Notes: generated from the sequence alone by a model not told the origin. DNA of 57,829 nucleotides from Acidimicrobium ferrooxidans (GCA_020723485.1 DYIU01000001.1:821850-879678); one strand, 5' to 3'; counted from the stretch's first letter, positions 1 to 57,829 are shown. Numbers and translations are program-made.

Positions 1-676
1 TCACCTCGGGCGCGGTGCGCCTGGCTATCGGTATCTCGATAGTGCGCTCACCCTTATCGAGGGCCGTCTCTACCGCGGCGACTATCTGGTCGACGTCGGC
101 CTTCCGCCCGTCCTTCGGTCCGCGGACTATCGCCTCCCCGGTTGAGACATCCAGGTAGGCGTCCTTCGGCTTGCAGTTGATGAAAGGGATGGCGCCGGTG
201 ACAAAACGGCGCACGGCCTCACCGTCGTACTTGATGACCAGCGGCATCTCCATTGAGCGCGGCTTGCCGAGGAACCGCCTTATCATCCGCTCCGGCAGGC
301 TGGTGTCCCACGCGCTCTTGTAAGCGCGCTCTACCATCTCCCCGTAGTCGATCTCGAGCCCGACTTCGGCCGCGGTGTTGGACCAGGAGTCACCGTCCGA
401 GGTCATGGTGAGCGGCTGCGCGGCTACGCCGGCGAACTCCTTCTCGCACTTCGCCACGGCCTGCGCCCGGGTCAGACCGCCGACCGGGACACCGCCGACC
501 CTCACACGCTCGGGGAACCTGCCGAAGGCGGAGGCGTCGGCCGCGAGCAGGAACGGGGACACCGCGGCCAGCAGTACGAACATGAAAGCGAGGGCGAGGA
601 CGAGGATGACTTCGTAGGTCTTCTTTCGCCCGAGCCACACCAGCGGCGGATATATGTACTTCCTCTTGAACCTCAA
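1..676 (-). CDS. PG_binding_4/VanW-type exported cell-wall protein, 3' part missing
   Basis: The gene runs off the left edge of the window, and 225 N-terminal residues are visible. After a basic start there is one hydrophobic segment (about residues 22-45), then an extracellular part opening with VRVGGVPVGGLTRAQA. That glycine-rich beta-strand followed by a helix is typical of the PG_binding_4 domain, which precedes either an L,D-transpeptidase (YkuD) or a VanW domain. The catalytic part would lie outside the window, so the final activity cannot be assigned. The start is a TTG preceded by GGGAG at 5 bases; the frame is closed by a TAA further upstream and no ATG or GTG lies between. A role at the peptidoglycan is inferred from the domain and the membrane anchor. 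Confidence 0.7.
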   Translation of the reverse strand, partial: MRFKRKYIYPPLVWLGRKKTYEVILVLALAFMFVLLAAVSPFLLAADASAFGRFPERVRVGGVPVGGLTRAQAVAKCEKEFAGVAAQPLTMTSDGDSWSNTAAEVGLEIDYGEMVERAYKSAWDTSLPERMIRRFLGKPRSMEMPLVIKYDGEAVRRFVTGAIPFINCKPKDAYLDVSTGEAIVRGPKDGRKADVDQIVAAVETALDKGERTIEIPIARRTAPEV

Positions 677-784
677 CCGGTCTCCCGGGTCAACACGTCG
701 TACGGATACCTGAACCGGATTTTAACATTGGACGCCCGGGGCGGTGATATGTTCCATGTCAAGGCCATGGAACGGCCGGAGCGC

Positions 785-1993
785 TCATGGGTTCGACGTC
801 AAACCCATCCACGGCCAGTTTTCATCCGGCATGGTGAGCGTCGCGATGCCCATCACGGTCGGCATGTCAGCCGAGAAGTACTGCCCGTCGACCTCGTTCA
901 TCCCCTTGTTGTACATAACCACTATCGTGGCGTCCTGCTCGGGGTAGTAGTAAGTGGCGCAGTTGTAAGCGAGTGGGTCCCCATCGTGGCCTATGAGGCC
1001 GCCGAGGTAGTAGATGCCGAGACCGTATTTGGCTCCGAGGGTTTCCCCGCCGGGGACGTCAATCCATTCCAGGCGCTCTTCCTGAGTCTTCTCGCTGAGG
1101 AGTTCCCCGGTGGCGAGCGCCTTTGCCCATGTCTTCATGTCCTCCATGTCGGAGACCATCCCGCCGGCCGCCCACGCCCAGCCGGGCCCGAGCTCGGTCC
1201 AGTCGATGAGCCTGTCCCTGTTCTTCTCCTCCCACGCGCCGGTCCAGGTCGTGTAGCCGTGGGCGAACGGCGGAGTGATCTCCGCAGTATCGGGGAGGCT
1301 GGTGTTCTCCAGACCCAGGGGATCGATTATCTTCTCTTCTATCTGCTCCTCCAGGGTATCGCCGGTGACCTTCTCCACTATGAGCCCCAGGGCCATGTAG
1401 GCCCCGTTCGAGTACCTCCACTCGGTGCCCGGCTCGAAGAACGGGTCGTTGGAGCGGGGGCCCATGTCCATGAACTCCTCGGGGTCCCAGTCCCGCCCCG
1501 GCTCGGCCACTATCGCCGCGTTGAACACGGCCTCGTTCTCGCCCTCATCATGGCTGTACATCCCGCTGGTGTGGTTGAGGAGCTGGCGCACGGTCATGTC
1601 TTCACCGCGGCGGATTCCCTCGAGGTACTTGCTCACCGGGTCGTCAAGGCCGATCCTGCCCTCGTCAACGAGCTGCAGGACCACGGTCGCGGTGAAGGTC
1701 TTGGTGATGCTCCCGATACGGAACTTGTAGTCGGTCCCCATCTCCTCTCCGGTCTCGACGTCGGCCTTCCCCTTCGCTTCGACCCACGCCCCCTCGCCGG
1801 GAACCCATACCCCCACGACGACCCCCGGTATGTTCGCCTGCTTCATTATCGCGTCGACCAGCTGGTTGAGCTTCTTGACGGTCGCGGAAGCGAACGGCTG
1901 CTCTCCGCCGCACGAAGAACAGGTGAGGGCCGTCGCAAGGAGGAGCACCATAACGAGCGGGGGCGCCAGGTGGCGGCAAAGTCGTGTTCTCAT
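785..1993 (-). CDS. Beta-lactamase-family serine hydrolase, probable lipoprotein
   Basis: This 402-residue protein belongs to the class C beta-lactamase/penicillin-binding-protein-like family, which includes D-aminopeptidases and esterases. The visible catalytic signature is S95-I-T-K98 (nucleophile and base), Y194-S-N196, and a HDG triad element near residue 337 in place of KTG. The N-terminus is a signal peptide ending in a Cys pair (residues 25 and 28); the second, preceded by SS, may be a lipidation site. It is probably anchored on the outer face of the membrane and acts on a D-amino-acid peptide or ester, but substrates vary widely in this family. It is transcribed away from the TetR gene at 2186. 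True beta-lactam resistance is not implied. Confidence 0.85.
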   Translation of the reverse strand: MRTRLCRHLAPPLVMVLLLATALTCSSCGGEQPFASATVKKLNQLVDAIMKQANIPGVVVGVWVPGEGAWVEAKGKADVETGEEMGTDYKFRIGSITKTFTATVVLQLVDEGRIGLDDPVSKYLEGIRRGEDMTVRQLLNHTSGMYSHDEGENEAVFNAAIVAEPGRDWDPEEFMDMGPRSNDPFFEPGTEWRYSNGAYMALGLIVEKVTGDTLEEQIEEKIIDPLGLENTSLPDTAEITPPFAHGYTTWTGAWEEKNRDRLIDWTELGPGWAWAAGGMVSDMEDMKTWAKALATGELLSEKTQEERLEWIDVPGGETLGAKYGLGIYYLGGLIGHDGDPLAYNCATYYYPEQDATIVVMYNKGMNEVDGQYFSADMPTVMGIATLTMPDENWPWMGLTSNP

Positions 1994-2012
1994 CGCGGCT
2001 GACCTCCAGGTT

Positions 2013-2026
2013 TTGCGCTAGCGCAA
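2013..2026. promoter_or_regulatory. Perfect 14-bp palindrome, possible operator
   Basis: TTGCGCTAGCGCAA is a perfect inverted repeat with no spacer, in the 192-bp divergent space between the serine hydrolase (minus) and the TetR gene (plus), 20 bases upstream of the hydrolase ATG. A GATAAT box on the minus strand near 2036-2041 could be its -10, which would place the palindrome just downstream. Function as an operator is inferred from symmetry and position only. Confidence 0.4.
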
Positions 2027-2118
2027 TCCTACCAGATATTATCGCCGGGCCGACCGCGGTGCTTGAGTGGCTGACAGGAGCCCGGCTCTCCGGGAAGAAG
2101 GCCGGGCCCGGGGCAGAT

Positions 2119-2147
2119 TTGACAAAGATGACTTGCGGTAATATTAT
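2119..2147 (+). promoter_or_regulatory. Sigma-70-type promoter of operon A
   Basis: TTGACA (2119-2124), a 17-base spacer and TATTAT (2142-2147) lie 39 bases upstream of the TetR start codon. This is close to the housekeeping consensus and probably drives the regulator and the operon behind it. Confidence 0.7.
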
Positions 2148-2159
2148 GACCACCGGTCA
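2147..2159. promoter_or_regulatory. TGACC-ACC-GGTCA palindrome overlapping the transcription start
   Basis: Perfect 5-bp arms around a 3-base spacer begin at the last base of the -10 box, so the site would cover the transcription start. That is a usual place for a TetR-type autorepressor site. The assignment to the adjacent regulator is inference. Confidence 0.4.
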
Positions 2160-2185
2160 GAAGCGAGCTACCTCGGAGTTTTCTC

Positions 2186-2863
2186 ATGGCGCAGCCTCAA
2201 ACGAAGAAGGCGGAACCGCCGTCCGATAGCATCACGCTGACAAGGCGGGAGCGCGAGAAGGCAGCCCGCCGCGACACCATTCTCGAGGCCGCGAAAGATC
2301 TCTTCTACCAGAAGGGTTTTCCCGACACCACCATGGAAGAGATAGCAGCCGCGGCAGAGGTCAGCAAGGGCACGCTCTACCTCTACTTCTCCAGCAAGGA
2401 CGAGTTGTACGTCTCTATCATCCTCGAGGGATTTCAGATAATCGACGGCAAGCTCGAGGAGATCAGCGCCACGAAAGGCGATCTCGTCGAAAAGGGCCGG
2501 TCGATGTTCATGACGTTCGTCGAGTTCTGCCTGGAGAACCGCGAGTACTTCCGCATTACGCAGTACTTTCTGAGTGAGACCGCCCGCCGGAATCTTCCGG
2601 CGGCCCTGATCGAGGGGCTGTCCACTTACACAACGGGCCTGCTCGGGTATGTGGCGGACCTGGTTGCGGAAGGCAAGACAGCGGGGATAATACGCGATGA
2701 CGTGGACCCGTACACGTTCGCCGTCATCGCCTGGAGAACGGCCACCGGCATCCTCGACCTCGCGGTCATCGAGGATGAGACCGGGCTGGCCGGCGGTGAG
2801 TATCTCGACCTCTTCGAGCAGGCGTTCGATTTCCTGCTCGGCGGCGCAATGGAAAGATCATAA
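2186..2863 (+). CDS. TetR/AcrR-family transcriptional regulator of operon A
   Basis: The 225-residue length is typical of the family. The N-terminal DNA-binding domain (about residues 22-70) has the family pattern: TILEAAKDLFYQKGF, then T-TMEEIAAAAEVSKGTLYLYF as helix-turn-helix, then SSKDEL. The all-helical C-terminal part (75-220) would bind a ligand and dimerise. GGAG precedes the ATG. It is the first gene after the promoter at 2119 and is followed 33 bases later by the flavoprotein genes, so it probably senses a substrate or intermediate of operon A. TetR-type neighbours of acyl-CoA and aromatic degradation genes often bind acyl-CoA esters; here the ligand is unknown. Confidence 0.85.
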   Translation: MAQPQTKKAEPPSDSITLTRREREKAARRDTILEAAKDLFYQKGFPDTTMEEIAAAAEVSKGTLYLYFSSKDELYVSIILEGFQIIDGKLEEISATKGDLVEKGRSMFMTFVEFCLENREYFRITQYFLSETARRNLPAALIEGLSTYTTGLLGYVADLVAEGKTAGIIRDDVDPYTFAVIAWRTATGILDLAVIEDETGLAGGEYLDLFEQAFDFLLGGAMERS

Positions 2864-2896
2864 CGGGCCCATGACCACCACACGGAGGTGGAATCG

Positions 2897-4561
2897 ATGA
2901 GTCTCGACGTCCAGCAGACCATTTCCGATGAGGCTTACCGCGATCTCGAGGAAGCGGTCGGCCCCGAGAACGTCTCCCGCGAGCCGGCGGTGATCGACTG
3001 CTACTCCTGGCAGCCGTTCGCCAACGACAATCCGGAGCGGTGGGTGATAAGGCCCGTGGCCGTCGCCATGCCGGGCAGCACGGAGGAGGTGCAGGCCCTG
3101 GTGAAGGCGATCGGCAGGCACGGGCTGAAGTTCAAGGCGTTCTCCACGGGCTGGGGCGCCTACAGCTCTCCGACGAGCGAAGGGGTTGTCCAGGTCGACC
3201 TGCGGCGAATGGACCGCATCATAGACATCGACGAGAAGAACATGTACGCCGTCCTCGAGCCCTATGTCTGCGGCGCCCAGCTGCAGGCGGAGGCGATGAA
3301 GGTCGGCCTCAACACCCACATAATCGGCGCCGGACCGTCCTGCTCGCCGCTGGCGAGCGCCACGTCCGCGTGGGGCGTCGGGTGGGACTGCTGCTACATG
3401 AGCTACAGCGGGCGCAACCTCCTCGGCGCGGAGTGGGTGCTCCCTGACGGCGAGATACTCAAGATCGGCTCGCTGGGCTCGGGGAAGGGATGGTTCTCGG
3501 GTGACGGCCCCGGGCCCTCGCTGCGCGGCATCGTGCGCGGCTCAACGGGGGCGCTCTCGGGGCTCGGCATCTTCACGAAGGCGGCCATAAAGCTCTTTAA
3601 CTGGCCGGGCCCACCGCAGATCAAGACCACGGGGATGCTGCTCGACGCGGATTCCGAGGTGCCGGAGAACCTGAGGTTCTGCATGACTTTCTGGCCCGAC
3701 AGGAAGAGTCAGGACGAGGCCATCTACAAGATAAGCGAGTCGGAGCTGCCCTACATCTTCAGCCGGACCGGCCTGGGCGCGACGATCTCCATCGCGACCC
3801 CCCACCTGATGAAGATACTCGTTAAGACAAAAGCGATAAGGAAGGCCGTCACCGCCGACATGAAGTGGGGCTGCACGCTTATCATGGTCGCCGACTCCGA
3901 GGGGGAGATGGCCTACAAGGAGGGCGTGCTCTCCGAGATCGCGGAGCAGTACGGCGGCGCGGTCATCAACCTCACCGAGGCTAAACCGGTCATCCGGATG
4001 TTCCTTATGAACTTCCTGCGGGGGACCGCCGTGCCCGTGGTGTTCCGGATGGGCGGACAGATGTTCACCGCGCTGGACCGCAACGATACCTGGGACGCCC
4101 AGATGGACTGGGCGGGCATGGGCGAGACCGTGAAGCAGAAGTGGATAGACAGGGGCGGCATCCTGGACGACATGGCCGACAATCCCTACATGGTGACCTA
4201 CGAGCAGAACACGTGGGGCCACTGCGAGGAGATATTCCAGTACGACCCGCGCAACCCGGAGCACCTGGCGGCTCTCGAGCCGATATTCGTCGAGTTCTCG
4301 GTGGAGGCGGCGGAGCGCTGCATGGAGCCGCTCTCATCGACCGACGCCAGGCTGCGCAAGATCATCAGCCCGATGATGGGACACTACACCAGCTGGCAGC
4401 AGAAGATATCGGGCTTCCTCGACAGGGACAGGGCGGCCGACACAGGCATGTACTGCGACGAGGTCGACTTCGACGTCAACAAGCTCGAGCCGGAGATGCG
4501 CTCCCGCATTGAGAAGCTGGTCGAGAAATACAGCTGGACGGATGAAGGCCCACCGGAATAG
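2897..4561 (+). CDS. FAD-binding oxidoreductase, VAO/GlcD superfamily
   Basis: A 554-residue flavoprotein of the FAD_binding_4 (PCMH/vanillyl-alcohol oxidase, GlcD) superfamily. The N-terminal FAD domain shows the PGSTEEVQALV strand-helix (about 60-70), an FSTGWGAYSS nucleotide loop (about 83-92), GAGPSCSPLASAT (about 144-156) and GSTGALSGLGIFTKAAI. The remainder is the substrate-cap domain. Such enzymes oxidise hydroxy acids, alcohols or phenols and pass electrons to an Fe-S subunit or ETF. I chose ATG 2897 over the in-frame GTG at 2888 because GGAGG at 2884 is correctly spaced for the ATG. A shortened paralogue lies at 21058. The downstream flavoprotein and CCG Fe-S protein suggest a GlcDEF-like complex; the substrate is unknown. 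Confidence 0.8.
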   Translation: MSLDVQQTISDEAYRDLEEAVGPENVSREPAVIDCYSWQPFANDNPERWVIRPVAVAMPGSTEEVQALVKAIGRHGLKFKAFSTGWGAYSSPTSEGVVQVDLRRMDRIIDIDEKNMYAVLEPYVCGAQLQAEAMKVGLNTHIIGAGPSCSPLASATSAWGVGWDCCYMSYSGRNLLGAEWVLPDGEILKIGSLGSGKGWFSGDGPGPSLRGIVRGSTGALSGLGIFTKAAIKLFNWPGPPQIKTTGMLLDADSEVPENLRFCMTFWPDRKSQDEAIYKISESELPYIFSRTGLGATISIATPHLMKILVKTKAIRKAVTADMKWGCTLIMVADSEGEMAYKEGVLSEIAEQYGGAVINLTEAKPVIRMFLMNFLRGTAVPVVFRMGGQMFTALDRNDTWDAQMDWAGMGETVKQKWIDRGGILDDMADNPYMVTYEQNTWGHCEEIFQYDPRNPEHLAALEPIFVEFSVEAAERCMEPLSSTDARLRKIISPMMGHYTSWQQKISGFLDRDRAADTGMYCDEVDFDVNKLEPEMRSRIEKLVEKYSWTDEGPPE

Positions 4562-4575
4562 TAGCGATTCGTAGT

Positions 4576-4592
4576 GCCGGCCTCCGGCCGGC
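4576..4592. other. Intergenic GC-rich hairpin
   Basis: GCCGGCC-TCC-GGCCGGC forms a perfect 7-bp stem with a 3-base loop in the 70-base gap after the first flavoprotein gene. It has only a TTT after it, so it is a weak terminator at best. An mRNA-stability or processing hairpin within the operon is equally possible. Confidence 0.4.
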
Positions 4593-4631
4593 TCGTTTGA
4601 GGCGGGGGACTACCCCCGGGAGGTGATCGAA

Positions 4632-4967
4632 TTGGCGGCAAAGGGAGGCCCGCTCTTCGAGGTGACGGCCAGCGCGTACCGCAACGGTGTCATCGACAAG
4701 AGCATGGCGCTTTTAGGCGACGCGGTGGACGGCGCGATGGAGCAGACCGGCTGCGAGATAGGCGACCTGGTCAACAAGCTCGACATGGCTTCCGAGAAGG
4801 CGGTCATGCGCATGGACACACTGCTCGCCTACTCGGGTCCCGTGATCAGGCTCGCCGCGAGCGACCGGCTGATGGCCCTTGTCTCGCGCATGCTGGACGT
4901 GGCGCTGGTGCGCAGGCTCACCCTTGCCATGATGACCAAGGTGCTCGCAAAGGCCGTTGCGGCCTGA
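4632..4967 (+). CDS. Small helical protein of the flavoprotein/Fe-S unit, family unknown
   Basis: I do not recognise this 111-residue protein. It is predicted all-helical, without Cys or a signal peptide, and has a hydrophobic helical C-terminus (MALVSRMLDVALVRR onward). It aligns with the small protein at 23423-23761. Shared features are an initial F-E, the pattern G-x-A-[VL]-D, then TG-x3-GDL and LD-x4-E-x-AV, so both are members of one family found next to a VAO flavoprotein and a CCG Fe-S protein. There is a faint likeness to DUF1641, a small partner of formate-dehydrogenase and Hdr modules. TTG 4632 is preferred because GGGAGG ends 8 bases before it; GTG 4623 overlaps that site. It may be a structural subunit or an adaptor. 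Confidence 0.6.
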   Translation: MAAKGGPLFEVTASAYRNGVIDKSMALLGDAVDGAMEQTGCEIGDLVNKLDMASEKAVMRMDTLLAYSGPVIRLAASDRLMALVSRMLDVALVRRLTLAMMTKVLAKAVAA

Positions 4968-4985
4968 TGCGAAAGGAGAGCGAAG

Positions 4986-6509
4986 ATGTCGGCTACCGAC
5001 GTTACCGGACTGAGGGAGAAGCTCTCCTCGATTGTGGGCGAGAGCGGCGTATCGGACGACAGCTCCACGCTCGAGACCTACAGGAGCGCCGGTCTCGCAA
5101 CCGGAGGAGAGCCACTTCTGCTGGTCCGCCCGGGCGATTCGGGCCAGGTGCGGGACCTCGTGAAGCTCGCGGGCGAGGACGGGTTGAACCTGGTGCTCTC
5201 CAGCTCTGGCACGCCGCGCTTTCGCGGCGACACCGTCCCATCGGGTGAAGCGGTGATAGTGGACATGTCCGGGATGGACAGGGTGCTGCGGGTGGACCGG
5301 CGGAACAAGGTGGCGCTCATCGAGCCCGGCGTGACTTTCGCTCAGCTCAAGGCCGAGGCGAAGAAGCAGGGCATGCGCCCGTCCATGCCGCTGCTGCCCC
5401 GCGCGACCAAGTCGGTCATCGCGAGCTTCCTCGAGAGGGAGCCCATCACTGTGCCCCGCTACCACTGGGACATGACGGACCCCCTGCTCTGCACGGAGCT
5501 GGTGTTCGGCACCGGCGACCTGTTCCGCACCGGCTCTGCGGCCGGCCCGGGCAGCCTCCAGGAGCAGTGGGACAAGGGACTGGCGCAGAAGAACCCCATG
5601 GGCCCAGCGCAGACTGACTTCCTTCGCATAGTGCAGGGCTCGCAGGGGACGATGGCCGCCGTGACCTGGGCCACGATGAAGCTCGAGCTCGAGCCTTCCC
5701 TGCACCGACTCTACTTCGTCCCGACGGACAGGCTGGAACGGCTGGTCGAGTTCTCGTACCGGGCCCTGAGGCCCAAGCTCGGCGAGGAGTTCTTCATCCT
5801 TGACGCGTTTGCCCTCGCGACCATCATCGCCGAAGACCCGGGTCAGATCGCCGAACTCGCCTCAAGGCAGGCGCCGTTCACCCTCGTATACGGGGTCGCC
5901 GGTTTCGAGTACCTGCCCGAGAAGCGGGTCGCCTACCAGGAGAACGACCTCGAGGAGATCGCGCAGGCGACAGGACTGCGGGTGGCACGGGAGGTGCCGG
6001 GCGCGTCGTGGCGGCGCCTGGACGAGATCATCTCCAACCCGAGCCCGGAGCCGTATTACAAGACGCGGGCCAGGGGCGCGTTCCTGGAGGTATTGTTCCT
6101 GACCACTCTCGACCGCCTGCCCTCACTCGTGGAAGTGGCGGAGGAAGCCGCGGCCCGCCACGGCTACCCGGCCGGTGAGCTGGGCGTGTACGTCCAGCCC
6201 ATACAGCACGGGCGCACGTGCCACGTGGAGTTCAACATCTACTTCGACCCGGAGGACGAGAAGGATTCCAGGCGAGCCGGTGACCTCCACGAGGACGCGA
6301 GCCGCGCGCTCGACGAGGCCGGCGCCTTTTTCTCCCGCCCGTACGGCGCGTGGGCCGGGATGGCTTACGCCCACTGCCCCGATACGGTCGTCGCCTTGAA
6401 GAAGATAAAGGAGATGCTCGACCCGGCAGGCGTGCTCAACAGGGGCAAGCTCTGTTTCAACGGCGCCCCGGGGGACAAGCCCGGCAAGAAGAAGAAGGAG
6501 GTGGGGTAG
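4986..6509 (+). CDS. Second FAD-binding oxidoreductase, GlcD/GlcE-like
   Basis: A 507-residue member of the FAD_binding_4 superfamily, more diverged than its neighbour at 2897. Recognisable parts are VRPGDSGQVRDLVKLA (about 44-60), a weakened nucleotide loop SSSGTPRFRGD, IVDMSGMDRVLRVD, EPGVTFAQLKAEAKKQGM (about 112-130) and QGSQGTMAAVTWATMKL. The C-terminus has the family's closing DPAGVLNRGKLCF element, then a lysine-rich tail. GAAAGGAG precedes the ATG and 1 base separates the stop from the next start, implying coupled translation. Two unequal FAD proteins followed by a two-cluster Fe-S protein is the GlcD-GlcE-GlcF layout of glycolate dehydrogenase, so this may be the GlcE-type partner. 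Confidence 0.75.
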   Translation: MSATDVTGLREKLSSIVGESGVSDDSSTLETYRSAGLATGGEPLLLVRPGDSGQVRDLVKLAGEDGLNLVLSSSGTPRFRGDTVPSGEAVIVDMSGMDRVLRVDRRNKVALIEPGVTFAQLKAEAKKQGMRPSMPLLPRATKSVIASFLEREPITVPRYHWDMTDPLLCTELVFGTGDLFRTGSAAGPGSLQEQWDKGLAQKNPMGPAQTDFLRIVQGSQGTMAAVTWATMKLELEPSLHRLYFVPTDRLERLVEFSYRALRPKLGEEFFILDAFALATIIAEDPGQIAELASRQAPFTLVYGVAGFEYLPEKRVAYQENDLEEIAQATGLRVAREVPGASWRRLDEIISNPSPEPYYKTRARGAFLEVLFLTTLDRLPSLVEVAEEAAARHGYPAGELGVYVQPIQHGRTCHVEFNIYFDPEDEKDSRRAGDLHEDASRALDEAGAFFSRPYGAWAGMAYAHCPDTVVALKKIKEMLDPAGVLNRGKLCFNGAPGDKPGKKKKEVG

Positions 6510-7766
6510 ATGGCGCTCGAGGACTACCGCAACGACATGGAGGGGTGCTCCCGCTGCTCGTCCTGCAAGTGGGTTCCGTACAACCAGATCAAGAGCTGGC
6601 GCTTCGCCAAGAACTGCCCGTCTGTCGTGCGTCACAACTTCCACTCCTACTCGGGCTCAGGCCGCATGATAACGGGGCATTCCATACTCCTGGGCCGCAG
6701 CGAGCTCAACGACGACGTCGCCGACATGATCTACAAGTGCCAGATGTGCGGCGCGTGTGACGCTGCGTGCAAGGTGTACCGCGACGATATCGACCTGACC
6801 GAGGTCCTGCTTGAACTGCGGGCGCACTGCGTGGAGAGCGGGAGCCTGATAGTGGAGCACATGATGATGCTGGACGCCCTCAAGGCCGAGGACAACGTCA
6901 TGGGCGAGCCCAAGGCGAAGAGGGGCGAGTGGGCGGAAGGCCTCGCGGCAAAAGACATCAACACGGAGACGGCCGAGGTGATGTTCCACGCGGGCTGCCG
7001 CTACTCGTACGATGAAGAACTGCGCCCCACCGTCCGCGGAGCGGTGCAGATGATGCTCGCAGCCGGTGTGGACGTCGGGATCGCCGGCAAGGAGGAGTCG
7101 TGCTGCGGGGCCCGGATATACGAGCTCGGCTACCGCGGCGAGGCCGCGAACTACGCCGACGACCTGGTGTCCCGCGTGAAGGCGTCGGGGGCGAAAACCC
7201 TCGTCACACCGTGCTCCGACGGCTACGCGGCGCTCAAGTTCCTCTACCCGCGCATGGGCAAGGACCTGGGCTGCGAGGTCATGCACGTGAGCCAGTTCCT
7301 GGGTCGCCTCGTAGACGAGGGAAGGCTGCGCCCCAGGAACGAGGTGCCGCTGTCGGTCACCTGGCACGACCCATGCCACCTGGGCAGGATGGGAGAGCCG
7401 TTCCTAGGTGACTGGGCCGGGGACAAGCTCGAGCGCCCGATGAGCATGAAGCGAGCGGGGAAGAAGGGCGTCTACGACGCCCCGCGCGATGTCCTCGCGT
7501 CCATCCCCGGCGTCGAGCTGATTGAGATGGAGCGCATCAGGGAGTACTCCTGGTGCTGCGGCGCAGGCGGCGGCGTTTACGAGGCTTACCCCGAGTTCGC
7601 TGTCTGGGCGGCGCGGGAGAGACTGGACGAAGCCGCAGCGACAGGGGCTGAGGCGCTGGTCACAGCGTGCCCCTGGTGTGAGCGCGTGTTCCGCGACGCC
7701 GCCGCGGAGTCCGGGTCCTCCCTCGAGATATACGACCTTGCCGATATACTGCTCAAATCCCTGTAA
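6510..7766 (+). CDS. CCG-domain Fe-S oxidoreductase subunit, HdrD/GlcF-like
   Basis: A 418-residue electron-transfer subunit. It opens with an unusual Cys set, C13-x2-C16-x2-C19 and C36, in CSRCSSCKWVPYNQIKSWRF, followed by a standard ferredoxin motif C77-x2-C80-x2-C83-x3-C87. Two CCG domains follow, which in HdrB/HdrD, GlcF and LldE bind a non-cubane or 4Fe-4S cluster. The second is intact (HDPCHLGR, WCCGAGGG, CPWC). The first has SCCGARIYELGY but its closing C-x2-C reads CSDG, so one Cys is missing; the paralogue at 22131 keeps it (CSDC). It probably accepts electrons from the preceding flavoproteins and passes them to ETF, a quinone or a thiol acceptor. The ATG directly follows the upstream stop. 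Confidence 0.8.
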   Translation: MALEDYRNDMEGCSRCSSCKWVPYNQIKSWRFAKNCPSVVRHNFHSYSGSGRMITGHSILLGRSELNDDVADMIYKCQMCGACDAACKVYRDDIDLTEVLLELRAHCVESGSLIVEHMMMLDALKAEDNVMGEPKAKRGEWAEGLAAKDINTETAEVMFHAGCRYSYDEELRPTVRGAVQMMLAAGVDVGIAGKEESCCGARIYELGYRGEAANYADDLVSRVKASGAKTLVTPCSDGYAALKFLYPRMGKDLGCEVMHVSQFLGRLVDEGRLRPRNEVPLSVTWHDPCHLGRMGEPFLGDWAGDKLERPMSMKRAGKKGVYDAPRDVLASIPGVELIEMERIREYSWCCGAGGGVYEAYPEFAVWAARERLDEAAATGAEALVTACPWCERVFRDAAAESGSSLEIYDLADILLKSL

Positions 7767-7775
7767 CGCAACATA

Positions 7776-7855
7776 GGGGTCAGGTCACTTTGTTGCATTC
7801 CGACCTGGCTTCCAAGAAGTGGACCTTGCGGAATGCAACAAAGTGACCTGACCCC
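7776..7855. repeat. REP-like palindromic element, copy 1
   Basis: The arms at 7776-7802 and 7829-7855 are perfect 27-base inverted repeats around a 26-base loop. Each outer end begins GGGGTCAGGTCACTTTGTTG. A second element with the same ends is at 9726 and a half copy at 54691. The form matches REP/BIME-type elements mobilised by RAYT transposases; no such transposase is in the window. It lies between the CCG protein and the FixC-like gene and could act as a processing or termination hairpin in the operon mRNA. Confidence 0.8.
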
Positions 7856-7946
7856 GGTGTGCAATCCGGGTCTTTCGAGGCGCGGCTCAGATAGGCGGTA
7901 GACGGGGGCGACGACTGACAAGGCAACCCAGGCAAGGGAGGCTGTC

Positions 7947-9416
7947 ATGGACGAGTACGATGTTGTCGTGGTGGGGGGAGGGCCCGGCGGCGCGATGGCG
8001 GCGAAGACCGCGGCCGACAAGGGGCTGAAGACCGTGTTCCTCGAGCGTGGACGAAAACCGGGGGATAAGAACTCCTCGGGCTGCGGGCTCGGGCAGAGGT
8101 GGTGGAAAGACTACCCGGAGCTCATGGAGAAGATCATGGAGCTCCCCTCCGCCCGTAAGGTCGAGATGGTGGTGATAAACCTGCTCGACGAACACGACCG
8201 CCTGAGGTACAAGAGCGGGACAACCGGCTCCGACCTGTGCGCCAACCGCTGGCGGGGCGGGATGGAGGGAGTGAGCGTCTACCGCAAGGACCTCGACCCG
8301 TTCCTCGCCGGCCTCGCCGAGTCCGCCGGAGCCGAGCTGCGCACCTCGACGCTGGTGAGCGACGTGATGATGGACGACGGCGCCGTTACCGGGGTCAAGA
8401 CCGGGGACGGCGAGTCCATAAAGGCGGGCGTGGTGATAGCTGCCGACGGCGGCATGTCCACCATGGCCCGTAAGGCCGGCATGCGCAACAGGTGGGGCGG
8501 TGGTTGCACGCTCGTCCCGCAGCTCGACTTCTCCTGCGACGAGAAGAAAATGGACGACGTGATCGGCAACGCCGAGTGGGTCTGGTTCGGGCCCCTGTAC
8601 GGCACCTACCAGGTCAACTTCAGGGACGGGTTCCACATAGGGGCGGGCCAGTGGCTGCGCCCCGACTGGGACGAAAAGCCCCTGGACATGATGAAGAAGC
8701 TGGTGCAGATGCCGCCGTTCCAGGCGATGTGCCGGTCCATCGACGCCAAGCCGCGCGAGTACCAGGCCCACCTGTTGCCCTGGCTCAAGAAGCCGCCGAA
8801 GACGTACACGTCCGGCATGATGCTCGTGGGCGACGCCGCGGGCTTCCCCTGCCCGCTGGAGGCCGAAGGCATATGGCACGCCGTGACCTCGGGAAAGGTC
8901 GCCGCGGAGACGGCGGCGTGGGCCCTCTCGTCGGGAGACGTGTCGGAGCGCAAGCTGTCGGATTACGAGCGCCGCTGGAAGGCGTCCGACCTCGGGAAAG
9001 AACACGAGTTCGGCGAGGAGTTCGTCAACCTGTGGAACGCCTCGATATTCGATCCCGAGGGAATGAAAAGGCAGGTGCAGCTCCTGCTCGAGTTCTCGAT
9101 GCTCCACCCGTTCTCCATCGTGTTCGACTGGGGCGACGCGCACATGGACTGCTTCAACCAGCACCTGGACCACATGCTCGACCTGCTCCCGGAGTTCGGC
9201 GACTTCGGCAAGACGTACCTCGTCCCGCTGGCCAGGGGCATATGGCCGAAGAACGTCAAGCACGTCCTGCTGATGGCAAAGCCCCGCATACCGGTGCTCA
9301 AGCACCTCTCGGACGAGACGTACTTCAAGGTGATGGCGAGGTTCTCGAGGAAGCTTGCACCGTTCCTGGACCCGGCGGCGAAGCAAGAGGCACCGCTGCC
9401 GCGCGGAAGCCTTTAG
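7947..9416 (+). CDS. FixC/ETF-quinone-oxidoreductase-like flavoprotein
   Basis: A 489-residue FAD protein of the geranylgeranyl-reductase/FixC family. The Rossmann motif VVVGGGPGGAMAAK starts at residue 7 and is followed by LERG about 25 residues later. GVVIAADGGMSTMARKAG is the second FAD contact, and LVGDAAGFPCPLEAEGIWHA is the conserved GD motif holding the ribityl chain. With the FixX-like ferredoxin 16 bases downstream and EtfA/EtfB further on, it completes a FixABCX-like set, in which FixC takes the high-potential electron of a bifurcation and reduces quinone. The C-terminal 120 residues are longer and more helical than in FixC. Alternatively it is an unrelated reductase of the same fold. 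AGGGAGG precedes the ATG. Confidence 0.75.
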   Translation: MDEYDVVVVGGGPGGAMAAKTAADKGLKTVFLERGRKPGDKNSSGCGLGQRWWKDYPELMEKIMELPSARKVEMVVINLLDEHDRLRYKSGTTGSDLCANRWRGGMEGVSVYRKDLDPFLAGLAESAGAELRTSTLVSDVMMDDGAVTGVKTGDGESIKAGVVIAADGGMSTMARKAGMRNRWGGGCTLVPQLDFSCDEKKMDDVIGNAEWVWFGPLYGTYQVNFRDGFHIGAGQWLRPDWDEKPLDMMKKLVQMPPFQAMCRSIDAKPREYQAHLLPWLKKPPKTYTSGMMLVGDAAGFPCPLEAEGIWHAVTSGKVAAETAAWALSSGDVSERKLSDYERRWKASDLGKEHEFGEEFVNLWNASIFDPEGMKRQVQLLLEFSMLHPFSIVFDWGDAHMDCFNQHLDHMLDLLPEFGDFGKTYLVPLARGIWPKNVKHVLLMAKPRIPVLKHLSDETYFKVMARFSRKLAPFLDPAAKQEAPLPRGSL

Positions 9417-9432
9417 AGAGGAGGCGGCAGAG

Positions 9433-9717
9433 GTGGCAGAGATAAAGATTGACCTGAAGAGCCTGGTAAAGCGTGTAGACACGGACAAGATGGGCGACTT
9501 CATCGCCTACGACGAGTCGAAGTGCGACGGCTGCGGCCGGTGCGCGCTTGTCTGCTCGTTCAACCTCTGGTCGGTAAAAGACGGCAAGGCGAAGCTGGCT
9601 TCCAACTACCAGCAGCACTGCCTGGAGTGCGCCGGGTGCTGGGAGATCTGCGACCGGGAGGCGATAGACTTCTGGTACCCGAAGGGCGGCACCGGCGTCA
9701 TCATCGAATACGGCTAA
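9433..9717 (+). CDS. FixX-like 2[4Fe-4S] ferredoxin
   Basis: A 94-residue ferredoxin with two complete cluster motifs: C31-x2-C34-x2-C37-x3-C41 and C63-x2-C66-x2-C69-x3-C73. The N-terminal 30 residues and the C-terminal WYPKGGTGVIIEYG match the FixX/EtfX type that partners FixC, and it follows a FixC-like gene directly. It would carry electrons between the FixC flavin and ETF or the quinone site. GTG 9433 is used because GAGGAGG lies 6-12 bases upstream; the longer frame back to 9355 overlaps the FixC-like gene and reads as an out-of-frame shadow. The stop is followed at once by the second REP-like repeat. Confidence 0.8.
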   Translation: MAEIKIDLKSLVKRVDTDKMGDFIAYDESKCDGCGRCALVCSFNLWSVKDGKAKLASNYQQHCLECAGCWEICDREAIDFWYPKGGTGVIIEYG

Positions 9718-9725
9718 CGCAACAA

Positions 9726-9800
9726 GGGATCAGGTCGTTTGTTGCGTTTCCAGTGTCCTGCACAGGCAGAGTAAGCAAATGCAACAAACGACCTGACCCC
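9726..9800. repeat. REP-like palindromic element, copy 2
   Basis: The 24-base arms at 9726-9749 and 9777-9800 are inverted repeats with two mismatches around a 27-base loop. The outer end is GGGGTCAGGTCGTTTGTTGC on the right arm. Compared with copy 1, ACT is replaced by G before TTTGTTGC on both arms, so the change is compensatory and the hairpin is kept. It fills the gap between the FixX-like gene and the amidohydrolase, whose start codon is 17 bases on. Confidence 0.75.
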
Positions 9801-9816
9801 ACACCGGGATGATGCT

Positions 9817-10779
9817 GTGACTGAGATCAAGAAGTTAGACGTACACCATCACTTCCTGCCGGAAGTGTACATATCCTCGCTCGCGGGCGTCGGGGTCACC
9901 GACAGCACCGGGGTGCCGTTCCCGGAGTGGAGCCCACGGGTATCGCTCGACCTCATGGACAGGTTCGGCATCGCGGCGGCCGTGACGTCTATCTCGGCGC
10001 CGGGCATCTACTTCGGAGACATCGCTTTCACACGGGACCTGGCCAGGCGGTGCAACGAAGCCTCCGCGGAGCTCATTGCCGGGAACCCGGACCGGTTCGG
10101 GGCCATGGCGGTCCTGCCGCTGCCCGACGTCGACGCCTCCCTGGCCGAGCTCGAGTACGCGCTGGACACTCTTTCTCTTGACGGCGTTACCGTGCTCTCC
10201 AGCGTGGACGACCGTTACATGGGCGATCCGGCGTATGACGACGTCTTCGACGAGCTGAACAGGCGAGGGGCCGTGGTCTTCATGCACCCCGGTTTCGCTC
10301 CGGGGGGAAAGGCGAGGTCGAGCCTGCCCCCGTCGCTGCTCGAGTTTGTCTTCGAGACCACCATGGCCGTATCGATGCTGGTCTTCAGCGGCACACTCGA
10401 GCGCTGTCCGGACGTGAAGCTCATCCTGCCCCACGCCGGCGGCACGGTCCCGTATGTCGCGCTCCGGATGTGCGTCGGCCAGTTCTGGCCCGGCCTTGCC
10501 GAGAGCGTACCCCAGGGCGTGATGACCTATCTGAGGAGGCTCTACTACGACACGGCGCTCTCGGCCTCGCCGCACGCGCTGCGCTCGCTCCAGGAGCTGG
10601 TCGAGCCTTCTCACATACTCTTCGCCTCGGACTACCCGTTCGCACCGGAGCTCGCGACCGGCATCACCGTCGGGGGCCTCGACGATTACGACGGATTTGA
10701 CGAGGAGGCGCTCGCGTGGGTGTATCGCAAGAGCGCACTCGGCCTGTTTCCACGCTTCGGGGACCCGGATGAGGCTTGA
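9817..10779 (+). CDS. Amidohydrolase_2 family metal-dependent hydrolase/decarboxylase
   Basis: A 320-residue TIM-barrel protein of the ACMSD/gamma-resorcylate decarboxylase/4-oxalomesaconate hydratase group. Metal-site elements are the HxH on strand 1 (LDVHHHFLPEVY, about residues 8-19), MHPGF on strand 5, LPHAGG on strand 6, and the strand-8 Asp in FASDYPF. Relatives hydrolyse or decarboxylate ring-derived acids or lactones, with Zn or Mn. In this operon a ring-opening or decarboxylation step near the AOR is a reasonable inference; the reaction is not identified. The start is GTG 9817 with a weak ribosome site, and the 3' end overlaps the AOR start by 11 bases, indicating translational coupling. 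Confidence 0.75.
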   Translation: MTEIKKLDVHHHFLPEVYISSLAGVGVTDSTGVPFPEWSPRVSLDLMDRFGIAAAVTSISAPGIYFGDIAFTRDLARRCNEASAELIAGNPDRFGAMAVLPLPDVDASLAELEYALDTLSLDGVTVLSSVDDRYMGDPAYDDVFDELNRRGAVVFMHPGFAPGGKARSSLPPSLLEFVFETTMAVSMLVFSGTLERCPDVKLILPHAGGTVPYVALRMCVGQFWPGLAESVPQGVMTYLRRLYYDTALSASPHALRSLQELVEPSHILFASDYPFAPELATGITVGGLDDYDGFDEEALAWVYRKSALGLFPRFGDPDEA

Positions 10780-12856
10780 GAACGGGAGCGGCAGCTGGGG
10801 CCGCGTGCTCGAGGTGGACCTTTCCACGGGCACCATAGCGGACATGCCCGTAGAGAAAGAAGCCTACCGGCGGTTCCTGGGAGGCTCGGGGCTCGCCGCC
10901 CACCTCTTCGTGAAGATGAACGGCCACACCGCGGAGCCGCTATCACCCGGGAACCCTCTCATGGTCATGAACGGCCCCCTTACAGGGACTTCCCTGCCCG
11001 GCTGTTCAAGGCTGGAGATATGCGCCCGCTCCCCGCTCACCGGTATCTGGGGAGAGTCGAGCATGGGAGGAGCGGCGCCCGCCGCCCTCAAGAGGACCGG
11101 CTACGACGGCCTTATCGTGACGGGAGCTTCCAGTAACCCCGTATATCTCCTCATGACCGACGAGGAGATTGAGCTGAGAGACGCTTCTCACCTGTGGGGC
11201 AGGGACACCTTCGAGACCGAGCGGGCGCTCAAAGAGGGCGCGGGCAGGGTGGAGGTCATCTGCATAGGCCCCGCGGGCGAGAACCTCGTGCGTTACGCGA
11301 GCGTCGTCACCGACCAGGGCAGCCTTGCGGGGCGCTCCGGGATGGGCGCGGTAATGGGCTCGAAGAACCTGAAGGCGATTGTCGTGGGAGGAAAGAGAAG
11401 GGCTCCCATAGCTGACGAGGAGAAGTTCAAGGAGCTGCGCGCGGCCGCCCTCGAAAACATCAGGAAGAGCGTGTTCGCCGAGGGGCTGTCGCTGTACGGG
11501 ACCGCCGGCGGCATCGAGCTATCGGCCGCTATAGGGGACGTCCCGTTCAAGAACTGGAGGAGGGCCCGGTGGTCCGAGGGCGCCGAGAGCCTTTCCGGCG
11601 TCAGGCTCTACGACACCATCCTTACGAGGACGAGGTCGTGCTACGCGTGCCCGGTCGCCTGCAAGAGGGTGGTCGAGATACCGGAGGGCGAGTTCCGCAT
11701 GGAGGAGGGTCCCGGCCCGGAGTATGAGGGCATCAACGCGCTCGGCTCCCTGCTGATGATCGACAATCTCGAAGCGGTCGTGAGGGCGAACGCGCTCTGC
11801 GACGCGTACGGCATGGACTGCATATCCACCGGGGGCACCATCGCCTACGCGACAGAGGCTTTCGAGAAGGGCCTCATAACAGAGCGCGACACCGGAGGGA
11901 TGACCCTCGGCTGGAACCGTCCCGACGTGCTGGTGGAGTTGATAGGACTGATTGCGAGAAGGGAAGGGTTCGGAGACGTGCTCGCCGAGGGGTGCCGGGT
12001 GATGGCCCGGAGGTTCGGCGGCTCTGACTACGCCATCGAGATAAAGGGAATGGAATGCCCCATGCACGACCCGCGCGCCCTCTGGTCGATGGCGCTCGGA
12101 TATGCGACAAGCATCAGGGGCGGGTGCCACAACAGGGACACGAATCTCGGCCTCGAGATGGGGATGGACGACCTCGCGGAGGTCGGGCTGGCGCGCACGA
12201 AGCCCCACAGCGCGGACGGCAAGGCGGAGATGACCGCCTACTCACAGGACATCGCCTCGGTGCTGGACTCCGCGGTGATGTGCGTGTTCGCGTGGAAGGG
12301 GATGGGCTCGACGGTCGCGATGGTGCGCGACATGATCAACGCGGTGACGGGATACGGACTGAGCGAATCCGACCTGCTGGAGACCGGCAAGCGCATCTGG
12401 TGCCTGAAGAGAGTGGTCGGCGGCCTCTGCGGGGCAACCAGGGACGACGACCTGGTCCCGGCGAGGATAGTTTCGCCTCACGAGGAGGGCGAGGGCTCAG
12501 ACCTGCTGAAGGCGCTGAACCCGCTCATAAGGGTCAACTCGTTCGTCGCTTCCAGGCTGAAGAACGAAAAGCTGCTCAGGTACTACCTCGACCTGAACAC
12601 CAGGGTGCTCATACCGCGCTCGAAAAAGACAATACGCATGGTCGGCTGGTTGCTTGCCCCGCTCGAGCTCTTCGAGCGCGTGTCGCGGAAAGGCCGGGAA
12701 GAGCGAGAGCGCGCAACTGTGGGATTTGATAGGATGCTCGAGGAGTTCTACCGCGCAAGATGTATCGGCGAGGACGGTTTCCCCGAACAGAGCGTTCTGG
12801 AGGAGCTGGACTTGCAGGAGCTTCTCCCCCATATCGGATTGAGCCGGGTCTCTTGA
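10769..12856 (+). CDS. aor: Aldehyde ferredoxin oxidoreductase, tungstopterin family
   Basis: A 695-residue AOR-family enzyme, which oxidises aldehydes to acids (or the reverse) with ferredoxin, using a tungsten bis-pterin and one 4Fe-4S cluster. The N-terminal GRVLEVDLSTGTI and LGGSGLAAHLF are typical. The cluster ligands are C-x2-C-x3-C near residue 290 (SCYACPVACKR) and a distant Cys near 554 (GGLCGATRDDD). The normal AOR ending (FDRMLEEFYRARCIGEDGFP onward) is present, but about 75 residues with a hydrophobic, basic stretch (MVGWLLAPLELF) are inserted before it, making the protein longer than the usual 600-620. ATG 10769 lies inside the end of the amidohydrolase gene. Low-potential electrons could go to the ferredoxin or ETF of this operon. 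Confidence 0.85.
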   Translation: MRLENGSGSWGRVLEVDLSTGTIADMPVEKEAYRRFLGGSGLAAHLFVKMNGHTAEPLSPGNPLMVMNGPLTGTSLPGCSRLEICARSPLTGIWGESSMGGAAPAALKRTGYDGLIVTGASSNPVYLLMTDEEIELRDASHLWGRDTFETERALKEGAGRVEVICIGPAGENLVRYASVVTDQGSLAGRSGMGAVMGSKNLKAIVVGGKRRAPIADEEKFKELRAAALENIRKSVFAEGLSLYGTAGGIELSAAIGDVPFKNWRRARWSEGAESLSGVRLYDTILTRTRSCYACPVACKRVVEIPEGEFRMEEGPGPEYEGINALGSLLMIDNLEAVVRANALCDAYGMDCISTGGTIAYATEAFEKGLITERDTGGMTLGWNRPDVLVELIGLIARREGFGDVLAEGCRVMARRFGGSDYAIEIKGMECPMHDPRALWSMALGYATSIRGGCHNRDTNLGLEMGMDDLAEVGLARTKPHSADGKAEMTAYSQDIASVLDSAVMCVFAWKGMGSTVAMVRDMINAVTGYGLSESDLLETGKRIWCLKRVVGGLCGATRDDDLVPARIVSPHEEGEGSDLLKALNPLIRVNSFVASRLKNEKLLRYYLDLNTRVLIPRSKKTIRMVGWLLAPLELFERVSRKGREERERATVGFDRMLEEFYRARCIGEDGFPEQSVLEELDLQELLPHIGLSRVS

Positions 12857-12882
12857 GCCCGGCCCGACGACAGAGGTGATGT

Positions 12883-13866
12883 ATGGCTGACGAGAAGGTG
12901 TTTGTCCTGGCCGAGCTCGACGAAGGCGGAGGCCTCTCCAAGCTCACCCTCGAGCTGATGGGCCTGGGTGCCCGCCTGGCATCGGAAACGGGGGGCGAAC
13001 TGGACGCGGTGCTCCTGGGCGAGGACGTCGGCGCAAGCGCGGCGGAGCTTGCGACGCTGGGGGCGAGCCTCGTATCCGCGGCGGACCACCCGTCACTGGG
13101 GAAATACAACCCGGACCCCTACCTCGAGGTGCTCGTGCGGCTCCTTGAGCCGCAGGATGCTTTTACGCTGCTCGCGGGCCATACCCCGATGGGCCAGGAC
13201 CTCGCGCCACGCCTTGCGTTCGCGCTGGAGGCCGGGCTGGTCACGGACTGCGTTGCGGTGGAGCCGGGGCAGCAGGCGGGGGGTCCGGTTTTCGTCAAGC
13301 CGGTCTTCGGCGGAAACGCACTCGCGTCCAACGTCATCAAGACACCGAGGCGCCTGGCTACCGTCAGGGCGCGCGTCGGCTCGGCCCCGGAGTCCGCGGC
13401 TTCCGGTGGAGAGTTCGTGGCCCTGGAAGCGCCCACCGCCGAGCCCCCGATCAGGTCGCTTGGGCGCACCACCGAGGACAGGGGCGTCAAGCTGGAGGAC
13501 TGCCGGGTCGTGGTTGCCGGGGGCCGGGGCATGGGCGGCGCCGAGGGTTTCGGAGCGCTGGAGGAGCTGGCCGGCCTGCTGGGCGGGGCGGTGGGCGCCT
13601 CGAGGCCGCCCTGCGACTCCGGCTGGATCCCCGCTTCCGCGCAGGTCGGCATCACGGGGACGATCGTGGCCCCCGACATCTACTTCGCGGTCGCCATAAG
13701 CGGCTCGAGCCAGCACCTCTCGGGGATGAGCGAATCGGGGAAGATAATCGCCATAAACCAGGACCCGGAGGCCTATATATTCAAGGTCTCCGACTACGGG
13801 GCGGTCGGGGACTGGAAGCAGGTTCTCCCGGCCCTCACCGAAGCGTTGAAGCATCACATATCCTGA
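12883..13866 (+). CDS. etfA: Electron transfer flavoprotein alpha subunit
   Basis: A 327-residue EtfA/FixB protein. The C-terminal FAD domain carries the diagnostic pattern: VVAGGRGMGGAEGFGALEEL (about 207-226), then ASRPPCDSGWIP with the conserved Arg and Ser, QVGITG, ISGSSQHLSGM, and INQDPEAYIFKVSDYG near the end. The N-terminal half is the ETF nucleotide-like fold. It pairs with EtfB encoded 37 bases downstream. In classical ETFs electrons come from acyl-CoA dehydrogenases; bifurcating ETFs couple NAD(P)H oxidation to ferredoxin and quinone reduction. The FixC- and FixX-like proteins upstream favour a FixABCX-type complex, but bifurcation cannot be proven from sequence inspection. AGAGGTGATGT precedes the ATG. 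Confidence 0.9.
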   Translation: MADEKVFVLAELDEGGGLSKLTLELMGLGARLASETGGELDAVLLGEDVGASAAELATLGASLVSAADHPSLGKYNPDPYLEVLVRLLEPQDAFTLLAGHTPMGQDLAPRLAFALEAGLVTDCVAVEPGQQAGGPVFVKPVFGGNALASNVIKTPRRLATVRARVGSAPESAASGGEFVALEAPTAEPPIRSLGRTTEDRGVKLEDCRVVVAGGRGMGGAEGFGALEELAGLLGGAVGASRPPCDSGWIPASAQVGITGTIVAPDIYFAVAISGSSQHLSGMSESGKIIAINQDPEAYIFKVSDYGAVGDWKQVLPALTEALKHHIS

Positions 13867-13903
13867 GCTGGAAGAAGCCGGCGGACCGGAGGAAGGACTG
13901 TAA

Positions 13904-14707
13904 ATGGGACTGAACATAATCGTCTGCCTGAAGCTGGTGCCCGACCCTGAGGGGCCCGCCGATTCCTTCACCGTGGACCAGGCGAGCCGGCGTGTGGTGG
14001 TCCACGGCCTGCCGCCGGTGGCCAATCCCTACGACGAGAACGCCCTGGAAGCCGCGATACGCATCAAGGAAGCGGCCGGTGATGGTGAGGTCAAGATAAC
14101 GCTGCTGAGCATGGGCAGGTCCCTCTCAAAGGCGGTGATGCTCAAGGCGCTCGCGACAGGCGCGGACGAGTATGTTACCGTCGAGGGCGAGCAGCTCGAG
14201 GCGCAGGAGCTCGATTCGTACACGACCGCTACACTCCTCGCGTCGGTCATCCGGGGCCTCGACTACGACCTGGTGCTGACCGGCCGCCAGGCCGCCGACA
14301 CCAACTCGGGACAGGTGGGGCTCGGCATCGCCGGGCTGCTCGGCATTCCCGCGGTGACGGTCGCTCAGAAGGTGGAAGTCTCGGGTGGCATGGTCCGCGT
14401 AGAGCGGGTCCTGCCCGACGGGTTCGAGACCGTGGAGGCTCCCCTTCCCGCGCTGGTCACCGTCAGCCACGAGATCGGAGACCTGCGCTACCCGGCACTC
14501 GCGGCGATAAAGGCCGCCAAGCAGCTGCCGCAGAAGTCACTTTCCCTCTCCGACATCAACGGGGAGCTTGCCTCGACCGGCCTGGTGGAGCGCATGGGCC
14601 TGGCTGCCCCGTCACGCGAGCGAGCGTGCGTGATGGTCGGAGCGGACACCGGGGAGGAAGCAGGACGGGCGCTCGCCGAACGTCTTCACGCAGACCGTGT
14701 CCTCTGA
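13904..14707 (+). CDS. etfB: Electron transfer flavoprotein beta subunit
   Basis: A 267-residue EtfB/FixA protein. It starts with the conserved IIVCLKLVPDPEG and has the NPYDENALEAAIRIKE helix (about 42-57) and ADTNSGQVGLGIAGLLGIP (about 126-144), the loop that binds AMP in ordinary ETFs and a second FAD in bifurcating ones. VTVSHEIGDLRYPAL is the ETF beta signature region and contains the recognition loop that docks on partner dehydrogenases. GGAGGAAGG precedes the ATG. This is the last gene of operon A; only 14 bases separate its stop from the stop of the convergent gene, with no obvious terminator hairpin between. Confidence 0.9.
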   Translation: MGLNIIVCLKLVPDPEGPADSFTVDQASRRVVVHGLPPVANPYDENALEAAIRIKEAAGDGEVKITLLSMGRSLSKAVMLKALATGADEYVTVEGEQLEAQELDSYTTATLLASVIRGLDYDLVLTGRQAADTNSGQVGLGIAGLLGIPAVTVAQKVEVSGGMVRVERVLPDGFETVEAPLPALVTVSHEIGDLRYPALAAIKAAKQLPQKSLSLSDINGELASTGLVERMGLAAPSRERACVMVGADTGEEAGRALAERLHADRVL

Positions 14708-14721
14708 TCCGGGACGCGAAC

Positions 14722-15774
14722 CTAGCTGCAGGTCACCTCGCGCAGCTCTCCAATCACCTTCTTCAGGTATTGGATGAGATTGTTCTTGTGTTCATTCCCT
14801 ACCTGTCGCTTTACATCGGGTACGGTCAACTGCGCGAGAGCTTCATAGGCGTTGCGCAACAGGGGCACAACCTCGAGTGTGAGGTCCCGCATCCGCTCCG
14901 CTGACAGGAAATCATCGTCGTACTCGTCCCGATGCGCCGAGAAATCAGATATCACGAGGAAGTATGCATAGTAGATGTCGGGCCATACGCAGAATGCAGG
15001 CAAAGTTCCCTTGAGACCGAATGTCCGGGCTGCCTCATCCGGATTCACCCAGTAATTGGCGCTCTTTACTCCGCCGTACTTGTTCACGGCGCCCGACCGA
15101 TACATCTCCTCGAGGGCGTCGTAGACCCCTTTCTGATTGTACTTGAGCTTCGAAGCGATCGAGTTTGAGCTTCCGCTTCCCGCAGTGAGCAGATAGGTCA
15201 TCACGTCGGCGCGTGTCGCCGTGCCGTAATAGTGTCGCAGACGAAGCATGAGATTCGCTGGATTGTCCAGATCGGGCGCACCTGAATGGCCGCGCATTCT
15301 CGGGGTCCCTCGGAGCAGGCTCCAGCTCTCAAAGACCGGGTCGGCGCTCCTCTTCTTTTCGTAGTCCCGGATGTTCTCGGACAGGAATAGTGCCTCGCCG
15401 GGCTCTGACCTGCCGGACTCCAGGCTGTCACCTGCCTCGTCCCGGACACCCTGGAAGAGGTTCTCTCCTATGTAATCGGAGATATACTCGAGGACCGCCC
15501 CGAGCGTTCTTTGAACATCTGTCCCGAAGGTTCGTGATATTCTCTTGAGCCTCCACGGCTTGAGCACACCGTGGTTCAGCGATATCCAGTCCATGGCCTC
15601 ATCGAACAGGCGGGCGTCACTCCTCCCGAAAGCGCACGTGGCAACCACGAGCGCCTCTGGATCGACGACGGATCCGCGTGCGGGATCGACCGACAGAAAA
15701 GCGCCCAGTGCCGCCCACTGGCACCAGAGTATCTCCCTTAGCGATTCAAGCAAGTCGTCCGGCCAACTCCGCAT
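14722..15774 (-). CDS. Unrecognised protein with probable winged-helix domain, paired with nucleotidyltransferase
   Basis: A 350-residue cytoplasmic protein I cannot place in a family with certainty. Residues about 190-250 look like a winged helix: ATRADVMTYLLTAGSG, SIASKLKYNQKGVYDALEEM and RSGAVNKYGGVKSANYWV have the spacing of helix-turn-helix plus wing. The flanking parts are helical with many Trp and Tyr. Its 5' end overlaps the 3' end of the nucleotidyltransferase gene by 29 bases, with GGAGGAGAT before the ATG, so the two are co-translated. Such pairs resemble AbiEi/AbiEii and MNT/HEPN-type toxin-antitoxin modules, although here the DNA-binding-like protein is second. The GC content is lower than in the neighbours, which fits acquisition by transfer. 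Confidence 0.5.
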   Translation of the reverse strand: MRSWPDDLLESLREILWCQWAALGAFLSVDPARGSVVDPEALVVATCAFGRSDARLFDEAMDWISLNHGVLKPWRLKRISRTFGTDVQRTLGAVLEYISDYIGENLFQGVRDEAGDSLESGRSEPGEALFLSENIRDYEKKRSADPVFESWSLLRGTPRMRGHSGAPDLDNPANLMLRLRHYYGTATRADVMTYLLTAGSGSSNSIASKLKYNQKGVYDALEEMYRSGAVNKYGGVKSANYWVNPDEAARTFGLKGTLPAFCVWPDIYYAYFLVISDFSAHRDEYDDDFLSAERMRDLTLEVVPLLRNAYEALAQLTVPDVKRQVGNEHKNNLIQYLKKVIGELREVTCS

Positions 15775-16324
15775 GACCTATCTCCTCCAGAACATCCAGT
15801 AAATCTGCTCGAGAGTAGCCCTGCTCGAGGCACCACTCAAAGCCAGCGAGAGCTTCTTCCGGCGTGGTGTTCATCTCAATGAGATCTCCCCTGTCGGGCT
15901 CTCCTCTCGCCGCCGCCGCCTTCATCTTCAAGAGGACTATGTCATAGCGGGAGATCAGCCTGATCGTGAGCCTGTCGCCGTACTTTCGAACGATCGCCCT
16001 TTCAGCAATGCCATCCGGCAGTCCATCATCAAGGAGGCTTCTCGACTGGAAGCTGAGCCAGTTGCTCTGGACACCGTGGATTGCCGCTACTCTTCCGACC
16101 GCCTGACGGAAACTTGAGGCTGGAAGCGGTTTGGTTGGAACGGGCCTATCCGCATCCAGTACCACAAAGGCAACGCCGTCCACATCGCGCGTCCGACGGC
16201 TGATCATTCCCTGGAGTATCATCGGCATGCTCCCGCAGACCAGGATATCGACATCTTCGGAGTCCGAATTCCCAAGCGCTGATCCCAGCGCACTGAGGAG
16301 CTCCTCCGCGAGGCTCCCGTCCAT
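15746..16324 (-). CDS. Nucleotidyltransferase-like protein, DUF6036/AbiEii-type fold
   Basis: A 192-residue protein with a minimal nucleotidyltransferase core. The sequence DILVCGSMPMILQGMISRRT followed by RDVDGVAFVV (about residues 26-55) matches the G-S...RxTxDxD pattern, whose Asp residues bind metal. A later helix DIVLLKMKAAAARGEPDRGD resembles the K..A...R...KD element of AbiEii and DUF6036 proteins that modify tRNA or proteins as toxins. It is the first gene of a two-gene unit behind a near-consensus promoter at 16364-16391. GGGGGAA precedes the ATG. A toxin-antitoxin or stress role is inferred; a house-keeping sugar- or tRNA-modifying enzyme is less likely given the pairing. Confidence 0.6.
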   Translation of the reverse strand: MDGSLAEELLSALGSALGNSDSEDVDILVCGSMPMILQGMISRRTRDVDGVAFVVLDADRPVPTKPLPASSFRQAVGRVAAIHGVQSNWLSFQSRSLLDDGLPDGIAERAIVRKYGDRLTIRLISRYDIVLLKMKAAAARGEPDRGDLIEMNTTPEEALAGFEWCLEQGYSRADLLDVLEEIGHAELAGRLA

Positions 16325-16338
16325 CTTTGTTCTTCCCC

Positions 16339-16365
16339 CTTAGACTTAATGCTATTAATACTAAG
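16339..16365. promoter_or_regulatory. Imperfect inverted repeat overlapping -10 of the nucleotidyltransferase promoter
   Basis: Arms CTTAGACTTAAT and ATTAATACTAAG (10 of 12 bases complementary) around GCT lie between the -10 box and the ribosome site of the gene starting at 16324. An AT-rich symmetric site here is what an autoregulating toxin-antitoxin pair would use. Binding is inferred. Confidence 0.5.
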
Positions 16366-16391
16366 TATAAGGATTAACCAAGGGGTGTCAA
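16364..16391 (-). promoter_or_regulatory. Near-consensus sigma-70 promoter of the nucleotidyltransferase pair
   Basis: On the minus strand, TTGACA (16391 to 16386), a 16-base spacer and TATACT (16369 to 16364). The same GGCCTTGACA flank recurs before the operon B promoter at 33569. Confidence 0.75.
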
Positions 16392-16418
16392 GGCCTAACT
16401 GAGTCAATAAGCCAGGTG

Positions 16419-17564
16419 TCAGCGGAAAGAGTATTCCAGACGGGTGTTGAGGCCCAGCAGCTTGGCGAAGGTCTTGCCCGGGATGCTCTTCGTGCCACCG
16501 GTGCCGACGACCTTGACGTTGCGGACGCGTCCGCCCGGGGTGCGGTCCGATAGGTCTATGAGCTTCAGGTCCCCGACGCTGACGTCTGCTCCAGCGAGCT
16601 TGCTCCTGAGCGAGGGCACGGACATCTCGACCACCCCGCAGTAGCGCGGCGAGCGCGAGCAGAAGGTGTCGGGCTTGCCCCTCAGGTAAGGAAGGGCCTG
16701 GCCTCCCCAGACATCCTCGTTGTTCTCGGTGTGCCCCCCGCAGGAGCCGCAGTAAGCGGCGGTGATGGGAGAGCCCCCGTACGTGATGATCTGCCCCGAG
16801 GTGGCGTTCACCGCGGCGACGCTATTGGGAATCTTTGAGAGGTCGCGGTTGGCGTCGAACGCCTGGCAGCAGTCCCCGCTGGAGCAGATATCGTAGCCGG
16901 ACCCGGCGTGCTTGCCTCGTGCGATGACGTTTAGGGTGTAGGTGCGCGCCGCCAGGTAAAGCACCTTGAGCCCCTCGGCCGGCCAGCTGTCAGGCTCCTC
17001 GGCGAGCCTGTAGAGGTACTCCTTCATCGGGTACGAACGAACGGCCCCGTCCCTGCACTTGACCCTCACCGTCCGGCTGTCGTCCGTCTGCCCGAGGGAA
17101 ACGCCGGTGTAGTAGTAATTGATTACCTGCTCGCAAGACTGCCCGGACTGCGCGCGGTAAAGCACGCCGTCCATGCACAGGCCAACGCCATGTGCCCGCC
17201 CGTAACCCCTGAAGACGAACGTGGCGTCGGGCCCGGGGACCTCGCCCCCGTTGCTGAGCGTAGTGCCCGCGACGGGGGCGGTGCCGGAGCTGGCGGCGGC
17301 CGTGCCCGTGCCGCCCGAAGCCGGGGAGTTTGACTCACTGGTGCCCGCGGCGGGGAGCCCACCCTGCCCCTGGTCCACCTGCTCGGCCATCATGTACCTC
17401 GGCTTCTCGCTCTCCGCGGTTTCCGGGGTTTTATGCTTATCGTTGCTGCCGGCAAGCGCCAGCACCAGGCTTACGGAGACCAGGATGACGAGGCCCACCA
17501 GGAGAGGCAAGCCCCAGAACGAAAGCAGACTTCTGACTTTCTCCGGCACTTTTACATGTAACAT
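16419..17564 (-). CDS. SpoIID/LytB-domain membrane-anchored protein
   Basis: A 381-residue protein with a short basic N-terminus, one membrane helix (about 16-39), a low-complexity Ser/Gly/Ala/Thr linker (about 48-108) and a SpoIID domain. Domain marks are FRGYGRAHGVGLCMDGVLYRA (about 118-138), the YYYTGV segment, VKCRDGAVRSYPMKEYLY, the helix GLKVLYLAARTYTLNV, and AAYCGSCGGHTENNEDVWGG with ALPYLRG after it. SpoIID proteins are peptidoglycan lytic transglycosylases first known from spore engulfment, but such proteins are also common in non-sporulating lineages. The extra Cys pairs (about seven Cys in the exported part) suggest disulfides. It lies 72 bases downstream of the V4R gene on the same strand. 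Confidence 0.8.
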   Translation of the reverse strand: MLHVKVPEKVRSLLSFWGLPLLVGLVILVSVSLVLALAGSNDKHKTPETAESEKPRYMMAEQVDQGQGGLPAAGTSESNSPASGGTGTAAASSGTAPVAGTTLSNGGEVPGPDATFVFRGYGRAHGVGLCMDGVLYRAQSGQSCEQVINYYYTGVSLGQTDDSRTVRVKCRDGAVRSYPMKEYLYRLAEEPDSWPAEGLKVLYLAARTYTLNVIARGKHAGSGYDICSSGDCCQAFDANRDLSKIPNSVAAVNATSGQIITYGGSPITAAYCGSCGGHTENNEDVWGGQALPYLRGKPDTFCSRSPRYCGVVEMSVPSLRSKLAGADVSVGDLKLIDLSDRTPGGRVRNVKVVGTGGTKSIPGKTFAKLLGLNTRLEYSFR

Positions 17565-17636
17565 ATCTCAACGACTAAGTTAGCCAAAACCGGCCGTGTT
17601 GGCAAACGGCGGCCGGCATACCGTCGGTGAGCATGA

Positions 17637-18431
17637 CTAGCGACTGCCCCAGTGCGAAGGGTCGAGCCTGAGGAGCTCCTCGGCGATCGAGTGCCGGTCG
17701 CGCTCCTCGGGTGTCTCCGAAGCCGGCACCATCTCGAAGACGCAGCAGGGCGCGCCGGTCGACGCGCACTCCACCTCGCGGCCCTGGAACCATTCCCCGG
17801 TGATGGCGCTGGCGTGACCGGCGCCGCCGCCGGCGAAGTAGCGGCAGACGGGGATATCGGAGTGTCCAAGCCACGCCGACTCCTGCGAGTTCAGGAGCGC
17901 CGCGCGTATGGGTGTCGAGGCGAAATCGAACTCCACCACGGCTCCCCAGCCCCCCTCGTTTATTATGATGCGGGTCTCCATCGTCAGCACCTTGTTGAGG
18001 AACCTGGCCATGAGCGGGTCGCTGCGCACCCGGTCGAGTAGGCCGCCTTCGGTTATGAGGGGAAGCAGTACGCGGGGCGACCAGCGGTCCTTGCGGAGCG
18101 CGTCCTTCGCCTCATAGTAGCCCGTAAGGAACCCGATGTCGTAGAGAGCGCTCTCACGTCCTTCAGGCCCCAGCCGGTCCAGGACACGGTGCAGGACCCA
18201 GAGTAGCTCGGAGCCGAACATTATCTCGTCGACGCCGCCTATCCCGATGCGCCCCCGCGCGACGTCGACATCGTGCAGGTCGAACGATGTCGCACCCATG
18301 TAGGCGCGCACCATGAGCGGCATCCTGTCCTTCAGCCTCGGCACGTTCGCCGCCGGCCTCAGGCATCTCACCAGTGCCGGGTGCCTCTCACAGAACTCGA
18401 TCAACCCCAGCGCGGCCCTGACCTTCAGCAT
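17637..18431 (-). CDS. V4R (4-vinyl reductase) domain protein
   Basis: A 264-residue soluble protein. The C-terminal half carries the V4R signature: the segment HASAITGEWFQGREVECAST followed by GAPCCVFEM, where the paired Cys and the preceding Glu and Cys resemble the hydrocarbon- or metal-binding pocket of BchJ, XylR-type sensors and TRAPP Bet3-like proteins. The N-terminal 60 residues are helical (LIEFCERHPALVRCL). V4R proteins bind small hydrophobic molecules and often act as sensors. No DNA-binding domain is seen. GGGGGAG precedes the ATG. An 11-base sequence ATACCGTCGGT lies on either side of the gene (17618-17628 and 18490-18500), which may be chance. Confidence 0.75.
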   Translation of the reverse strand: MLKVRAALGLIEFCERHPALVRCLRPAANVPRLKDRMPLMVRAYMGATSFDLHDVDVARGRIGIGGVDEIMFGSELLWVLHRVLDRLGPEGRESALYDIGFLTGYYEAKDALRKDRWSPRVLLPLITEGGLLDRVRSDPLMARFLNKVLTMETRIIINEGGWGAVVEFDFASTPIRAALLNSQESAWLGHSDIPVCRYFAGGGAGHASAITGEWFQGREVECASTGAPCCVFEMVPASETPEERDRHSIAEELLRLDPSHWGSR

Positions 18432-18573
18432 CGCTCCCCCTTTCTCCGTGCGCCGGCCCCGGGCGAACCGTGCGAATTGATGTTAATATATACCGTCGGT
18501 CGAAACGCGGGTTTTTAGGGTTTCATACGGATTTACCAGCATGTCGGCCTCTGTATGAAAGGGGGACTTTCGA

Positions 18574-19218
18574 GTGAGCAACCTACCGGAGATCAAGGAG
18601 CGCCTTGACCGCCTCACCCAGATGAGCAACAGCTTGAAAGAGCAGTTCACGGGCATGACCGGCCCTGAGGGCGAGGAGCTCAAGAAGAAGGCCAAGAAGC
18701 ACGGGGCGAAGATCGGGATAGGCGCGGGCACCTCCGTATTCGGCCTGCTCATCGTGTGCCTGGCGATGATCTACAGCCTGGCGGTCATCATCCTGCTCGT
18801 GAACATCGCCCTGGACAGGCTCTGGCTCTCCGCGCTCATCGTAGTCGGAGGCTTCATCATCATCGGCGCCATCATCGTCGCCGTCGGGGCCAGCATCGCC
18901 CAGTCCTCCGCTAAGGAGCTGTCCAAGACAACCGCTGGTCTTACCGCGCAGCTCAAGGCGACAGGTGACCAGATGAAGGCGGAGGTCGAAGAGCTTCAGA
19001 AGCTCCTCAAGAAGGAGGCTGAGGAGCGGCAGAAGCAGATGATGGAGATGATGGAGGCAGCGAAGCAGGCGGCGCCTGTCGCGGCGCCGGCCGCCATCGT
19101 CGGGCTGCTCGCCCTTAGGTGGCTCAAGAAGCGCAGGGTGCAGCGCAGGGAGCAGAAGGCCATCCTCAGGGTCATACAGGCGTACGAGGAGGCGAAGGCC
19201 GAAGCGGAGCTCGATTGA
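18574..19218 (+). CDS. Holin-X-like (actinobacterial holin superfamily III) membrane protein
   Basis: A 214-residue protein with an amphipathic N-terminus, two adjacent transmembrane helices (about 48-80 and 86-110), a long charged coiled coil (about 112-165, rich in KAEVEELQKLLKKEAEERQK), a third short hydrophobic segment (PVAAPAAIVGLLALRWL) and a basic tail. This layout matches the Phage_holin_3_6 family, which in chromosomes is usually an envelope protein rather than a lysis protein. The start is GTG 18574 with AAAGGGGG upstream. The stop overlaps the next start (TTGA), so it is coupled to the acetyltransferase gene. No other phage genes are nearby. Confidence 0.65.
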   Translation: MSNLPEIKERLDRLTQMSNSLKEQFTGMTGPEGEELKKKAKKHGAKIGIGAGTSVFGLLIVCLAMIYSLAVIILLVNIALDRLWLSALIVVGGFIIIGAIIVAVGASIAQSSAKELSKTTAGLTAQLKATGDQMKAEVEELQKLLKKEAEERQKQMMEMMEAAKQAAPVAAPAAIVGLLALRWLKKRRVQRREQKAILRVIQAYEEAKAEAELD

Positions 19219-19865
19219 GCGCGCTTGACCGGTACCTCGTAAGGCCGTTCGAACCCGAACGCGACCGCGACGGCGTGTACCGGGCGTTCGCTGAGGGGTT
19301 CCACCACATACTCTGGCCGATAATAGACCATGCCCACCGCTCGATGGTGGACGAGATCATACTCACCGCTTACCGCATGGGAGTGGCGACGTTCGTCGCC
19401 GAGTCTGACGGAGAGGCCCGGGGTATCCTCGTCGGCGCGCTTCCGACCGAACCGCGGGAGTTCGCGAAACAGGTCGGACTGTTCTATTCCTACATCTGGA
19501 AGTGGTTCTTCGGCGCGGGAAGGGGCAAGGCGAGGCCTCTTGCCCGCGCCCACCTCCGGAGGGTCCTGCTGGGATACACCCCGTTCGTCTACCTTCACCC
19601 CATGCGGCCGAGCACCGAGACGCTGCTTCTGACCAGCCAGTCGGGTTACCGGGGAGGAATAGGCAGGGTCATGATGGACGCGTGGGTGGCCGAGTCGCGG
19701 TCGCGCGGCTACAGGTGTACCACCGTCGGCACCGACACCAAGCTCTCGTGGGACTTCTACGAGCGGTACGGCTTCAGCCGCGTGCGCAGCTTCAACATGA
19801 CCGCCTACAGCTATTCCCTGCCCGAAGACACCGTGACCGGGCTCGTATATTCGCTGGACATCTGA
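19215..19865 (+). CDS. GNAT-family N-acetyltransferase
   Basis: A 216-residue protein with the GNAT fold. Motif A, the acetyl-CoA pyrophosphate loop, is seen as SGYRGGIGRVMMDAWVAESR, followed by strand 5 YRCTTVGTD and helix LSWDFYERYGFSRVRSFNM, where the Tyr is the usual general acid. The TTG start at 19215 overlaps the preceding TGA, with GGAG 5 bases upstream; the longer frame to 19119 runs inside the holin-like gene and is discarded. The substrate is unknown. Coupling to a membrane protein suggests an envelope-related role, which is inference only. Confidence 0.75.
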   Translation: MSALDRYLVRPFEPERDRDGVYRAFAEGFHHILWPIIDHAHRSMVDEIILTAYRMGVATFVAESDGEARGILVGALPTEPREFAKQVGLFYSYIWKWFFGAGRGKARPLARAHLRRVLLGYTPFVYLHPMRPSTETLLLTSQSGYRGGIGRVMMDAWVAESRSRGYRCTTVGTDTKLSWDFYERYGFSRVRSFNMTAYSYSLPEDTVTGLVYSLDI

Positions 19866-19901
19866 GCGCCTCCCTGGAGGGAGAGGGTGGCCTTTCAGGG
19901 C

Positions 19902-21056
19902 TCAGCGGTCATTCAGGGTGGAGATGCCGAGCCTGCTCGCGTTCAGTATGCTGGGGCACGCTTCGGGCGGCCTTCCTACGAGAAAAGGCCGCATGTCGTC
20001 GTGAGGCCACGCTGGATATCCAAGCAGGACGCCGGCAACGTTCAGGGAGGCGAGGACCGCCATCCCCTCCCTGGTCCAGGTGGTAGCCGAACCCAGGTGA
20101 GGGACCAGAACCACGTTTTCCAGCTCGCTCAAACCGGGCTTCATGTCGGGCTCGTCTTCGAAGACGTCGAGACCGGCCTTGAACCCGGGATTAGCCCTGC
20201 AGTGGGCAACAAGGGCTTCTTCGTCTATCAATGGCCCGCGGCTGGTGTTCACGAGCACCGCGCTCTGCTTCATCTGCCCGAGCAGGGACGCGTCTATCAG
20301 GTGACGGGTACTCTCGTCGAGACAGGCGTGCAGGCTCACCACGTCCGCCTCGCGCAGTAGCTCAACAACGGTATCGGCCCTCCGGCAGGAGACCGGGCGC
20401 TCGCCGCGCGATGCGAGATAGCTCCCGTAGCCGGCAATGCATTCCTCGAGCGCCTCGTTGCGCACGACGTCGTAATAGACGAGGTCCATCTTCTGGCCTT
20501 CGACCATCATGCGGGCGTAAGCGGCTCCCACCCTTCCCACCCCGATGACGCCCAGCGTCTTGCGCCACAACAGCTCTCCCAGCAGGAGGTCCGGCAACCA
20601 TCCACGGAAGAGGCCCCGGCGCATGAACGCGTCTCCTTCGGCGACCCTTCGGGCGGCCGCGAAAGTCAGGGAGACCGCCATCTCAGCCGTCGTCTCGGTA
20701 AGGACGCCGGGAGTGTTTCCAACCGCGATGCCGTGCGAGGTTGCGCTTTCGATGTCGACGTTGTCATGGCCGACCGCGTAGTTGCAGTAGGCGCTCCCGC
20801 CCGCTGCCTTGAGCGCGGCGAACTGAGCCTCCCCCCACAGCTCCGTAAGCTGCCCGATGCAGCCGTCGCACCGACCGTCGATCGCCGCTACGATCTCTTC
20901 GGCGCCCAGGTGCTCGTCGCGGCTGTAGACCTCGACTGCGCAGCCGGCCCCGGAGAGGATCTCCAGCCACCGCCGGCCCGGCAGTTGCCTGGTCACTACC
21001 ACCCTGTGCCTGCCGCCCGCGTTGTAGAGCGTCCAGCCTTCGGAGAGCGAACCCAA
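19902..21056 (-). CDS. D-isomer-specific 2-hydroxyacid dehydrogenase
   Basis: A 384-residue NAD(P)-dependent dehydrogenase (SerA, glyoxylate/hydroxypyruvate reductase, D-lactate group). It has the split catalytic domain, the Rossmann motif GVIGVGRVGAAYARM with G172, G174 and G177, and the catalytic Arg, Glu and His in NTSRGPLIDEEAL, DVFEDEPDM and VPHLGSATTW. It is the last gene of operon B. TTG 21056 is 2 bases after the upstream stop with GAGGTG before it; a GTG 17 codons further in is possible. Relatives reduce a 2-oxo acid to a D-2-hydroxy acid. With VAO/GlcD-type flavoproteins encoded upstream, a 2-oxo/2-hydroxy acid pair is a plausible common theme. Confidence 0.8.
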   Translation of the reverse strand: MGSLSEGWTLYNAGGRHRVVVTRQLPGRRWLEILSGAGCAVEVYSRDEHLGAEEIVAAIDGRCDGCIGQLTELWGEAQFAALKAAGGSAYCNYAVGHDNVDIESATSHGIAVGNTPGVLTETTAEMAVSLTFAAARRVAEGDAFMRRGLFRGWLPDLLLGELLWRKTLGVIGVGRVGAAYARMMVEGQKMDLVYYDVVRNEALEECIAGYGSYLASRGERPVSCRRADTVVELLREADVVSLHACLDESTRHLIDASLLGQMKQSAVLVNTSRGPLIDEEALVAHCRANPGFKAGLDVFEDEPDMKPGLSELENVVLVPHLGSATTWTREGMAVLASLNVAGVLLGYPAWPHDDMRPFLVGRPPEACPSILNASRLGISTLNDR

Positions 21057-21057
21057 G

Positions 21058-22134
21058 CTACACCTCGAGCCGTTCCAGGAAAGTGCTTGCAGTCCCCCAG
21101 CCTCTTCCCGCGCGCGGTACCGCGGCGGACCGGAAATAGGCGGCGAGCAGGAGCGATGCCAGGCGGGGAGCGCCGCCTGCGCCGATGACGATGCCACCCG
21201 TCGCGTCCACGATGCTCCCCAGCGATGCCTCCTGCCGGTCAAGCTCTTCCGGCGACTCGCCTGCCAGCATGATGACACAGCTGTTGCCGAGGACCTTGCG
21301 GAGGAGGCTCCCCAGCGTTTCCGTCTCGGCCACCCGGGCAAAGAGGTTCGGCACCATGCAGTAGACCAGTGAGCCCAGGGACGCGAAGTTCGCAAGATAT
21401 CCGACGTGCTCGGCCTCGAGAGCCTCGTTTGTCCTCGCCTCGGCCTCGGTGTGGGGGAAGAGGCAGATGTAGAACCGTACGCTCTCAGGCACCTCCACCT
21501 CGGCGTCGAACAGCAGCCCGTCCATCTTTATCTCGCCCGGACCGGGCCACTCCTGGAGCCTGACGGTCCCGGAGGTCACTATCGCCCTGTCCGGAATGCC
21601 GCTCGCTACACCTTCTGCCGTTTCCACCCGCCCGTCGGGCAGGACGTACTCGACCGAGACCAGCTCGACGACACCGGCTTCCCCTCCTCCGATGTCTGAC
21701 AGCAGCGAGCCGCACGGCCCGTCCTGGGGCATGCGGACGTTCAGCCCGAGCTTCATGACCTCTGCCTGGAGCTGAGCGGCGCACACTCCCGGCTCGACGA
21801 CCGCCGTACGCTCCCCTGCGTCAACCGAGATGATGCGGTTCATCCGGTTCAGGTCGAGCTGAACCACATCATCGCTCATCGGCGCCCCGAACGCCCCCCA
21901 ACCGGTAGCATAGGACGAGCACCGAAGGCTGTTTTCGCCGCAGAGGCGGAGTACAGCCCGCACTTCGTCGACAGAGCCGGGAAGGACCACAACCGCCGGC
22001 CGCTTGAGCCAGATGTCAGGGTCCTCACCGGGCAGTGACTGCCAGACGTAGCTGTCGAGCACCGCCGGCTCGCGCGAGATGTTTTCCGCACCGACTATCT
22101 CCTCGAGCCCGGTGTAGATACCTGTCTCGATCAT
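21058..22134 (-). CDS. Shortened paralogue of the VAO-type flavoprotein
   Basis: A 358-residue relative of the 554-residue protein at 2897. Both share NxSREPAVxDxYxWQ, the PGSxxEVxA strand-helix, ATGWGAFGAPMSDDVVQLDL (STGWGAYSS in the long form), VEPxVCxAQLQAE and EYVLPDGR. This copy lacks about 40 residues after the GPCGSL loop, including most of the FAD-contacting GSTGALSGLGI segment, and about 160 C-terminal residues, ending at the position of AVPVVFRMGGQ in the long form. The next gene starts 2 bases on. It may be decaying, or it may have become a non-flavin scaffold. It starts by ATGA overlap with the CCG protein stop. The frame is intact, so it is not called a pseudogene outright. Confidence 0.65.
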   Translation of the reverse strand: MIETGIYTGLEEIVGAENISREPAVLDSYVWQSLPGEDPDIWLKRPAVVVLPGSVDEVRAVLRLCGENSLRCSSYATGWGAFGAPMSDDVVQLDLNRMNRIISVDAGERTAVVEPGVCAAQLQAEVMKLGLNVRMPQDGPCGSLLSDIGGGEAGVVELVSVEYVLPDGRVETAEGVASGIPDRAIVTSGTVRLQEWPGPGEIKMDGLLFDAEVEVPESVRFYICLFPHTEAEARTNEALEAEHVGYLANFASLGSLVYCMVPNLFARVAETETLGSLLRKVLGNSCVIMLAGESPEELDRQEASLGSIVDATGGIVIGAGGAPRLASLLLAAYFRSAAVPRAGRGWGTASTFLERLEV

Positions 22135-23420
22135 CCGCCAACCCCCTGTTCGGACGCGACCGCTGTTCCCGTCGCTCTCGACACGAGCTCCGACAGCTCG
22201 ATGATCTCCAGCTCTTTGCCATGTTCGGAAGCGCTGTCGCGAAAGGCCCGCACGCACCAGGGGCACGATGTAACCAGGGCCCGAGCGCCGGTAGCCTCTG
22301 CCTCCTCGAGCCGCTCAAGCGCGGTCCAGGAGCCGAACTCCGGGTAGGCATCGAGCACCCCGCCGCCGGCGCCGCAGCACCAGGAGTACTCCCGGATACG
22401 CTCCATTTCGACGAGCTCGAGTCCCGGGATCGCACGGAGCACCGCCCGCGGCTCGTCGTACACCCCCCGCCTGCCGGCCCTCTTCAACTGCTGTGGCCGG
22501 CCGAGCTTGTCCCCCTGCCATGGAACGAACGGCTCGCCCATGCGCCCGAGGTGGCACGGGTCGTGGTAAGTGACCTTTATCGGCACCGGCTCGGCGAGTT
22601 CGATGCGCCCGTCCGCCACAAGGTCGGCCAGGAACCCGCTCAGGTGGGCGACCTCCACTCCCGGGTCCTTGCCCATCTTCGGGTAGAGGTATCGCAGAGC
22701 GGAGAAGCAGTCCGAGCAGGCGGTCAGCAGAACCCCGGCGCCCGAGGCGTTTATCCTCGAGAGCATGTCGTCGGCGAAGTTCGCCGCCTCGCCCTGGTAT
22801 CCGAGCTCGTACACGCGCCCCCCGCAGCACGCCTCCTGCGCCCCCGCCACCCCGACCTCGATCCCAGCCTTGCGCAGCAGGTCCACCGCTCCCCTCAAGA
22901 CCGGCCACAGCTCCCTGTCGTACGAGTACCGGCAGCCAGCATGCAGCAGCACGTCCACGGTCTCCTGGTTGGTATCCTTCAGGCCGAGCCCTTCGGCCCA
23001 GTCGCCCCGCCGGTCGCGGGGCTCCCCGAAGACATTGTTCTCCTTCTTGAGGGCGTCGACGGTCATCATGTGGTCGGCTATGAGCTGCCCGCTCTCCACG
23101 CAGCTCGCGCGAAGCTCCATCAGCACCTCGGAAAGGTCTATGTCGTCGCGGTACACCTTGCAGGAGACGTCGCACGCGCCGCACATCTGGCAGCTGTAGA
23201 CTATCTCCGCGACCTGCTCGGTCAGCTCGCTCCTCTGTTTCAGGACCGAGAGCCCCATGGTCATCTTGCCTGAGCCCGAGTAGGGATGCGCGGTGAACCT
23301 GGCGAGCGACGGGCAGTTGCGCGCGAACCGCCAGCTCTTCACCTGGTTGAACGGCATCCACTTGCACGAAGAGCACCGCGAGCACGCGCTCATGTCATTT
23401 TCGTACTGTGCCAGCGCCAT
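22131..23420 (-). CDS. CCG-domain Fe-S oxidoreductase subunit, paralogue of the operon A copy
   Basis: A 429-residue homologue of the protein at 6510, similar along its whole length. It has the same N-terminal motif (CSRCSSCKWMPFNQVKSWRF, then NCPS), a ferredoxin motif CQMCGACDVSCKVY, and two CCG domains. Both are complete here: ACCGGRVYELGYQGE with CSDC, and HDPCHLGR, WCCGAGGG and CPWC. It should carry three to four clusters and link flavoprotein oxidation to a downstream acceptor. GGAGGGGG precedes the ATG, and the gene is 2 bases from the small helical protein upstream and overlaps the flavoprotein gene downstream. Since the flavoprotein here is truncated, it may work with a flavoprotein encoded elsewhere, such as operon A. 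Confidence 0.8.
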   Translation of the reverse strand: MALAQYENDMSACSRCSSCKWMPFNQVKSWRFARNCPSLARFTAHPYSGSGKMTMGLSVLKQRSELTEQVAEIVYSCQMCGACDVSCKVYRDDIDLSEVLMELRASCVESGQLIADHMMTVDALKKENNVFGEPRDRRGDWAEGLGLKDTNQETVDVLLHAGCRYSYDRELWPVLRGAVDLLRKAGIEVGVAGAQEACCGGRVYELGYQGEAANFADDMLSRINASGAGVLLTACSDCFSALRYLYPKMGKDPGVEVAHLSGFLADLVADGRIELAEPVPIKVTYHDPCHLGRMGEPFVPWQGDKLGRPQQLKRAGRRGVYDEPRAVLRAIPGLELVEMERIREYSWCCGAGGGVLDAYPEFGSWTALERLEEAEATGARALVTSCPWCVRAFRDSASEHGKELEIIELSELVSRATGTAVASEQGVGG

Positions 23421-23422
23421 TC

Positions 23423-23761
23423 CTACACCCCCTCCGCGCGGCCCTGGGCCGCTTCAACCGCCCGCTTGAGGCTCTCGGTGAGCATTGCCGCCAACCGATC
23501 GCGGGAATCGCCGCCGTCGAGGTTTATCGCCAGCCGGCTCACCAGCTCCCCGGCATCGAGCTCCGCAGCCCTGTCCTCAGCTTTGAGCACAGCTTCCTCC
23601 GGTACGCTATCGAGGAGTCCCAGAAGGTCTCCCATCCCGAGCCCGGTCTCATCGACGAGGTTGTCGAGCGCCCGGCCGGCGACGGCCACAAGGTCTTCGA
23701 GCAGACCTGTCTTTTGGCACTGCCGCAGCAGCTCGAACGTCGAGGCCGAATCAAATACCAT
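23423..23761 (-). CDS. Small helical protein, paralogue of 4632-4967
   Basis: A 112-residue acidic helical protein without Cys. It aligns with the operon A protein through FE at the start, the helix GLLEDLVAVAGRALDNLVDE, TGLGMGDLLGLLD, and EEAVLKAED. The C-terminal half differs: the operon A copy is hydrophobic, this one charged. ATG 23761 is preferred, 8 bases after GAGGAG; ATG 23767 and GTG 23770 in the same frame are too close to it. It overlaps the upstream lyase stop by a few bases. Co-occurrence with CCG Fe-S and VAO genes in both operons suggests a subunit of that complex. The function is unknown. Confidence 0.6.
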   Translation of the reverse strand: MVFDSASTFELLRQCQKTGLLEDLVAVAGRALDNLVDETGLGMGDLLGLLDSVPEEAVLKAEDRAAELDAGELVSRLAINLDGGDSRDRLAAMLTESLKRAVEAAQGRAEGV

Positions 23762-23766
23762 TTGCA

Positions 23767-24636
23767 TCACTCCTCGATCGCCGACCTGTACTTGCTGTCC
23801 ATCTCGAGGTAATAGGGAACCCTCAGGAATTCGTTCAACTCCCCGAATGACTGGGCCCAGTCGCTGAAATCACGCTGCCTGCCGTTCTCCTTGAAAGTGT
23901 TCAGCTCATCAATACAGGAGCTGATGGCGGCGCCCAGGCAGATGGCGGGGAAGATCGCGATGGAGAAGCCCATCTTCCTGAGGTCGTCGACCGGCAGGTT
24001 GGGGGTGCGCGGCGCCATGTTGACGAGGTGCGGCCGGTCCGGGAGGCGCCTGGGTATCTGTTCCATCTCCTCCACGGTCGTCGGAGCCTCGAGGAACAGC
24101 ACATCCGCACCTGCCTCGGCGTACAGCCGGCCGCGCGCGACCGCGTCCTCGAAGCCGTTGACCGCAATGGCGTCCGTTCGCGCGATGATGAGCATGTTCG
24201 GGTCCCTGCGGGCATCCACGGCGGCGCGTATCTTCGCCGCCATGTCCTCGGCGTCGATGACGCTCTTGCCGAGCATATGGCCGCAGCGCTTTGGCCAGAC
24301 CTGGTCTTCCATGTGGATGGCGCCCACTCCCGCCCTCTCGAACTCCTGGATGGTACGCGAGACGTTAACCGGGTTGCCGAAGCCCGTGTCGGCGTCGCCG
24401 ATGACCGGGATATCAACCGCCCGGGCCATCCTGGCCGCGTTCTCCACCATCTCCGTCATGGTGAGCAGTCCGAGGTCGGGATAGCCGAAGTTCATGCACG
24501 CGGTACCAAAGCCGGTCATGTAGACCCCCTGGAACCCCTGGGACTCGATTATCTTCGCGGTCATCGCGTTGAACGCTCCCGGCGCTACCACAAGCTCGCC
24601 CGCGTCGACCTTTTTCCTCAGTGTATCTTCAGCCAT
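23767..24636 (-). CDS. PEP-mutase/isocitrate-lyase superfamily carbon-carbon lyase
   Basis: A 289-residue member of the family holding methylisocitrate lyase (PrpB), 2,3-dimethylmalate lyase and oxaloacetate decarboxylase. Seen are the start APGAFNAMTAKIIE, the Mg-binding DADTGFG (D81, D83), IHMEDQ (E110, D111) and the catalytic loop K116-R-C-G-H120, which is intact and therefore indicates a lyase rather than a mutase. These enzymes cleave a substituted malate or isocitrate to pyruvate or glyoxylate plus a second acid. Aconitase-type hydratase subunits in the same operon suggest 2,3-dimethylmalate (to propionate and pyruvate), as in nicotinate fermentation. No citrate-synthase gene is present to support methylcitrate. 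The substrate remains inferred. Confidence 0.75.
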   Translation of the reverse strand: MAEDTLRKKVDAGELVVAPGAFNAMTAKIIESQGFQGVYMTGFGTACMNFGYPDLGLLTMTEMVENAARMARAVDIPVIGDADTGFGNPVNVSRTIQEFERAGVGAIHMEDQVWPKRCGHMLGKSVIDAEDMAAKIRAAVDARRDPNMLIIARTDAIAVNGFEDAVARGRLYAEAGADVLFLEAPTTVEEMEQIPRRLPDRPHLVNMAPRTPNLPVDDLRKMGFSIAIFPAICLGAAISSCIDELNTFKENGRQRDFSDWAQSFGELNEFLRVPYYLEMDSKYRSAIEE

Positions 24637-24672
24637 GCTCTTCCTTTCTCCGTCCCGCGCGCCGCGGCCGTC

Positions 24673-25848
24673 CTAATCGCAGGAGCACTTGATCGGCTCG
24701 TTCTTCACCGTCGTCGCCAGGCACTTGTTGCAGTTCACGCACGACACCTGGGAGACTCCCTTCCTCAGCTCATCCACAAGACGCAGCTCCCTGATGAAGG
24801 GCCGCGACATGGATATCATGTCCACAGAGCCGTCCTCGAGCACCTTCTCCATGTACTCGGCGTGCCGCAGGCCGCCGACCAGCGAGAGCTTCATCCGGGG
24901 CACCGCCGCCCTTATCGTGCGCGCCGCTTCCAGGTTGTACCCCTCCTCGTAGTCGAACTTACCGACCATCCTTCGCATCACCAGCCAGCCGGCCGGCCGC
25001 TTGGCCGGCGGCAGGGCTCCCACCATCTCTTTCAAGGGCAGGTCGCCGCGCCAGATGTTCATGTTGGAGAATGACCCGGTGCCGCACGTAGTCTCCACGC
25101 AGTCGATTCCCATCTCGGAGAGCCATGCGGTGTAGCGGGCGGCGAGCTCCGGGGTTATGCCCCGCTGCGGGGTGAAGTCGTTCACGCTCAACTTGATCAT
25201 CAGGAATGAGGAGGCCGGCTTAAGATCGAGCCACCTGTTGAAGACCTCGCGCACGAACCGGAACCGGTTAGCGTCGCTGCCGCCCCATTCGTCGTCGCGC
25301 CGGTTGAAGAACGGCGAGAGGAACTGGTTCACCAGGAACCCGTGGCCGCCGTGGAGCTGAAGCCCGTCCACTCCCAGCTCGAACGCGCGGCGGGCCGCCT
25401 CCGCGTAATCGTCTATGGTGCTCTCTATCTCCGCCGGGCTCATGACCCGAGGGCGGGCCAGGAACATCGGGTCGAGCTTGCCCTTTGATGGGGCGACGCA
25501 CCTCTGCCCGGTGACCTTCCGAAACGTCTGCCTTCCGGCGTGCTGGATCTGGAAGGCCACCTTGCTCCCGTTCGCGTGGATGATATCGACGAGCCTGCCC
25601 AACCCGGGGAGGAACCTGTCATCACTTATTGACGCGGAGTGCGTGCCGAACCTCCCGACGTCGTTGACGTGCATGGTGCCCGGCACGATGAGGCCGATGC
25701 CGGTGCTCGCCAGCACGCTGTACCTCTCGATGTGCCTGTCGGTGATGTTCCCTTCTTCATCGGCCATGCTCTCCATGGTTGCCGAGTGCATGATACGGTT
25801 TGTGAGCTTGACCTCCCCCAGCTTCACCGGCTCGAACAGCCTGGACAT
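24673..25848 (-). CDS. Old-yellow-enzyme-family flavin reductase with Fe-S tail
   Basis: A 391-residue FMN TIM-barrel protein of the OYE/2,4-dienoyl-CoA reductase family. Barrel signatures are FEPVKLGEVKLTNRI at the start, FQIQHAGRQ, and HGGHGFLVNQFLSPFFNRR. The C-terminus has the cluster motif C370-x2-C373-x2-C376-x11-C388 (CVNCNKCLATTVKNEPIKC), as in bacterial dienoyl-CoA reductase, trimethylamine dehydrogenase and clostridial enoate reductase. Unlike those 640-730 residue enzymes the protein ends there, without the FAD/NAD domain, so electrons must come from another protein, perhaps a ferredoxin or Fe-S subunit of this operon. Reduction of an activated C=C bond is the expected reaction. 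Confidence 0.8.
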   Translation of the reverse strand: MSRLFEPVKLGEVKLTNRIMHSATMESMADEEGNITDRHIERYSVLASTGIGLIVPGTMHVNDVGRFGTHSASISDDRFLPGLGRLVDIIHANGSKVAFQIQHAGRQTFRKVTGQRCVAPSKGKLDPMFLARPRVMSPAEIESTIDDYAEAARRAFELGVDGLQLHGGHGFLVNQFLSPFFNRRDDEWGGSDANRFRFVREVFNRWLDLKPASSFLMIKLSVNDFTPQRGITPELAARYTAWLSEMGIDCVETTCGTGSFSNMNIWRGDLPLKEMVGALPPAKRPAGWLVMRRMVGKFDYEEGYNLEAARTIRAAVPRMKLSLVGGLRHAEYMEKVLEDGSVDMISMSRPFIRELRLVDELRKGVSQVSCVNCNKCLATTVKNEPIKCSCD

Positions 25849-25879
25849 CGGAAATTCCTCCCTGTCAGTTCATGACCCG

Positions 25880-26728
25880 CTAGGTATAGAAGTCGGGCAG
25901 CAGGTCGAGCCCGGGCAGCTGGTCCGGGTCGTGCCCGTATATGACGCGCGTTTCAGGCAGCTCCTCGAGCAGCGACATGATGCTCTTGAGGCTGGCCAAC
26001 GCGGCCACGTAATCCCCCTTGGGCGGTATACCCTCTTCGACGTTGGCCTTGCGGTGAGCCGCGTCAAAAGTGAGCAGGATGGGGCCTTTGCGCGCGTTCA
26101 GCAGGACCGCGACGTTGCCCCTGGTGTGCCCCGCCGCCCTCAGCACGAACACGGAACCGTCGGAGAAGAAGTCGCACGCCTGGCGGAACGGCCCGAAGCT
26201 CCCGTCGTAAACAAGCGGCCTGACCTCCAGGCCCTCGAGGAACCCCTTGATGTAGCCACCCGCCGTCCCCAGGGGCGAACGGGCCGCGGAAAGCTCTGCC
26301 TCGTCTACATATATCGCCGAACCCCGGCCGAATTTCGGCAGGCCGGAGGCGTGGTCCAGGTGCAGGTGCGACATTATGACGTAAGGTATGTCCGACGCGG
26401 AGACTCCGAGCGTAGCGAGCTGGCTCACCACGTCGCCGCCCTTTTCCGCTTTGGTTTTGACCACCCTTCCGAGCAGCGGGCCGAAGTTGCCTAGAGAGCT
26501 TTCGCAGAAGCAGGCATCGAGCCCCGTGTCCATGAGCGTCCAGCCCTTCTCGGGGTGCTCGAGCAGGAACGCCAGCACGGGATTGAACCTCTCGTCCTTC
26601 GGCATCGACTTGAACCGGGGGCTCTTCTTGTTGAAATGGATGTTACCGCTCATATGCACGGACCCCGTTTTCATCACGTAGAGCTTCAGGTCGTGCGGGT
26701 CGTCGAGCAGGCCTCGCATGTCAGTCAC
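25880..26728 (-). CDS. Metallo-beta-lactamase-fold hydrolase, lactonase-like
   Basis: A 282-residue MBL-fold protein. The metal motif is SHLHLDHASG (HxHxDH, about residues 117-126), with further ligands in AAGHTRGNVAVLL and LTFDAAH, and a final GHDP. The order and spacing, and the TLMDTGLD strand before the motif, resemble N-acyl-homoserine-lactonase-type proteins; many relatives hydrolyse unrelated lactones or thioesters. GTG 26728 is chosen: AGGAGG is 6 bases upstream and the codon overlaps the stop of the hydratase small subunit (GTGA). The in-frame ATG 4 residues later is too far from the ribosome site. In this operon lactone or thioester hydrolysis is more likely than quorum quenching. 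Confidence 0.75.
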   Translation of the reverse strand: MTDMRGLLDDPHDLKLYVMKTGSVHMSGNIHFNKKSPRFKSMPKDERFNPVLAFLLEHPEKGWTLMDTGLDACFCESSLGNFGPLLGRVVKTKAEKGGDVVSQLATLGVSASDIPYVIMSHLHLDHASGLPKFGRGSAIYVDEAELSAARSPLGTAGGYIKGFLEGLEVRPLVYDGSFGPFRQACDFFSDGSVFVLRAAGHTRGNVAVLLNARKGPILLTFDAAHRKANVEEGIPPKGDYVAALASLKSIMSLLEELPETRVIYGHDPDQLPGLDLLPDFYT

Positions 26729-27225
26729 TGAGCACCTCCTGTCTTCTCCTTGAGCAGCTCCAGGATGCCGCCCCGCGTGATTATCTCGAGCATCTCGGGG
26801 GAAAGGCGCTCGCCGCTCATTACGGCACCGCCGGCAACGTTGGTCACGCTTGCTTTCTCCACGTCTATCGAGGCAGTGTCCCCGTCGGCGAAAGCTCCCG
26901 CGACATCCTTGCAGGCCAGTACCGGCAGGCCGATTGCGATAGCCGACCGGAAGAAGATGCGACCGAAAGACTCGGCGACCACACAGCTTATCCCCATCGC
27001 CTTGAGCACCTGGGGCGCCTGCTCCCTGGAGGAGCCGCACCCGAAGTTGCCGCCCGCGACTATCACGTCGCCGGGTCTCACCTCGGCGCGGAACTCCGGC
27101 CTGACGCTCTCGAGCGCATGCTCCGCGATCTCTTCGATAGGCGCGTCGAGCAGCCTGCCGGGGCAGATGACGTCGGTATCCAGGTTGTCTCCCAATAACC
27201 AAACCCGGCCCTGGAATTGCTCCAT
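26725..27225 (-). CDS. Aconitase-family hydratase small subunit (LeuD/DmdB-like)
   Basis: A 166-residue swivelling-domain subunit. It shows GDNLDTDVICPGRLL at the start and the substrate-recognition loop GGNFGCGSSREQAPQVLK, followed by SFGRIFFRSAIAIGLPVL. The large subunit is encoded immediately upstream with an 11-base gap. Family members hydrate or dehydrate isopropylmalate, citraconate, homoaconitate or dimethylmaleate. The lyase in this operon acts on a malate derivative, so dimethylmaleate or another alkylmaleate is a fair candidate; ordinary leucine synthesis is unlikely because leuA and leuB are absent. ATG 27225 has AAGGAGGG at the correct distance; the longer frame to 27420 is a shadow of the large-subunit gene. 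Confidence 0.8.
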   Translation of the reverse strand: MEQFQGRVWLLGDNLDTDVICPGRLLDAPIEEIAEHALESVRPEFRAEVRPGDVIVAGGNFGCGSSREQAPQVLKAMGISCVVAESFGRIFFRSAIAIGLPVLACKDVAGAFADGDTASIDVEKASVTNVAGGAVMSGERLSPEMLEIITRGGILELLKEKTGGAQ

Positions 27226-27236
27226 CGGCCCTCCTT

Positions 27237-28490
27237 TTACAAGTCTCTCGGGTCTGCGATATACCCGGCCGCCGCCGAGGCCGCCACGGTCGCCGGGGAC
27301 GCAAGGTAAACTCCGGCCTTGTCGCTGCCCATCCGCCCTATGAAGTTGCGGTTCGTGCTCGCGACGCAGGCCTCGTCCTGGGCGAGAAGGCCTCCGTGCG
27401 AACCGAAGCACGGCCCGCATCCCGGGTTCATCACGATCGCGCCGGCGTCGACGAGGTCGGCGAGCGTCCCATCATCAATTGCCAGCCTGTACACGGCCCA
27501 GGATGCTGGGTAAACGAGCATGCGCACGTCCGGGTGAACGCTCCTGCCCTTCAGGAGCAGCGCGGCCGCCTGAAGGTCCTCGAGCCGGCCGTTGGTGCAG
27601 GAGCCGAGCAGCGCCTGGTGGATCGGTGTCCTCTCGAGCGACGAGACCGGCTGGACGTTCTCGACGGTATGGGGGAGTGCCACCTGGGGCTCGAGCGACG
27701 TGAGATCCAAGGAGTACTCGGCGAAGACACGGGCCGATTCGTCGAACACCAGCGGGTCATACCCGCCGACGGGAAGCCCGTGCAGGAACTCTTCGGCCCG
27801 GGCGTCGGTCTCGAAGAAGCAGAACTTGGCGCCGATCTCCATCGACATGTTGCTGATGGTCATACGGCTCGCCATGGTCATGGCCCCAGCGCCGGTCCCC
27901 GAGAACTCGGCCGCCCTGTACTGAGCCACCTCGGCCCCGTGGTCGCCGGCAATCTTGAGTATCACGTCCTTTGACATCACAAGCGGCGGAAGGTCTCCCT
28001 CCAGGTGGAACCGCACGGTCTCGGGCACTCTGAACCAGAGCCTGCCGGTGGCGAGCGCGTACGCCATCTCAGTGAAGCCGATCCCGCAGGAGGCGGCCCC
28101 GAGGGCGCCGTACGTGCACGTGTGGGAATCGGTGCCGACGATGAGCTCGCCAGGGAGCGCGTGTCCGCGCTCCATCATTACCTGGTGGGCGACGCCGTAC
28201 CGCCCGTCGTAGAAGTTCGGCAGGCCGAACGCGGACACCGCCCCTCTCACTATCTTCTGTATCATGGCTGCCCGCTCGGTGGGCGGAGGCACGTAGTGGT
28301 CCATTATCACCACGACCCGCTCCGGGTCGAACACCTTCGAGATGCCTGCCGCGCCGAGGTTCATGGCGACCGCAGCGAATCCCTCGTTGCACATCGCCTT
28401 GTCTATGTCCGCCGTCACGTAGTCCCCCGGCGCCACCGTGTCCCGCCCGGAGGCCCTCGCCAGTATCCTTTCTGCTGAGGTCATCGCCAT
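27237..28490 (-). CDS. Aconitase-family hydratase large subunit (LeuC/DmdA-like)
   Basis: A 417-residue 4Fe-4S hydro-lyase subunit of the shorter HACN/LeuC2 type found with separate small subunits. The cluster ligands are C298 (LGSCTNGR), C358 and C361 (NPGCGPCFG). Other conserved parts are DHYVPPP (about 64-70), GTDSHTCTYGALGA (about 119-132) and SNMSMEIGAK. It catalyses reversible addition of water to a carboxylated alkene; specificity depends on the small subunit. In operon B it precedes the small subunit, MBL, OYE and lyase genes with gaps of 37 bases or fewer. 2,3-Dimethylmalate or a related alkylmalate is my preferred product, by analogy with DmdAB; 3-isopropylmalate is the alternative. 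Confidence 0.8.
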   Translation of the reverse strand: MAMTSAERILARASGRDTVAPGDYVTADIDKAMCNEGFAAVAMNLGAAGISKVFDPERVVVIMDHYVPPPTERAAMIQKIVRGAVSAFGLPNFYDGRYGVAHQVMMERGHALPGELIVGTDSHTCTYGALGAASCGIGFTEMAYALATGRLWFRVPETVRFHLEGDLPPLVMSKDVILKIAGDHGAEVAQYRAAEFSGTGAGAMTMASRMTISNMSMEIGAKFCFFETDARAEEFLHGLPVGGYDPLVFDESARVFAEYSLDLTSLEPQVALPHTVENVQPVSSLERTPIHQALLGSCTNGRLEDLQAAALLLKGRSVHPDVRMLVYPASWAVYRLAIDDGTLADLVDAGAIVMNPGCGPCFGSHGGLLAQDEACVASTNRNFIGRMGSDKAGVYLASPATVAASAAAGYIADPRDL

Positions 28491-28524
28491 CAGAAACGGT
28501 CTCCTTCCACCGCCGGCTCAGCGA

Positions 28525-29526
28525 CTACGAGCCGTACTTCTTTCGCAGCGCACGTATGTCCACGGGCTCCAGCTCCGCTTCATCCCTCACCAGCTTCACC
28601 GCGTTTTCCGGGCACCTGTCCACGCACACTCCGCAGCCCATGCACTTGGCGAAGTCCACGACGGCCTTCTCCGCCTCCTCGTCCACCGTCATGGCCAGGA
28701 AGTGGCACGTCTCCTCGCATATCGCGCAGCCGCTGCACGCGTCCGCGTCAAGGACCGCCTTGTAACCGGAGGGCACCACGCAGGGCACCGCCCCGCCGAA
28801 GGCATTATGGGCGAGCATCCCCACGCAGCAGCACTTGCAGCAGTTGCAGATCGAGTAGAAGTTGCGGTTGAGCTCCTTGCGCCAGAACGCCAGTTGCGGC
28901 ACGCCGAACTCATGGCACTGCTCCAGCACGTGGACCGCTTCATCCTGGGAGCACTTCCGGAACCTGGGGTCTTCCGCGATGACCGTCGCCCACGGCTCAC
29001 CGATGAAGAAGCAGCAGTCGATGCCAAGCTCGCCCTCGAGGTCCTGCCCCATCGGCTCGCAGTAGTCCGCGCGGGTCAGCCGGCATGCGCACTTTCCAAG
29101 GGCGATGGCGTCGGGGTTCTCCAGGATGATGCTGTTCGCCTGGGTAAACGGGATGACGTTGCTGATATTGCGCAGGTCGATCGGCTCCTGGATGGTGACA
29201 AGCTGCTTGGCGTCATCCAGCGTGACCACCTTGCTCGCGTAAGGTATGGTCTCCTTGCTGAAGAGGTCGAGCCTCACCGACTCCAGGTACGCCTGCATGA
29301 AGACCTCGAGGGTCTCGTCCAGCTCCTCTGGAGGGGCCTTGGTGGTCGCCAGTCCCGCCAGTTCGGATAGCCGGTAGACCATGTTGAAGTGGTGCTTCAG
29401 GTACATGTAGGCGACGAAGAAGTTGTTTTTCTCGTCCACACCGTACGATTCCAGAAGCCTCTGGATGGACGGGTCGAGCGTCACCCCGAACTGGTCCGCC
29501 GTCACGGCCGTTTCTGTTTCATCCAT
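28525..29526 (-). CDS. Fe-S protein with CxCCxCCC motif and C-terminal ferredoxin domain
   Basis: A 333-residue protein. The N-terminal 140 residues are helical with no Cys. Then come KCACRLTRADYC and GIDCCFFIGEP, the dense cluster CNCCKCCCVGM, and a C-terminal ferredoxin domain with two motifs (CSGCAICEETC and CMGCGVCVDRCPE). The 270-residue protein at 43567 has the same order: CPCRFGEQC, GCLLMGDS, CFCCECCC and a two-cluster ferredoxin. Similar proteins are annotated only as 4Fe-4S binding proteins. It probably transfers electrons between the Mo/W enzyme and another operon B enzyme such as the OYE-type reductase, but this is inferred from position. GGGGGGAT precedes the ATG. Confidence 0.7.
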   Translation of the reverse strand: MDETETAVTADQFGVTLDPSIQRLLESYGVDEKNNFFVAYMYLKHHFNMVYRLSELAGLATTKAPPEELDETLEVFMQAYLESVRLDLFSKETIPYASKVVTLDDAKQLVTIQEPIDLRNISNVIPFTQANSIILENPDAIALGKCACRLTRADYCEPMGQDLEGELGIDCCFFIGEPWATVIAEDPRFRKCSQDEAVHVLEQCHEFGVPQLAFWRKELNRNFYSICNCCKCCCVGMLAHNAFGGAVPCVVPSGYKAVLDADACSGCAICEETCHFLAMTVDEEAEKAVVDFAKCMGCGVCVDRCPENAVKLVRDEAELEPVDIRALRKKYGS

Positions 29527-29568
29527 TCTGATCCCCCCTCGGATCCTGTCTGCCCCCAGGGCGGGCTG

Positions 29569-30168
29569 CTACTTGACGTAGAAGACCGACGGATCGGTCC
29601 GCTTCTCGGGGAAGAGCTGGAAGCCTTTCCGGCTCTCGATGAGCCTGGAGACCTCGCTCTCCGGGTCGTCGATGTCGCCGAACTCCCGGCAGCTCGTCGG
29701 GCATATCTCCACGCAGGCGGGCACGTCACCCTCGCGCAGCCGCTCGATACAGAAGTCGCACTTCTGCACCACGCCCTCGTGCCGCAGCAGCTCGCGCTTG
29801 CCGTACGGTATCTCGGTGTCCGGGAAGTAGAAGCGGCGCTTGGAGACGTAGGTCCTCGCCGGGTACGGGCAGTTCGCGATGCACGCCCGGCAGCCCGCGC
29901 ACTTGTCGTAATCGATGAGTACCAGGCCCTCCTCTGTCTTGTGCGAGGCGCCGGTGGGGCAGACCGCCACGCAGAGCGGGTCGGAGCAGTGGTAGCACAG
30001 CACCGGCATGAACAACCTGGTCACCTGGGGGTACTTGCCCCACTCCTTCTCGAGCACCCTGCCCCAGAACACGCCCGGCTGGGTGCCGTGTTCGGCCTTG
30101 CAGGCCATGGTGCAGGCGTTGCACCCGATGCAGAGCTTGAGGTCAATGACCATCCCGTACCTGGCCAT
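29569..30168 (-). CDS. Four-cluster ferredoxin subunit of the Mo/W oxidoreductase (PsrB/NrfC/DmsB type)
   Basis: A 199-residue electron-transfer subunit with the usual four cysteine clusters: CIGCNACTMACK (C13, C16, C19, C23), CYHCSDPLCVAVCP, CAGCRACIANCPYPAR and CDFCIERL...CVEICPT. It lacks a Tat signal and a membrane anchor, and no PsrC/NrfD-type membrane subunit is encoded nearby, so the complex with the catalytic subunit is probably cytoplasmic. It is encoded directly behind that subunit (1-base gap) and preceded by AAGGAGGGGG. It should carry electrons between the molybdopterin site and a soluble partner. Confidence 0.85.
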   Translation of the reverse strand: MARYGMVIDLKLCIGCNACTMACKAEHGTQPGVFWGRVLEKEWGKYPQVTRLFMPVLCYHCSDPLCVAVCPTGASHKTEEGLVLIDYDKCAGCRACIANCPYPARTYVSKRRFYFPDTEIPYGKRELLRHEGVVQKCDFCIERLREGDVPACVEICPTSCREFGDIDDPESEVSRLIESRKGFQLFPEKRTDPSVFYVK

Positions 30169-30169
30169 C

Positions 30170-32803
30170 TCAGTCCCCCTCCTTGTAGATCTTCACCTTC
30201 GCGCAGGTATCGATCTGGCCGCTGACCGTTTCCACCATGTCCCAGTCGAAGGCGATGAGCGCGTTGTGATTGACGCCCTTCCCCCGGGCGATAGCCTTTT
30301 GTCCGGCCCACTGGCCGAGGTGCCCGCCCAGCGTGCCGACCACCTGGGGATGGATGCATTCGGTCAACCGCACCGTGCCCTTTACCTTGCCGGTCCTGGA
30401 CTCCACGCAGACCGTGTCGCCGTCCTCGATGCCCTTCTCCGCGGCGGTCTCCGAGTTCAGAAGGATGTTGTAATCGAGGCGGTTGCGCGAGCAGATATCG
30501 CTTATCCATGGGTTGTCGGCGCTGACCGAATGGCTGTGCAGCGCGAGCCTCGAGCTGGTCAGGAAGAGGTCGTACTCCTCGTCGGTATCCTCGCGGGCCG
30601 GGCAGGGGGTCCACGTGGGCAGGGGATTGTAGGACGAGACGTCCCACCAGTCCATGCCCAGCTCCCGCGTTACCTTCTCCACCTGTTTGCCCACGTCGAT
30701 GAGCTGCTCCATGTAGATAGGCGCGCGCGCGTCGTTCATGGGGCTCGGGTACGACTCCTCCAGGCTCTTCTCACCCAGGTTGAGCACCGGCATCTCCGGC
30801 GTGAAGAGCTCAGGCGTGACCTCCTTGTCCGCTATCCAGGCGAACATCTCGGCCTGCCTCATGCATATCTCCCTGACCGAGTACTTGCGGTCGGGCTCCA
30901 GCGCGAGACCATCGATCATGAGAAGGCCGGTACCCACGTTCACGACATCGTTGAACTCGGCCAGCAGCCCGAGGCGGTCGGCGATGTCTATCATCACCTC
31001 GATCCAGCTGCGCACCTCCCCGGGGGCCTCCACCACGGGCTGGACTATCTGGTAGTACCAGTCGCCCGGCCCCGGCTTCTGGAAGCCCGCCGGCGCGTTC
31101 GGCGGGAAGAACCAGTACCGCTCGAAATCGTGCGCCTCGGGGAGGATGATGTCCGCGAACTCGAGCGTCTCGTCTATCTTGATGGCGAACCCCACTATGA
31201 AGTCGAGGGCCTTGAGCATCTCGGCCACTTTCTCGGGGTCGGGAACGCTGATCATCGGGTTCGTGCGGCAGGTTATCATCACCTCCGGCTTGTAAGGGAT
31301 GTTGAACTTCTCGGGGTCGGTGATGGTGAATATCGGCATTATGGGTATGAAGCCGGTCACCGGCAGGAGCTCTCGCAGGCTCAGGTGCTCGGGAGGGGAG
31401 ACCTCCCTTGGAGGGTAAGGCGAGATGAAGCAGGCGAATGAGTCCATCCCGATGAAGAGCTTCGTGTGCTGGTCGGTGGTGAGCATCCCGTCCCTGCCTG
31501 GGAACATGTTCCAGTAGTTGAAGGGCCCGTGGGGGTTCGTGCCGATGAGCCCGCCGGGGGCGTTCAGGTTCCCCACCATCGTGTTGAGCAGCATCAGCGA
31601 CAGGCAGGTGTGCCAGCTGTTCTTGTGGTGCGAGGCCCCACGCTTCCACTCGATGGTCGACGGCCTCAGGGGCAGGGTTTCCCCCTTCATGTTGATTGTG
31701 GCGCCGATGGTCGCAGCCTCGCCGAACTCTTTTGCCAGGTGCCGGATGGTCTCAACCGGCACCGTGGTGATGCGAGAGACCTCCTCGAGCGGGTAATTCT
31801 CGCGTATGTGCGTCATCAGGACCTCGAAGGCGGGCCTGCACTTGACTCCGTCCACCTCGAACTCGCCCTCCAGGGCGAAGTCGCCGACGTCCGGCGCGTC
31901 ATACTCCTTTGCGATGCCTTCGGCCGCGTCCCACACCAGGGGCTTCTCGTCCTCCCCTCCGCGGACGTAATGGCCGTCCGGGCCGATAAGGTACGGTGCG
32001 TTGGTCTTTTTCTTGAGGAACTCCGCGTCGTAGATGCCGAGCTCATTCACCAGCGCGTTCACCATCCCCAGCGCGAGGGCCCCGTCGGTTCCCGGCAGTA
32101 TCGGCACCCACTCGTCCGCCTTGGCGGCCGCGTGCCCGCAGATCGGGTCGATGACAACCAGCTTCGCGCCCCTCCTGCGGGCCTCGGCCATGTCCGCTAT
32201 GGCCTCGATGGGATTGTTGTTCACCCCGTGGCCCAGCTGGGAGCCGCACAGGATGATGTGGTTGCAGTGGGCAAGGTCGATCTCCGAGTTTATTGCCCCG
32301 ATCGTCTGGTAGAAGATGGTGTGCAGGCCGTTCCCGCAGGTGACGGTGTAGAACTGGTCGTTGGGGGTCCCGAAGGCGGCCGCGAACATCTGGGCGATAT
32401 GGAAGTTGCACAGGTCGAACGTGTTGATGACGAGTTTGCGGGGGTCCTCCTCGCGGACCTTCCTGAGCTTCTCCACCACTATGTCCAGCGCGTCGTCCCA
32501 GCTTATCTCCTTCCACCCCGGGTCAACGCCTATGCCCTTCTCGGGGTTCGTCCGGACGAGCGGCTTCAGGACGCGGTTAGGGTTGTAGAGGTCAGCTATC
32601 CTGGCCTTGGACTTGCCGCATATCTTGCCCTTCGTGCTCGGGACGTCCGGATCGCCCTTTACATCGACCACCCGGCCGTCCTTCCTGCGCACCCTGATGC
32701 CGCATATGTTGAAGCACGCGTTACAGGAGGTGACGACCCACTCGTCGTCCTCCTTCACCCCAACAGCGTTGAGCTTCTCGTCTATCGGGGAATCCTGGCC
32801 CAT
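30170..32803 (-). CDS. Molybdopterin (Mo/W) oxidoreductase, DMSO-reductase family
   Basis: The catalytic subunit, 877 residues, has the full domain set. The N-terminal 4Fe-4S site uses C27, C30, C34 and C62 (TSCNACFNICGI, KGKICGKS). The two pterin-binding halves follow (for example ILCGSQLGHGVNNNP, IDPICGHAAAKADEWVPILPGTDGAL, and near the C-terminus SSRLALHSHSVSADNPW). C156 in FYTVTCGNG is at about the place where the protein ligand to the metal occurs. There is no Tat signal, so it stays in the cytoplasm, unlike most respiratory members of the family. Only an electron-transfer subunit and Fe-S protein accompany it. Enzymes of this branch include hydroxylases, dehydroxylases and acetylene hydratase; the reaction here is unknown. 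Confidence 0.85.
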   Translation of the reverse strand: MGQDSPIDEKLNAVGVKEDDEWVVTSCNACFNICGIRVRRKDGRVVDVKGDPDVPSTKGKICGKSKARIADLYNPNRVLKPLVRTNPEKGIGVDPGWKEISWDDALDIVVEKLRKVREEDPRKLVINTFDLCNFHIAQMFAAAFGTPNDQFYTVTCGNGLHTIFYQTIGAINSEIDLAHCNHIILCGSQLGHGVNNNPIEAIADMAEARRRGAKLVVIDPICGHAAAKADEWVPILPGTDGALALGMVNALVNELGIYDAEFLKKKTNAPYLIGPDGHYVRGGEDEKPLVWDAAEGIAKEYDAPDVGDFALEGEFEVDGVKCRPAFEVLMTHIRENYPLEEVSRITTVPVETIRHLAKEFGEAATIGATINMKGETLPLRPSTIEWKRGASHHKNSWHTCLSLMLLNTMVGNLNAPGGLIGTNPHGPFNYWNMFPGRDGMLTTDQHTKLFIGMDSFACFISPYPPREVSPPEHLSLRELLPVTGFIPIMPIFTITDPEKFNIPYKPEVMITCRTNPMISVPDPEKVAEMLKALDFIVGFAIKIDETLEFADIILPEAHDFERYWFFPPNAPAGFQKPGPGDWYYQIVQPVVEAPGEVRSWIEVMIDIADRLGLLAEFNDVVNVGTGLLMIDGLALEPDRKYSVREICMRQAEMFAWIADKEVTPELFTPEMPVLNLGEKSLEESYPSPMNDARAPIYMEQLIDVGKQVEKVTRELGMDWWDVSSYNPLPTWTPCPAREDTDEEYDLFLTSSRLALHSHSVSADNPWISDICSRNRLDYNILLNSETAAEKGIEDGDTVCVESRTGKVKGTVRLTECIHPQVVGTLGGHLGQWAGQKAIARGKGVNHNALIAFDWDMVETVSGQIDTCAKVKIYKEGD

Positions 32804-32867
32804 TGCTCATCCTCCTGTATCCTTGACCGCCGGCCGCCGGGGAGCCCGGCCGCATCGAACGGAAGTG

Positions 32868-33431
32868 CTAGATCCCGAACTCCTCGTTCAGCACACCGAA
32901 GACCCCGCGGTACTCTTCCCGCTCCTCGGGGCTCATCTCGTCGGGGTATCTGGTGTCGACCGTGCCGACGAGGTCGACCATCCTCTTCGCGGCCGCGACC
33001 TGCCTGACCACGGTTGCCATGTCGCCCTTGAGCTTGAGCTTGCCCTGCATCATCCCCCTGACCGTGTCGATCTCGCCGGACATGACTCCCTTCCATTTGT
33101 CGTAGTCCCCGGTAATGACGTAGGCGCCGGCCTGTCCGACCCTGGGCGGCACCAGGCGCATCGAGCGGCAGTCCCCGTGCCAGAGGTCCATCAGCAGGTG
33201 GATGTCCCGGTCGATCCCGATCTCCGGGTTGGCCCTGATGTGGATGGTGATGGAGCCCTCCCAGGTCTTTCCGGCCTCCTTGTAGGCGTCATCGCCCTGG
33301 ACGATCTGCTCGAGCGCCGAGACCCACTCGGGGGTCGCGAGCATGTAGGGGGTGGATTGCTCGTTCCTGCGTTTATCGACCAGCTCCAGGTAGGCGTTCT
33401 CCCATTCGTCCGTTCCGTAGGTGTGAGGCAT
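32868..33431 (-). CDS. SCP2-like sterol/lipid carrier domain protein
   Basis: A 187-residue protein; the C-terminal half looks like an SCP2 domain. It has a strand WEGSITIHIRANPEIG, AGAYVITGDYDKWKGVMSGE and MMQGKLKLKGDMATVVR, which is the family's closing pattern (G-K-hydrophobic-K-G-D). Such domains bind acyl-CoA, fatty acids or other hydrophobic ligands. It is the first gene of operon B, directly behind the operator and promoter at 33511-33569, so it may present or store the hydrophobic substrate. ATG 33431 is preferred to the in-frame ATG 33437 because GGAGGG abuts the latter. Confidence 0.65.
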   Translation of the reverse strand: MPHTYGTDEWENAYLELVDKRRNEQSTPYMLATPEWVSALEQIVQGDDAYKEAGKTWEGSITIHIRANPEIGIDRDIHLLMDLWHGDCRSMRLVPPRVGQAGAYVITGDYDKWKGVMSGEIDTVRGMMQGKLKLKGDMATVVRQVAAAKRMVDLVGTVDTRYPDEMSPEEREEYRGVFGVLNEEFGI

Positions 33432-33510
33432 GCTCATCCCTCCTCGAGAGGCCGGCCGACCCGGCGGCTGCGATTGTGCCCGCAGAAGAGGCTGGGTTGA
33501 GGTACCGCCA

Positions 33511-33531
33511 AAGTAAACTGCGGGTATACTT
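33511..33531. promoter_or_regulatory. Operator-like inverted repeat upstream of operon B
   Basis: AAGTAAAC-TGCGG-GTATACTT: 8-base arms (7 of 8 complementary) and a 5-base spacer. Read on the minus strand as TAAAGTATACCCGCAGTTTA it agrees at 17 of 20 positions with the site at 34358 before the TetR gene. A shared site before regulator and operon suggests that the TetR protein at 33582 controls both. Confidence 0.65.
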
Positions 33532-33538
33532 TAAACGA

Positions 33539-33569
33539 TATACTATTAGTATAGTTTTGGACCTGTCAA
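33539..33569 (-). promoter_or_regulatory. Promoter of operon B with palindrome over the -10
   Basis: On the minus strand, TTGACA (33569 to 33564), an 18-base spacer and TAGTAT. The -10 is embedded in the perfect palindrome TATACT-ATT-AGTATA at 33539-33553, so a bound repressor would block it. The GGCCTTGACA flank is shared with the promoter at 16391. Confidence 0.6.
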
Positions 33570-33581
33570 GGCCTCAGACAG

Positions 33582-34316
33582 TCATTTTTTCGATTGGGAT
33601 TTCCGTGCGCCGGCGGGCCCGGCTCCGGAGCTCTTGGCGGTACGTCCGGTGGGTCGCTCCTCCTGGAACAGGCCCCCATCGAGCAGCTGCGTAAAAGCGG
33701 CCTGGAGCTGCCTGGCATCGATGTTCTCTATCTCGAAACGCCTCTCCTTGTGGGCGTGAACGATTATCCCCTTGTTCACTGCGGACATGAGATGGACGAT
33801 GAGCTTGGGATCGAGGTCTCTCAGGTAGGCTTCGTCCTGTCCCGCCACTACGAGCTCGAGAGACGACTGCATCATCGTTGCCGTCCACCGCTGTACATGC
33901 TGCAGCAGCTCCTCCGGCAGGTGCCCGTCGGCCTCTCCCGAGTCGAGCATCCAGTAGAGCCACATGAACTTCTCGTTCTTCCTGGTGAATTCGAAGAGCG
34001 CGTTCAGCACCGCAAGCAGCCGCTCCGGCACGGACCCCGGGCCTGACGCGGCTTTCGATATCGCCGCCGTAAGCCGCTGGAGGTATTCGTCGAAGACGTG
34101 CACGAAGAGCGCCAGCTTTGACGGGTAGTAGCTGTAGAGGGTCCGCTTCGTGACGCCGGCCAGGTGGGCTATTTCGTCAACGCTCGCGGCGGCGTATCCC
34201 TTTTCGAGGAATATCTTCTTGGAAGCCTTTTCGATAGACGCTTTCTTCTCGTTCTTCCGGAGCTCGCGCTGGCTCATCGGAGCGGCGGGCTTCGAGGGCT
34301 TCCGGGCGGCCTCCAT
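33582..34316 (-). CDS. TetR/AcrR-family regulator, probable repressor of operon B
   Basis: A 244-residue regulator. After a basic lead of about 25 residues, the DNA-binding domain reads IEKASKKIFLEKGYAAASVD, then EIAHLAGVTKRTLYSYYPSK. The helical ligand domain follows, with a Lys/Ser/Gly-rich tail. ATG 34316 has GGAGGAA at 8 bases; the frame further upstream is a non-coding extension. It lies upstream of operon B in the same direction. Near-identical operator-like sites sit before each, and the site before its own gene fills the space between -35 and -10, which implies autorepression. Confidence 0.8.
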   Translation of the reverse strand: MEAARKPSKPAAPMSQRELRKNEKKASIEKASKKIFLEKGYAAASVDEIAHLAGVTKRTLYSYYPSKLALFVHVFDEYLQRLTAAISKAASGPGSVPERLLAVLNALFEFTRKNEKFMWLYWMLDSGEADGHLPEELLQHVQRWTATMMQSSLELVVAGQDEAYLRDLDPKLIVHLMSAVNKGIIVHAHKERRFEIENIDARQLQAAFTQLLDGGLFQEERPTGRTAKSSGAGPAGARKSQSKK

Positions 34317-34356
34317 CTGTGCGTTCCTCCAGTTCCCGTACGGGGACAATCTCAAT

Positions 34357-34384
34357 ATACTATACTGGCGGTATACTTTAGCAA
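34357..34384 (-). promoter_or_regulatory. TetR gene promoter with operator in the spacer
   Basis: On the minus strand, TTGCTA (34384 to 34379), a 16-base spacer and TAGTAT (34362 to 34357). The operator-like repeat TACTATAC-TGGCG-GTATACTT (34358-34378) covers the spacer and most of the -10. A second TTGACA at 34415 to 34410 has only a poor -10 (TACCAT) behind it. Confidence 0.6.
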
Positions 34385-34562
34385 GGATGGTAGACCCGGG
34401 GCCGGCCCCTGTCAAGGACCTGGATCCAAACTGCTCGCATTTACCGGGTCCAAACGGCCCCGGCGGTGATAGAATGTCGGTGCCGGAGCTCATCCGGCGG
34501 CAGCAACTTCGGACAATGTCGGCCTGGAAAGCGGGAACACCTAGTCTCAGGGGGTGCGGCAG

Positions 34563-37500
34563 ATGTTGAGAATCCCATGGAAAAGAGCCCTTATCGCGGC
34601 TGCGGTACTGGCGATCCTGTGCGCAATGCTCATCGCGCCCATCGGGGCGGGCGCCGCGCGGCAGGCCGACGCCGTCGAGAACTTCACCATCCTGCACACC
34701 AACGACGAGCACTCCGAGGTATACCCCTACGACCTGGCGCTCGACTACCCTGACGCGCCGACCACCGGGGGCTTCTCGCGAATCGCGAAGACCATAGGCG
34801 ACATCAAGACGGCGAAGGCCGCCGCCGGCGAGCCCGTGCTGACGCTGGGAGCCGGCGACTGGTCGCAGGGGACACTGTTCAGCTGGCTGGAGACTACCGC
34901 CGCGCCGGAGCTCACCCTCATGCAGCAGATGGGCTACGACGCGGTCACCATCGGCAACCACGAGACAGAGCTGGGCCCGCAGTACTTCGCGGCTGAGCTC
35001 GCGGCGGCCAAGGCCAACGGCGTTGACCTCCCGGTCCTGAGCGCGAACATCAAGTTCTCGGGGAACCCGCCGCCGCCCGGTGCGCCGGACGCGGCCCTCT
35101 ACGGTTTCTACTCAGCCACCGACCAGCAGCGCTCCGACCTCTACATCCAACCTTACACCACCCGGACCTATCCGAGCGGCCTCAAGATAGGCATCTTCGG
35201 GCTCCTGGGTGTCGAAGCGGAGCAGGTGGCACCCGGGATGGCGCCGCTGAGCTTCGGGAACGTCCCCGGAGATGACATGGCCAGTTTCCTGGCGCGCGTG
35301 GGCGCGGCTAATGCGATGGTGAACACGCTCCGTACGACAGAGGGATGCGACGTCGTTGTCTGCCTGAGCCACATGGGCACCTACGAGGAGGAGCTGCTCG
35401 CGGCGTTCATTCCGACCATCGACGTGATAATAGGCGGGCACAGCCATGACCTCAACTACCCGCCGATAATCTGGGGCCTCGGCAGCACCATCATCGTACA
35501 GTCGAAGGCTTATGCCGAGTACCTGGGCGAGCTCGAGCTTCAGTACGACGCCGCGGCTGCGGGCCCCAAGGTCACGGTGCGAAACGCCCAGGCCATACGC
35601 ATGGACCAGAGCGTAGGGACCTCACCGGCTATAGACACAGTCGTCAACAACTTTATGGCAGGCATAAACGGCGCGCTCGGGTTTGACTGCCTCGACCCGT
35701 TCGCCGAGACCGACATGAACGGAGACGGAGGGTTCCCGCTACAGGATAGGTCGATGGCCGAGAGCAATCTGGGCGACCTGATAACCGACATATACGGGGC
35801 GGCTGCGGACCCCCTGCCGACGCCGGCTGACCCGGTGCCGACACCCAGCCAGATAGTCATCGAGGCCAACGGTGTCATAAGGTCGGGCGTGGTCAAGGGG
35901 GCGAACGGAGTCTTCTCCTTCTATGACCTGTACCGAACCCTGCCCCTGGGCGGCTCTCCGCTTAGCATGGTCCCAGGGTATCCGGTGGCGAGCTTCTACC
36001 TGTTCGGAGCCGAGATACAGGGCGTGATGAACACTCTGCTCGACCTGAACCGAAACGATTTCTTCCTGCAGACCGCTAGGATGAAGTACACCTATGACCC
36101 CGACGCCCCGGACGGCGAGAAGCTGAAGAGCCTCACCGTGGACAACGGGTCGGGGGTCTACGAACCGATAGAGCCTATGACCCTGTACAAGCTCACGGCG
36201 AATTATTACACCGGCGCGTTCATGGCCGCCTTCGGGCTGGCTCCCAGGAACTCCGCGGGCGCCCCACAGACGATCAACAACTGTATAGTCCACACCGACC
36301 CGCCGACCAACAATGTCGAGCTCAAGTGCTGGCAGGCGCTCACCGGTGGCGTGGCTGCGATGCCGGACCTGGACCATGACGGGATTCCGAACATCACGGC
36401 TGAGTACTACCCGCCCCAGGGCAGGATAACGGCTATCGATACGACGTTCTACTTCGCGGAGGGCACCACCCGGCCCGGGTTCGACCCGTACCTGGCGATT
36501 CAGAACGCCGGGGCCGAGGACGCCAAGGTCAAGATAACCTATATGCTGGGGGACGGCTCGGAGAAGGCACAGGACGTCACCATAGCCCCCGAGTCCAGGG
36601 GCACGCTCCACCCCCCCGACATCCTCGGGACCGGCGACGACCCGGCGCACGACTTCTCCGCGAAGGTGGAGTGCCTGAACGGCCAGCCGATTGTCGTCGA
36701 GCGACCGATGTACTTCGACTACAACGGAGTATGGGACGGCGGGCACGACACGCTGGGCGCGACTTCGCTGGGGCGGACCTTCTACTTCTCGGAGGGGACC
36801 TGCCGCCCGGGCTTCGATCCGTATTTCTCGATAGTCAATCCCGGCGGCACAGACGCCCAGGTGACAGTCACCTACATGAAGGGTGACGGCACCACCGACA
36901 GCCAGGGGGTCACCGTGAACGCGGGCTCGCGCACCACGGTCTCCGTCAAGGACAAGCTGGGGGTCGGCGACGACCCGGCGCACGACTTCTCCGCGTCGGT
37001 GGCGTGCTGGAACGAGCAGGACATAGTGGTGGAGCGGCCGATGTACTTCGACTACAAGGGCTGGACCGGGGGCTCAACCGTCGTGGGTGACACCTCCCCG
37101 TCCAATATCTTCTATTTCGCTGAAGGGTCGTGCCGACCCGGCTTCGAGCCGTACTTCTCGATACAGAACCCGAGTACGGCGAAGGCCCTGGTCCAGATAA
37201 CGTATGTGAAGGGCGACGGGACCACCGACACCCAGGAGCTCGAGGTCGCGGCGAACTCCCGCGCGACGGTCCCGGTGCGCGACAAGCTCGGGGTGGGCGA
37301 CGACGAAGCCCACGACTTCTCGGCCATCGTAGAGACCACCAACCACCTGCCGATAGTGGTGGAGCGCCCGATGTACTTCGACTACAACGGCTGGACGGGC
37401 GGGCACGACATCATCGGGGCGGGCAGCCCGGCGCTGGCCTTCGACTTCGCCGAGGGTTCCTGCAGGCCGGGATTCGACCCGTACTTTGCCGTCATGAACC

Positions 37501-37754
37501 CGTCCTCCGGCGAGGCGAAGGCGAAGGTGACCTACCAGCTCGGAGACGGGACGAGCAAGCAGCAGGACATAACGGTCCCGGCGCACTCCAGGCGAACCGT
37601 GCACCCGCCGGACGTGCTGGGCACCGGTGACGACGCGGCGCACGACTTCTCCGCGCGGGTGGAGTCGCTGAACGGGATGCCGCTGGTCGCGGAACGCCTG
37701 ATGTATTTCGACTACATGGGCTGGACCGGCGGGAGCTGCGTCGCGGGTTACTGA
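34563..37754 (+). CDS. Exported 5'-nucleotidase/2',3'-cyclic phosphodiesterase with four surface repeats
   Basis: A 1063-residue exported protein. A signal peptide (about 1-34) is followed by the UshA-type metallophosphatase domain with its metal motifs ILHTNDEHSEV, GAGDWSQGT, TIGNHETELG and GGHSHD. The C-terminal substrate domain of the family follows (SNLGDLITDIYGAA, EANGVIRSG, FSFYDLYRTLPLGGSPL). After about residue 625 there are four tandem repeats of roughly 105 residues, each opening FYFAEGxxRPGFDPYxxxxNP and closing with VVERPMYFDYNGW. The repeats recur in three other exported proteins of this window. It would release phosphate and nucleosides outside the cell. ATG 34563 has AGGGGG at 8 bases; GTG 34554 overlaps that site. 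Confidence 0.85.
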   Translation: MLRIPWKRALIAAAVLAILCAMLIAPIGAGAARQADAVENFTILHTNDEHSEVYPYDLALDYPDAPTTGGFSRIAKTIGDIKTAKAAAGEPVLTLGAGDWSQGTLFSWLETTAAPELTLMQQMGYDAVTIGNHETELGPQYFAAELAAAKANGVDLPVLSANIKFSGNPPPPGAPDAALYGFYSATDQQRSDLYIQPYTTRTYPSGLKIGIFGLLGVEAEQVAPGMAPLSFGNVPGDDMASFLARVGAANAMVNTLRTTEGCDVVVCLSHMGTYEEELLAAFIPTIDVIIGGHSHDLNYPPIIWGLGSTIIVQSKAYAEYLGELELQYDAAAAGPKVTVRNAQAIRMDQSVGTSPAIDTVVNNFMAGINGALGFDCLDPFAETDMNGDGGFPLQDRSMAESNLGDLITDIYGAAADPLPTPADPVPTPSQIVIEANGVIRSGVVKGANGVFSFYDLYRTLPLGGSPLSMVPGYPVASFYLFGAEIQGVMNTLLDLNRNDFFLQTARMKYTYDPDAPDGEKLKSLTVDNGSGVYEPIEPMTLYKLTANYYTGAFMAAFGLAPRNSAGAPQTINNCIVHTDPPTNNVELKCWQALTGGVAAMPDLDHDGIPNITAEYYPPQGRITAIDTTFYFAEGTTRPGFDPYLAIQNAGAEDAKVKITYMLGDGSEKAQDVTIAPESRGTLHPPDILGTGDDPAHDFSAKVECLNGQPIVVERPMYFDYNGVWDGGHDTLGATSLGRTFYFSEGTCRPGFDPYFSIVNPGGTDAQVTVTYMKGDGTTDSQGVTVNAGSRTTVSVKDKLGVGDDPAHDFSASVACWNEQDIVVERPMYFDYKGWTGGSTVVGDTSPSNIFYFAEGSCRPGFEPYFSIQNPSTAKALVQITYVKGDGTTDTQELEVAANSRATVPVRDKLGVGDDEAHDFSAIVETTNHLPIVVERPMYFDYNGWTGGHDIIGAGSPALAFDFAEGSCRPGFDPYFAVMNPSSGEAKAKVTYQLGDGTSKQQDITVPAHSRRTVHPPDVLGTGDDAAHDFSARVESLNGMPLVAERLMYFDYMGWTGGSCVAGY

Positions 37755-37764
37755 GCCCCGAAGC

Positions 37765-37781
37765 GCCGACCTCCGGTCGGC
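37765..37781. other. Intergenic hairpin
   Basis: GCCGAC-CTCCG-GTCGGC, a 6-bp perfect stem just after the nucleotidase stop and 15 bases before the stronger hairpin at 37797. It resembles the hairpin at 4576 in having a CTCCG core. Confidence 0.4.
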
Positions 37782-37796
37782 AGGATTGAGTGAGTG

Positions 37797-37824
37797 GAGG
37801 AGCCCTGGACATCCGGGGCTCCTC
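37797..37824. terminator. Terminator hairpin between convergent genes
   Basis: GAGGAGCCCTGG-ACAT-CCGGGGCTCCTC: a 12-bp stem with one T-G wobble and a 4-base loop, followed on the plus strand by TTCATTTC. It lies 43 bases after the nucleotidase stop and 10 bases before the end of the convergent M23-like gene, so it probably serves both directions. Confidence 0.7.
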
Positions 37825-37834
37825 TTCATTTCGC

Positions 37835-39679
37835 TTAATAGAGGCCGAGCATCATCGCCGTCGGGTCGATGAGGTTCGCCGGCTGGGGCCCGTACCACGA
37901 GAGCCAGCCGGTGGTCCCCGGGGTGTACATCTCGAAGTGCAGCTGGACCGTGCCGCTCACGTATCCTATGACCTGCCCGCGCGCCACGCCCGCGCCGGGC
38001 TGCACCCAGGCCCCGAGCGGGCGAAGCTCCGCGTAGTTGGCCACGAAGTCGCCGTGGTCGACGAGCACTGCGAACGTCTGCTCCCCGGTATAGCGCGTAT
38101 AGAAGAGCCCGGTGCGCACCACCGTACCGGCCTTCATCGCCCTCACGGGGGCTCCCGCGCCGGCCGCGGGATAGATGTCTATGCCGGCGTGCAGGCGGGT
38201 CCCGGCCCTGGGAGCGCCAAAGTACGGGTAGTCGGTGGAGCCCGCGGGCCAGTGGCCGCAGGCTATCGACGCGTCGCGTGTGAAAGGATAGAGCAGGGGC
38301 CCATCAACCGGCGCGAGGGGACGCCTGTTCGTGCCCTCGCCGTACATCGCGCGCTCGCAGGCAACGGGGCCGCTCGCATGCACCACCGAAGCCACCTCGT
38401 AGCTGGTTACGCTATCGCCCAGGTTGAACGTCAGCCGGCGGCCGGGTCCGAGAACCCCGGAAGGCCCCGTCGCCGGGCCGGCTTCGGTTTCCAGCATCAC
38501 ATCCACGGAAACCGCGTCCTCCCCGGGGTTGACGACGCAGAGCCACGTCTCGAAGCCCTTCCCCGTGCACCCCTCCGCCAGGCTCCAGATATTCGACAGC
38601 TCCGTGGAGCCGGAGGAACAGGTGCCCCACAGCCTGTCTCCCCCGTAGACCGCGCGCTCCACGACCACCGGCGCGCTCGCCGCGACGACCGACGACACAT
38701 TCTCGCGAGGTGCAAATGCTGAGATGTCGTAGGTGCGCCGCCGCCCGGCGGGCACTATGTCGCTTGGACCTCCCAGCTCACCCGAGTCTGTCAGGAGGGA
38801 TATACCTATCTCGGCCGGCACGGTTCCCGGATTCTGCACGACCACCCAGGTCTCGAAGCCAGGGAGGGTGCACCCCTCGGCCATGTACCAGGTGGTCGAG
38901 GGGGCGGTCCGGCCCGCCGAGGCCGTTCCCCACTCACGGCCGCCGCCGTACATCGCGCGCTCACAGGCGATTTCCCCCGAAGCACTCACGACCGTCGAGA
39001 CGCTGTCGGAGACCACATACCCCGCGAGGTTATAGCTGCGCCTTGTCCCTCCCGGAATGCTGTCCGCCGGTCCGTCGACCTCACCCTCCTCCGTCTGGAG
39101 CCGCATGGTCACATCCACAGGCGAATCGCCCGGGTTCTGCACGACCACCCAGGTCTCGAAGCTTCCTGCCGTACAGCCCTCTGCCAGGTACCAGGTGCCC
39201 GACAGCTCGGACACGCCGGCCGCGCCGGTGCCCCATTCACGGCCGTTTCCGTACATAGAGCGCTCGCATACGACGCCGGAGCTCGAGGTGACCGTGGTGG
39301 AGACGTTGTAAGAGGTCACGAACTCGGAGACGTTATAAGTGCTCCTGCTCAAGGGAGCCACCGCATCGCGCGGCCCGGCCACCGCGCCGGCCCCGGTCTG
39401 GAAATCCATCTGGATGTCGGCTGTGACCGCGCCTGGGTTCTGCACCACCACCCACGTTTCGAATCCGCCCGCGGTGCAGCCCTCGGCCAGGTACCAATTC
39501 TTTGCCGGGGACTCCTCAGCCGCCGCGCAGGTGCCCCAGTCCCTCTCGGAGGCCGCGCCACCGGTGGGGCGCGGAGCCGAGGCCTCCGCGGTCGTCACGC
39601 ATGTCAAGGCAAGCACCAGCGCTGCGGCCGCGACCACCGAAGTCAATACGTTCTTTCCCACTGTTCCCGATACTCGCAT
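37835..39679 (-). CDS. Exported protein with four surface repeats and degenerate M23 peptidase domain
   Basis: A 614-residue exported protein. A signal peptide (about 1-33) is followed by four repeats of roughly 100 residues opening WYLAEGCTxxxFETWVVVQN and closing CERxMYGxGREWG, then a LytM/M23 domain (about 460-614). The zinc ligands are present: H497 and D501 (RLHAGID) and H581. However, the two catalytic His of active M23 enzymes are replaced: YAHL is YAEL (E551) and HLH is QLH (Q579). It may therefore bind peptidoglycan without cutting it, like other degenerate LytM proteins. GAGGAGGAAG precedes ATG 39679; the longer frame upstream enters the PlsC gene region and is not used. Confidence 0.8.
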   Translation of the reverse strand: MRVSGTVGKNVLTSVVAAAALVLALTCVTTAEASAPRPTGGAASERDWGTCAAAEESPAKNWYLAEGCTAGGFETWVVVQNPGAVTADIQMDFQTGAGAVAGPRDAVAPLSRSTYNVSEFVTSYNVSTTVTSSSGVVCERSMYGNGREWGTGAAGVSELSGTWYLAEGCTAGSFETWVVVQNPGDSPVDVTMRLQTEEGEVDGPADSIPGGTRRSYNLAGYVVSDSVSTVVSASGEIACERAMYGGGREWGTASAGRTAPSTTWYMAEGCTLPGFETWVVVQNPGTVPAEIGISLLTDSGELGGPSDIVPAGRRRTYDISAFAPRENVSSVVAASAPVVVERAVYGGDRLWGTCSSGSTELSNIWSLAEGCTGKGFETWLCVVNPGEDAVSVDVMLETEAGPATGPSGVLGPGRRLTFNLGDSVTSYEVASVVHASGPVACERAMYGEGTNRRPLAPVDGPLLYPFTRDASIACGHWPAGSTDYPYFGAPRAGTRLHAGIDIYPAAGAGAPVRAMKAGTVVRTGLFYTRYTGEQTFAVLVDHGDFVANYAELRPLGAWVQPGAGVARGQVIGYVSGTVQLHFEMYTPGTTGWLSWYGPQPANLIDPTAMMLGLY

Positions 39680-39832
39680 CTTCCTCCTCGACGGATTCCT
39701 GCCGTTCCAGCTTACCGCACTGTCGCCCGCGGGGCACCCGGGTGTCACGGGGGGAGTCCCACCCGGTTGCGCGGCAGGCCCGTTTGATACATGATTCAGC
39801 GTACGGGCAAACCGGGCAAGGGAGGCGCTCAC

Positions 39833-40570
39833 TTGAGGAAGAAGGCCAACATCTTTCGGAAGCTCTGGATAATGCTGGTGACGCTCTACGCCACGCTCCG
39901 CATCACCTTCATCGTAATCTACAGGGCGAACTTCACCGGCGGCTACCCGAGGGATTACGGCGACAAATGGCTCGACTGGTGGGCCGGCAAGCTCCTGGAC
40001 GCTGTGAGGATGAACTACACGGTGACCAACCCGGGCCACGTGGAGCTCGAGCCCGGAAAGCGCTACATCATAATGTCCAATCACCGCAGCCACTACGACA
40101 TCCCGCTGATGTGTCTGACCATGCCGGGCAGCGTGCGGATGCTCACGAAGGCCGAGCTGTTCAAGTACCCCATCTGGGGCCGCGGCCTCAAGCACGGGGA
40201 GTTCATCTCGATCGACCGCTCGGACCTCGACCAGGCCAAGAAGGACCTGGCCGCGGCCCGCGAGAAGATGGAGAGCGGTATCGTGCTCTGGATATCCCCG
40301 GAGGGGACGCGCTCCCGCACCGGCAAGCTGGGCCCGTTCAAGAAGGGCGGGCTCATCATGGCCATCGAGTCGGGCGCGACGATAATCCCGGTGGGCATCC
40401 AGGGGACCGAGAAGGTGCTGAAGCCTAAGACCCTCGATTTCTATCTCGACCAGGATGTAACCATCACGATAGGCGACCCCATCGAGGCCTCCGAATACAC
40501 CATGGAGCAGAGGGACGAGCTCCTCGAGGTGGTGCGCTCGGCGATCGCCGGGCTGTGCGGCGAGGCCTGA
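39833..40570 (+). CDS. plsC: 1-acyl-sn-glycerol-3-phosphate acyltransferase (PlsC family)
   Basis: A 245-residue membrane-associated acyltransferase of phospholipid synthesis. Family blocks are present in order: block I SNHRSHYDIP (NHxxxxD, catalytic His and Asp), block II KYPIWGRGLKHGEFISIDRS, block III SPEGTRSRTGKLGPFKKGG, and block IV IIPVGIQGTE. A hydrophobic segment (about 8-28) lies near the start and would attach it to the membrane. TTG 39833 is preferred, with GGGAGG 7 bases upstream; ATG 39791 gives 14 more residues but has no ribosome site. It is transcribed away from the M23-like gene, and may lead into the hydrolase, methyltransferase and radical SAM genes. Confidence 0.8.
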   Translation: MRKKANIFRKLWIMLVTLYATLRITFIVIYRANFTGGYPRDYGDKWLDWWAGKLLDAVRMNYTVTNPGHVELEPGKRYIIMSNHRSHYDIPLMCLTMPGSVRMLTKAELFKYPIWGRGLKHGEFISIDRSDLDQAKKDLAAAREKMESGIVLWISPEGTRSRTGKLGPFKKGGLIMAIESGATIIPVGIQGTEKVLKPKTLDFYLDQDVTITIGDPIEASEYTMEQRDELLEVVRSAIAGLCGEA

Positions 40571-40601
40571 AGAAGCTCCGCTGAGATTCCGGGGGGGAGA
40601 A

Positions 40602-41399
40602 ATGGTCACACAACTCGAGATCATCGAGAAGAAAGCCGTCTCCGTCACATCGTCACCACCGGTGCTGTTCGTGCACGGCGCATGGCACGGGGCGTGGTGC
40701 TGGGAAGAGAACTTCATGGATTACTTCTCCGAGCGCGGGTTCGATTGCTACGCGGTGAGCATGCGCGGGCACGGGGAGAGTGAGTGCGACAGGTTCTTCC
40801 ATCTATGTGGGATCGACGACTACGTGGAAGACCTGGCCGAGGCGGTGGACAGGATAGGCGAAGCCCCGGTGCTCATCGCCCATTCCATGGGCGGAGCCGT
40901 GGCGCAGCACTACCTCGAGTCTCACGGGGCCCCGGCGTTGGTCCTCATGGCAAGTGTTCCACCCAGGGGAGTGCTGCGTTTCGCCGGAAGGGTCGCCCGG
41001 AATCACCCCCGGACCTTCCTCAAGTACCTTGTGACGATGAACCCCGGCGCGGCAGTCGAGAAGCCGGAGGTGGTCCGCGCCCTTTTCTTCTCTTCGAGCA
41101 CCCCCGACGAAGAGTTCCAGAGTCATTTCTCGAGGCTGGGAAGGGAGTCGGAGCGCGCATCGCTCGACATGATGTTCTTCCGCTGGCCCCGCGCCGCCAG
41201 GGTCCAGTGCCCGAGGGTCCTCGTCCTCGGGGCCGCCGGAGACACGACGTTCGTGCCGGGTGAAGTGCGGGCTACGGCCCGCGCTTTCAAGGTCGACGCG
41301 GAGATATTCGAGAACATGGGTCATGACATGATGCTCGAACCCGGCTGGGAGGCTGTGGCCGACCGTATCATCGAGTGGCTGTGGGAGCAGGGTATTTGA
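40602..41399 (+). CDS. Alpha/beta-hydrolase
   Basis: A 265-residue hydrolase. It shows the oxyanion HGAWHGAWCWE (about residues 25-35), the nucleophile elbow LIAHSMGGAVAQHYL (G-x-S-x-G as HSMGG), an acid on a strand near GAAGDTTFVPG, and the catalytic His in ENMGHDMMLEPGW. No signal peptide is seen, so it is cytoplasmic. The size and sequence resemble lysophospholipase and esterase-type members (plant SABP2/MenH-like group). The methyltransferase gene overlaps its stop (TTGA). Between an acyltransferase and a methyltransferase, lipid turnover is possible but not shown. Confidence 0.8.
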   Translation: MVTQLEIIEKKAVSVTSSPPVLFVHGAWHGAWCWEENFMDYFSERGFDCYAVSMRGHGESECDRFFHLCGIDDYVEDLAEAVDRIGEAPVLIAHSMGGAVAQHYLESHGAPALVLMASVPPRGVLRFAGRVARNHPRTFLKYLVTMNPGAAVEKPEVVRALFFSSSTPDEEFQSHFSRLGRESERASLDMMFFRWPRAARVQCPRVLVLGAAGDTTFVPGEVRATARAFKVDAEIFENMGHDMMLEPGWEAVADRIIEWLWEQGI

Positions 41400-42202
41400 G
41401 CGACGAATCCTACGTTCACGGATACTCGCCGACCGAATCTGAACGGCTCTGCGACCAGGCCGGCACCCTGGCCGGATTGCTTCACCACGACACCCGTTAC
41501 GCGGACGGCCGCAGGGTCCTGGAGGCTGGATGCGGTGTCGGGGCCCAGACCGTGGTAGTGGCGCGCGGCAACCCCGGCGCCGAGTTCACGTCGGTCGATG
41601 TCTCGGCGGATTCGCTTGAGCGTGCCGAGGCGCTGGTCATGGAACACGGGCTCGGAAACGTGCGCTTGCTCGAGGCGGATGTCTTCGCGCTGCCGTTCGA
41701 GCTGGAGAGCTTCGACGACGTTTTCGTCTGCTTCCTCCTCGAGCACCTGGCGGAGCCCCTGGAGGCGCTCATAAGACTGCGTCGCGTCCTGAGACCGGGA
41801 GGGACCATGACGGTGATAGAGGGCGATCACGGCTCCGCCTTCTTCCACCCGGACAGCGCATATGCCCGGGCCGCCATCAGGTGCCTGGTGGACCTCCAGT
41901 CCGCCGCCGGAGGCGACGCGCTCATCGGGCGGCGGCTCTACCCGCTGATGTGCGAGGCCCGACTCAAAGAGGTCCGGGTCAGCCCCAGGTTCGTCTACGC
42001 GGACGCGAGCAGGCCTCGGATGGCTGAGGGCTTCACGCGCAGGACGTTCACCGCGATGGTCGCCGGGGTGCGCGAGCAGGCGGTCGCGGCCGGGCTCGCG
42101 ACCGCGGAGGATTTCGACCGGGGAATCCAAGACCTCGAGAGAACCGCGGAGCCCGAAGGCGTCTTCTGTTACACGTTCTTCAAGGGTCTCGCGTCCAACT
42201 GA
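41396..42202 (+). CDS. Class I SAM-dependent methyltransferase
   Basis: A 268-residue Rossmann methyltransferase. Motif I is VLEAGCGVGAQTVVVAR (about 43-59), followed by an acidic end of strand 2 (SVDVSADSLERAEALV), motif II LLEADVFALPFELESFDDVF and motif III VLRPGGTMTVIEGDHG. The N-terminal YVHGYSPTESERLCDQA is typical of the UbiE/arsenite-methyltransferase-like group, in which it forms the lid. The TTG start at 41396 overlaps the stop of the hydrolase gene with GGGAGCAGG before it; the frame to 41375 lies inside the hydrolase. The substrate is unknown. Confidence 0.8.
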   Translation: MSDESYVHGYSPTESERLCDQAGTLAGLLHHDTRYADGRRVLEAGCGVGAQTVVVARGNPGAEFTSVDVSADSLERAEALVMEHGLGNVRLLEADVFALPFELESFDDVFVCFLLEHLAEPLEALIRLRRVLRPGGTMTVIEGDHGSAFFHPDSAYARAAIRCLVDLQSAAGGDALIGRRLYPLMCEARLKEVRVSPRFVYADASRPRMAEGFTRRTFTAMVAGVREQAVAAGLATAEDFDRGIQDLERTAEPEGVFCYTFFKGLASN

Positions 42203-42259
42203 GGTAGAATATCGGTTATTGCAGACTCAGGCGCAGGGACCCCACAAGGGATGATCGTG

Positions 42260-43570
42260 ATGGGCATCTACGTTTCGTTGCAGGAACAGCTTGCGCGAGC
42301 CGCCGTGACCGGGGCAATGGCCGCCATGAGGGCCACGCCCGACCGGATGCTGATGGACTTCGGCGAGCGAGGCCTCCGCAAGATAGAGTACCCGGAAGGG
42401 CGGGAGTTCATGAAGACCGCGCTCCTGCTCTCGAAGCGGAACCTCAAACACATGTCACCGGCGGTTCGCACGGCGGTCATCGGCACCCTGTCCAAGCTCC
42501 TGCTGAGGGGCGAAGACAGGCGCCTTCAATTCAAGGCCCGGAACGGCTTCCCTCCCCCGATAGTCCTGGTCGTAAGTCCGACAATGCGGTGCAACCTCAA
42601 CTGTTACGGCTGCTACGCGGGGAAGTACGAGAGCAAGGCGGACCTCGGGCTGGAGACCCTGGATCGAGTCCTCGGCGAAGCGGAGGCGATCGGGGTCTAC
42701 TTCTCGGTCATATCCGGCGGCGAACCGTTCATCCTGGGAGATGCGCTCTGGGACGTCATCGAGAGGCACCCGGGCATCATGTTCCAGGTATACACCAACG
42801 GCACCCTCATCGACCGCGCAGCGGCCCGCAGGCTCGCCCGGGTGGGGAACGCGTACCCGTGCATAAGCGTGGAGGGCTTCGAGGAGGAGACCGACGCGCG
42901 CCGCGGCCCAGGCACGTTCGCAAGGGTCAACCGCGCCATGGACTACCTGCGTGAGGAGGGCGTGTTTTTCGGGTTCAGCGCTACCGCGACCCGGGAGAAC
43001 AATGAGCTCATCGTGAGCGAGGAGTTCGTGGACTACTGGCGCAGGAAGGGCTGTGTGGTCGGATGGTACTTCCACTACGTGCCCGTGGGCAGGGAGCCCG
43101 GCCTCGAGCTGATGCCGACGCCTGAGCAGCGTATCTTAAGGCGCGAGGAGATGGTGAAGCGCAGGGCTGCACGGGACATACTGCTCGCGGATTTCTGGAA
43201 CGACGGCCCCCTCGTCGGCGGGTGCCTGGCCGGGGGGAGGTACCTGCACATCAACTCGAACGGGGAAGCGGAACCCTGCGTGTTCGCCCATTTCGCGGTC
43301 GACAACGTGCGGGACAAGCCACTGGAGGAGATACTAAAGTCGCCCCTGTTCACAGAGATAAGAAAACGCCAGCCCTATGACGACAACCTCTTCAGGCCTT
43401 GCATGATCATCGACCTGCCGGAGGTGCTGCGCGACGTCGTGACGGGATGCGGCGCCAGGCCGACCCACGATGGCGCGGAGGCGGTCATCCAAGAGTTCGC
43501 GAGCGAGATAGACGAGTACTCGGACGAGTACCGCGTGATCGCAGACGCCAAGTGGCGTGAATACCACTAA
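42260..43570 (+). CDS. Radical SAM protein with SPASM-like C-terminus
   Basis: A 436-residue radical SAM enzyme. The cluster motif is C111-x3-C115-x2-C118 (CNLNCYGC), followed by ISGGEPF (SAM-binding GGE). The C-terminal part includes GGCLAGGRYLHINSNGEAEP then CVFAHFAVDNV, a twitch/SPASM-type segment, and a late Cys in RPCMIID. The 110 residues before the radical SAM core are helical. The relatives act on peptides, lipids or cofactors. AAGGG directly precedes ATG 42251, so the in-frame ATG 42260 is chosen as better spaced. The gene ends in a 4-base overlap with the convergent Fe-S gene. Confidence 0.75.
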   Translation: MGIYVSLQEQLARAAVTGAMAAMRATPDRMLMDFGERGLRKIEYPEGREFMKTALLLSKRNLKHMSPAVRTAVIGTLSKLLLRGEDRRLQFKARNGFPPPIVLVVSPTMRCNLNCYGCYAGKYESKADLGLETLDRVLGEAEAIGVYFSVISGGEPFILGDALWDVIERHPGIMFQVYTNGTLIDRAAARRLARVGNAYPCISVEGFEEETDARRGPGTFARVNRAMDYLREEGVFFGFSATATRENNELIVSEEFVDYWRRKGCVVGWYFHYVPVGREPGLELMPTPEQRILRREEMVKRRAARDILLADFWNDGPLVGGCLAGGRYLHINSNGEAEPCVFAHFAVDNVRDKPLEEILKSPLFTEIRKRQPYDDNLFRPCMIIDLPEVLRDVVTGCGARPTHDGAEAVIQEFASEIDEYSDEYRVIADAKWREYH

Positions 43571-44379
43571 GTGAACGTCACCCGCTCGCGGATCCTGGCG
43601 TAGCTCTCCTCGATGAAATCCGGGTCTTCGATGCTTATCTCGATGGCGTCGTTCGGACAGAGATTGGCGCAGCGGCCGCATGCCCTGCAGTAATCCCCGA
43701 TGCGCGCCTTCTTGTCCACCACCTCGATGGCGTGGATGTAGCAGTGCCCGACGCATTTGCCGCACCCCTTGCAGGCATCTGTCACTTCGAGGCTGACACC
43801 GCTCATGCGGGGGAACGCCCGGTCCAGGGTCTCCAGGGGGAAGTGCCTGGTGCAGCTAAGGAAGCAGCAGCACTCGCAGCAGAAGCAGACGGTGAGCAGG
43901 CGGGCCCTGTCCTTGATGCTGAAGATGAAGTTGTCGACCTTCGCCTTGCCGACCACCGGCACGAGGCCCGCCTCGACGGCGCGGAGCGCGAGGGCTTTTG
44001 CCTCTTCGACCGAGGCCTCGTGGCTGATGGCCGGGGGCGACTCGAGCGCCGAGTCCCCCATGAGCAGGCACCCGATGTCGACAGGGTAATCACTGCACTG
44101 CTCCCCGAACCTGCACGGGCAGAAATCGTAGACTACCCGGTGGGAAGCCTCCTCGATGAACCTGAAGAGCAGGTCGAGAGGCACGGGCCTGTCCTCGCCA
44201 GCCTGGAGCTCCTCGTTGATCGGGAGCCACCTGACGTTGTTCTTGTCTGTCCGGGTCCAGGGATGGCGCGTGCCAGACATGGGCAACTTAGCCAGGTACC
44301 ACAGGCTCTGTACGAAGTCTATCCCCCGGCGCATCATCCACGGCGTGGTTCCCCACTCCACGAAAGACCTTCCCAGCAT
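43567..44379 (-). CDS. Fe-S protein with CxCCxCCC motif, paralogue of 28525
   Basis: A 270-residue protein with the same order of Cys elements as the 333-residue protein of operon B: FCPCRFGEQCSDY, IGCLLMGDS, VCFCCECCCFLSC and a C-terminal ferredoxin domain with CKGCGKCVGHCYIH and CRACGRCANLCPND. The long N-terminal helical part of the other copy is reduced here. The eight ferredoxin Cys predict two 4Fe-4S clusters; the CCxCCC block probably binds another. It stands alone, convergent with the radical SAM gene. It could donate electrons to that or another radical SAM enzyme, which is inference from position only. Confidence 0.65.
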   Translation of the reverse strand: MLGRSFVEWGTTPWMMRRGIDFVQSLWYLAKLPMSGTRHPWTRTDKNNVRWLPINEELQAGEDRPVPLDLLFRFIEEASHRVVYDFCPCRFGEQCSDYPVDIGCLLMGDSALESPPAISHEASVEEAKALALRAVEAGLVPVVGKAKVDNFIFSIKDRARLLTVCFCCECCCFLSCTRHFPLETLDRAFPRMSGVSLEVTDACKGCGKCVGHCYIHAIEVVDKKARIGDYCRACGRCANLCPNDAIEISIEDPDFIEESYARIRERVTFT

Positions 44380-44434
44380 CGGGCTACCCCCTTGCGCTTA
44401 AATCGCGGCCTGACCCCGATTCAAGGGCCGGCGC

Positions 44435-45001
44435 TCAGAGTTTCGAGATCTCACCGCGGATGGCATAGCCCACGTTGTTGGCAAGGTCTCCTATTCTCTC
44501 GAGGTTCGTGAGAATATCTATGAATACAACAGCTGCCTGCGGCTTCATGAGGTCGTTGTTGAGCCTGACGATGTTGTTATTGCGGAACTGGCTCGCCATC
44601 TCGTCGACGCTGTGCTCCTGGAACTGGAACTCCTCGGCCTTCTCGGTGTCTTCTTCCGCGAAAGCCTGCACGATGCCGTTGAACATCTCCCTTACCGCCG
44701 AAGAGAGTCTTCCCAGCTCCTCCACCGAAGTGTCGGGGAACTCCAGCCTGTTCTCCGCCTTGCTCTGCGCCAGGTACATGATGTTCTCGGCGTGGTCCGC
44801 CGCCCGCTCAAGGTCGTTGACCGAGTGCATCAGGCAGACCAGCTTGTTGGACTCAGCATCATCCAGCACCTCTCTCGAGAGCTTCGACAGGTAGATGGTG
44901 ATCGGTTCGGCGAGGTTATCGACTATACGCTCCTTCTGCAGGAGGTCCTGTTTCATGCCCCGGTTCATCTTCTGAACCAGGTCGAGGGACTGCGAGATCA
45001 T
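44435..45001 (-). CDS. PhoU-domain protein, Na/Pi-cotransporter C-terminal type
   Basis: A 188-residue all-helical protein. The repeated E-x3-D-x2-R-x2-D-hydrophobic pattern of PhoU appears as NDLERAADHAENI and LTNLERIGDLANNVG, where the Asp and Glu residues bind metal. The sequence is closest in style to the cytoplasmic PhoU domain fused to NptA/PitA-like phosphate carriers, but no transporter domain is attached or encoded nearby. ATG 45001 has only a weak ribosome site; upstream in the same frame there is a TAG and no other start. It may be a separate regulator of phosphate transport, or the remnant of a fusion that lost its membrane part. The phosphatase at 34563 is the only other phosphate-related gene here. 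Confidence 0.65.
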   Translation of the reverse strand: MISQSLDLVQKMNRGMKQDLLQKERIVDNLAEPITIYLSKLSREVLDDAESNKLVCLMHSVNDLERAADHAENIMYLAQSKAENRLEFPDTSVEELGRLSSAVREMFNGIVQAFAEEDTEKAEEFQFQEHSVDEMASQFRNNNIVRLNNDLMKPQAAVVFIDILTNLERIGDLANNVGYAIRGEISKL

Positions 45002-45175
45002 ATCGGAGGCTGTCCCGACAAGGGCCCCTACCCACTACAGATTCCAACGGAAGAATACAGTCAAATCGCCCGGTTTTCCATCGGGTAGAAAAAAAACACA
45101 CAGGAAAGACGCCTCAACCGCCGAAAACGAGCCTTCAGCGGGGATCGGATTGTTCCCAGACAGGAGGCGTTCGTC

Positions 45176-47740
45176 ATGAAGCGGTATAAACCAGTCTACG
45201 TCATCGCGGTTCTGGCACTCCTTGCGACGCTGGCGGTGATGACGCTTCCTGCTGTCGCGGTCGCCACTTTCGTAGAGTACCCGGCGACCACCGGGGCGAG
45301 CGGTCCCGAGGGTATAACCGGCGGCCCCGATGGCAACGTGTGGTTCACCGAGTTCGCCGGAAACAACGTCGGGATGATAACGCCGGCAGGCGCCGTGACG
45401 GAATACCCCTTGCCGAACGCGGGGAGCGGGCCGGAGTTCATATGCTCCGGGCCTGACGGAGCCCTGTGGTTCACCGAGCAGACCGGGAACCGAATCGGCC
45501 GGATAACAACCGCAGGGGTCATCACCGAGTTCAACGTCCCCACTGCCGCAAGCAGCCCGCGGGGCATCTGCCCGGGCCCCGATGGCAACCTCTGGTTCAT
45601 CGAGGCGGCCGCCGACAAGGTCGGCAAGGTGACCACGGCGGGAGCTTTCACCGAGTACAACATAACCACCGTGAGCAGCGACCCTTACGCGATAGCCCCC
45701 GGCCCCGACGGCAACCTGTGGTTCACGGAGACCAACGTCAATCAGATAGGTCGGATCACGACCTCAGGCGTCATAACCGAATACCCCCTCGCGACAGTGG
45801 TGGACCCGCCGGACCCCACCGGCATCGCCATGGGCCCGGACGGGTGGATGTGGTTCTGCTGCTTCGGGAGCTCGGAGATAGGCCGGATATCGCCGACAGA
45901 CGGGACGGTGACAAGGACCCCCGTGCTGCTGGCGGGGAATCCATGGAACATCACGAAAGGCCCGGATTTCGCCATGTGGTTCACCGACGGCGCCAACAGC
46001 GTGCAGCGCATTACCACGAGCGGCGCGGTGACCCTCCACCAGTTCACAAACGGGTCAGAGGTCAACCAGATAGCGACCGGTCCGGACGGAAGGGTCTGGG
46101 TCACCGAGCGCGGCAGGAACAACATAGCCCGCGGGACCCTCAACCCCCCGTCCGTCTATGGGATGACCCCCAGTACGGCAGTGAAGGGCGCGACCGTGAA
46201 CGTGACGTACCTCGCGGGGGCTAACTTCTTCGATACCATCGCCGACGTCCGCTTGAGCAGGACCGGCTCTCCCGATATTGTCGCCACCGGCGTCACTGCG
46301 GTCTCCGGCGGCCAGATAACCTGCACTTTCGACATCCCGGCCGACGCAGCCACGGGGCTGTGGGACCTGAGTGTCCAGAACTCAGACGGCCAGACCGGGA
46401 CGCTGGCGAACGCGTTCAACGTGACAGTAGAGCCCCCGCCTGTTCTGCCCGACTGGTACCTGGCCGAGGGGACGAGTGCCTGGGGCTTCACGACCTACAT
46501 CACAATCGAGAACCCGAACAACACCCAGTGCACCGCGGGTGTCACCTACAACACCCCGTCCGGGCCTGTAAGCGGGCCGTTCGTGGTGCTGCCGCCGATG
46601 AGCCAGACCACGATCAACCCGGAGACGGTGGTCCCGAGCAACGACTTCTCGACCGTCGTAACATGCCTGGAAGGCAAGACGCTCGCCGTCGACAGGACGA
46701 TGACCTGGACGGGCGCGGGAGCCCCGGCGAGCGAGGCGCACTCCTCTGTCAGCGTTGATGGCCCCTCGAGGACGTGGTACCTGGCCGAAGGCTCCTCGAA
46801 GTGGGGGTTCGAGACGTGGCTCTGCCTCCAGAACCCCAACCAGGTCGATGCATTCTGCACCGTGACCTACATGATCGAGGGCGAGGGGCCGGTGACGGTC
46901 CAGCACACCGTGCCCGCCAATACGAGGCGCTCGTTCGACATCTCGCAGGACATCGGCGCAAAGGACGCCTCGATCAAGGTCAATTCGTATCAGCCGGTCA
47001 TCGCAGAGAGGGCGATGTACCGCAACGCCCGCCGGGAGGGGCACGACTCCATAGGCACAACGGCGGCCGCGTCTGACTTCTACATGGCCGAGGGCACGAC
47101 CGCCTGGGGCTTCACCACTTACGTGGTGGTGCAGAACCCGAACGACAGCGATACGGCGGTCAACATCACCTACATGACTCCCTCGGGCAGCCGGGCGCAG
47201 CCGGCGTTCAACATGTCCGCCAACTCCCGCAAGACCATAAGGGTGAACGACATAAAGCCCGAGAACGGGTACCCGATCGACGTCTCCAACATTGACTTCT
47301 CGACGAGGGTGCACGGCTCCCAGCCCATCATCGCGGAGAGGGCGATGTACTGGGGCGAGGGCACCGCGCTCGGCGAAGCCTGCCACGAGTCAATCGGCCT
47401 CGACTCCCCGCACATGACGTTCTTCCTGCCGGACGGGGAAGCCAGGACCGGAGGGAACAAAGCCGAGACCTGGACCTGCGTGCAGAACCCGCACGCCGTG
47501 GCCGTCACTGTGCGGGTCAGCTACCTGACCCCGTCGGGGACCGGGAACGTGGTGTTCACCGACGAGGTGCCGGCGAGGTCCCGCAAGACATACAACATGA
47601 TAGACAGGCGGACGGGAAGGGCCGCGATAATGGTCGAATCGCTGGACGCCGCCAGGCCGGTCATGGTCGAGCGGGCCATGTACTGGAACGGCCGCGGCGC
47701 CGGCGCCGCTACGATAGGCAGTTTCCTCGACTTGATCTAG
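45176..47740 (+). CDS. Exported streptogramin-lyase-like beta-propeller with IPT domain and surface repeats
   Basis: An 854-residue exported protein. A signal peptide (about 1-30) is followed by a seven-bladed propeller (about 31-320), whose blades repeat GPDGNxWFTE and IGRITTxGxxTEY about every 42 residues as in virginiamycin B lyase (Vgb). Next is an IPT/TIG-like Ig domain (about 324-418, YGMTPSTAVKGATVNVT), then about four repeats of the surface module opening WYLAEGTSAWGFTTYITIEN, WYLAEGSSKWGFETW, FYMAEGTTAWGFTTY and the weaker FFLPDGEARTG. Vgb-like propellers in environmental bacteria are usually binding or structural proteins; lyase activity is not implied. A signal-type ATG follows GACAGGAGGCG. 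Confidence 0.8.
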   Translation: MKRYKPVYVIAVLALLATLAVMTLPAVAVATFVEYPATTGASGPEGITGGPDGNVWFTEFAGNNVGMITPAGAVTEYPLPNAGSGPEFICSGPDGALWFTEQTGNRIGRITTAGVITEFNVPTAASSPRGICPGPDGNLWFIEAAADKVGKVTTAGAFTEYNITTVSSDPYAIAPGPDGNLWFTETNVNQIGRITTSGVITEYPLATVVDPPDPTGIAMGPDGWMWFCCFGSSEIGRISPTDGTVTRTPVLLAGNPWNITKGPDFAMWFTDGANSVQRITTSGAVTLHQFTNGSEVNQIATGPDGRVWVTERGRNNIARGTLNPPSVYGMTPSTAVKGATVNVTYLAGANFFDTIADVRLSRTGSPDIVATGVTAVSGGQITCTFDIPADAATGLWDLSVQNSDGQTGTLANAFNVTVEPPPVLPDWYLAEGTSAWGFTTYITIENPNNTQCTAGVTYNTPSGPVSGPFVVLPPMSQTTINPETVVPSNDFSTVVTCLEGKTLAVDRTMTWTGAGAPASEAHSSVSVDGPSRTWYLAEGSSKWGFETWLCLQNPNQVDAFCTVTYMIEGEGPVTVQHTVPANTRRSFDISQDIGAKDASIKVNSYQPVIAERAMYRNARREGHDSIGTTAAASDFYMAEGTTAWGFTTYVVVQNPNDSDTAVNITYMTPSGSRAQPAFNMSANSRKTIRVNDIKPENGYPIDVSNIDFSTRVHGSQPIIAERAMYWGEGTALGEACHESIGLDSPHMTFFLPDGEARTGGNKAETWTCVQNPHAVAVTVRVSYLTPSGTGNVVFTDEVPARSRKTYNMIDRRTGRAAIMVESLDAARPVMVERAMYWNGRGAGAATIGSFLDLI

Positions 47741-47756
47741 AAGTCGATGCTGAAGG

Positions 47757-47792
47757 GAAGTGCCCCGGTGACAAGATGTCCCGGGGCACTTC
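47757..47792. terminator. Bidirectional terminator hairpin
   Basis: GAAGTGCCCCGG and CCGGGGCACTTC form a perfect 12-bp stem around a 12-base loop, 17 bases after the propeller gene stop and ahead of the convergent HdeD gene end. There is no T-run, so it may act with Rho or as a stabilising 3' hairpin. Confidence 0.6.
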
Positions 47793-47868
47793 GCTGTCCG
47801 CTGTTCGGAGCGCGCGAGCCGGGGCTCCGAGAGACCGGCTCGAGAGCTGCATCAATTCAACGCGGGCA

Positions 47869-48435
47869 TCAGGCCGCGATCAGTTTCTTGTACTTGCGGA
47901 CCTCGAACGCCCGGATGATGTCGGTTATCCCGTGCATGAGCGCCCAGATGCCCCCGAACACGAGAAGCGTAGCCGCCTTGGTATAGAAGAACTGCCCAGC
48001 GGTCCAGAAAGCCATTATTACCAGGAGGATGCCCGCCACCAGGCCCATCCACCAGAGCTCGTTGGCCTCCCGGGTGGCCAGGGCTTCGATTATCCAGAAG
48101 ACCCCGAAGACCAGGAACAGGAACCCGAGGGCGCTCGCGATGTTGGCGAAAGTCTCCTTCGGGTAGACCAGGGCGACGACACCCGCGATTATGAAAAGCA
48201 CCCCGAAGAGTATCCACAGCCACTTCCACCCCTCGGCCGCCGCCGCAACGAAGAAGTTCTGGAGCCCGGCGAGGATGAAGAAGATCCCGATAAGTACACC
48301 CACAGTGGTAATAGAGGCCTTGTCGAACTGCAGGATGACCAGCGAGAGGATTACCCAGATTATCCCCGTCACCAGCCATACCCACCACAACTTCGCCACC
48401 ATCCCGGCGGCTTCCACAGCGTCAACGTCATCCAT
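47869..48435 (-). CDS. HdeD/DUF308-family membrane protein
   Basis: A 188-residue protein with six predicted transmembrane helices in three pairs, including WWVWLVTGIIWVILSLVIL, VGVLIGIFFILAGLQNFF, WLWILFGVLFIIAGVVALVY and GFLFLVFGVFWIIEAL. The repeated G-hydrophobic-L-hydrophobic-I-x-G pattern and the Y-P after helix 4 are typical of HdeD, linked in enteric bacteria to acid stress; elsewhere its role is unknown. ATG 48435 (MDDVDAVE) has GGGGGCG at a suitable distance; longer frames run into the RRM promoter region and are not used. Confidence 0.8.
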   Translation of the reverse strand: MDDVDAVEAAGMVAKLWWVWLVTGIIWVILSLVILQFDKASITTVGVLIGIFFILAGLQNFFVAAAAEGWKWLWILFGVLFIIAGVVALVYPKETFANIASALGFLFLVFGVFWIIEALATREANELWWMGLVAGILLVIMAFWTAGQFFYTKAATLLVFGGIWALMHGITDIIRAFEVRKYKKLIAA

Positions 48436-48598
48436 CTCCACGCGCCCCCTTTCGAGCCGTGCCATCTCCCGCGACACTCCTGCTTCACTCCTCAGACTTC
48501 TCTGCACTGCTCCCGCGTTCCTCTTCGGTGAGCCTGCTGTTCGCTCCCCCGTATTTCCCGCGCGATATGACGCCGTGACGGCGCAGAGGGTGATACTG

Positions 48599-48607
48599 TG
48601 GTATAAT
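48599..48607 (+). promoter_or_regulatory. Extended -10 promoter of the RRM gene
   Basis: TGG-TATAAT (extended -10, 48599-48607) without a clear -35. Transcription would start near 48614 and leave a leader of about 85 bases before the ATG at 48699. Confidence 0.6.
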
Positions 48608-48645
48608 GACGCTGAGTTAAAGTTCTTAGGTAGTGAAGTTATTGT

Positions 48646-48675
48646 CCCGAGGATCGGATCTCGGGGCATTTTTTT
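48646..48675 (+). terminator. Intrinsic terminator hairpin inside the RRM gene leader
   Basis: CCCGAG-8-base loop-CTCGGG (48646-48665), then GCA and seven T (48669-48675). It has the form of a Rho-independent terminator but lies upstream of the ribosome site and start codon of the RRM gene and downstream of its promoter, so it looks like an attenuator. The 30 AT-rich bases before it could carry an alternative structure. Confidence 0.6.
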
Positions 48676-48698
48676 ATGCACAAAGGGGGTGCAGAAGA

Positions 48699-48971
48699 AT
48701 GAAGATATATGTTGGTAACCTGAGTTACTCAACCAGCGAGGAAGACATCAGGACGGCTTTCAGCCAATACGGCACAGTGGATTCGGCAGACCTTATCCTG
48801 GACCGCGGCACCGGAAGGTCGAAGGGATTCGGCTTCGTCGAGATGAGTGTCGACTCCGAAGGACAGGCTGCGATTGATGCCCTCAACGGCAAGGAAGTTG
48901 ACGGCCGCAACCTGAACGTCAACGTGGCCAAGCCCAGGGAGGAACGCCCCCAGCGTTCGTCCAGATACTAG
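48699..48971 (+). CDS. RRM-type RNA-binding protein
   Basis: A 90-residue single RRM protein, like the cold-induced Rbp proteins of cyanobacteria. RNP2 is IYVGNL (residues 3-8) and RNP1 is KGFGFVEM (about 42-49), with the aromatic residues that stack on RNA. The tail is short and basic (PREERPQRSSRY). It binds single-stranded RNA and probably acts as an RNA chaperone. AAAGGGGGTG precedes ATG 48699. The gene is monocistronic, behind a promoter and a terminator-like leader hairpin, which suggests that expression is controlled by attenuation, possibly by temperature or by its own product. Confidence 0.85.
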   Translation: MKIYVGNLSYSTSEEDIRTAFSQYGTVDSADLILDRGTGRSKGFGFVEMSVDSEGQAAIDALNGKEVDGRNLNVNVAKPREERPQRSSRY

Positions 48972-49008
48972 GCAGCCAAATGTGTACTGGCCCGGCGGAT
49001 GCTCGAGT

Positions 49009-49063
49009 GGTTCGCCGGTCCGGTTACACGTGAGCCTCCCCACGGGCCTACGGCCCGCGAACC
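49009..49063. other. Structured 3' region after the RRM gene
   Basis: GGTTCGC (49009-49015) can pair with GCGAACC (49057-49063), enclosing a second hairpin GGGCC-TAC-GGCCC (49044-49056). This lies 38 bases after the RRM stop and 132 bases before the next start. A 3' stabilising structure or terminator is likely; there is no T-run. The upstream bases look slightly like the 5' end of a tRNA-Ser but no tRNA fold is seen. Confidence 0.4.
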
Positions 49064-49194
49064 GGATCCTTTGACGTCTCACTAGCCTGTGGCGCCTGCC
49101 CGCTGAAACCCCGGATCGGCCGGCCTTTGAAACCCTCGTGTGTCCGGCCCGCGTCTAATGCACCGAAAGCGGAACCGGGGAGGTGCCTGAGACA

Positions 49195-51117
49195 ATGAAG
49201 AAGCCGATAACCCTGATCCTTATACTCCTGGTGCTGGTGGGCGCGGGCGCGGGGCTGGCCGTCTACTACACCGGCGGGCCCGGCGGGGCGGGGGCGTCCG
49301 GCGCCTCTCTGCAGAGGTTCTCCTCGGCGGAGGAGTTCGTAGCCGCGTTCAGGAACGGGCAGAAACGCCAGTACGGCTACGCCTCTGGCGGCGACATGCT
49401 GAAGAGCGCCTCGCCCGCGACGGAGGCGGACGGCGCGGGGGGAGCGCCCGAACACTCGAGCACCAACGTGCAGGTCGAGGGAGTCGATGAGGCGGACATC
49501 GTCAAGAACGACGGCGACTACATCTACGTGATCGCCGACAGCACCCTCTTCATCGTCACGGCGTACCCGGCGCAGGACGCCAGGGTGGTCTCCCGCATAG
49601 AGTTCGACGAGGGCGGCTCTCCCGGTGAGATGTTCGTGGACGGGGACACCCTGGTGGTCATAGGTTCCTCCGGCTACTCGCCTGAGCCCTCCGGCGACGA
49701 GGCCGAGGTGGTCCCGTACCCGCGAGGCGGAGGCACCTTGATAGAGCTGTACGATATCTCCGACAGGGAGAAGCCGGCTCTCATACGCACCGTCGAATAC
49801 GAAGGCACATACTCCACGGCGCGCATGATAGACGGCAACGTCCACATGGTGCTAGATACCTACCCCTACCACATCCTGGAGCAGGAAGACCTCGAACCGG
49901 CCGACATCATCCCCAGGTTCCGCGACACCTGGACGGGGGCGCGCAGCGCTGACTTCGCACCGGCCTGCGGCTTCAGAGACGTAAGGGTGGTAGACCCCGA
50001 GGGCTTTACCTCGTTCCTGTCGATTGTCTCGTTCTCGACCGGCGGGGGGGACGTAAGCCTCAACAAGAAGGTCATAGCGGGCTACTCCGACACGGTCTAC
50101 GCGTCGCCGGACAGCATCTACGTCGCGAGCGCCGACTGGCCCGTATACGTCGGCTGGGGCGTCCCGGAGGCGGAAGGCGAGAGCAGGACCACCATCCACA
50201 AGTTTTCCTTCGACGGGCCGGCGACCAGGTACGTGACCTCGACCGAGATCCCCGGAACCATTCTCAACCAGTTCTCCATGGACGAGTCGGGCGGTTACTT
50301 CAGGATAGCTACCACCCGCGGGTTCGTGAGCCGGGAGGGCTCAGACTCGACCAACAACGTGTACATCCTGGACCCGGGGATGAAGCTCGTCGGCAGGCTG
50401 GAGGGGCTCGCCCGCGGCGAGCGTATATACTCGGTGCGATTCATGGGCGACAGGGCCTACATGGTCACCTTCAAGAAGGTCGACCCTTTGTTCGTGCTGG
50501 ACCTGGCCGACCCGGCGAACCCCAGGGTACTCGGCGAGCTCAAGATACCGGGCTACTCCGACTACCTGCACCCGTACGACGAGAACCACGTCATCGGTGT
50601 GGGCAAGAACACCGTGGAAGCCTCCCCGGAGGACGGCGGGAACTTCGCCTGGTACCAGGGGATGAAGATCGCGATATTCGACGTCACCGACGTGGCGAAC
50701 CCGAGGGAGATGCACAAGGTCGAGATAGGCGACAGGGGTACTGACTCCTACGCCCTCTACGACCACCGGGCGTTCCTGTTCGACAGGGAAAAGAACCTGC
50801 TCGTGGTCCCGGTCCTCCTGGCCGAGCTCACCGGCGAGCAGAAGGCTTCCCCCGAGAGGCGGTCCGACGACTACGGGACGTACACGTTCCAGGGCGCCTA
50901 CGTTTACGACGTCTCCCTGGACGGGGGCTTCCACCTGAAAGGCCGGGTGACCCACTCCTCGGGCGGCGTTGAGCCCGATTACGGCTACTACGGGGAACCG
51001 GAGTCGGTAAGTCGCTCACTGTGGATAGCGGACAACCTCTACACCGTCTCGGGGGCACGCATCAAGGTGAACACCCTGAGCACACTTGCGGACGTTGCCA
51101 CCGTAGAGCTGAAGTAG
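49195..51117 (+). CDS. Exported protein with C-terminal beta-propeller domain (COG4880 type)
   Basis: A 640-residue exported or membrane-anchored protein. The N-terminal helix (about 4-25) is followed by a Gly/Ala-rich linker, then a globular region with the family signature STNVQVEGVDEADIVKNDGD and YIYVIADSTLFIVTAYPAQD. Later blades include LPxEPxGTILNQFSMDE-like text (TEIPGTILNQFSMDE), YSVRFMGDRAYMVTF, DPLFVLDLADPANPRVLGEL and YDHRAFLFDREKNLLVVPVL. The family is widespread in archaea and Gram-positive bacteria and has no assigned activity; binding at the cell surface is likely. ATG 49195 is used; GTG 49183 lies inside the GGGGAGG ribosome site. Confidence 0.8.
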   Translation: MKKPITLILILLVLVGAGAGLAVYYTGGPGGAGASGASLQRFSSAEEFVAAFRNGQKRQYGYASGGDMLKSASPATEADGAGGAPEHSSTNVQVEGVDEADIVKNDGDYIYVIADSTLFIVTAYPAQDARVVSRIEFDEGGSPGEMFVDGDTLVVIGSSGYSPEPSGDEAEVVPYPRGGGTLIELYDISDREKPALIRTVEYEGTYSTARMIDGNVHMVLDTYPYHILEQEDLEPADIIPRFRDTWTGARSADFAPACGFRDVRVVDPEGFTSFLSIVSFSTGGGDVSLNKKVIAGYSDTVYASPDSIYVASADWPVYVGWGVPEAEGESRTTIHKFSFDGPATRYVTSTEIPGTILNQFSMDESGGYFRIATTRGFVSREGSDSTNNVYILDPGMKLVGRLEGLARGERIYSVRFMGDRAYMVTFKKVDPLFVLDLADPANPRVLGELKIPGYSDYLHPYDENHVIGVGKNTVEASPEDGGNFAWYQGMKIAIFDVTDVANPREMHKVEIGDRGTDSYALYDHRAFLFDREKNLLVVPVLLAELTGEQKASPERRSDDYGTYTFQGAYVYDVSLDGGFHLKGRVTHSSGGVEPDYGYYGEPESVSRSLWIADNLYTVSGARIKVNTLSTLADVATVELK

Positions 51118-51139
51118 GGCCCGGGTTTCTTCTTTTGAC

Positions 51140-51934
51140 TCAGCCCAGGAAGCTCATGACCTCGCGGGCGACGCTGTCGTGGAACTGGGTGTGGAAGCCG
51201 TGGCCCCCTCCCTCGAACTCCACGAGCTTCGCCCCGGGTATCCGGTCAGTCAGCATGCGGGAGTTCGTCGGGGGAATGAGGACATCCTCCGTCCCGCACA
51301 TCACCAGCGTGGGGCACCGTATCTCGGGCAGCCTGTCGTACGTGCAGAAGGCGAAGACCGCCATTCCCTGCTTCAGGGCGTTCTCCTCGCTCATCGGGTT
51401 CTGGATGGTACGGCTCACCACGTCCTCGACGACCTCGGGATGAGACCGGACCCACTCGTCCGGGAACCCTATCGTGAGGCCCCTCCGCGCGATGTCCTCG
51501 GGCGTCCCCGTCAGGTCGGCCAGCACGTCGAGGACCTCCTGCGAGGGGAACTGCGCCTGCTCGCCCCCGCAGAAGGTACACATCAGCACCAGCTTCTCCG
51601 TCTTGCCGGGGTGATTGATGGCAAACTCCTGCGCTATCATACCGCCCATCGACTCCCCGAGGACAAATGCCCGCTCGATCCCGAGGGCGTCCATCAGGCC
51701 GGCCGTATCGTCTGCGAACTGCCGCATGGTGAAAGGGGCCTCGCCCGCGCCGGTCCGCCCCGCCCCGCGGTTGTCGAACAGGAGCACGCGGTACCTCCCG
51801 GCCAGTTCCTCGACGAACCCGGGGTGCCAGACGTCCATGCTCGCGGTGAGTCCCATTATCATGACCAGCGGCTTGCCCTCACCAACGAGGCGGTAGTTCA
51901 TCTCTATGTCACCGACTCGGACCTTCTCAGACAT
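51140..51934 (-). CDS. Alpha/beta-hydrolase, last gene of the ThDP operon
   Basis: A 264-residue hydrolase with the nucleophile elbow LGESMGGMIAQEFAINHPGK (Ser in G-E-S-M-G), an acid in MCGTEDVLIPP and the catalytic His in GGGHGFHTQF. The sequence resembles 3-oxoadipate enol-lactonase and esterase-type members. It lies 42 bases downstream of the ThDP enzyme gene on the same strand, following the enoyl-CoA hydratase gene, so it may hydrolyse the product of these two, for example a thioester, lactone or diketone. That assignment is inference. Confidence 0.8.
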   Translation of the reverse strand: MSEKVRVGDIEMNYRLVGEGKPLVMIMGLTASMDVWHPGFVEELAGRYRVLLFDNRGAGRTGAGEAPFTMRQFADDTAGLMDALGIERAFVLGESMGGMIAQEFAINHPGKTEKLVLMCTFCGGEQAQFPSQEVLDVLADLTGTPEDIARRGLTIGFPDEWVRSHPEVVEDVVSRTIQNPMSEENALKQGMAVFAFCTYDRLPEIRCPTLVMCGTEDVLIPPTNSRMLTDRIPGAKLVEFEGGGHGFHTQFHDSVAREVMSFLG

Positions 51935-51976
51935 GACCGCTCTCCTCTCGTGCTCGCGCCGCCGGGGGGCGACTGC

Positions 51977-53638
51977 CTAGTGCTTCAGCGACTCCATGAG
52001 ACCGAACGTCGCGGGGCTCGTGACCGTGGGGTCGGTCATCACGTTGACGCATGCCGGCTTCCCGGACTCCAGGGCGCGCCGTATCGCCGGGACGATCTCG
52101 TCGTCTTTCGTGACGAACTCGCCGTGCCCGCCGACCGCCTCGGCTATCCTCTCGTAGTGCACGACCCCGAGGTCGCACCCGTACACGCGCTCGGGAGCGT
52201 AGAGCATCTCGTGCCCGTGCTTTGCGGAGCCCCAGGCCTGGTCGTTACAGATCACGCATACGACGGGGATGCAGTGTCGGGCCGCTGTGTCCAGCTCCAT
52301 CGCGTTCAGGCCGAAAGAGCCGTCGCCGGTCACCAGGACCACCGGCCGGTCTGGCCGCGCGACCTTCGCCCCGATGGCGAACGGGAGCCCGGTGCCGAGA
52401 CACCCGAACTGCAGCCCGCTGCCGATGACGCCCGCCCGCTCCTTCGCCACCAGGCCGACGCCCGCGAAGTAGATGGTATCCCCTCCGTCCACGATGAACG
52501 TGGCGTCGTCTCCCGTGGCCTCCCTCACCCGATTTATCAGCCGGAACGGGTGAATGGGGTCTGACGGCGTCTCTTTCTGCAGCCTCTCGGGCTCGGTCCA
52601 GGTCGCGAAGCCGCTCTTGAGCGATTCTATCCAGGCGCCGTGGTCGTTTGCCTTAACGCGCTCGTTCAGCATCTTCAGCACCGCCCCGGCGTCGCCGACC
52701 AGCGCCACGTCGGCCTTGCGGTTCCGGTTGGTCTCCGCGGCGTCGACGTCGATCCTTATGACCTTCGCGTTCGCCATAGGGTCGCCGAAGCTGAAGAGCC
52801 AGTTGAACCTGACGCCGACGGCCAGCACCACGTCGGCGGTGGAGAGCCCGGCGAGCAGGCCCAGGAACCCGCCCTCCCAGATGGAGAGAGGGTCGTCGTC
52901 GGGAATGATGCCGCGGCCGTTGCTGAAGAGCATCGTCGGCATGCCTGTCTTCCGCACGAATGCCACGAGCTCCTCGTCGCAACGGCTCAAGCCGACGCCT
53001 CCTCCACCCAGCAGAAGGGGCCTCTCGGCGTTGTCGATGAGCCGGGCGGCCTGCTCGATGGAATCGTCATCCGGGGCGGTGTCGTATTCGACGCCGCCCC
53101 TGGTCGGCCATGAGATATCCTCCTCCGGCAGCCGGGGGTAGAGGGCGTCCGGCGGTATCTCCAGGAAGGCCGGCCCGGGACGGTTGCTCACCGCGTAGCG
53201 GAAAGCCATCTCCAGGTACTCCGGTATCCTGGCGGTCTCGTAGCACCTGCCCATCCATTTCACCACCGAAGCGACCATCGCCGGCTGGTCCATCTCCTGG
53301 AGGGCGCCCCTGTCGCGGCCGCTGATGGACGTCATCCCGCTGATGACCACCAGCGGGTGGTTCTCCATGAAAGCGTTCACTATGCCCGTGAGGGCGTTAG
53401 TGAAACCGGGGCCGGCGGTCACCATGCAGACGCCGGGCTTCCCGGTGTAGATGGACCAGGCATGTGCCATCATCACCGCGGCCTGCTCGTGGCGCACGTC
53501 GATTATCCTCAGGCCGCAGTCCGGGCACCCGTCGTATATAGGGGTTATGTGTCCTCCCGTGAGCGAGAAGACCGTGTCGATCTCCTCGACCTCCCTGATG
53601 TACCTGGCCACTATCTGGCCCCCGTGCAGCTCTGCCAT
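51977..53638 (-). CDS. Thiamine-diphosphate-dependent enzyme, acetolactate-synthase-like
   Basis: A 553-residue enzyme with three-domain POX/ALS architecture. The catalytic Glu that activates ThDP is E51 in VRHEQAAVMMAHA. The PYR domain shows TAGPGFTNALTGIVNAF. The central domain has LLLGGGGVGLSR. The PP domain has the Mg-ThDP motif VTGDGSFGLNAMELDTAARH closing with NDQAWG. The family includes acetolactate synthase, oxalyl-CoA decarboxylase, benzaldehyde lyase and 2-hydroxyacyl-CoA lyase. No small regulatory subunit gene is near, so anabolic acetolactate synthesis is unlikely. An enoyl-CoA hydratase lies upstream and a hydrolase downstream, favouring a catabolic carboligase or acyl-CoA lyase. 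Confidence 0.8.
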   Translation of the reverse strand: MAELHGGQIVARYIREVEEIDTVFSLTGGHITPIYDGCPDCGLRIIDVRHEQAAVMMAHAWSIYTGKPGVCMVTAGPGFTNALTGIVNAFMENHPLVVISGMTSISGRDRGALQEMDQPAMVASVVKWMGRCYETARIPEYLEMAFRYAVSNRPGPAFLEIPPDALYPRLPEEDISWPTRGGVEYDTAPDDDSIEQAARLIDNAERPLLLGGGGVGLSRCDEELVAFVRKTGMPTMLFSNGRGIIPDDDPLSIWEGGFLGLLAGLSTADVVLAVGVRFNWLFSFGDPMANAKVIRIDVDAAETNRNRKADVALVGDAGAVLKMLNERVKANDHGAWIESLKSGFATWTEPERLQKETPSDPIHPFRLINRVREATGDDATFIVDGGDTIYFAGVGLVAKERAGVIGSGLQFGCLGTGLPFAIGAKVARPDRPVVLVTGDGSFGLNAMELDTAARHCIPVVCVICNDQAWGSAKHGHEMLYAPERVYGCDLGVVHYERIAEAVGGHGEFVTKDDEIVPAIRRALESGKPACVNVMTDPTVTSPATFGLMESLKH

Positions 53639-53664
53639 GTCCCACCCCCGGTTGAAGTCAAAAT

Positions 53665-53677
53665 GGGGTCAGACCCC
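53665..53677. repeat. Short GGGGTC-A-GACCCC palindrome, REP-like fragment
   Basis: This perfect 13-base palindrome sits in the 63-base gap between the ThDP enzyme gene and the enoyl-CoA hydratase gene. Its GGGGTCAG core is the same as the outer ends of the REP-like elements at 7776 and 9726, but no second arm is present. A related fragment (CCTGACCCCGATTCAAG) occurs at about 44409-44425. Confidence 0.45.
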
Positions 53678-53701
53678 TTCCCTGCCCGATCCCCTTACGG
53701 T

Positions 53702-54562
53702 TCAGTCCGCCCAGAAGTCTTTTGAGAGCTCCCTGCGCCTCTGCCACAGCGAGCCCTTCTCCGTGAAGTCTATGACGCCCCTGCCGCAGTCGGCGTCAGC
53801 GACCTCCCAGAAGCCGTTCACCGCGCCGCTGAGGCCCGCGGAGAGCATCTCGAATCCCTGGGCGGTGTAGAGGTCTGTCTCGCAGCCCCTGTTGATGATG
53901 ACCTTGAGCTGGCGGCATGCCTGCTGGTTCTTCGCGCGCAGCACCTCGAGGAGCGCCTCCACCTCCGCGTCCAGGCGCCCGGTCGGGACCACCCGGTTCC
54001 AGAGGCCCCACTCGACCGCTCGCGCCGCGGGCATCAGGGCGCCGATTATGTTTATCTCCTTGGTGCGGCGCTTGCCTATGTACCTGGCCATCCGGGTAGT
54101 GCCGCCCCATCCCGGCGTGATCCCGCTGTCCACCTCCGGCATCCCCCACAAGGAACGGTCCGTGGCGATCACGAAATCGCAGGCCATTGTTATCTCGAGC
54201 CCGCCCCCCACGGCGTAGCCGTCGACCGCGGAGACAGTAAGCTTGTCGAGCTCCTCCAGTGAGTTGGCCATGTCCTGGTATATCCGGACCCGGCGCATCA
54301 CCCCGTTCGCTCCCTGGGTGCTCTCGCCGCGCTCGTCGTCGCCCCAGCGGAACATCTCCGTGATGTCGTCGCCCGCGCAGAACGTGTCGCCGGCCCCCTT
54401 GATCACCACGAACTTCGTGTCGGTCGAGCGCTTCACCGCCTGGATGGCGTCGACGAGCATGTCTGAGAGCTCGATGCTCAGTGCGTTGCGCACCTCCGGC
54501 CGGTTGAGAGTTATTCTGGCGACGTCCTCATCGAAAGACAGGAGCAGAGGCTGGTCGGTCAT
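53702..54562 (-). CDS. Enoyl-CoA hydratase/isomerase family (crotonase)
   Basis: A 286-residue crotonase-fold protein. The oxyanion-hole elements are GDTFCAGDDITEMF and AVDGYAVGGGLEITMACDF. Both catalytic Glu positions of enoyl-CoA hydratase are kept: the E of GGGLE and the E of GMPEVDSGITPGWGG. Hydration of a 2-enoyl-CoA is therefore possible, though crotonases also do isomerisation, ring opening and decarboxylation. It is the first gene of a three-gene operon with the ThDP enzyme and hydrolase. ATG 54562 has AAGGAG at a correct distance; the frame back to 54661 has no such site. Confidence 0.8.
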   Translation of the reverse strand: MTDQPLLLSFDEDVARITLNRPEVRNALSIELSDMLVDAIQAVKRSTDTKFVVIKGAGDTFCAGDDITEMFRWGDDERGESTQGANGVMRRVRIYQDMANSLEELDKLTVSAVDGYAVGGGLEITMACDFVIATDRSLWGMPEVDSGITPGWGGTTRMARYIGKRRTKEINIIGALMPAARAVEWGLWNRVVPTGRLDAEVEALLEVLRAKNQQACRQLKVIINRGCETDLYTAQGFEMLSAGLSGAVNGFWEVADADCGRGVIDFTEKGSLWQRRRELSKDFWAD

Positions 54563-54651
54563 CGGTGGCTCCTTCCCCCTTACCGCTTCAGTCCGCATTC
54601 CAAAGTATAATCCGTGTATGAGGCGGCATAGCAAGTAGAGTCGGGGGCCGG
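54563..54651. promoter_or_regulatory. Divergent promoter region
   Basis: AGTATAAT at 54604-54611 offers a -10 on both strands: TATAAT (54606-54611) for the glycosidase-like gene and TATACT (54609 to 54604) for the hydratase operon. The -35 elements are poor: TTGCTA is 19 bases away on the minus strand, TTACCG 20 bases away on the plus strand. Confidence 0.35.
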
Positions 54652-57600
54652 ATGGTGGCAAAGGGCCGAAGAGAAAGTGCAGGGCCCCAGCGCAACAACG
54701 GGGTCAGGTCACTTTGTTGCGTTTTCAGCCGCTTTCGCAGGGAGGCGCTTCTCCTCGCCGGGGCGCTTGCCGCGTCCGCCCTGGTCCTGGGCCTGTTCTG
54801 CGCGGCGGCGAGCTGCGCGCCGCAGGTCATAGTCGAGCTCCGGCAGGACAACGGGAGCGACCTGACGTACGCGAGCAATTTCGGCGTTCCGATCAGGGGG
54901 ACGGGCTCCGGCACCCTCCAGCAGTACAAGTTCCAGAGGCAGCGAAAGGGCCGGGTGTTCAGCTACGTCATCGCAAACCTCGAGCCTGGTTCCGCCTGCT
55001 CGGTCGAGCTGTCATTCGTGGAGCACGAATTCGGGGCCGGGGGACGGCGCAGGTTCAACGTCTACGTCCAGTCGGCCCTCGTGCTAAACAACCTCGACAT
55101 CTTCGCTGCGGTCGGGTCCGACAGTGCCTGCCAGGCCACTTTCGAATCGAGGGTCGGCACGGACGGGCGGCTCGCCGTCCAGTTCCGGTCCGACGAACCG
55201 GGCTGCGTGGACTACGCGACTGTCAGCACCATAAGGGTGCACCGCGGGGGCACCGACCTGGTCGAGATCGACGCCTCGCAATCGCGGAACAACATGAACC
55301 CGGCGATCCGGCACTACGACACGAACACGCAGGATACATACGAAGGCATCCTCGGCCGCTTGGGCGCGAGGGCGAGCCTCGACCTTCTCCCTCAGCGCCT
55401 TGCCGCCCGGTTCAGCACCCTGGGCACCTGGACGGGGGACCTCGCCGAGCTGGTCGTCGCCCTGAAGCACGGCAGGGAAGTGAGGGCGCTCCCGCTGACC
55501 GACCGTTTCCCGGCCTGGGAGAACATCCACCAGACTCAGACAATGACCTCACAGTCACTGGAGTGCTCATCGGGTTCGATGCCGCTGGAGGTCAAGGCCA
55601 CGTTCAGGGCGCCTTTCTACCCGCGCAACGAGAAGGTCTCAAGCGCGCCGTTCTTCTTCGTCGACCTCGAGGTGACGAACACCGGCGGCATGCCCGCGTC
55701 CGGCTCCCTCATGGTCGCCCTGCCCATGAAGGAGGGGCTCGATTACTGCGACGTCACCGGCTACTCCAGCGCGGGAGTCCGCGGCCTGAGATGGAAATCG
55801 CGATACACATACTGCGACGAGACGTTCAGCCTGCGCGGGGCCAGGAGCGCGACCGAGGCGCTCGCGGTGCCGGCCTCGGAGGCGACGGGCGTCGATTTCC
55901 GCGGCTCCACCCAGGCGGAGTTCGGTTCTTTCGACGCCGACACGCTGTGGGGGTGGACCTCGCCCGCGGGCTTCCCTGCAGGCTCCGGCGAACCGGGAAG
56001 GCCGCTCTTCAGCTTCTTCCCAAGGGGCTACGCGGGATGCGTGTGGACGCTCACCGACCTTGCACCCGGCGCCTCGGCGACGAGGCACCTGGTGCTGGCC
56101 GGCTTCTCCTCGAGCAACATACTTTCCGTGAAGAACAGCTCGTTCCAGGATTCGAGTTACAAGTTCCGCTACAACCAGTACTTCGACAGCGTGGAATCGG
56201 TGCTCGAGTACGCGGTCGGCAGCAGGAGGGCCGGTGACGATATCGCCGGCAAGTCCGAGTTCTTCGACTCCACCGTTTCCTCGGACGAATACCTGTCGCT
56301 GGACCCGGCCTGCGAGGCCGGGCTGCGCGACCTCGTCTCCACGAGCTTCCAGACGTTCCTGACCAACACCTGGTGGGCCCGCTCCAGCGCGGGCCGCGAC
56401 TGGTTCAGCGTCTGGGAGGGCACCTGGATGCGCTTCCACTCGACCGTCGACGTCGAGTACAACCAGGCCTGGTTCTACTACCAGTTCTGGCCGGAGCTCA
56501 TGCCGATGATACTCGACCAGTGGTTCCTCTACACGAAGTCCAATGAGGCCGGGCCGTACCTTCCTCACGACGTCGGGATAGTCGACCACGCGGACGGGCA
56601 GGCCTACGACCACGACATGCCGGTGGAAGAGAACCTCAATTACCTGCTGATGCTCTACCGGTACTGGAAAGCTTCCGGTGACACGGCCTTCGTCAGCGCG
56701 CGCTTCGAGCGCCTGCGCGGTCTCGCGCAGTTCGTGATGAACTGCGACACCAACGGCAACGGGCTCCCGGACAAGCACAGCGAGACCACGTTCGACGACG
56801 GGACCCCCGCCCTGGAGCGCGGGAAGGACCAGGTCTACCTGGGGTTCAAGTGCCTGGCGGCTTTCCGCGGGGCCCGCGAGATGGCGATGGCGGTGTCCCC
56901 GGCACAGGGCGCATTCGCGGCGGCATGCGACGGCCGGGTCGAGCTGATCAACCAGACGCTCGAGCGCGACACCTGGCTGTCCGACCACTTCGCGGTGTGC
57001 CTGGACGGTGGAGTCGAGAGGGCCGACCGCGAGGCGTACAGCATTCACTCCGGAAACGGGCTCCTCTACCTGCTGGGCGCATCCAGGGATCCCGGCGTGA
57101 ACTCGACGAACTACGCGCGCCTGCGCAGAGACATAAGCCTCGCGACGCCGAGGACATGGGGCCCTTACGGAAGCAGGCATACCACTTTCGACCCGGGCCG
57201 GATGTGGATATCCTCGAACATCTGGAGGGACGCCCTGGCCGCCTACTCGGATGTCTCCCTGTTCGGCAGGAGCCCGCTGGCCCTGTCGCAGACGTACTGG
57301 GATTTCGAGAAGTACCTTGCCGCTCACCTCTGGGGAGGCTACTGGGACGGGATGATCTACGGCTCCGGCGCGCCCGGCGAGCGCATGCGCCCGTCACCCC
57401 AGGGAGGGCAGCCGCTCGTCTACGCGGTGGCACCGCCGGTGGGCATAATCGCCGAGCGCCCCGTCTACTTCGATTACCGGGGCACGATATCAGGCGGCCA
57501 CGACGTAGTCGGGACCACCAGCCCGGCGTCCACCTTCTACTTCGCGGAGGGGAGCACCCGACCGGGGTTCGACCCCTACATATGCGTGCAGAACCCCGGC

Positions 57601-57829
57601 TCGAGCCCGGCCGACGTCAGGATCACCTACATGCTCGGCACCGGCCAGACGAAAGAGCAGTCCCTCGCCGTGGGCCCGCACTCCCGCGCGACGGTCCGGG
57701 TGGCGGACACCCTGGGCCAGGCGAACGACGATGCCCACGACTTCTCCGCGAAGGTGGAGGCGCGGAACGGCACCGGCATAATCGCCGAGCGCCCCGTCTA
57801 CTTCGATTACCGGGGCACGATATCAGGCG
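54652..57829 (+). CDS. Exported six-hairpin glycosidase-like protein with malectin-like domain and surface repeats, incomplete at 3' end
   Basis: The reading frame is open from 54652 to the window edge (1059 residues seen). A hydrophobic signal (about 31-53) ends in AAASC, a possible lipobox with C55. Residues about 58-155 look like a malectin domain (SVELSFVEHEFGAGGRRRF then FDI-like NNLDIFAAV). A beta-rich part follows, then an (alpha/alpha)6 region (about 550-895) with PHDVGIVDHADGQAYDHDMP then VEENLNYL, close to the PHDLG...MPVEE motif of DUF4965/DUF1793 glutaminase-A-like proteins and recalling GH52/GH116. From about 930 come surface repeats (FYFAEGSTRPGFDPYICVQN). A glycan-active role is inferred. 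Residues 14-23 are encoded by a REP-like half element; GGGGGCCGG precedes the ATG. Confidence 0.7.
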   Translation, partial: MVAKGRRESAGPQRNNGVRSLCCVFSRFRREALLLAGALAASALVLGLFCAAASCAPQVIVELRQDNGSDLTYASNFGVPIRGTGSGTLQQYKFQRQRKGRVFSYVIANLEPGSACSVELSFVEHEFGAGGRRRFNVYVQSALVLNNLDIFAAVGSDSACQATFESRVGTDGRLAVQFRSDEPGCVDYATVSTIRVHRGGTDLVEIDASQSRNNMNPAIRHYDTNTQDTYEGILGRLGARASLDLLPQRLAARFSTLGTWTGDLAELVVALKHGREVRALPLTDRFPAWENIHQTQTMTSQSLECSSGSMPLEVKATFRAPFYPRNEKVSSAPFFFVDLEVTNTGGMPASGSLMVALPMKEGLDYCDVTGYSSAGVRGLRWKSRYTYCDETFSLRGARSATEALAVPASEATGVDFRGSTQAEFGSFDADTLWGWTSPAGFPAGSGEPGRPLFSFFPRGYAGCVWTLTDLAPGASATRHLVLAGFSSSNILSVKNSSFQDSSYKFRYNQYFDSVESVLEYAVGSRRAGDDIAGKSEFFDSTVSSDEYLSLDPACEAGLRDLVSTSFQTFLTNTWWARSSAGRDWFSVWEGTWMRFHSTVDVEYNQAWFYYQFWPELMPMILDQWFLYTKSNEAGPYLPHDVGIVDHADGQAYDHDMPVEENLNYLLMLYRYWKASGDTAFVSARFERLRGLAQFVMNCDTNGNGLPDKHSETTFDDGTPALERGKDQVYLGFKCLAAFRGAREMAMAVSPAQGAFAAACDGRVELINQTLERDTWLSDHFAVCLDGGVERADREAYSIHSGNGLLYLLGASRDPGVNSTNYARLRRDISLATPRTWGPYGSRHTTFDPGRMWISSNIWRDALAAYSDVSLFGRSPLALSQTYWDFEKYLAAHLWGGYWDGMIYGSGAPGERMRPSPQGGQPLVYAVAPPVGIIAERPVYFDYRGTISGGHDVVGTTSPASTFYFAEGSTRPGFDPYICVQNPGSSPADVRITYMLGTGQTKEQSLAVGPHSRATVRVADTLGQANDDAHDFSAKVEARNGTGIIAERPVYFDYRGTISG
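54691..54725. repeat. REP-like half element within the 5' coding region
   Basis: CGCAACAACGGGGTCAGGTC followed by ACTTTGTTGCGTTTT. From the GGGG at 54700-54703 to TTGTTGC the bases equal the left arm of the element at 7776, and the preceding CGCAACA also occurs before both full copies (7768, 9719). No right arm is found. It lies 39 bases inside the glycosidase-like gene, in frame. Confidence 0.75.
57442..57496 (+). repeat. 55-bp exact direct repeat, first copy
   Basis: Bases 57442-57496 are identical to 57775-57829, 333 bases apart (111 codons), and encode the closing strand of the surface module (GIIAERPVYFDYRGTISG). The repeated protein modules elsewhere in the window differ at many codons, so this identity reflects a recent duplication. 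Confidence 0.85.
57775..57829 (+). repeat. 55-bp exact direct repeat, second copy, at the window edge
   Basis: Identical to 57442-57496. The sequence stops at the last identical base examined, so the repeat could extend beyond the window. Confidence 0.85.

Follow-up and report, generated by a model that had tools for sequence, protein, structure and literature searches.

Nicotinate fermentation in Eubacterium barkeri ends with a hydratase (DmdAB) and a lyase (Dml), whose families are also encoded at the locus described here. In the same bacterium, the isomerase Mii, a member of the PrpF family, turns methylitaconate into dimethylmaleate (PMC4720413). Among the related methylisocitrate lyases, the structure of Pseudomonas PrpB identifies the KRCGH motif together with the acids of the Mg site and the residues that bind pyruvate (PMC11982470). 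Further relatives are soluble Mo/W-bisPGD enzymes with one Fe-S subunit.

At the level of families, the operon analyzed resembles DmdAB and Dml by combining the same enzyme families in one operon, by its free-acid chemistry, and by a predicted release of pyruvate. It differs from nicotinate fermentation in that searches of the genome detected neither the isomerase nor a candidate for the mutase, and in its additional Mo, OYE, metallo-beta-lactamase-fold (MBL), CCG/FAD, and dehydrogenase genes. Its lyase, g9, differs from Dml by a loop deletion. With PrpB, g9 shares the superfamily, KRCGH, and a pocket Phe and Pro, whereas it is placed outside the PrpB clade, lacks the signature TEFG plus Arg241, and occurs in a genome without PrpC. 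Like the soluble Mo/W-bisPGD enzymes, the locus encodes a large and a multi-cluster subunit and no membrane anchor; in contrast, the large subunit, g2, scores below all listed NCBIfam cut-offs, and the best full-length relatives found, ~30% identical, adjoin membrane-anchor genes.

Organization of the operon

The window, that is, the whole stretch of DNA analyzed (57,829 nucleotides from Acidimicrobium ferrooxidans), contains a 13-gene operon that is on the minus strand throughout, runs in one direction from 33437 to 19902, and is located downstream of a TetR gene. The latter, at 33582-34316, is co-directional and belongs with the operon, outside the coordinates first given to it. Gene families were assigned with Pfam and NCBIfam profiles, and orthologs refer to a second carrier, STE_163 (G017).

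33582-34316, minus strand: tetR, TetR-family regulator, first gene of the locus (Pfam TetR_N; 66% ortholog at the same place in STE_163)
32868-33437, minus strand: g1, SCP2-like small protein, accessory (Pfam SCP2, 1.3e-9; absent at the STE_163 locus)
30170-32803, minus strand: g2, soluble Mo/W-bisPGD oxidoreductase large subunit, 877 aa (Pfam/NCBIfam; 77% ortholog)
29569-30168, minus strand: g3, four-cluster Fe-S partner subunit of the ArrB/DsrO/PhsB type, 199 aa (Pfam/NCBIfam; 88% ortholog)
28525-29526, minus strand: g4, accessory protein of 333 aa carrying two [4Fe-4S] motifs (not at the STE_163 locus)
27237-28490, minus strand: g5, LeuC/DmdA-type hydratase large subunit (NCBIfam NF001614)
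26725-27225, minus strand: g6, LeuD/DmdB-type small subunit, specificity loop shortened to GRLLDAPIEE (TIGR02087; loop comparison)
25880-26728, minus strand: g7, MBL hydrolase, lactonase-like, HLHLDH intact (Pfam/NCBIfam)
24673-25848, minus strand: g8, OYE barrel with a C-terminal CxxCxxC..C motif, 391 aa (Pfam; same ending in STE_163)
23767-24636, minus strand: g9, isocitrate lyase (ICL)/PEP mutase-superfamily C-C lyase (Pfam/NCBIfam; KRCGH, Phe181, Pro230)
23423-23770, minus strand: g10, conserved 115-aa protein, probably all-helical, of no family (Pfam/NCBIfam searches)
22131-23420, minus strand: g11, CCG Fe-S electron-transfer protein, GlpC/TfrB-like (Pfam/NCBIfam)
21058-22134, minus strand: g12, short FAD_binding_4 protein, 358 aa (Pfam/NCBIfam)
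19902-21056, minus strand: g13, D-2-hydroxyacid dehydrogenase, glyoxylate-reductase-like (Pfam/NCBIfam)

The 13 co-directional genes of the initial annotation all exist on the minus strand, and the profiles agreed with the families that it had proposed for them. In transcription order, the intergenic gaps are 64, 1, 42, 34, 11, -4, 31, 36, -4, 2, -4, and 1 bp; the longest, given earlier as 63, is 64 bp on recounting. Of the span of 19902-33431, the upper end changes, 33431 being the second in-frame ATG of g1 and 33437 the first.

Among the families that Pfam and NCBIfam matched to the operon genes, CoA ligases, CoA transferases, and acyl-CoA dehydrogenases were all missing, so that the encoded route looks CoA-independent. 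A transporter was found neither in the operon nor marked by the operator described below in the window's genome. Rfam gave no match within the window, and the papers searched contained nothing on this gene set.

Conservation in a second genome

The OYE gene was used to search the genome collection with a pattern scan that detects close relatives only; it retrieved one other carrier, the actinobacterial genome STE_163, of the same class. The only further match, at 25% identity, was a distant one from Amycolatopsis. In STE_163 the locus is distributed over two contig ends, one with the TetR, Mo, Fe-S, LeuC, LeuD, MBL, and OYE genes and the other with the OYE, lyase, 115-aa protein, CCG, FAD, and dehydrogenase genes; since the OYE gene overlaps both ends, these are probably contiguous. 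Among the orthologs, identity was lowest for the 115-aa protein (49%) and highest for the Fe-S subunit (88%). The SCP2-like protein g1 and the 333-aa Fe-S protein g4 are not at the STE_163 locus. Both are dispensable parts, including the SCP2-like carrier previously counted as part of the pathway.

In a search of 31 genomes of the class, a Mo enzyme of the g2 type was restricted to these two carriers at the threshold used. When 396 genomes of the phylum were searched for the lyase, again only these two exceeded 310 bits. The window's genome (3.36 Mb) is about 95% complete, and single gene absences therefore carry a small risk.

Predicted regulation

The region upstream of tetR and the gap between tetR and g1 contain copies of a dyad with the consensus AAAGTATACYnnnAGTATAnT, the predicted TetR site, and the gap also contains a promoter:

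34359-34379, minus strand: operator copy upstream of tetR, AAAGTATACCGCCAGTATAGT, 0 mismatches (pattern search)
33537-33557, minus strand: first operator copy between tetR and g1; it overlaps the promoter (pattern search)
33512-33532, minus strand: second operator copy in the tetR-g1 gap (pattern search)
33540-33569, minus strand: sigma-70-like promoter before the operon, TTGACA-N18-TAGTAT (10/12 matches)

The pattern matched six times in the window (three sites, each read on both strands), versus 0.02 matches expected from shuffles, and across the whole 3.36-Mb genome it matched at those three sites only. A backward-read control pattern gave six matches in the whole genome at up to 3 mismatches, so that the low-mismatch sites are the informative ones. 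The matching gap of STE_163 harbors two operator copies and a similar TTGACA, and the operator overlaps the promoter in both carriers. We infer that the repressor binds at the operator, and in the window's genome the operon appears to be a self-contained regulon. Because the gene order is kept in the second genome, except for g1 and g4, and the operator is conserved, the arrangement is not due to chance.

In STE_163, further operator sites precede two genes, one for an SDR and one for a protein of 320 aa that belongs to no family. The window's genome lacks a counterpart of the 320-aa protein, and neither gene names a substrate.

The hydratase

Both hydratase subunits scored above the cut-offs of their subfamily models, with 515 bits for g5 against NF001614 (cut-off 385) and 183 bits for g6 against the small-subunit model TIGR02087 (cut-off 109), which names dimethylmaleate hydratase (LeuD/DmdB). 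The specificity loop of g6 is one residue shorter than that of the solved isopropylmalate isomerases and homoaconitase, and is also shorter than that of a LeuD encoded elsewhere in this genome, on contig C1; its length equals that of several catabolic plasmid LeuDs. The window's genome contains three LeuC-type proteins, two of which are on contig C1, one beside a LeuA-like and one beside a LeuB-like gene. These two leave g5/g6 free for another role. The leuA or leuB neighbors and the isomerase-type LeuD loop expected of the isopropylmalate isomerase of leucine biosynthesis are both missing for g5/g6.

Judged from the sequence, dimethylmaleate and citraconate would fit this hydratase equally well. 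An itaconate- or mesaconate-type route, in which LeuCD would convert citraconate into citramalate and the lyase would cleave it into acetate and pyruvate, has in its favor that the solved LeuD closest to g6 is the isopropylmalate/citramalate isomerase small subunit 3vba and that an operon of Peribacillus encodes a similar short-loop LeuCD alongside a CoA transferase, an HMG-CoA-lyase-type lyase, and an Asp/Glu racemase. It would, however, leave the Mo enzyme, OYE, and MBL unexplained, and the genome has no PrpF-type isomerase; we consider this route unlikely.

The lyase

The closest solved relatives of g9 are, in this order, petal death protein, 2,3-dimethylmalate lyase, and methylisocitrate lyases. 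In lyase trees of 39 and 43 rows, the methylisocitrate lyases formed an 18-row clade (support 100/98) that takes in PrpB of E. coli and Burkholderia as well as lyases with prpC or prpD neighbors. The pair formed by g9 and its STE_163 ortholog was outside this clade; g9 thus does not group with the methylisocitrate lyases. AU tests rejected none of three placements of the pair, namely, with the PrpB side (p 0.29), with dimethylmalate lyase/oxaloacetate hydrolase (p 0.41), or with the nearest actinobacterial group (p 0.17).

A signature defined in this analysis, Thr212-Glu213-Phe214-Gly215 (TEFG) plus Arg241 (E. coli numbering), was present in 18/18 clade members, and the window pair has neither element. 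At the TEFG position, the pair has Ala-Pro followed by a two-residue deletion, which in g9 falls after Asn206-Met-Ala-Pro209, and position 241 is occupied by Gly or Ala. Gly215, present in all 41 other lyases compared, is lost in the pair through this deletion, and g9 also lacks the usual Glu. Since both residues are missing, the substrate of g9 may differ from every characterized one.

The catalytic residues are maintained, with KRCGH and the acids aligned with E. coli Asp58, Asp85, Asp87, and Glu115. Also kept are Phe181 and Pro230, aligned with E. coli Phe186 and Pro236, which we take to be the pocket for the pyruvate methyl group. In these catalytic and pocket residues, g9 has what would be expected of a 2,3-dimethylmalate lyase. 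Because these catalytic and pocket residues are kept, pyruvate is the probable product of g9. Structure predictions from two-row alignments (pLDDT 60 for the lyase and 62 for g10) were too poor for fold searches.

The best NCBIfam match of g9 is the prpB model TIGR02317, as would be expected if the lyase were a methylisocitrate lyase and LeuCD a methylaconitate hydratase in a methylcitrate pathway. The score of 278.9 bits is nevertheless below the 354.4 cut-off, and g9 falls outside the clade without TEFG and Arg241; a position next to the clade was not rejected by the AU test (p 0.29). Citrate synthase (PF00285) had no match in the window's genome or in STE_163. The methylcitrate pathway was rejected on these grounds and appears highly improbable; neither a grouping with PrpB nor a methylcitrate pathway elsewhere in the genome, which would have overturned the earlier interpretation, was found.

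Comparison with nicotinate fermentation

The hydratase and lyase families of the operon are those of the last two steps of nicotinate fermentation. The mutase and the isomerase of that route had been reported as missing from the operon, which was borne out, and the search was extended to the genome. The PrpF family (PF04303), to which Mii belongs, had no match in the window's genome, whereas the positive controls matched. Of 11 long B12-binding proteins checked in this genome, nine have a Cys motif of the radical-SAM type following the B12 domain; the other two are a methyltransferase-corrinoid fusion and a weak match without the motif. The two mutases found are of the methylmalonyl type and could take up propionate. 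No methyleneglutarate-mutase candidate was seen among the B12-binding/mutase family matches of this genome, to which such an enzyme is assumed to belong. Nicotinate dehydrogenase, 6-hydroxynicotinate reductase, and enamidase families, which would cover the upstream steps, had no match in the operon. Lacking a PrpF-type isomerase and a mutase candidate, nicotinate fermentation in the E. barkeri manner was rejected, in agreement with the initial annotation, and we regard its occurrence here as extremely improbable.

Redox and accessory genes

The large subunit g2 has the Molybdopterin, Fe4S4, and dinucleotide-binding domains of the DMSO reductase (MopB) superfamily (Pfam) but reaches the cut-off of none of the NCBIfam families listed. 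Its [4Fe-4S] ligands are Cys27/30/34/62, and Cys156 aligns with a Cys of the Thermus thiosulfate reductase that is taken as the metal ligand; inspection by eye revealed no twin-arginine signal. On plasmids, the best full-length relatives are about 30% identical and located in an unrelated, membrane-anchored setting. Matches to pyrogallol transhydroxylase and acetylene hydratase were weak, and both assignments were discarded.

In g8, the OYE barrel was the only domain above cut-off, accompanied by the Cys motif, and an NAD(P)H domain had no match. Assignment as a 2-enoate or 2,4-dienoyl-CoA reductase was rejected; the barrel and the Cys motif are present, but the C-terminal NAD(P)H domain is missing. 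The roles proposed below for g7 and g8 follow family resemblance only. Paralogs of g11 on contig C7 are about 35% identical, and CCG/FAD pairs occur in other contexts of the window's genome. Family resemblance likewise suggests that the CCG/FAD pair and the hydroxyacid dehydrogenase act on a 2-hydroxy or 2-oxo acid.

Recurrence of the hydratase-lyase pair

LeuC, LeuD, and an ICL/PEP-mutase lyase were found in one small cluster in six other records. They are together in the annotated records of Skermanella mucosa, where they are behind a tripartite tricarboxylate transporter gene set, Burkholderia plantarii, and Ancylobacter pratisalsi, in the unannotated records of Cupriavidus sp. EM10 and Paraburkholderia sp. 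PREW-6R (tblastn), and in an actinobacterium (G340, L071). The plasmid and actinobacterial pairs thus share the three gene types with our locus, whereas, where annotated, they have transporters or CoA enzymes in place of the redox genes. In the tree, their lyases fall in several separate lineages, so that the pair apparently came together on more than one occasion.

That LeuCD-lyase stands alone elsewhere, and that CCG/FAD pairs have other contexts, would also be consistent with one transcript serving two functions, namely, a Mo/Fe-S/OYE/CCG redox module and a separate hydratase-lyase module for an organic acid; the Mo enzyme could be such a separate redox module. The modules are, however, linked by genes that overlap or almost abut, and the core genes are all kept together in the second genome, which makes a division into two functions improbable.

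Proposed pathway and significance

With moderate confidence, we propose from the gene content that the operon encodes an inducible, cytoplasmic, and apparently CoA-independent catabolic route with its own TetR repressor, in which an alkylmaleate is hydrated and then cleaved by the lyase. Hydration by LeuCD followed by lyase cleavage is the best-supported core of this route; the hydratase-lyase pair of the initial annotation is supported, and so is the catabolic, free-acid character assigned to it. A methylated substrate, and dimethylmalate in particular, is no more than possible; placement beside dimethylmalate lyase is one of the unrejected alternatives, the loop of g9 is unlike that of every other lyase examined, and citraconate/citramalate fits the hydratase equally well.

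We infer the substrates and the order of steps as follows. The Mo/W enzyme g2 with its Fe-S subunit, the Fe-S OYE without NADH domain, and the lactonase-like MBL, placed upstream by elimination, would convert a starting compound, probably cyclic or unsaturated, into an alkyl-substituted maleate. LeuCD would add water to give a 2-alkyl- or 2,3-dialkylmalate, which g9 would cleave to release pyruvate and a short carboxylate; this would be propionate from dimethylmalate as the intermediate and acetate from citramalate. A 2-hydroxy/2-oxo acid and its electrons would be handled by the hydroxyacid dehydrogenase together with the CCG/FAD pair, and the TetR repressor would switch the operon.

The last two steps resemble nicotinate fermentation, and the rest matches no known pathway. 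A tentative and more specific version, whose chances we rate as rather low, is a new anaerobic route in which the Mo/W enzyme, a ferredoxin-type OYE, and the lactonase would open a substituted ring, perhaps that of a dialkylfuran or of a maleimide derived from a tetrapyrrole, to yield the alkylmaleate. This would then be converted into pyruvate and a carboxylate by LeuCD and a lyase of a new subfamily whose active-site loop has been rebuilt.

The analysis sets a recurring LeuCD-lyase module apart from leucine biosynthesis and the methylcitrate cycle, where annotation would put it. The TetR operator, the signature of the lyase subfamily, and the expressible enzyme pair provide handles for finding the substrate. 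If the upstream part does act on a ring compound, the operon would add a route of anaerobic degradation.

Other genomic observations

Two long proteins matching DUF5719 are encoded in the window at 34554-37754 and 37835-40717; one also contains 5'-nucleotidase domains and the other a peptidase M23 domain. Elsewhere in the same genome, the 62-102 kb region of contig C7 (loci L116 and L117) harbors methylmalonyl-type mutase genes, a MeaB-like GTPase (judged by eye), and additional CCG Fe-S proteins with ~35% identity to the operon's electron-transfer protein g11, which are adjoined by FAD-binding neighbors.

In G017 (STE_163), the second carrier of the operon, a copy of the TetR operator precedes an SDR gene (L134:10038-10853) located ~1 kb upstream of tetR. 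Another gene of this genome, L133:10828-11790, lies behind a TTGACA promoter and sites resembling the operator; its 320-aa product has no Pfam match and is missing from the window's genome.

In the actinobacterium G340 (L071), LeuCD-lyase adjoins one gene that is hydantoinase/oxoprolinase-like and another for an ABC transporter, both identified by eye in translations. On a Peribacillus frigoritolerans plasmid (L113), a single run comprises a CaiB-type CoA transferase, LeuCD, an HMG-CoA-lyase-type lyase, an Asp/Glu racemase, and a tartrate dehydrogenase. On a Skermanella mucosa plasmid (L109), leuC-leuD-lyase is immediately linked to a tripartite tricarboxylate transporter, and this transporter-joined set is a good case for testing the substrate of LeuCD-lyase pairs.
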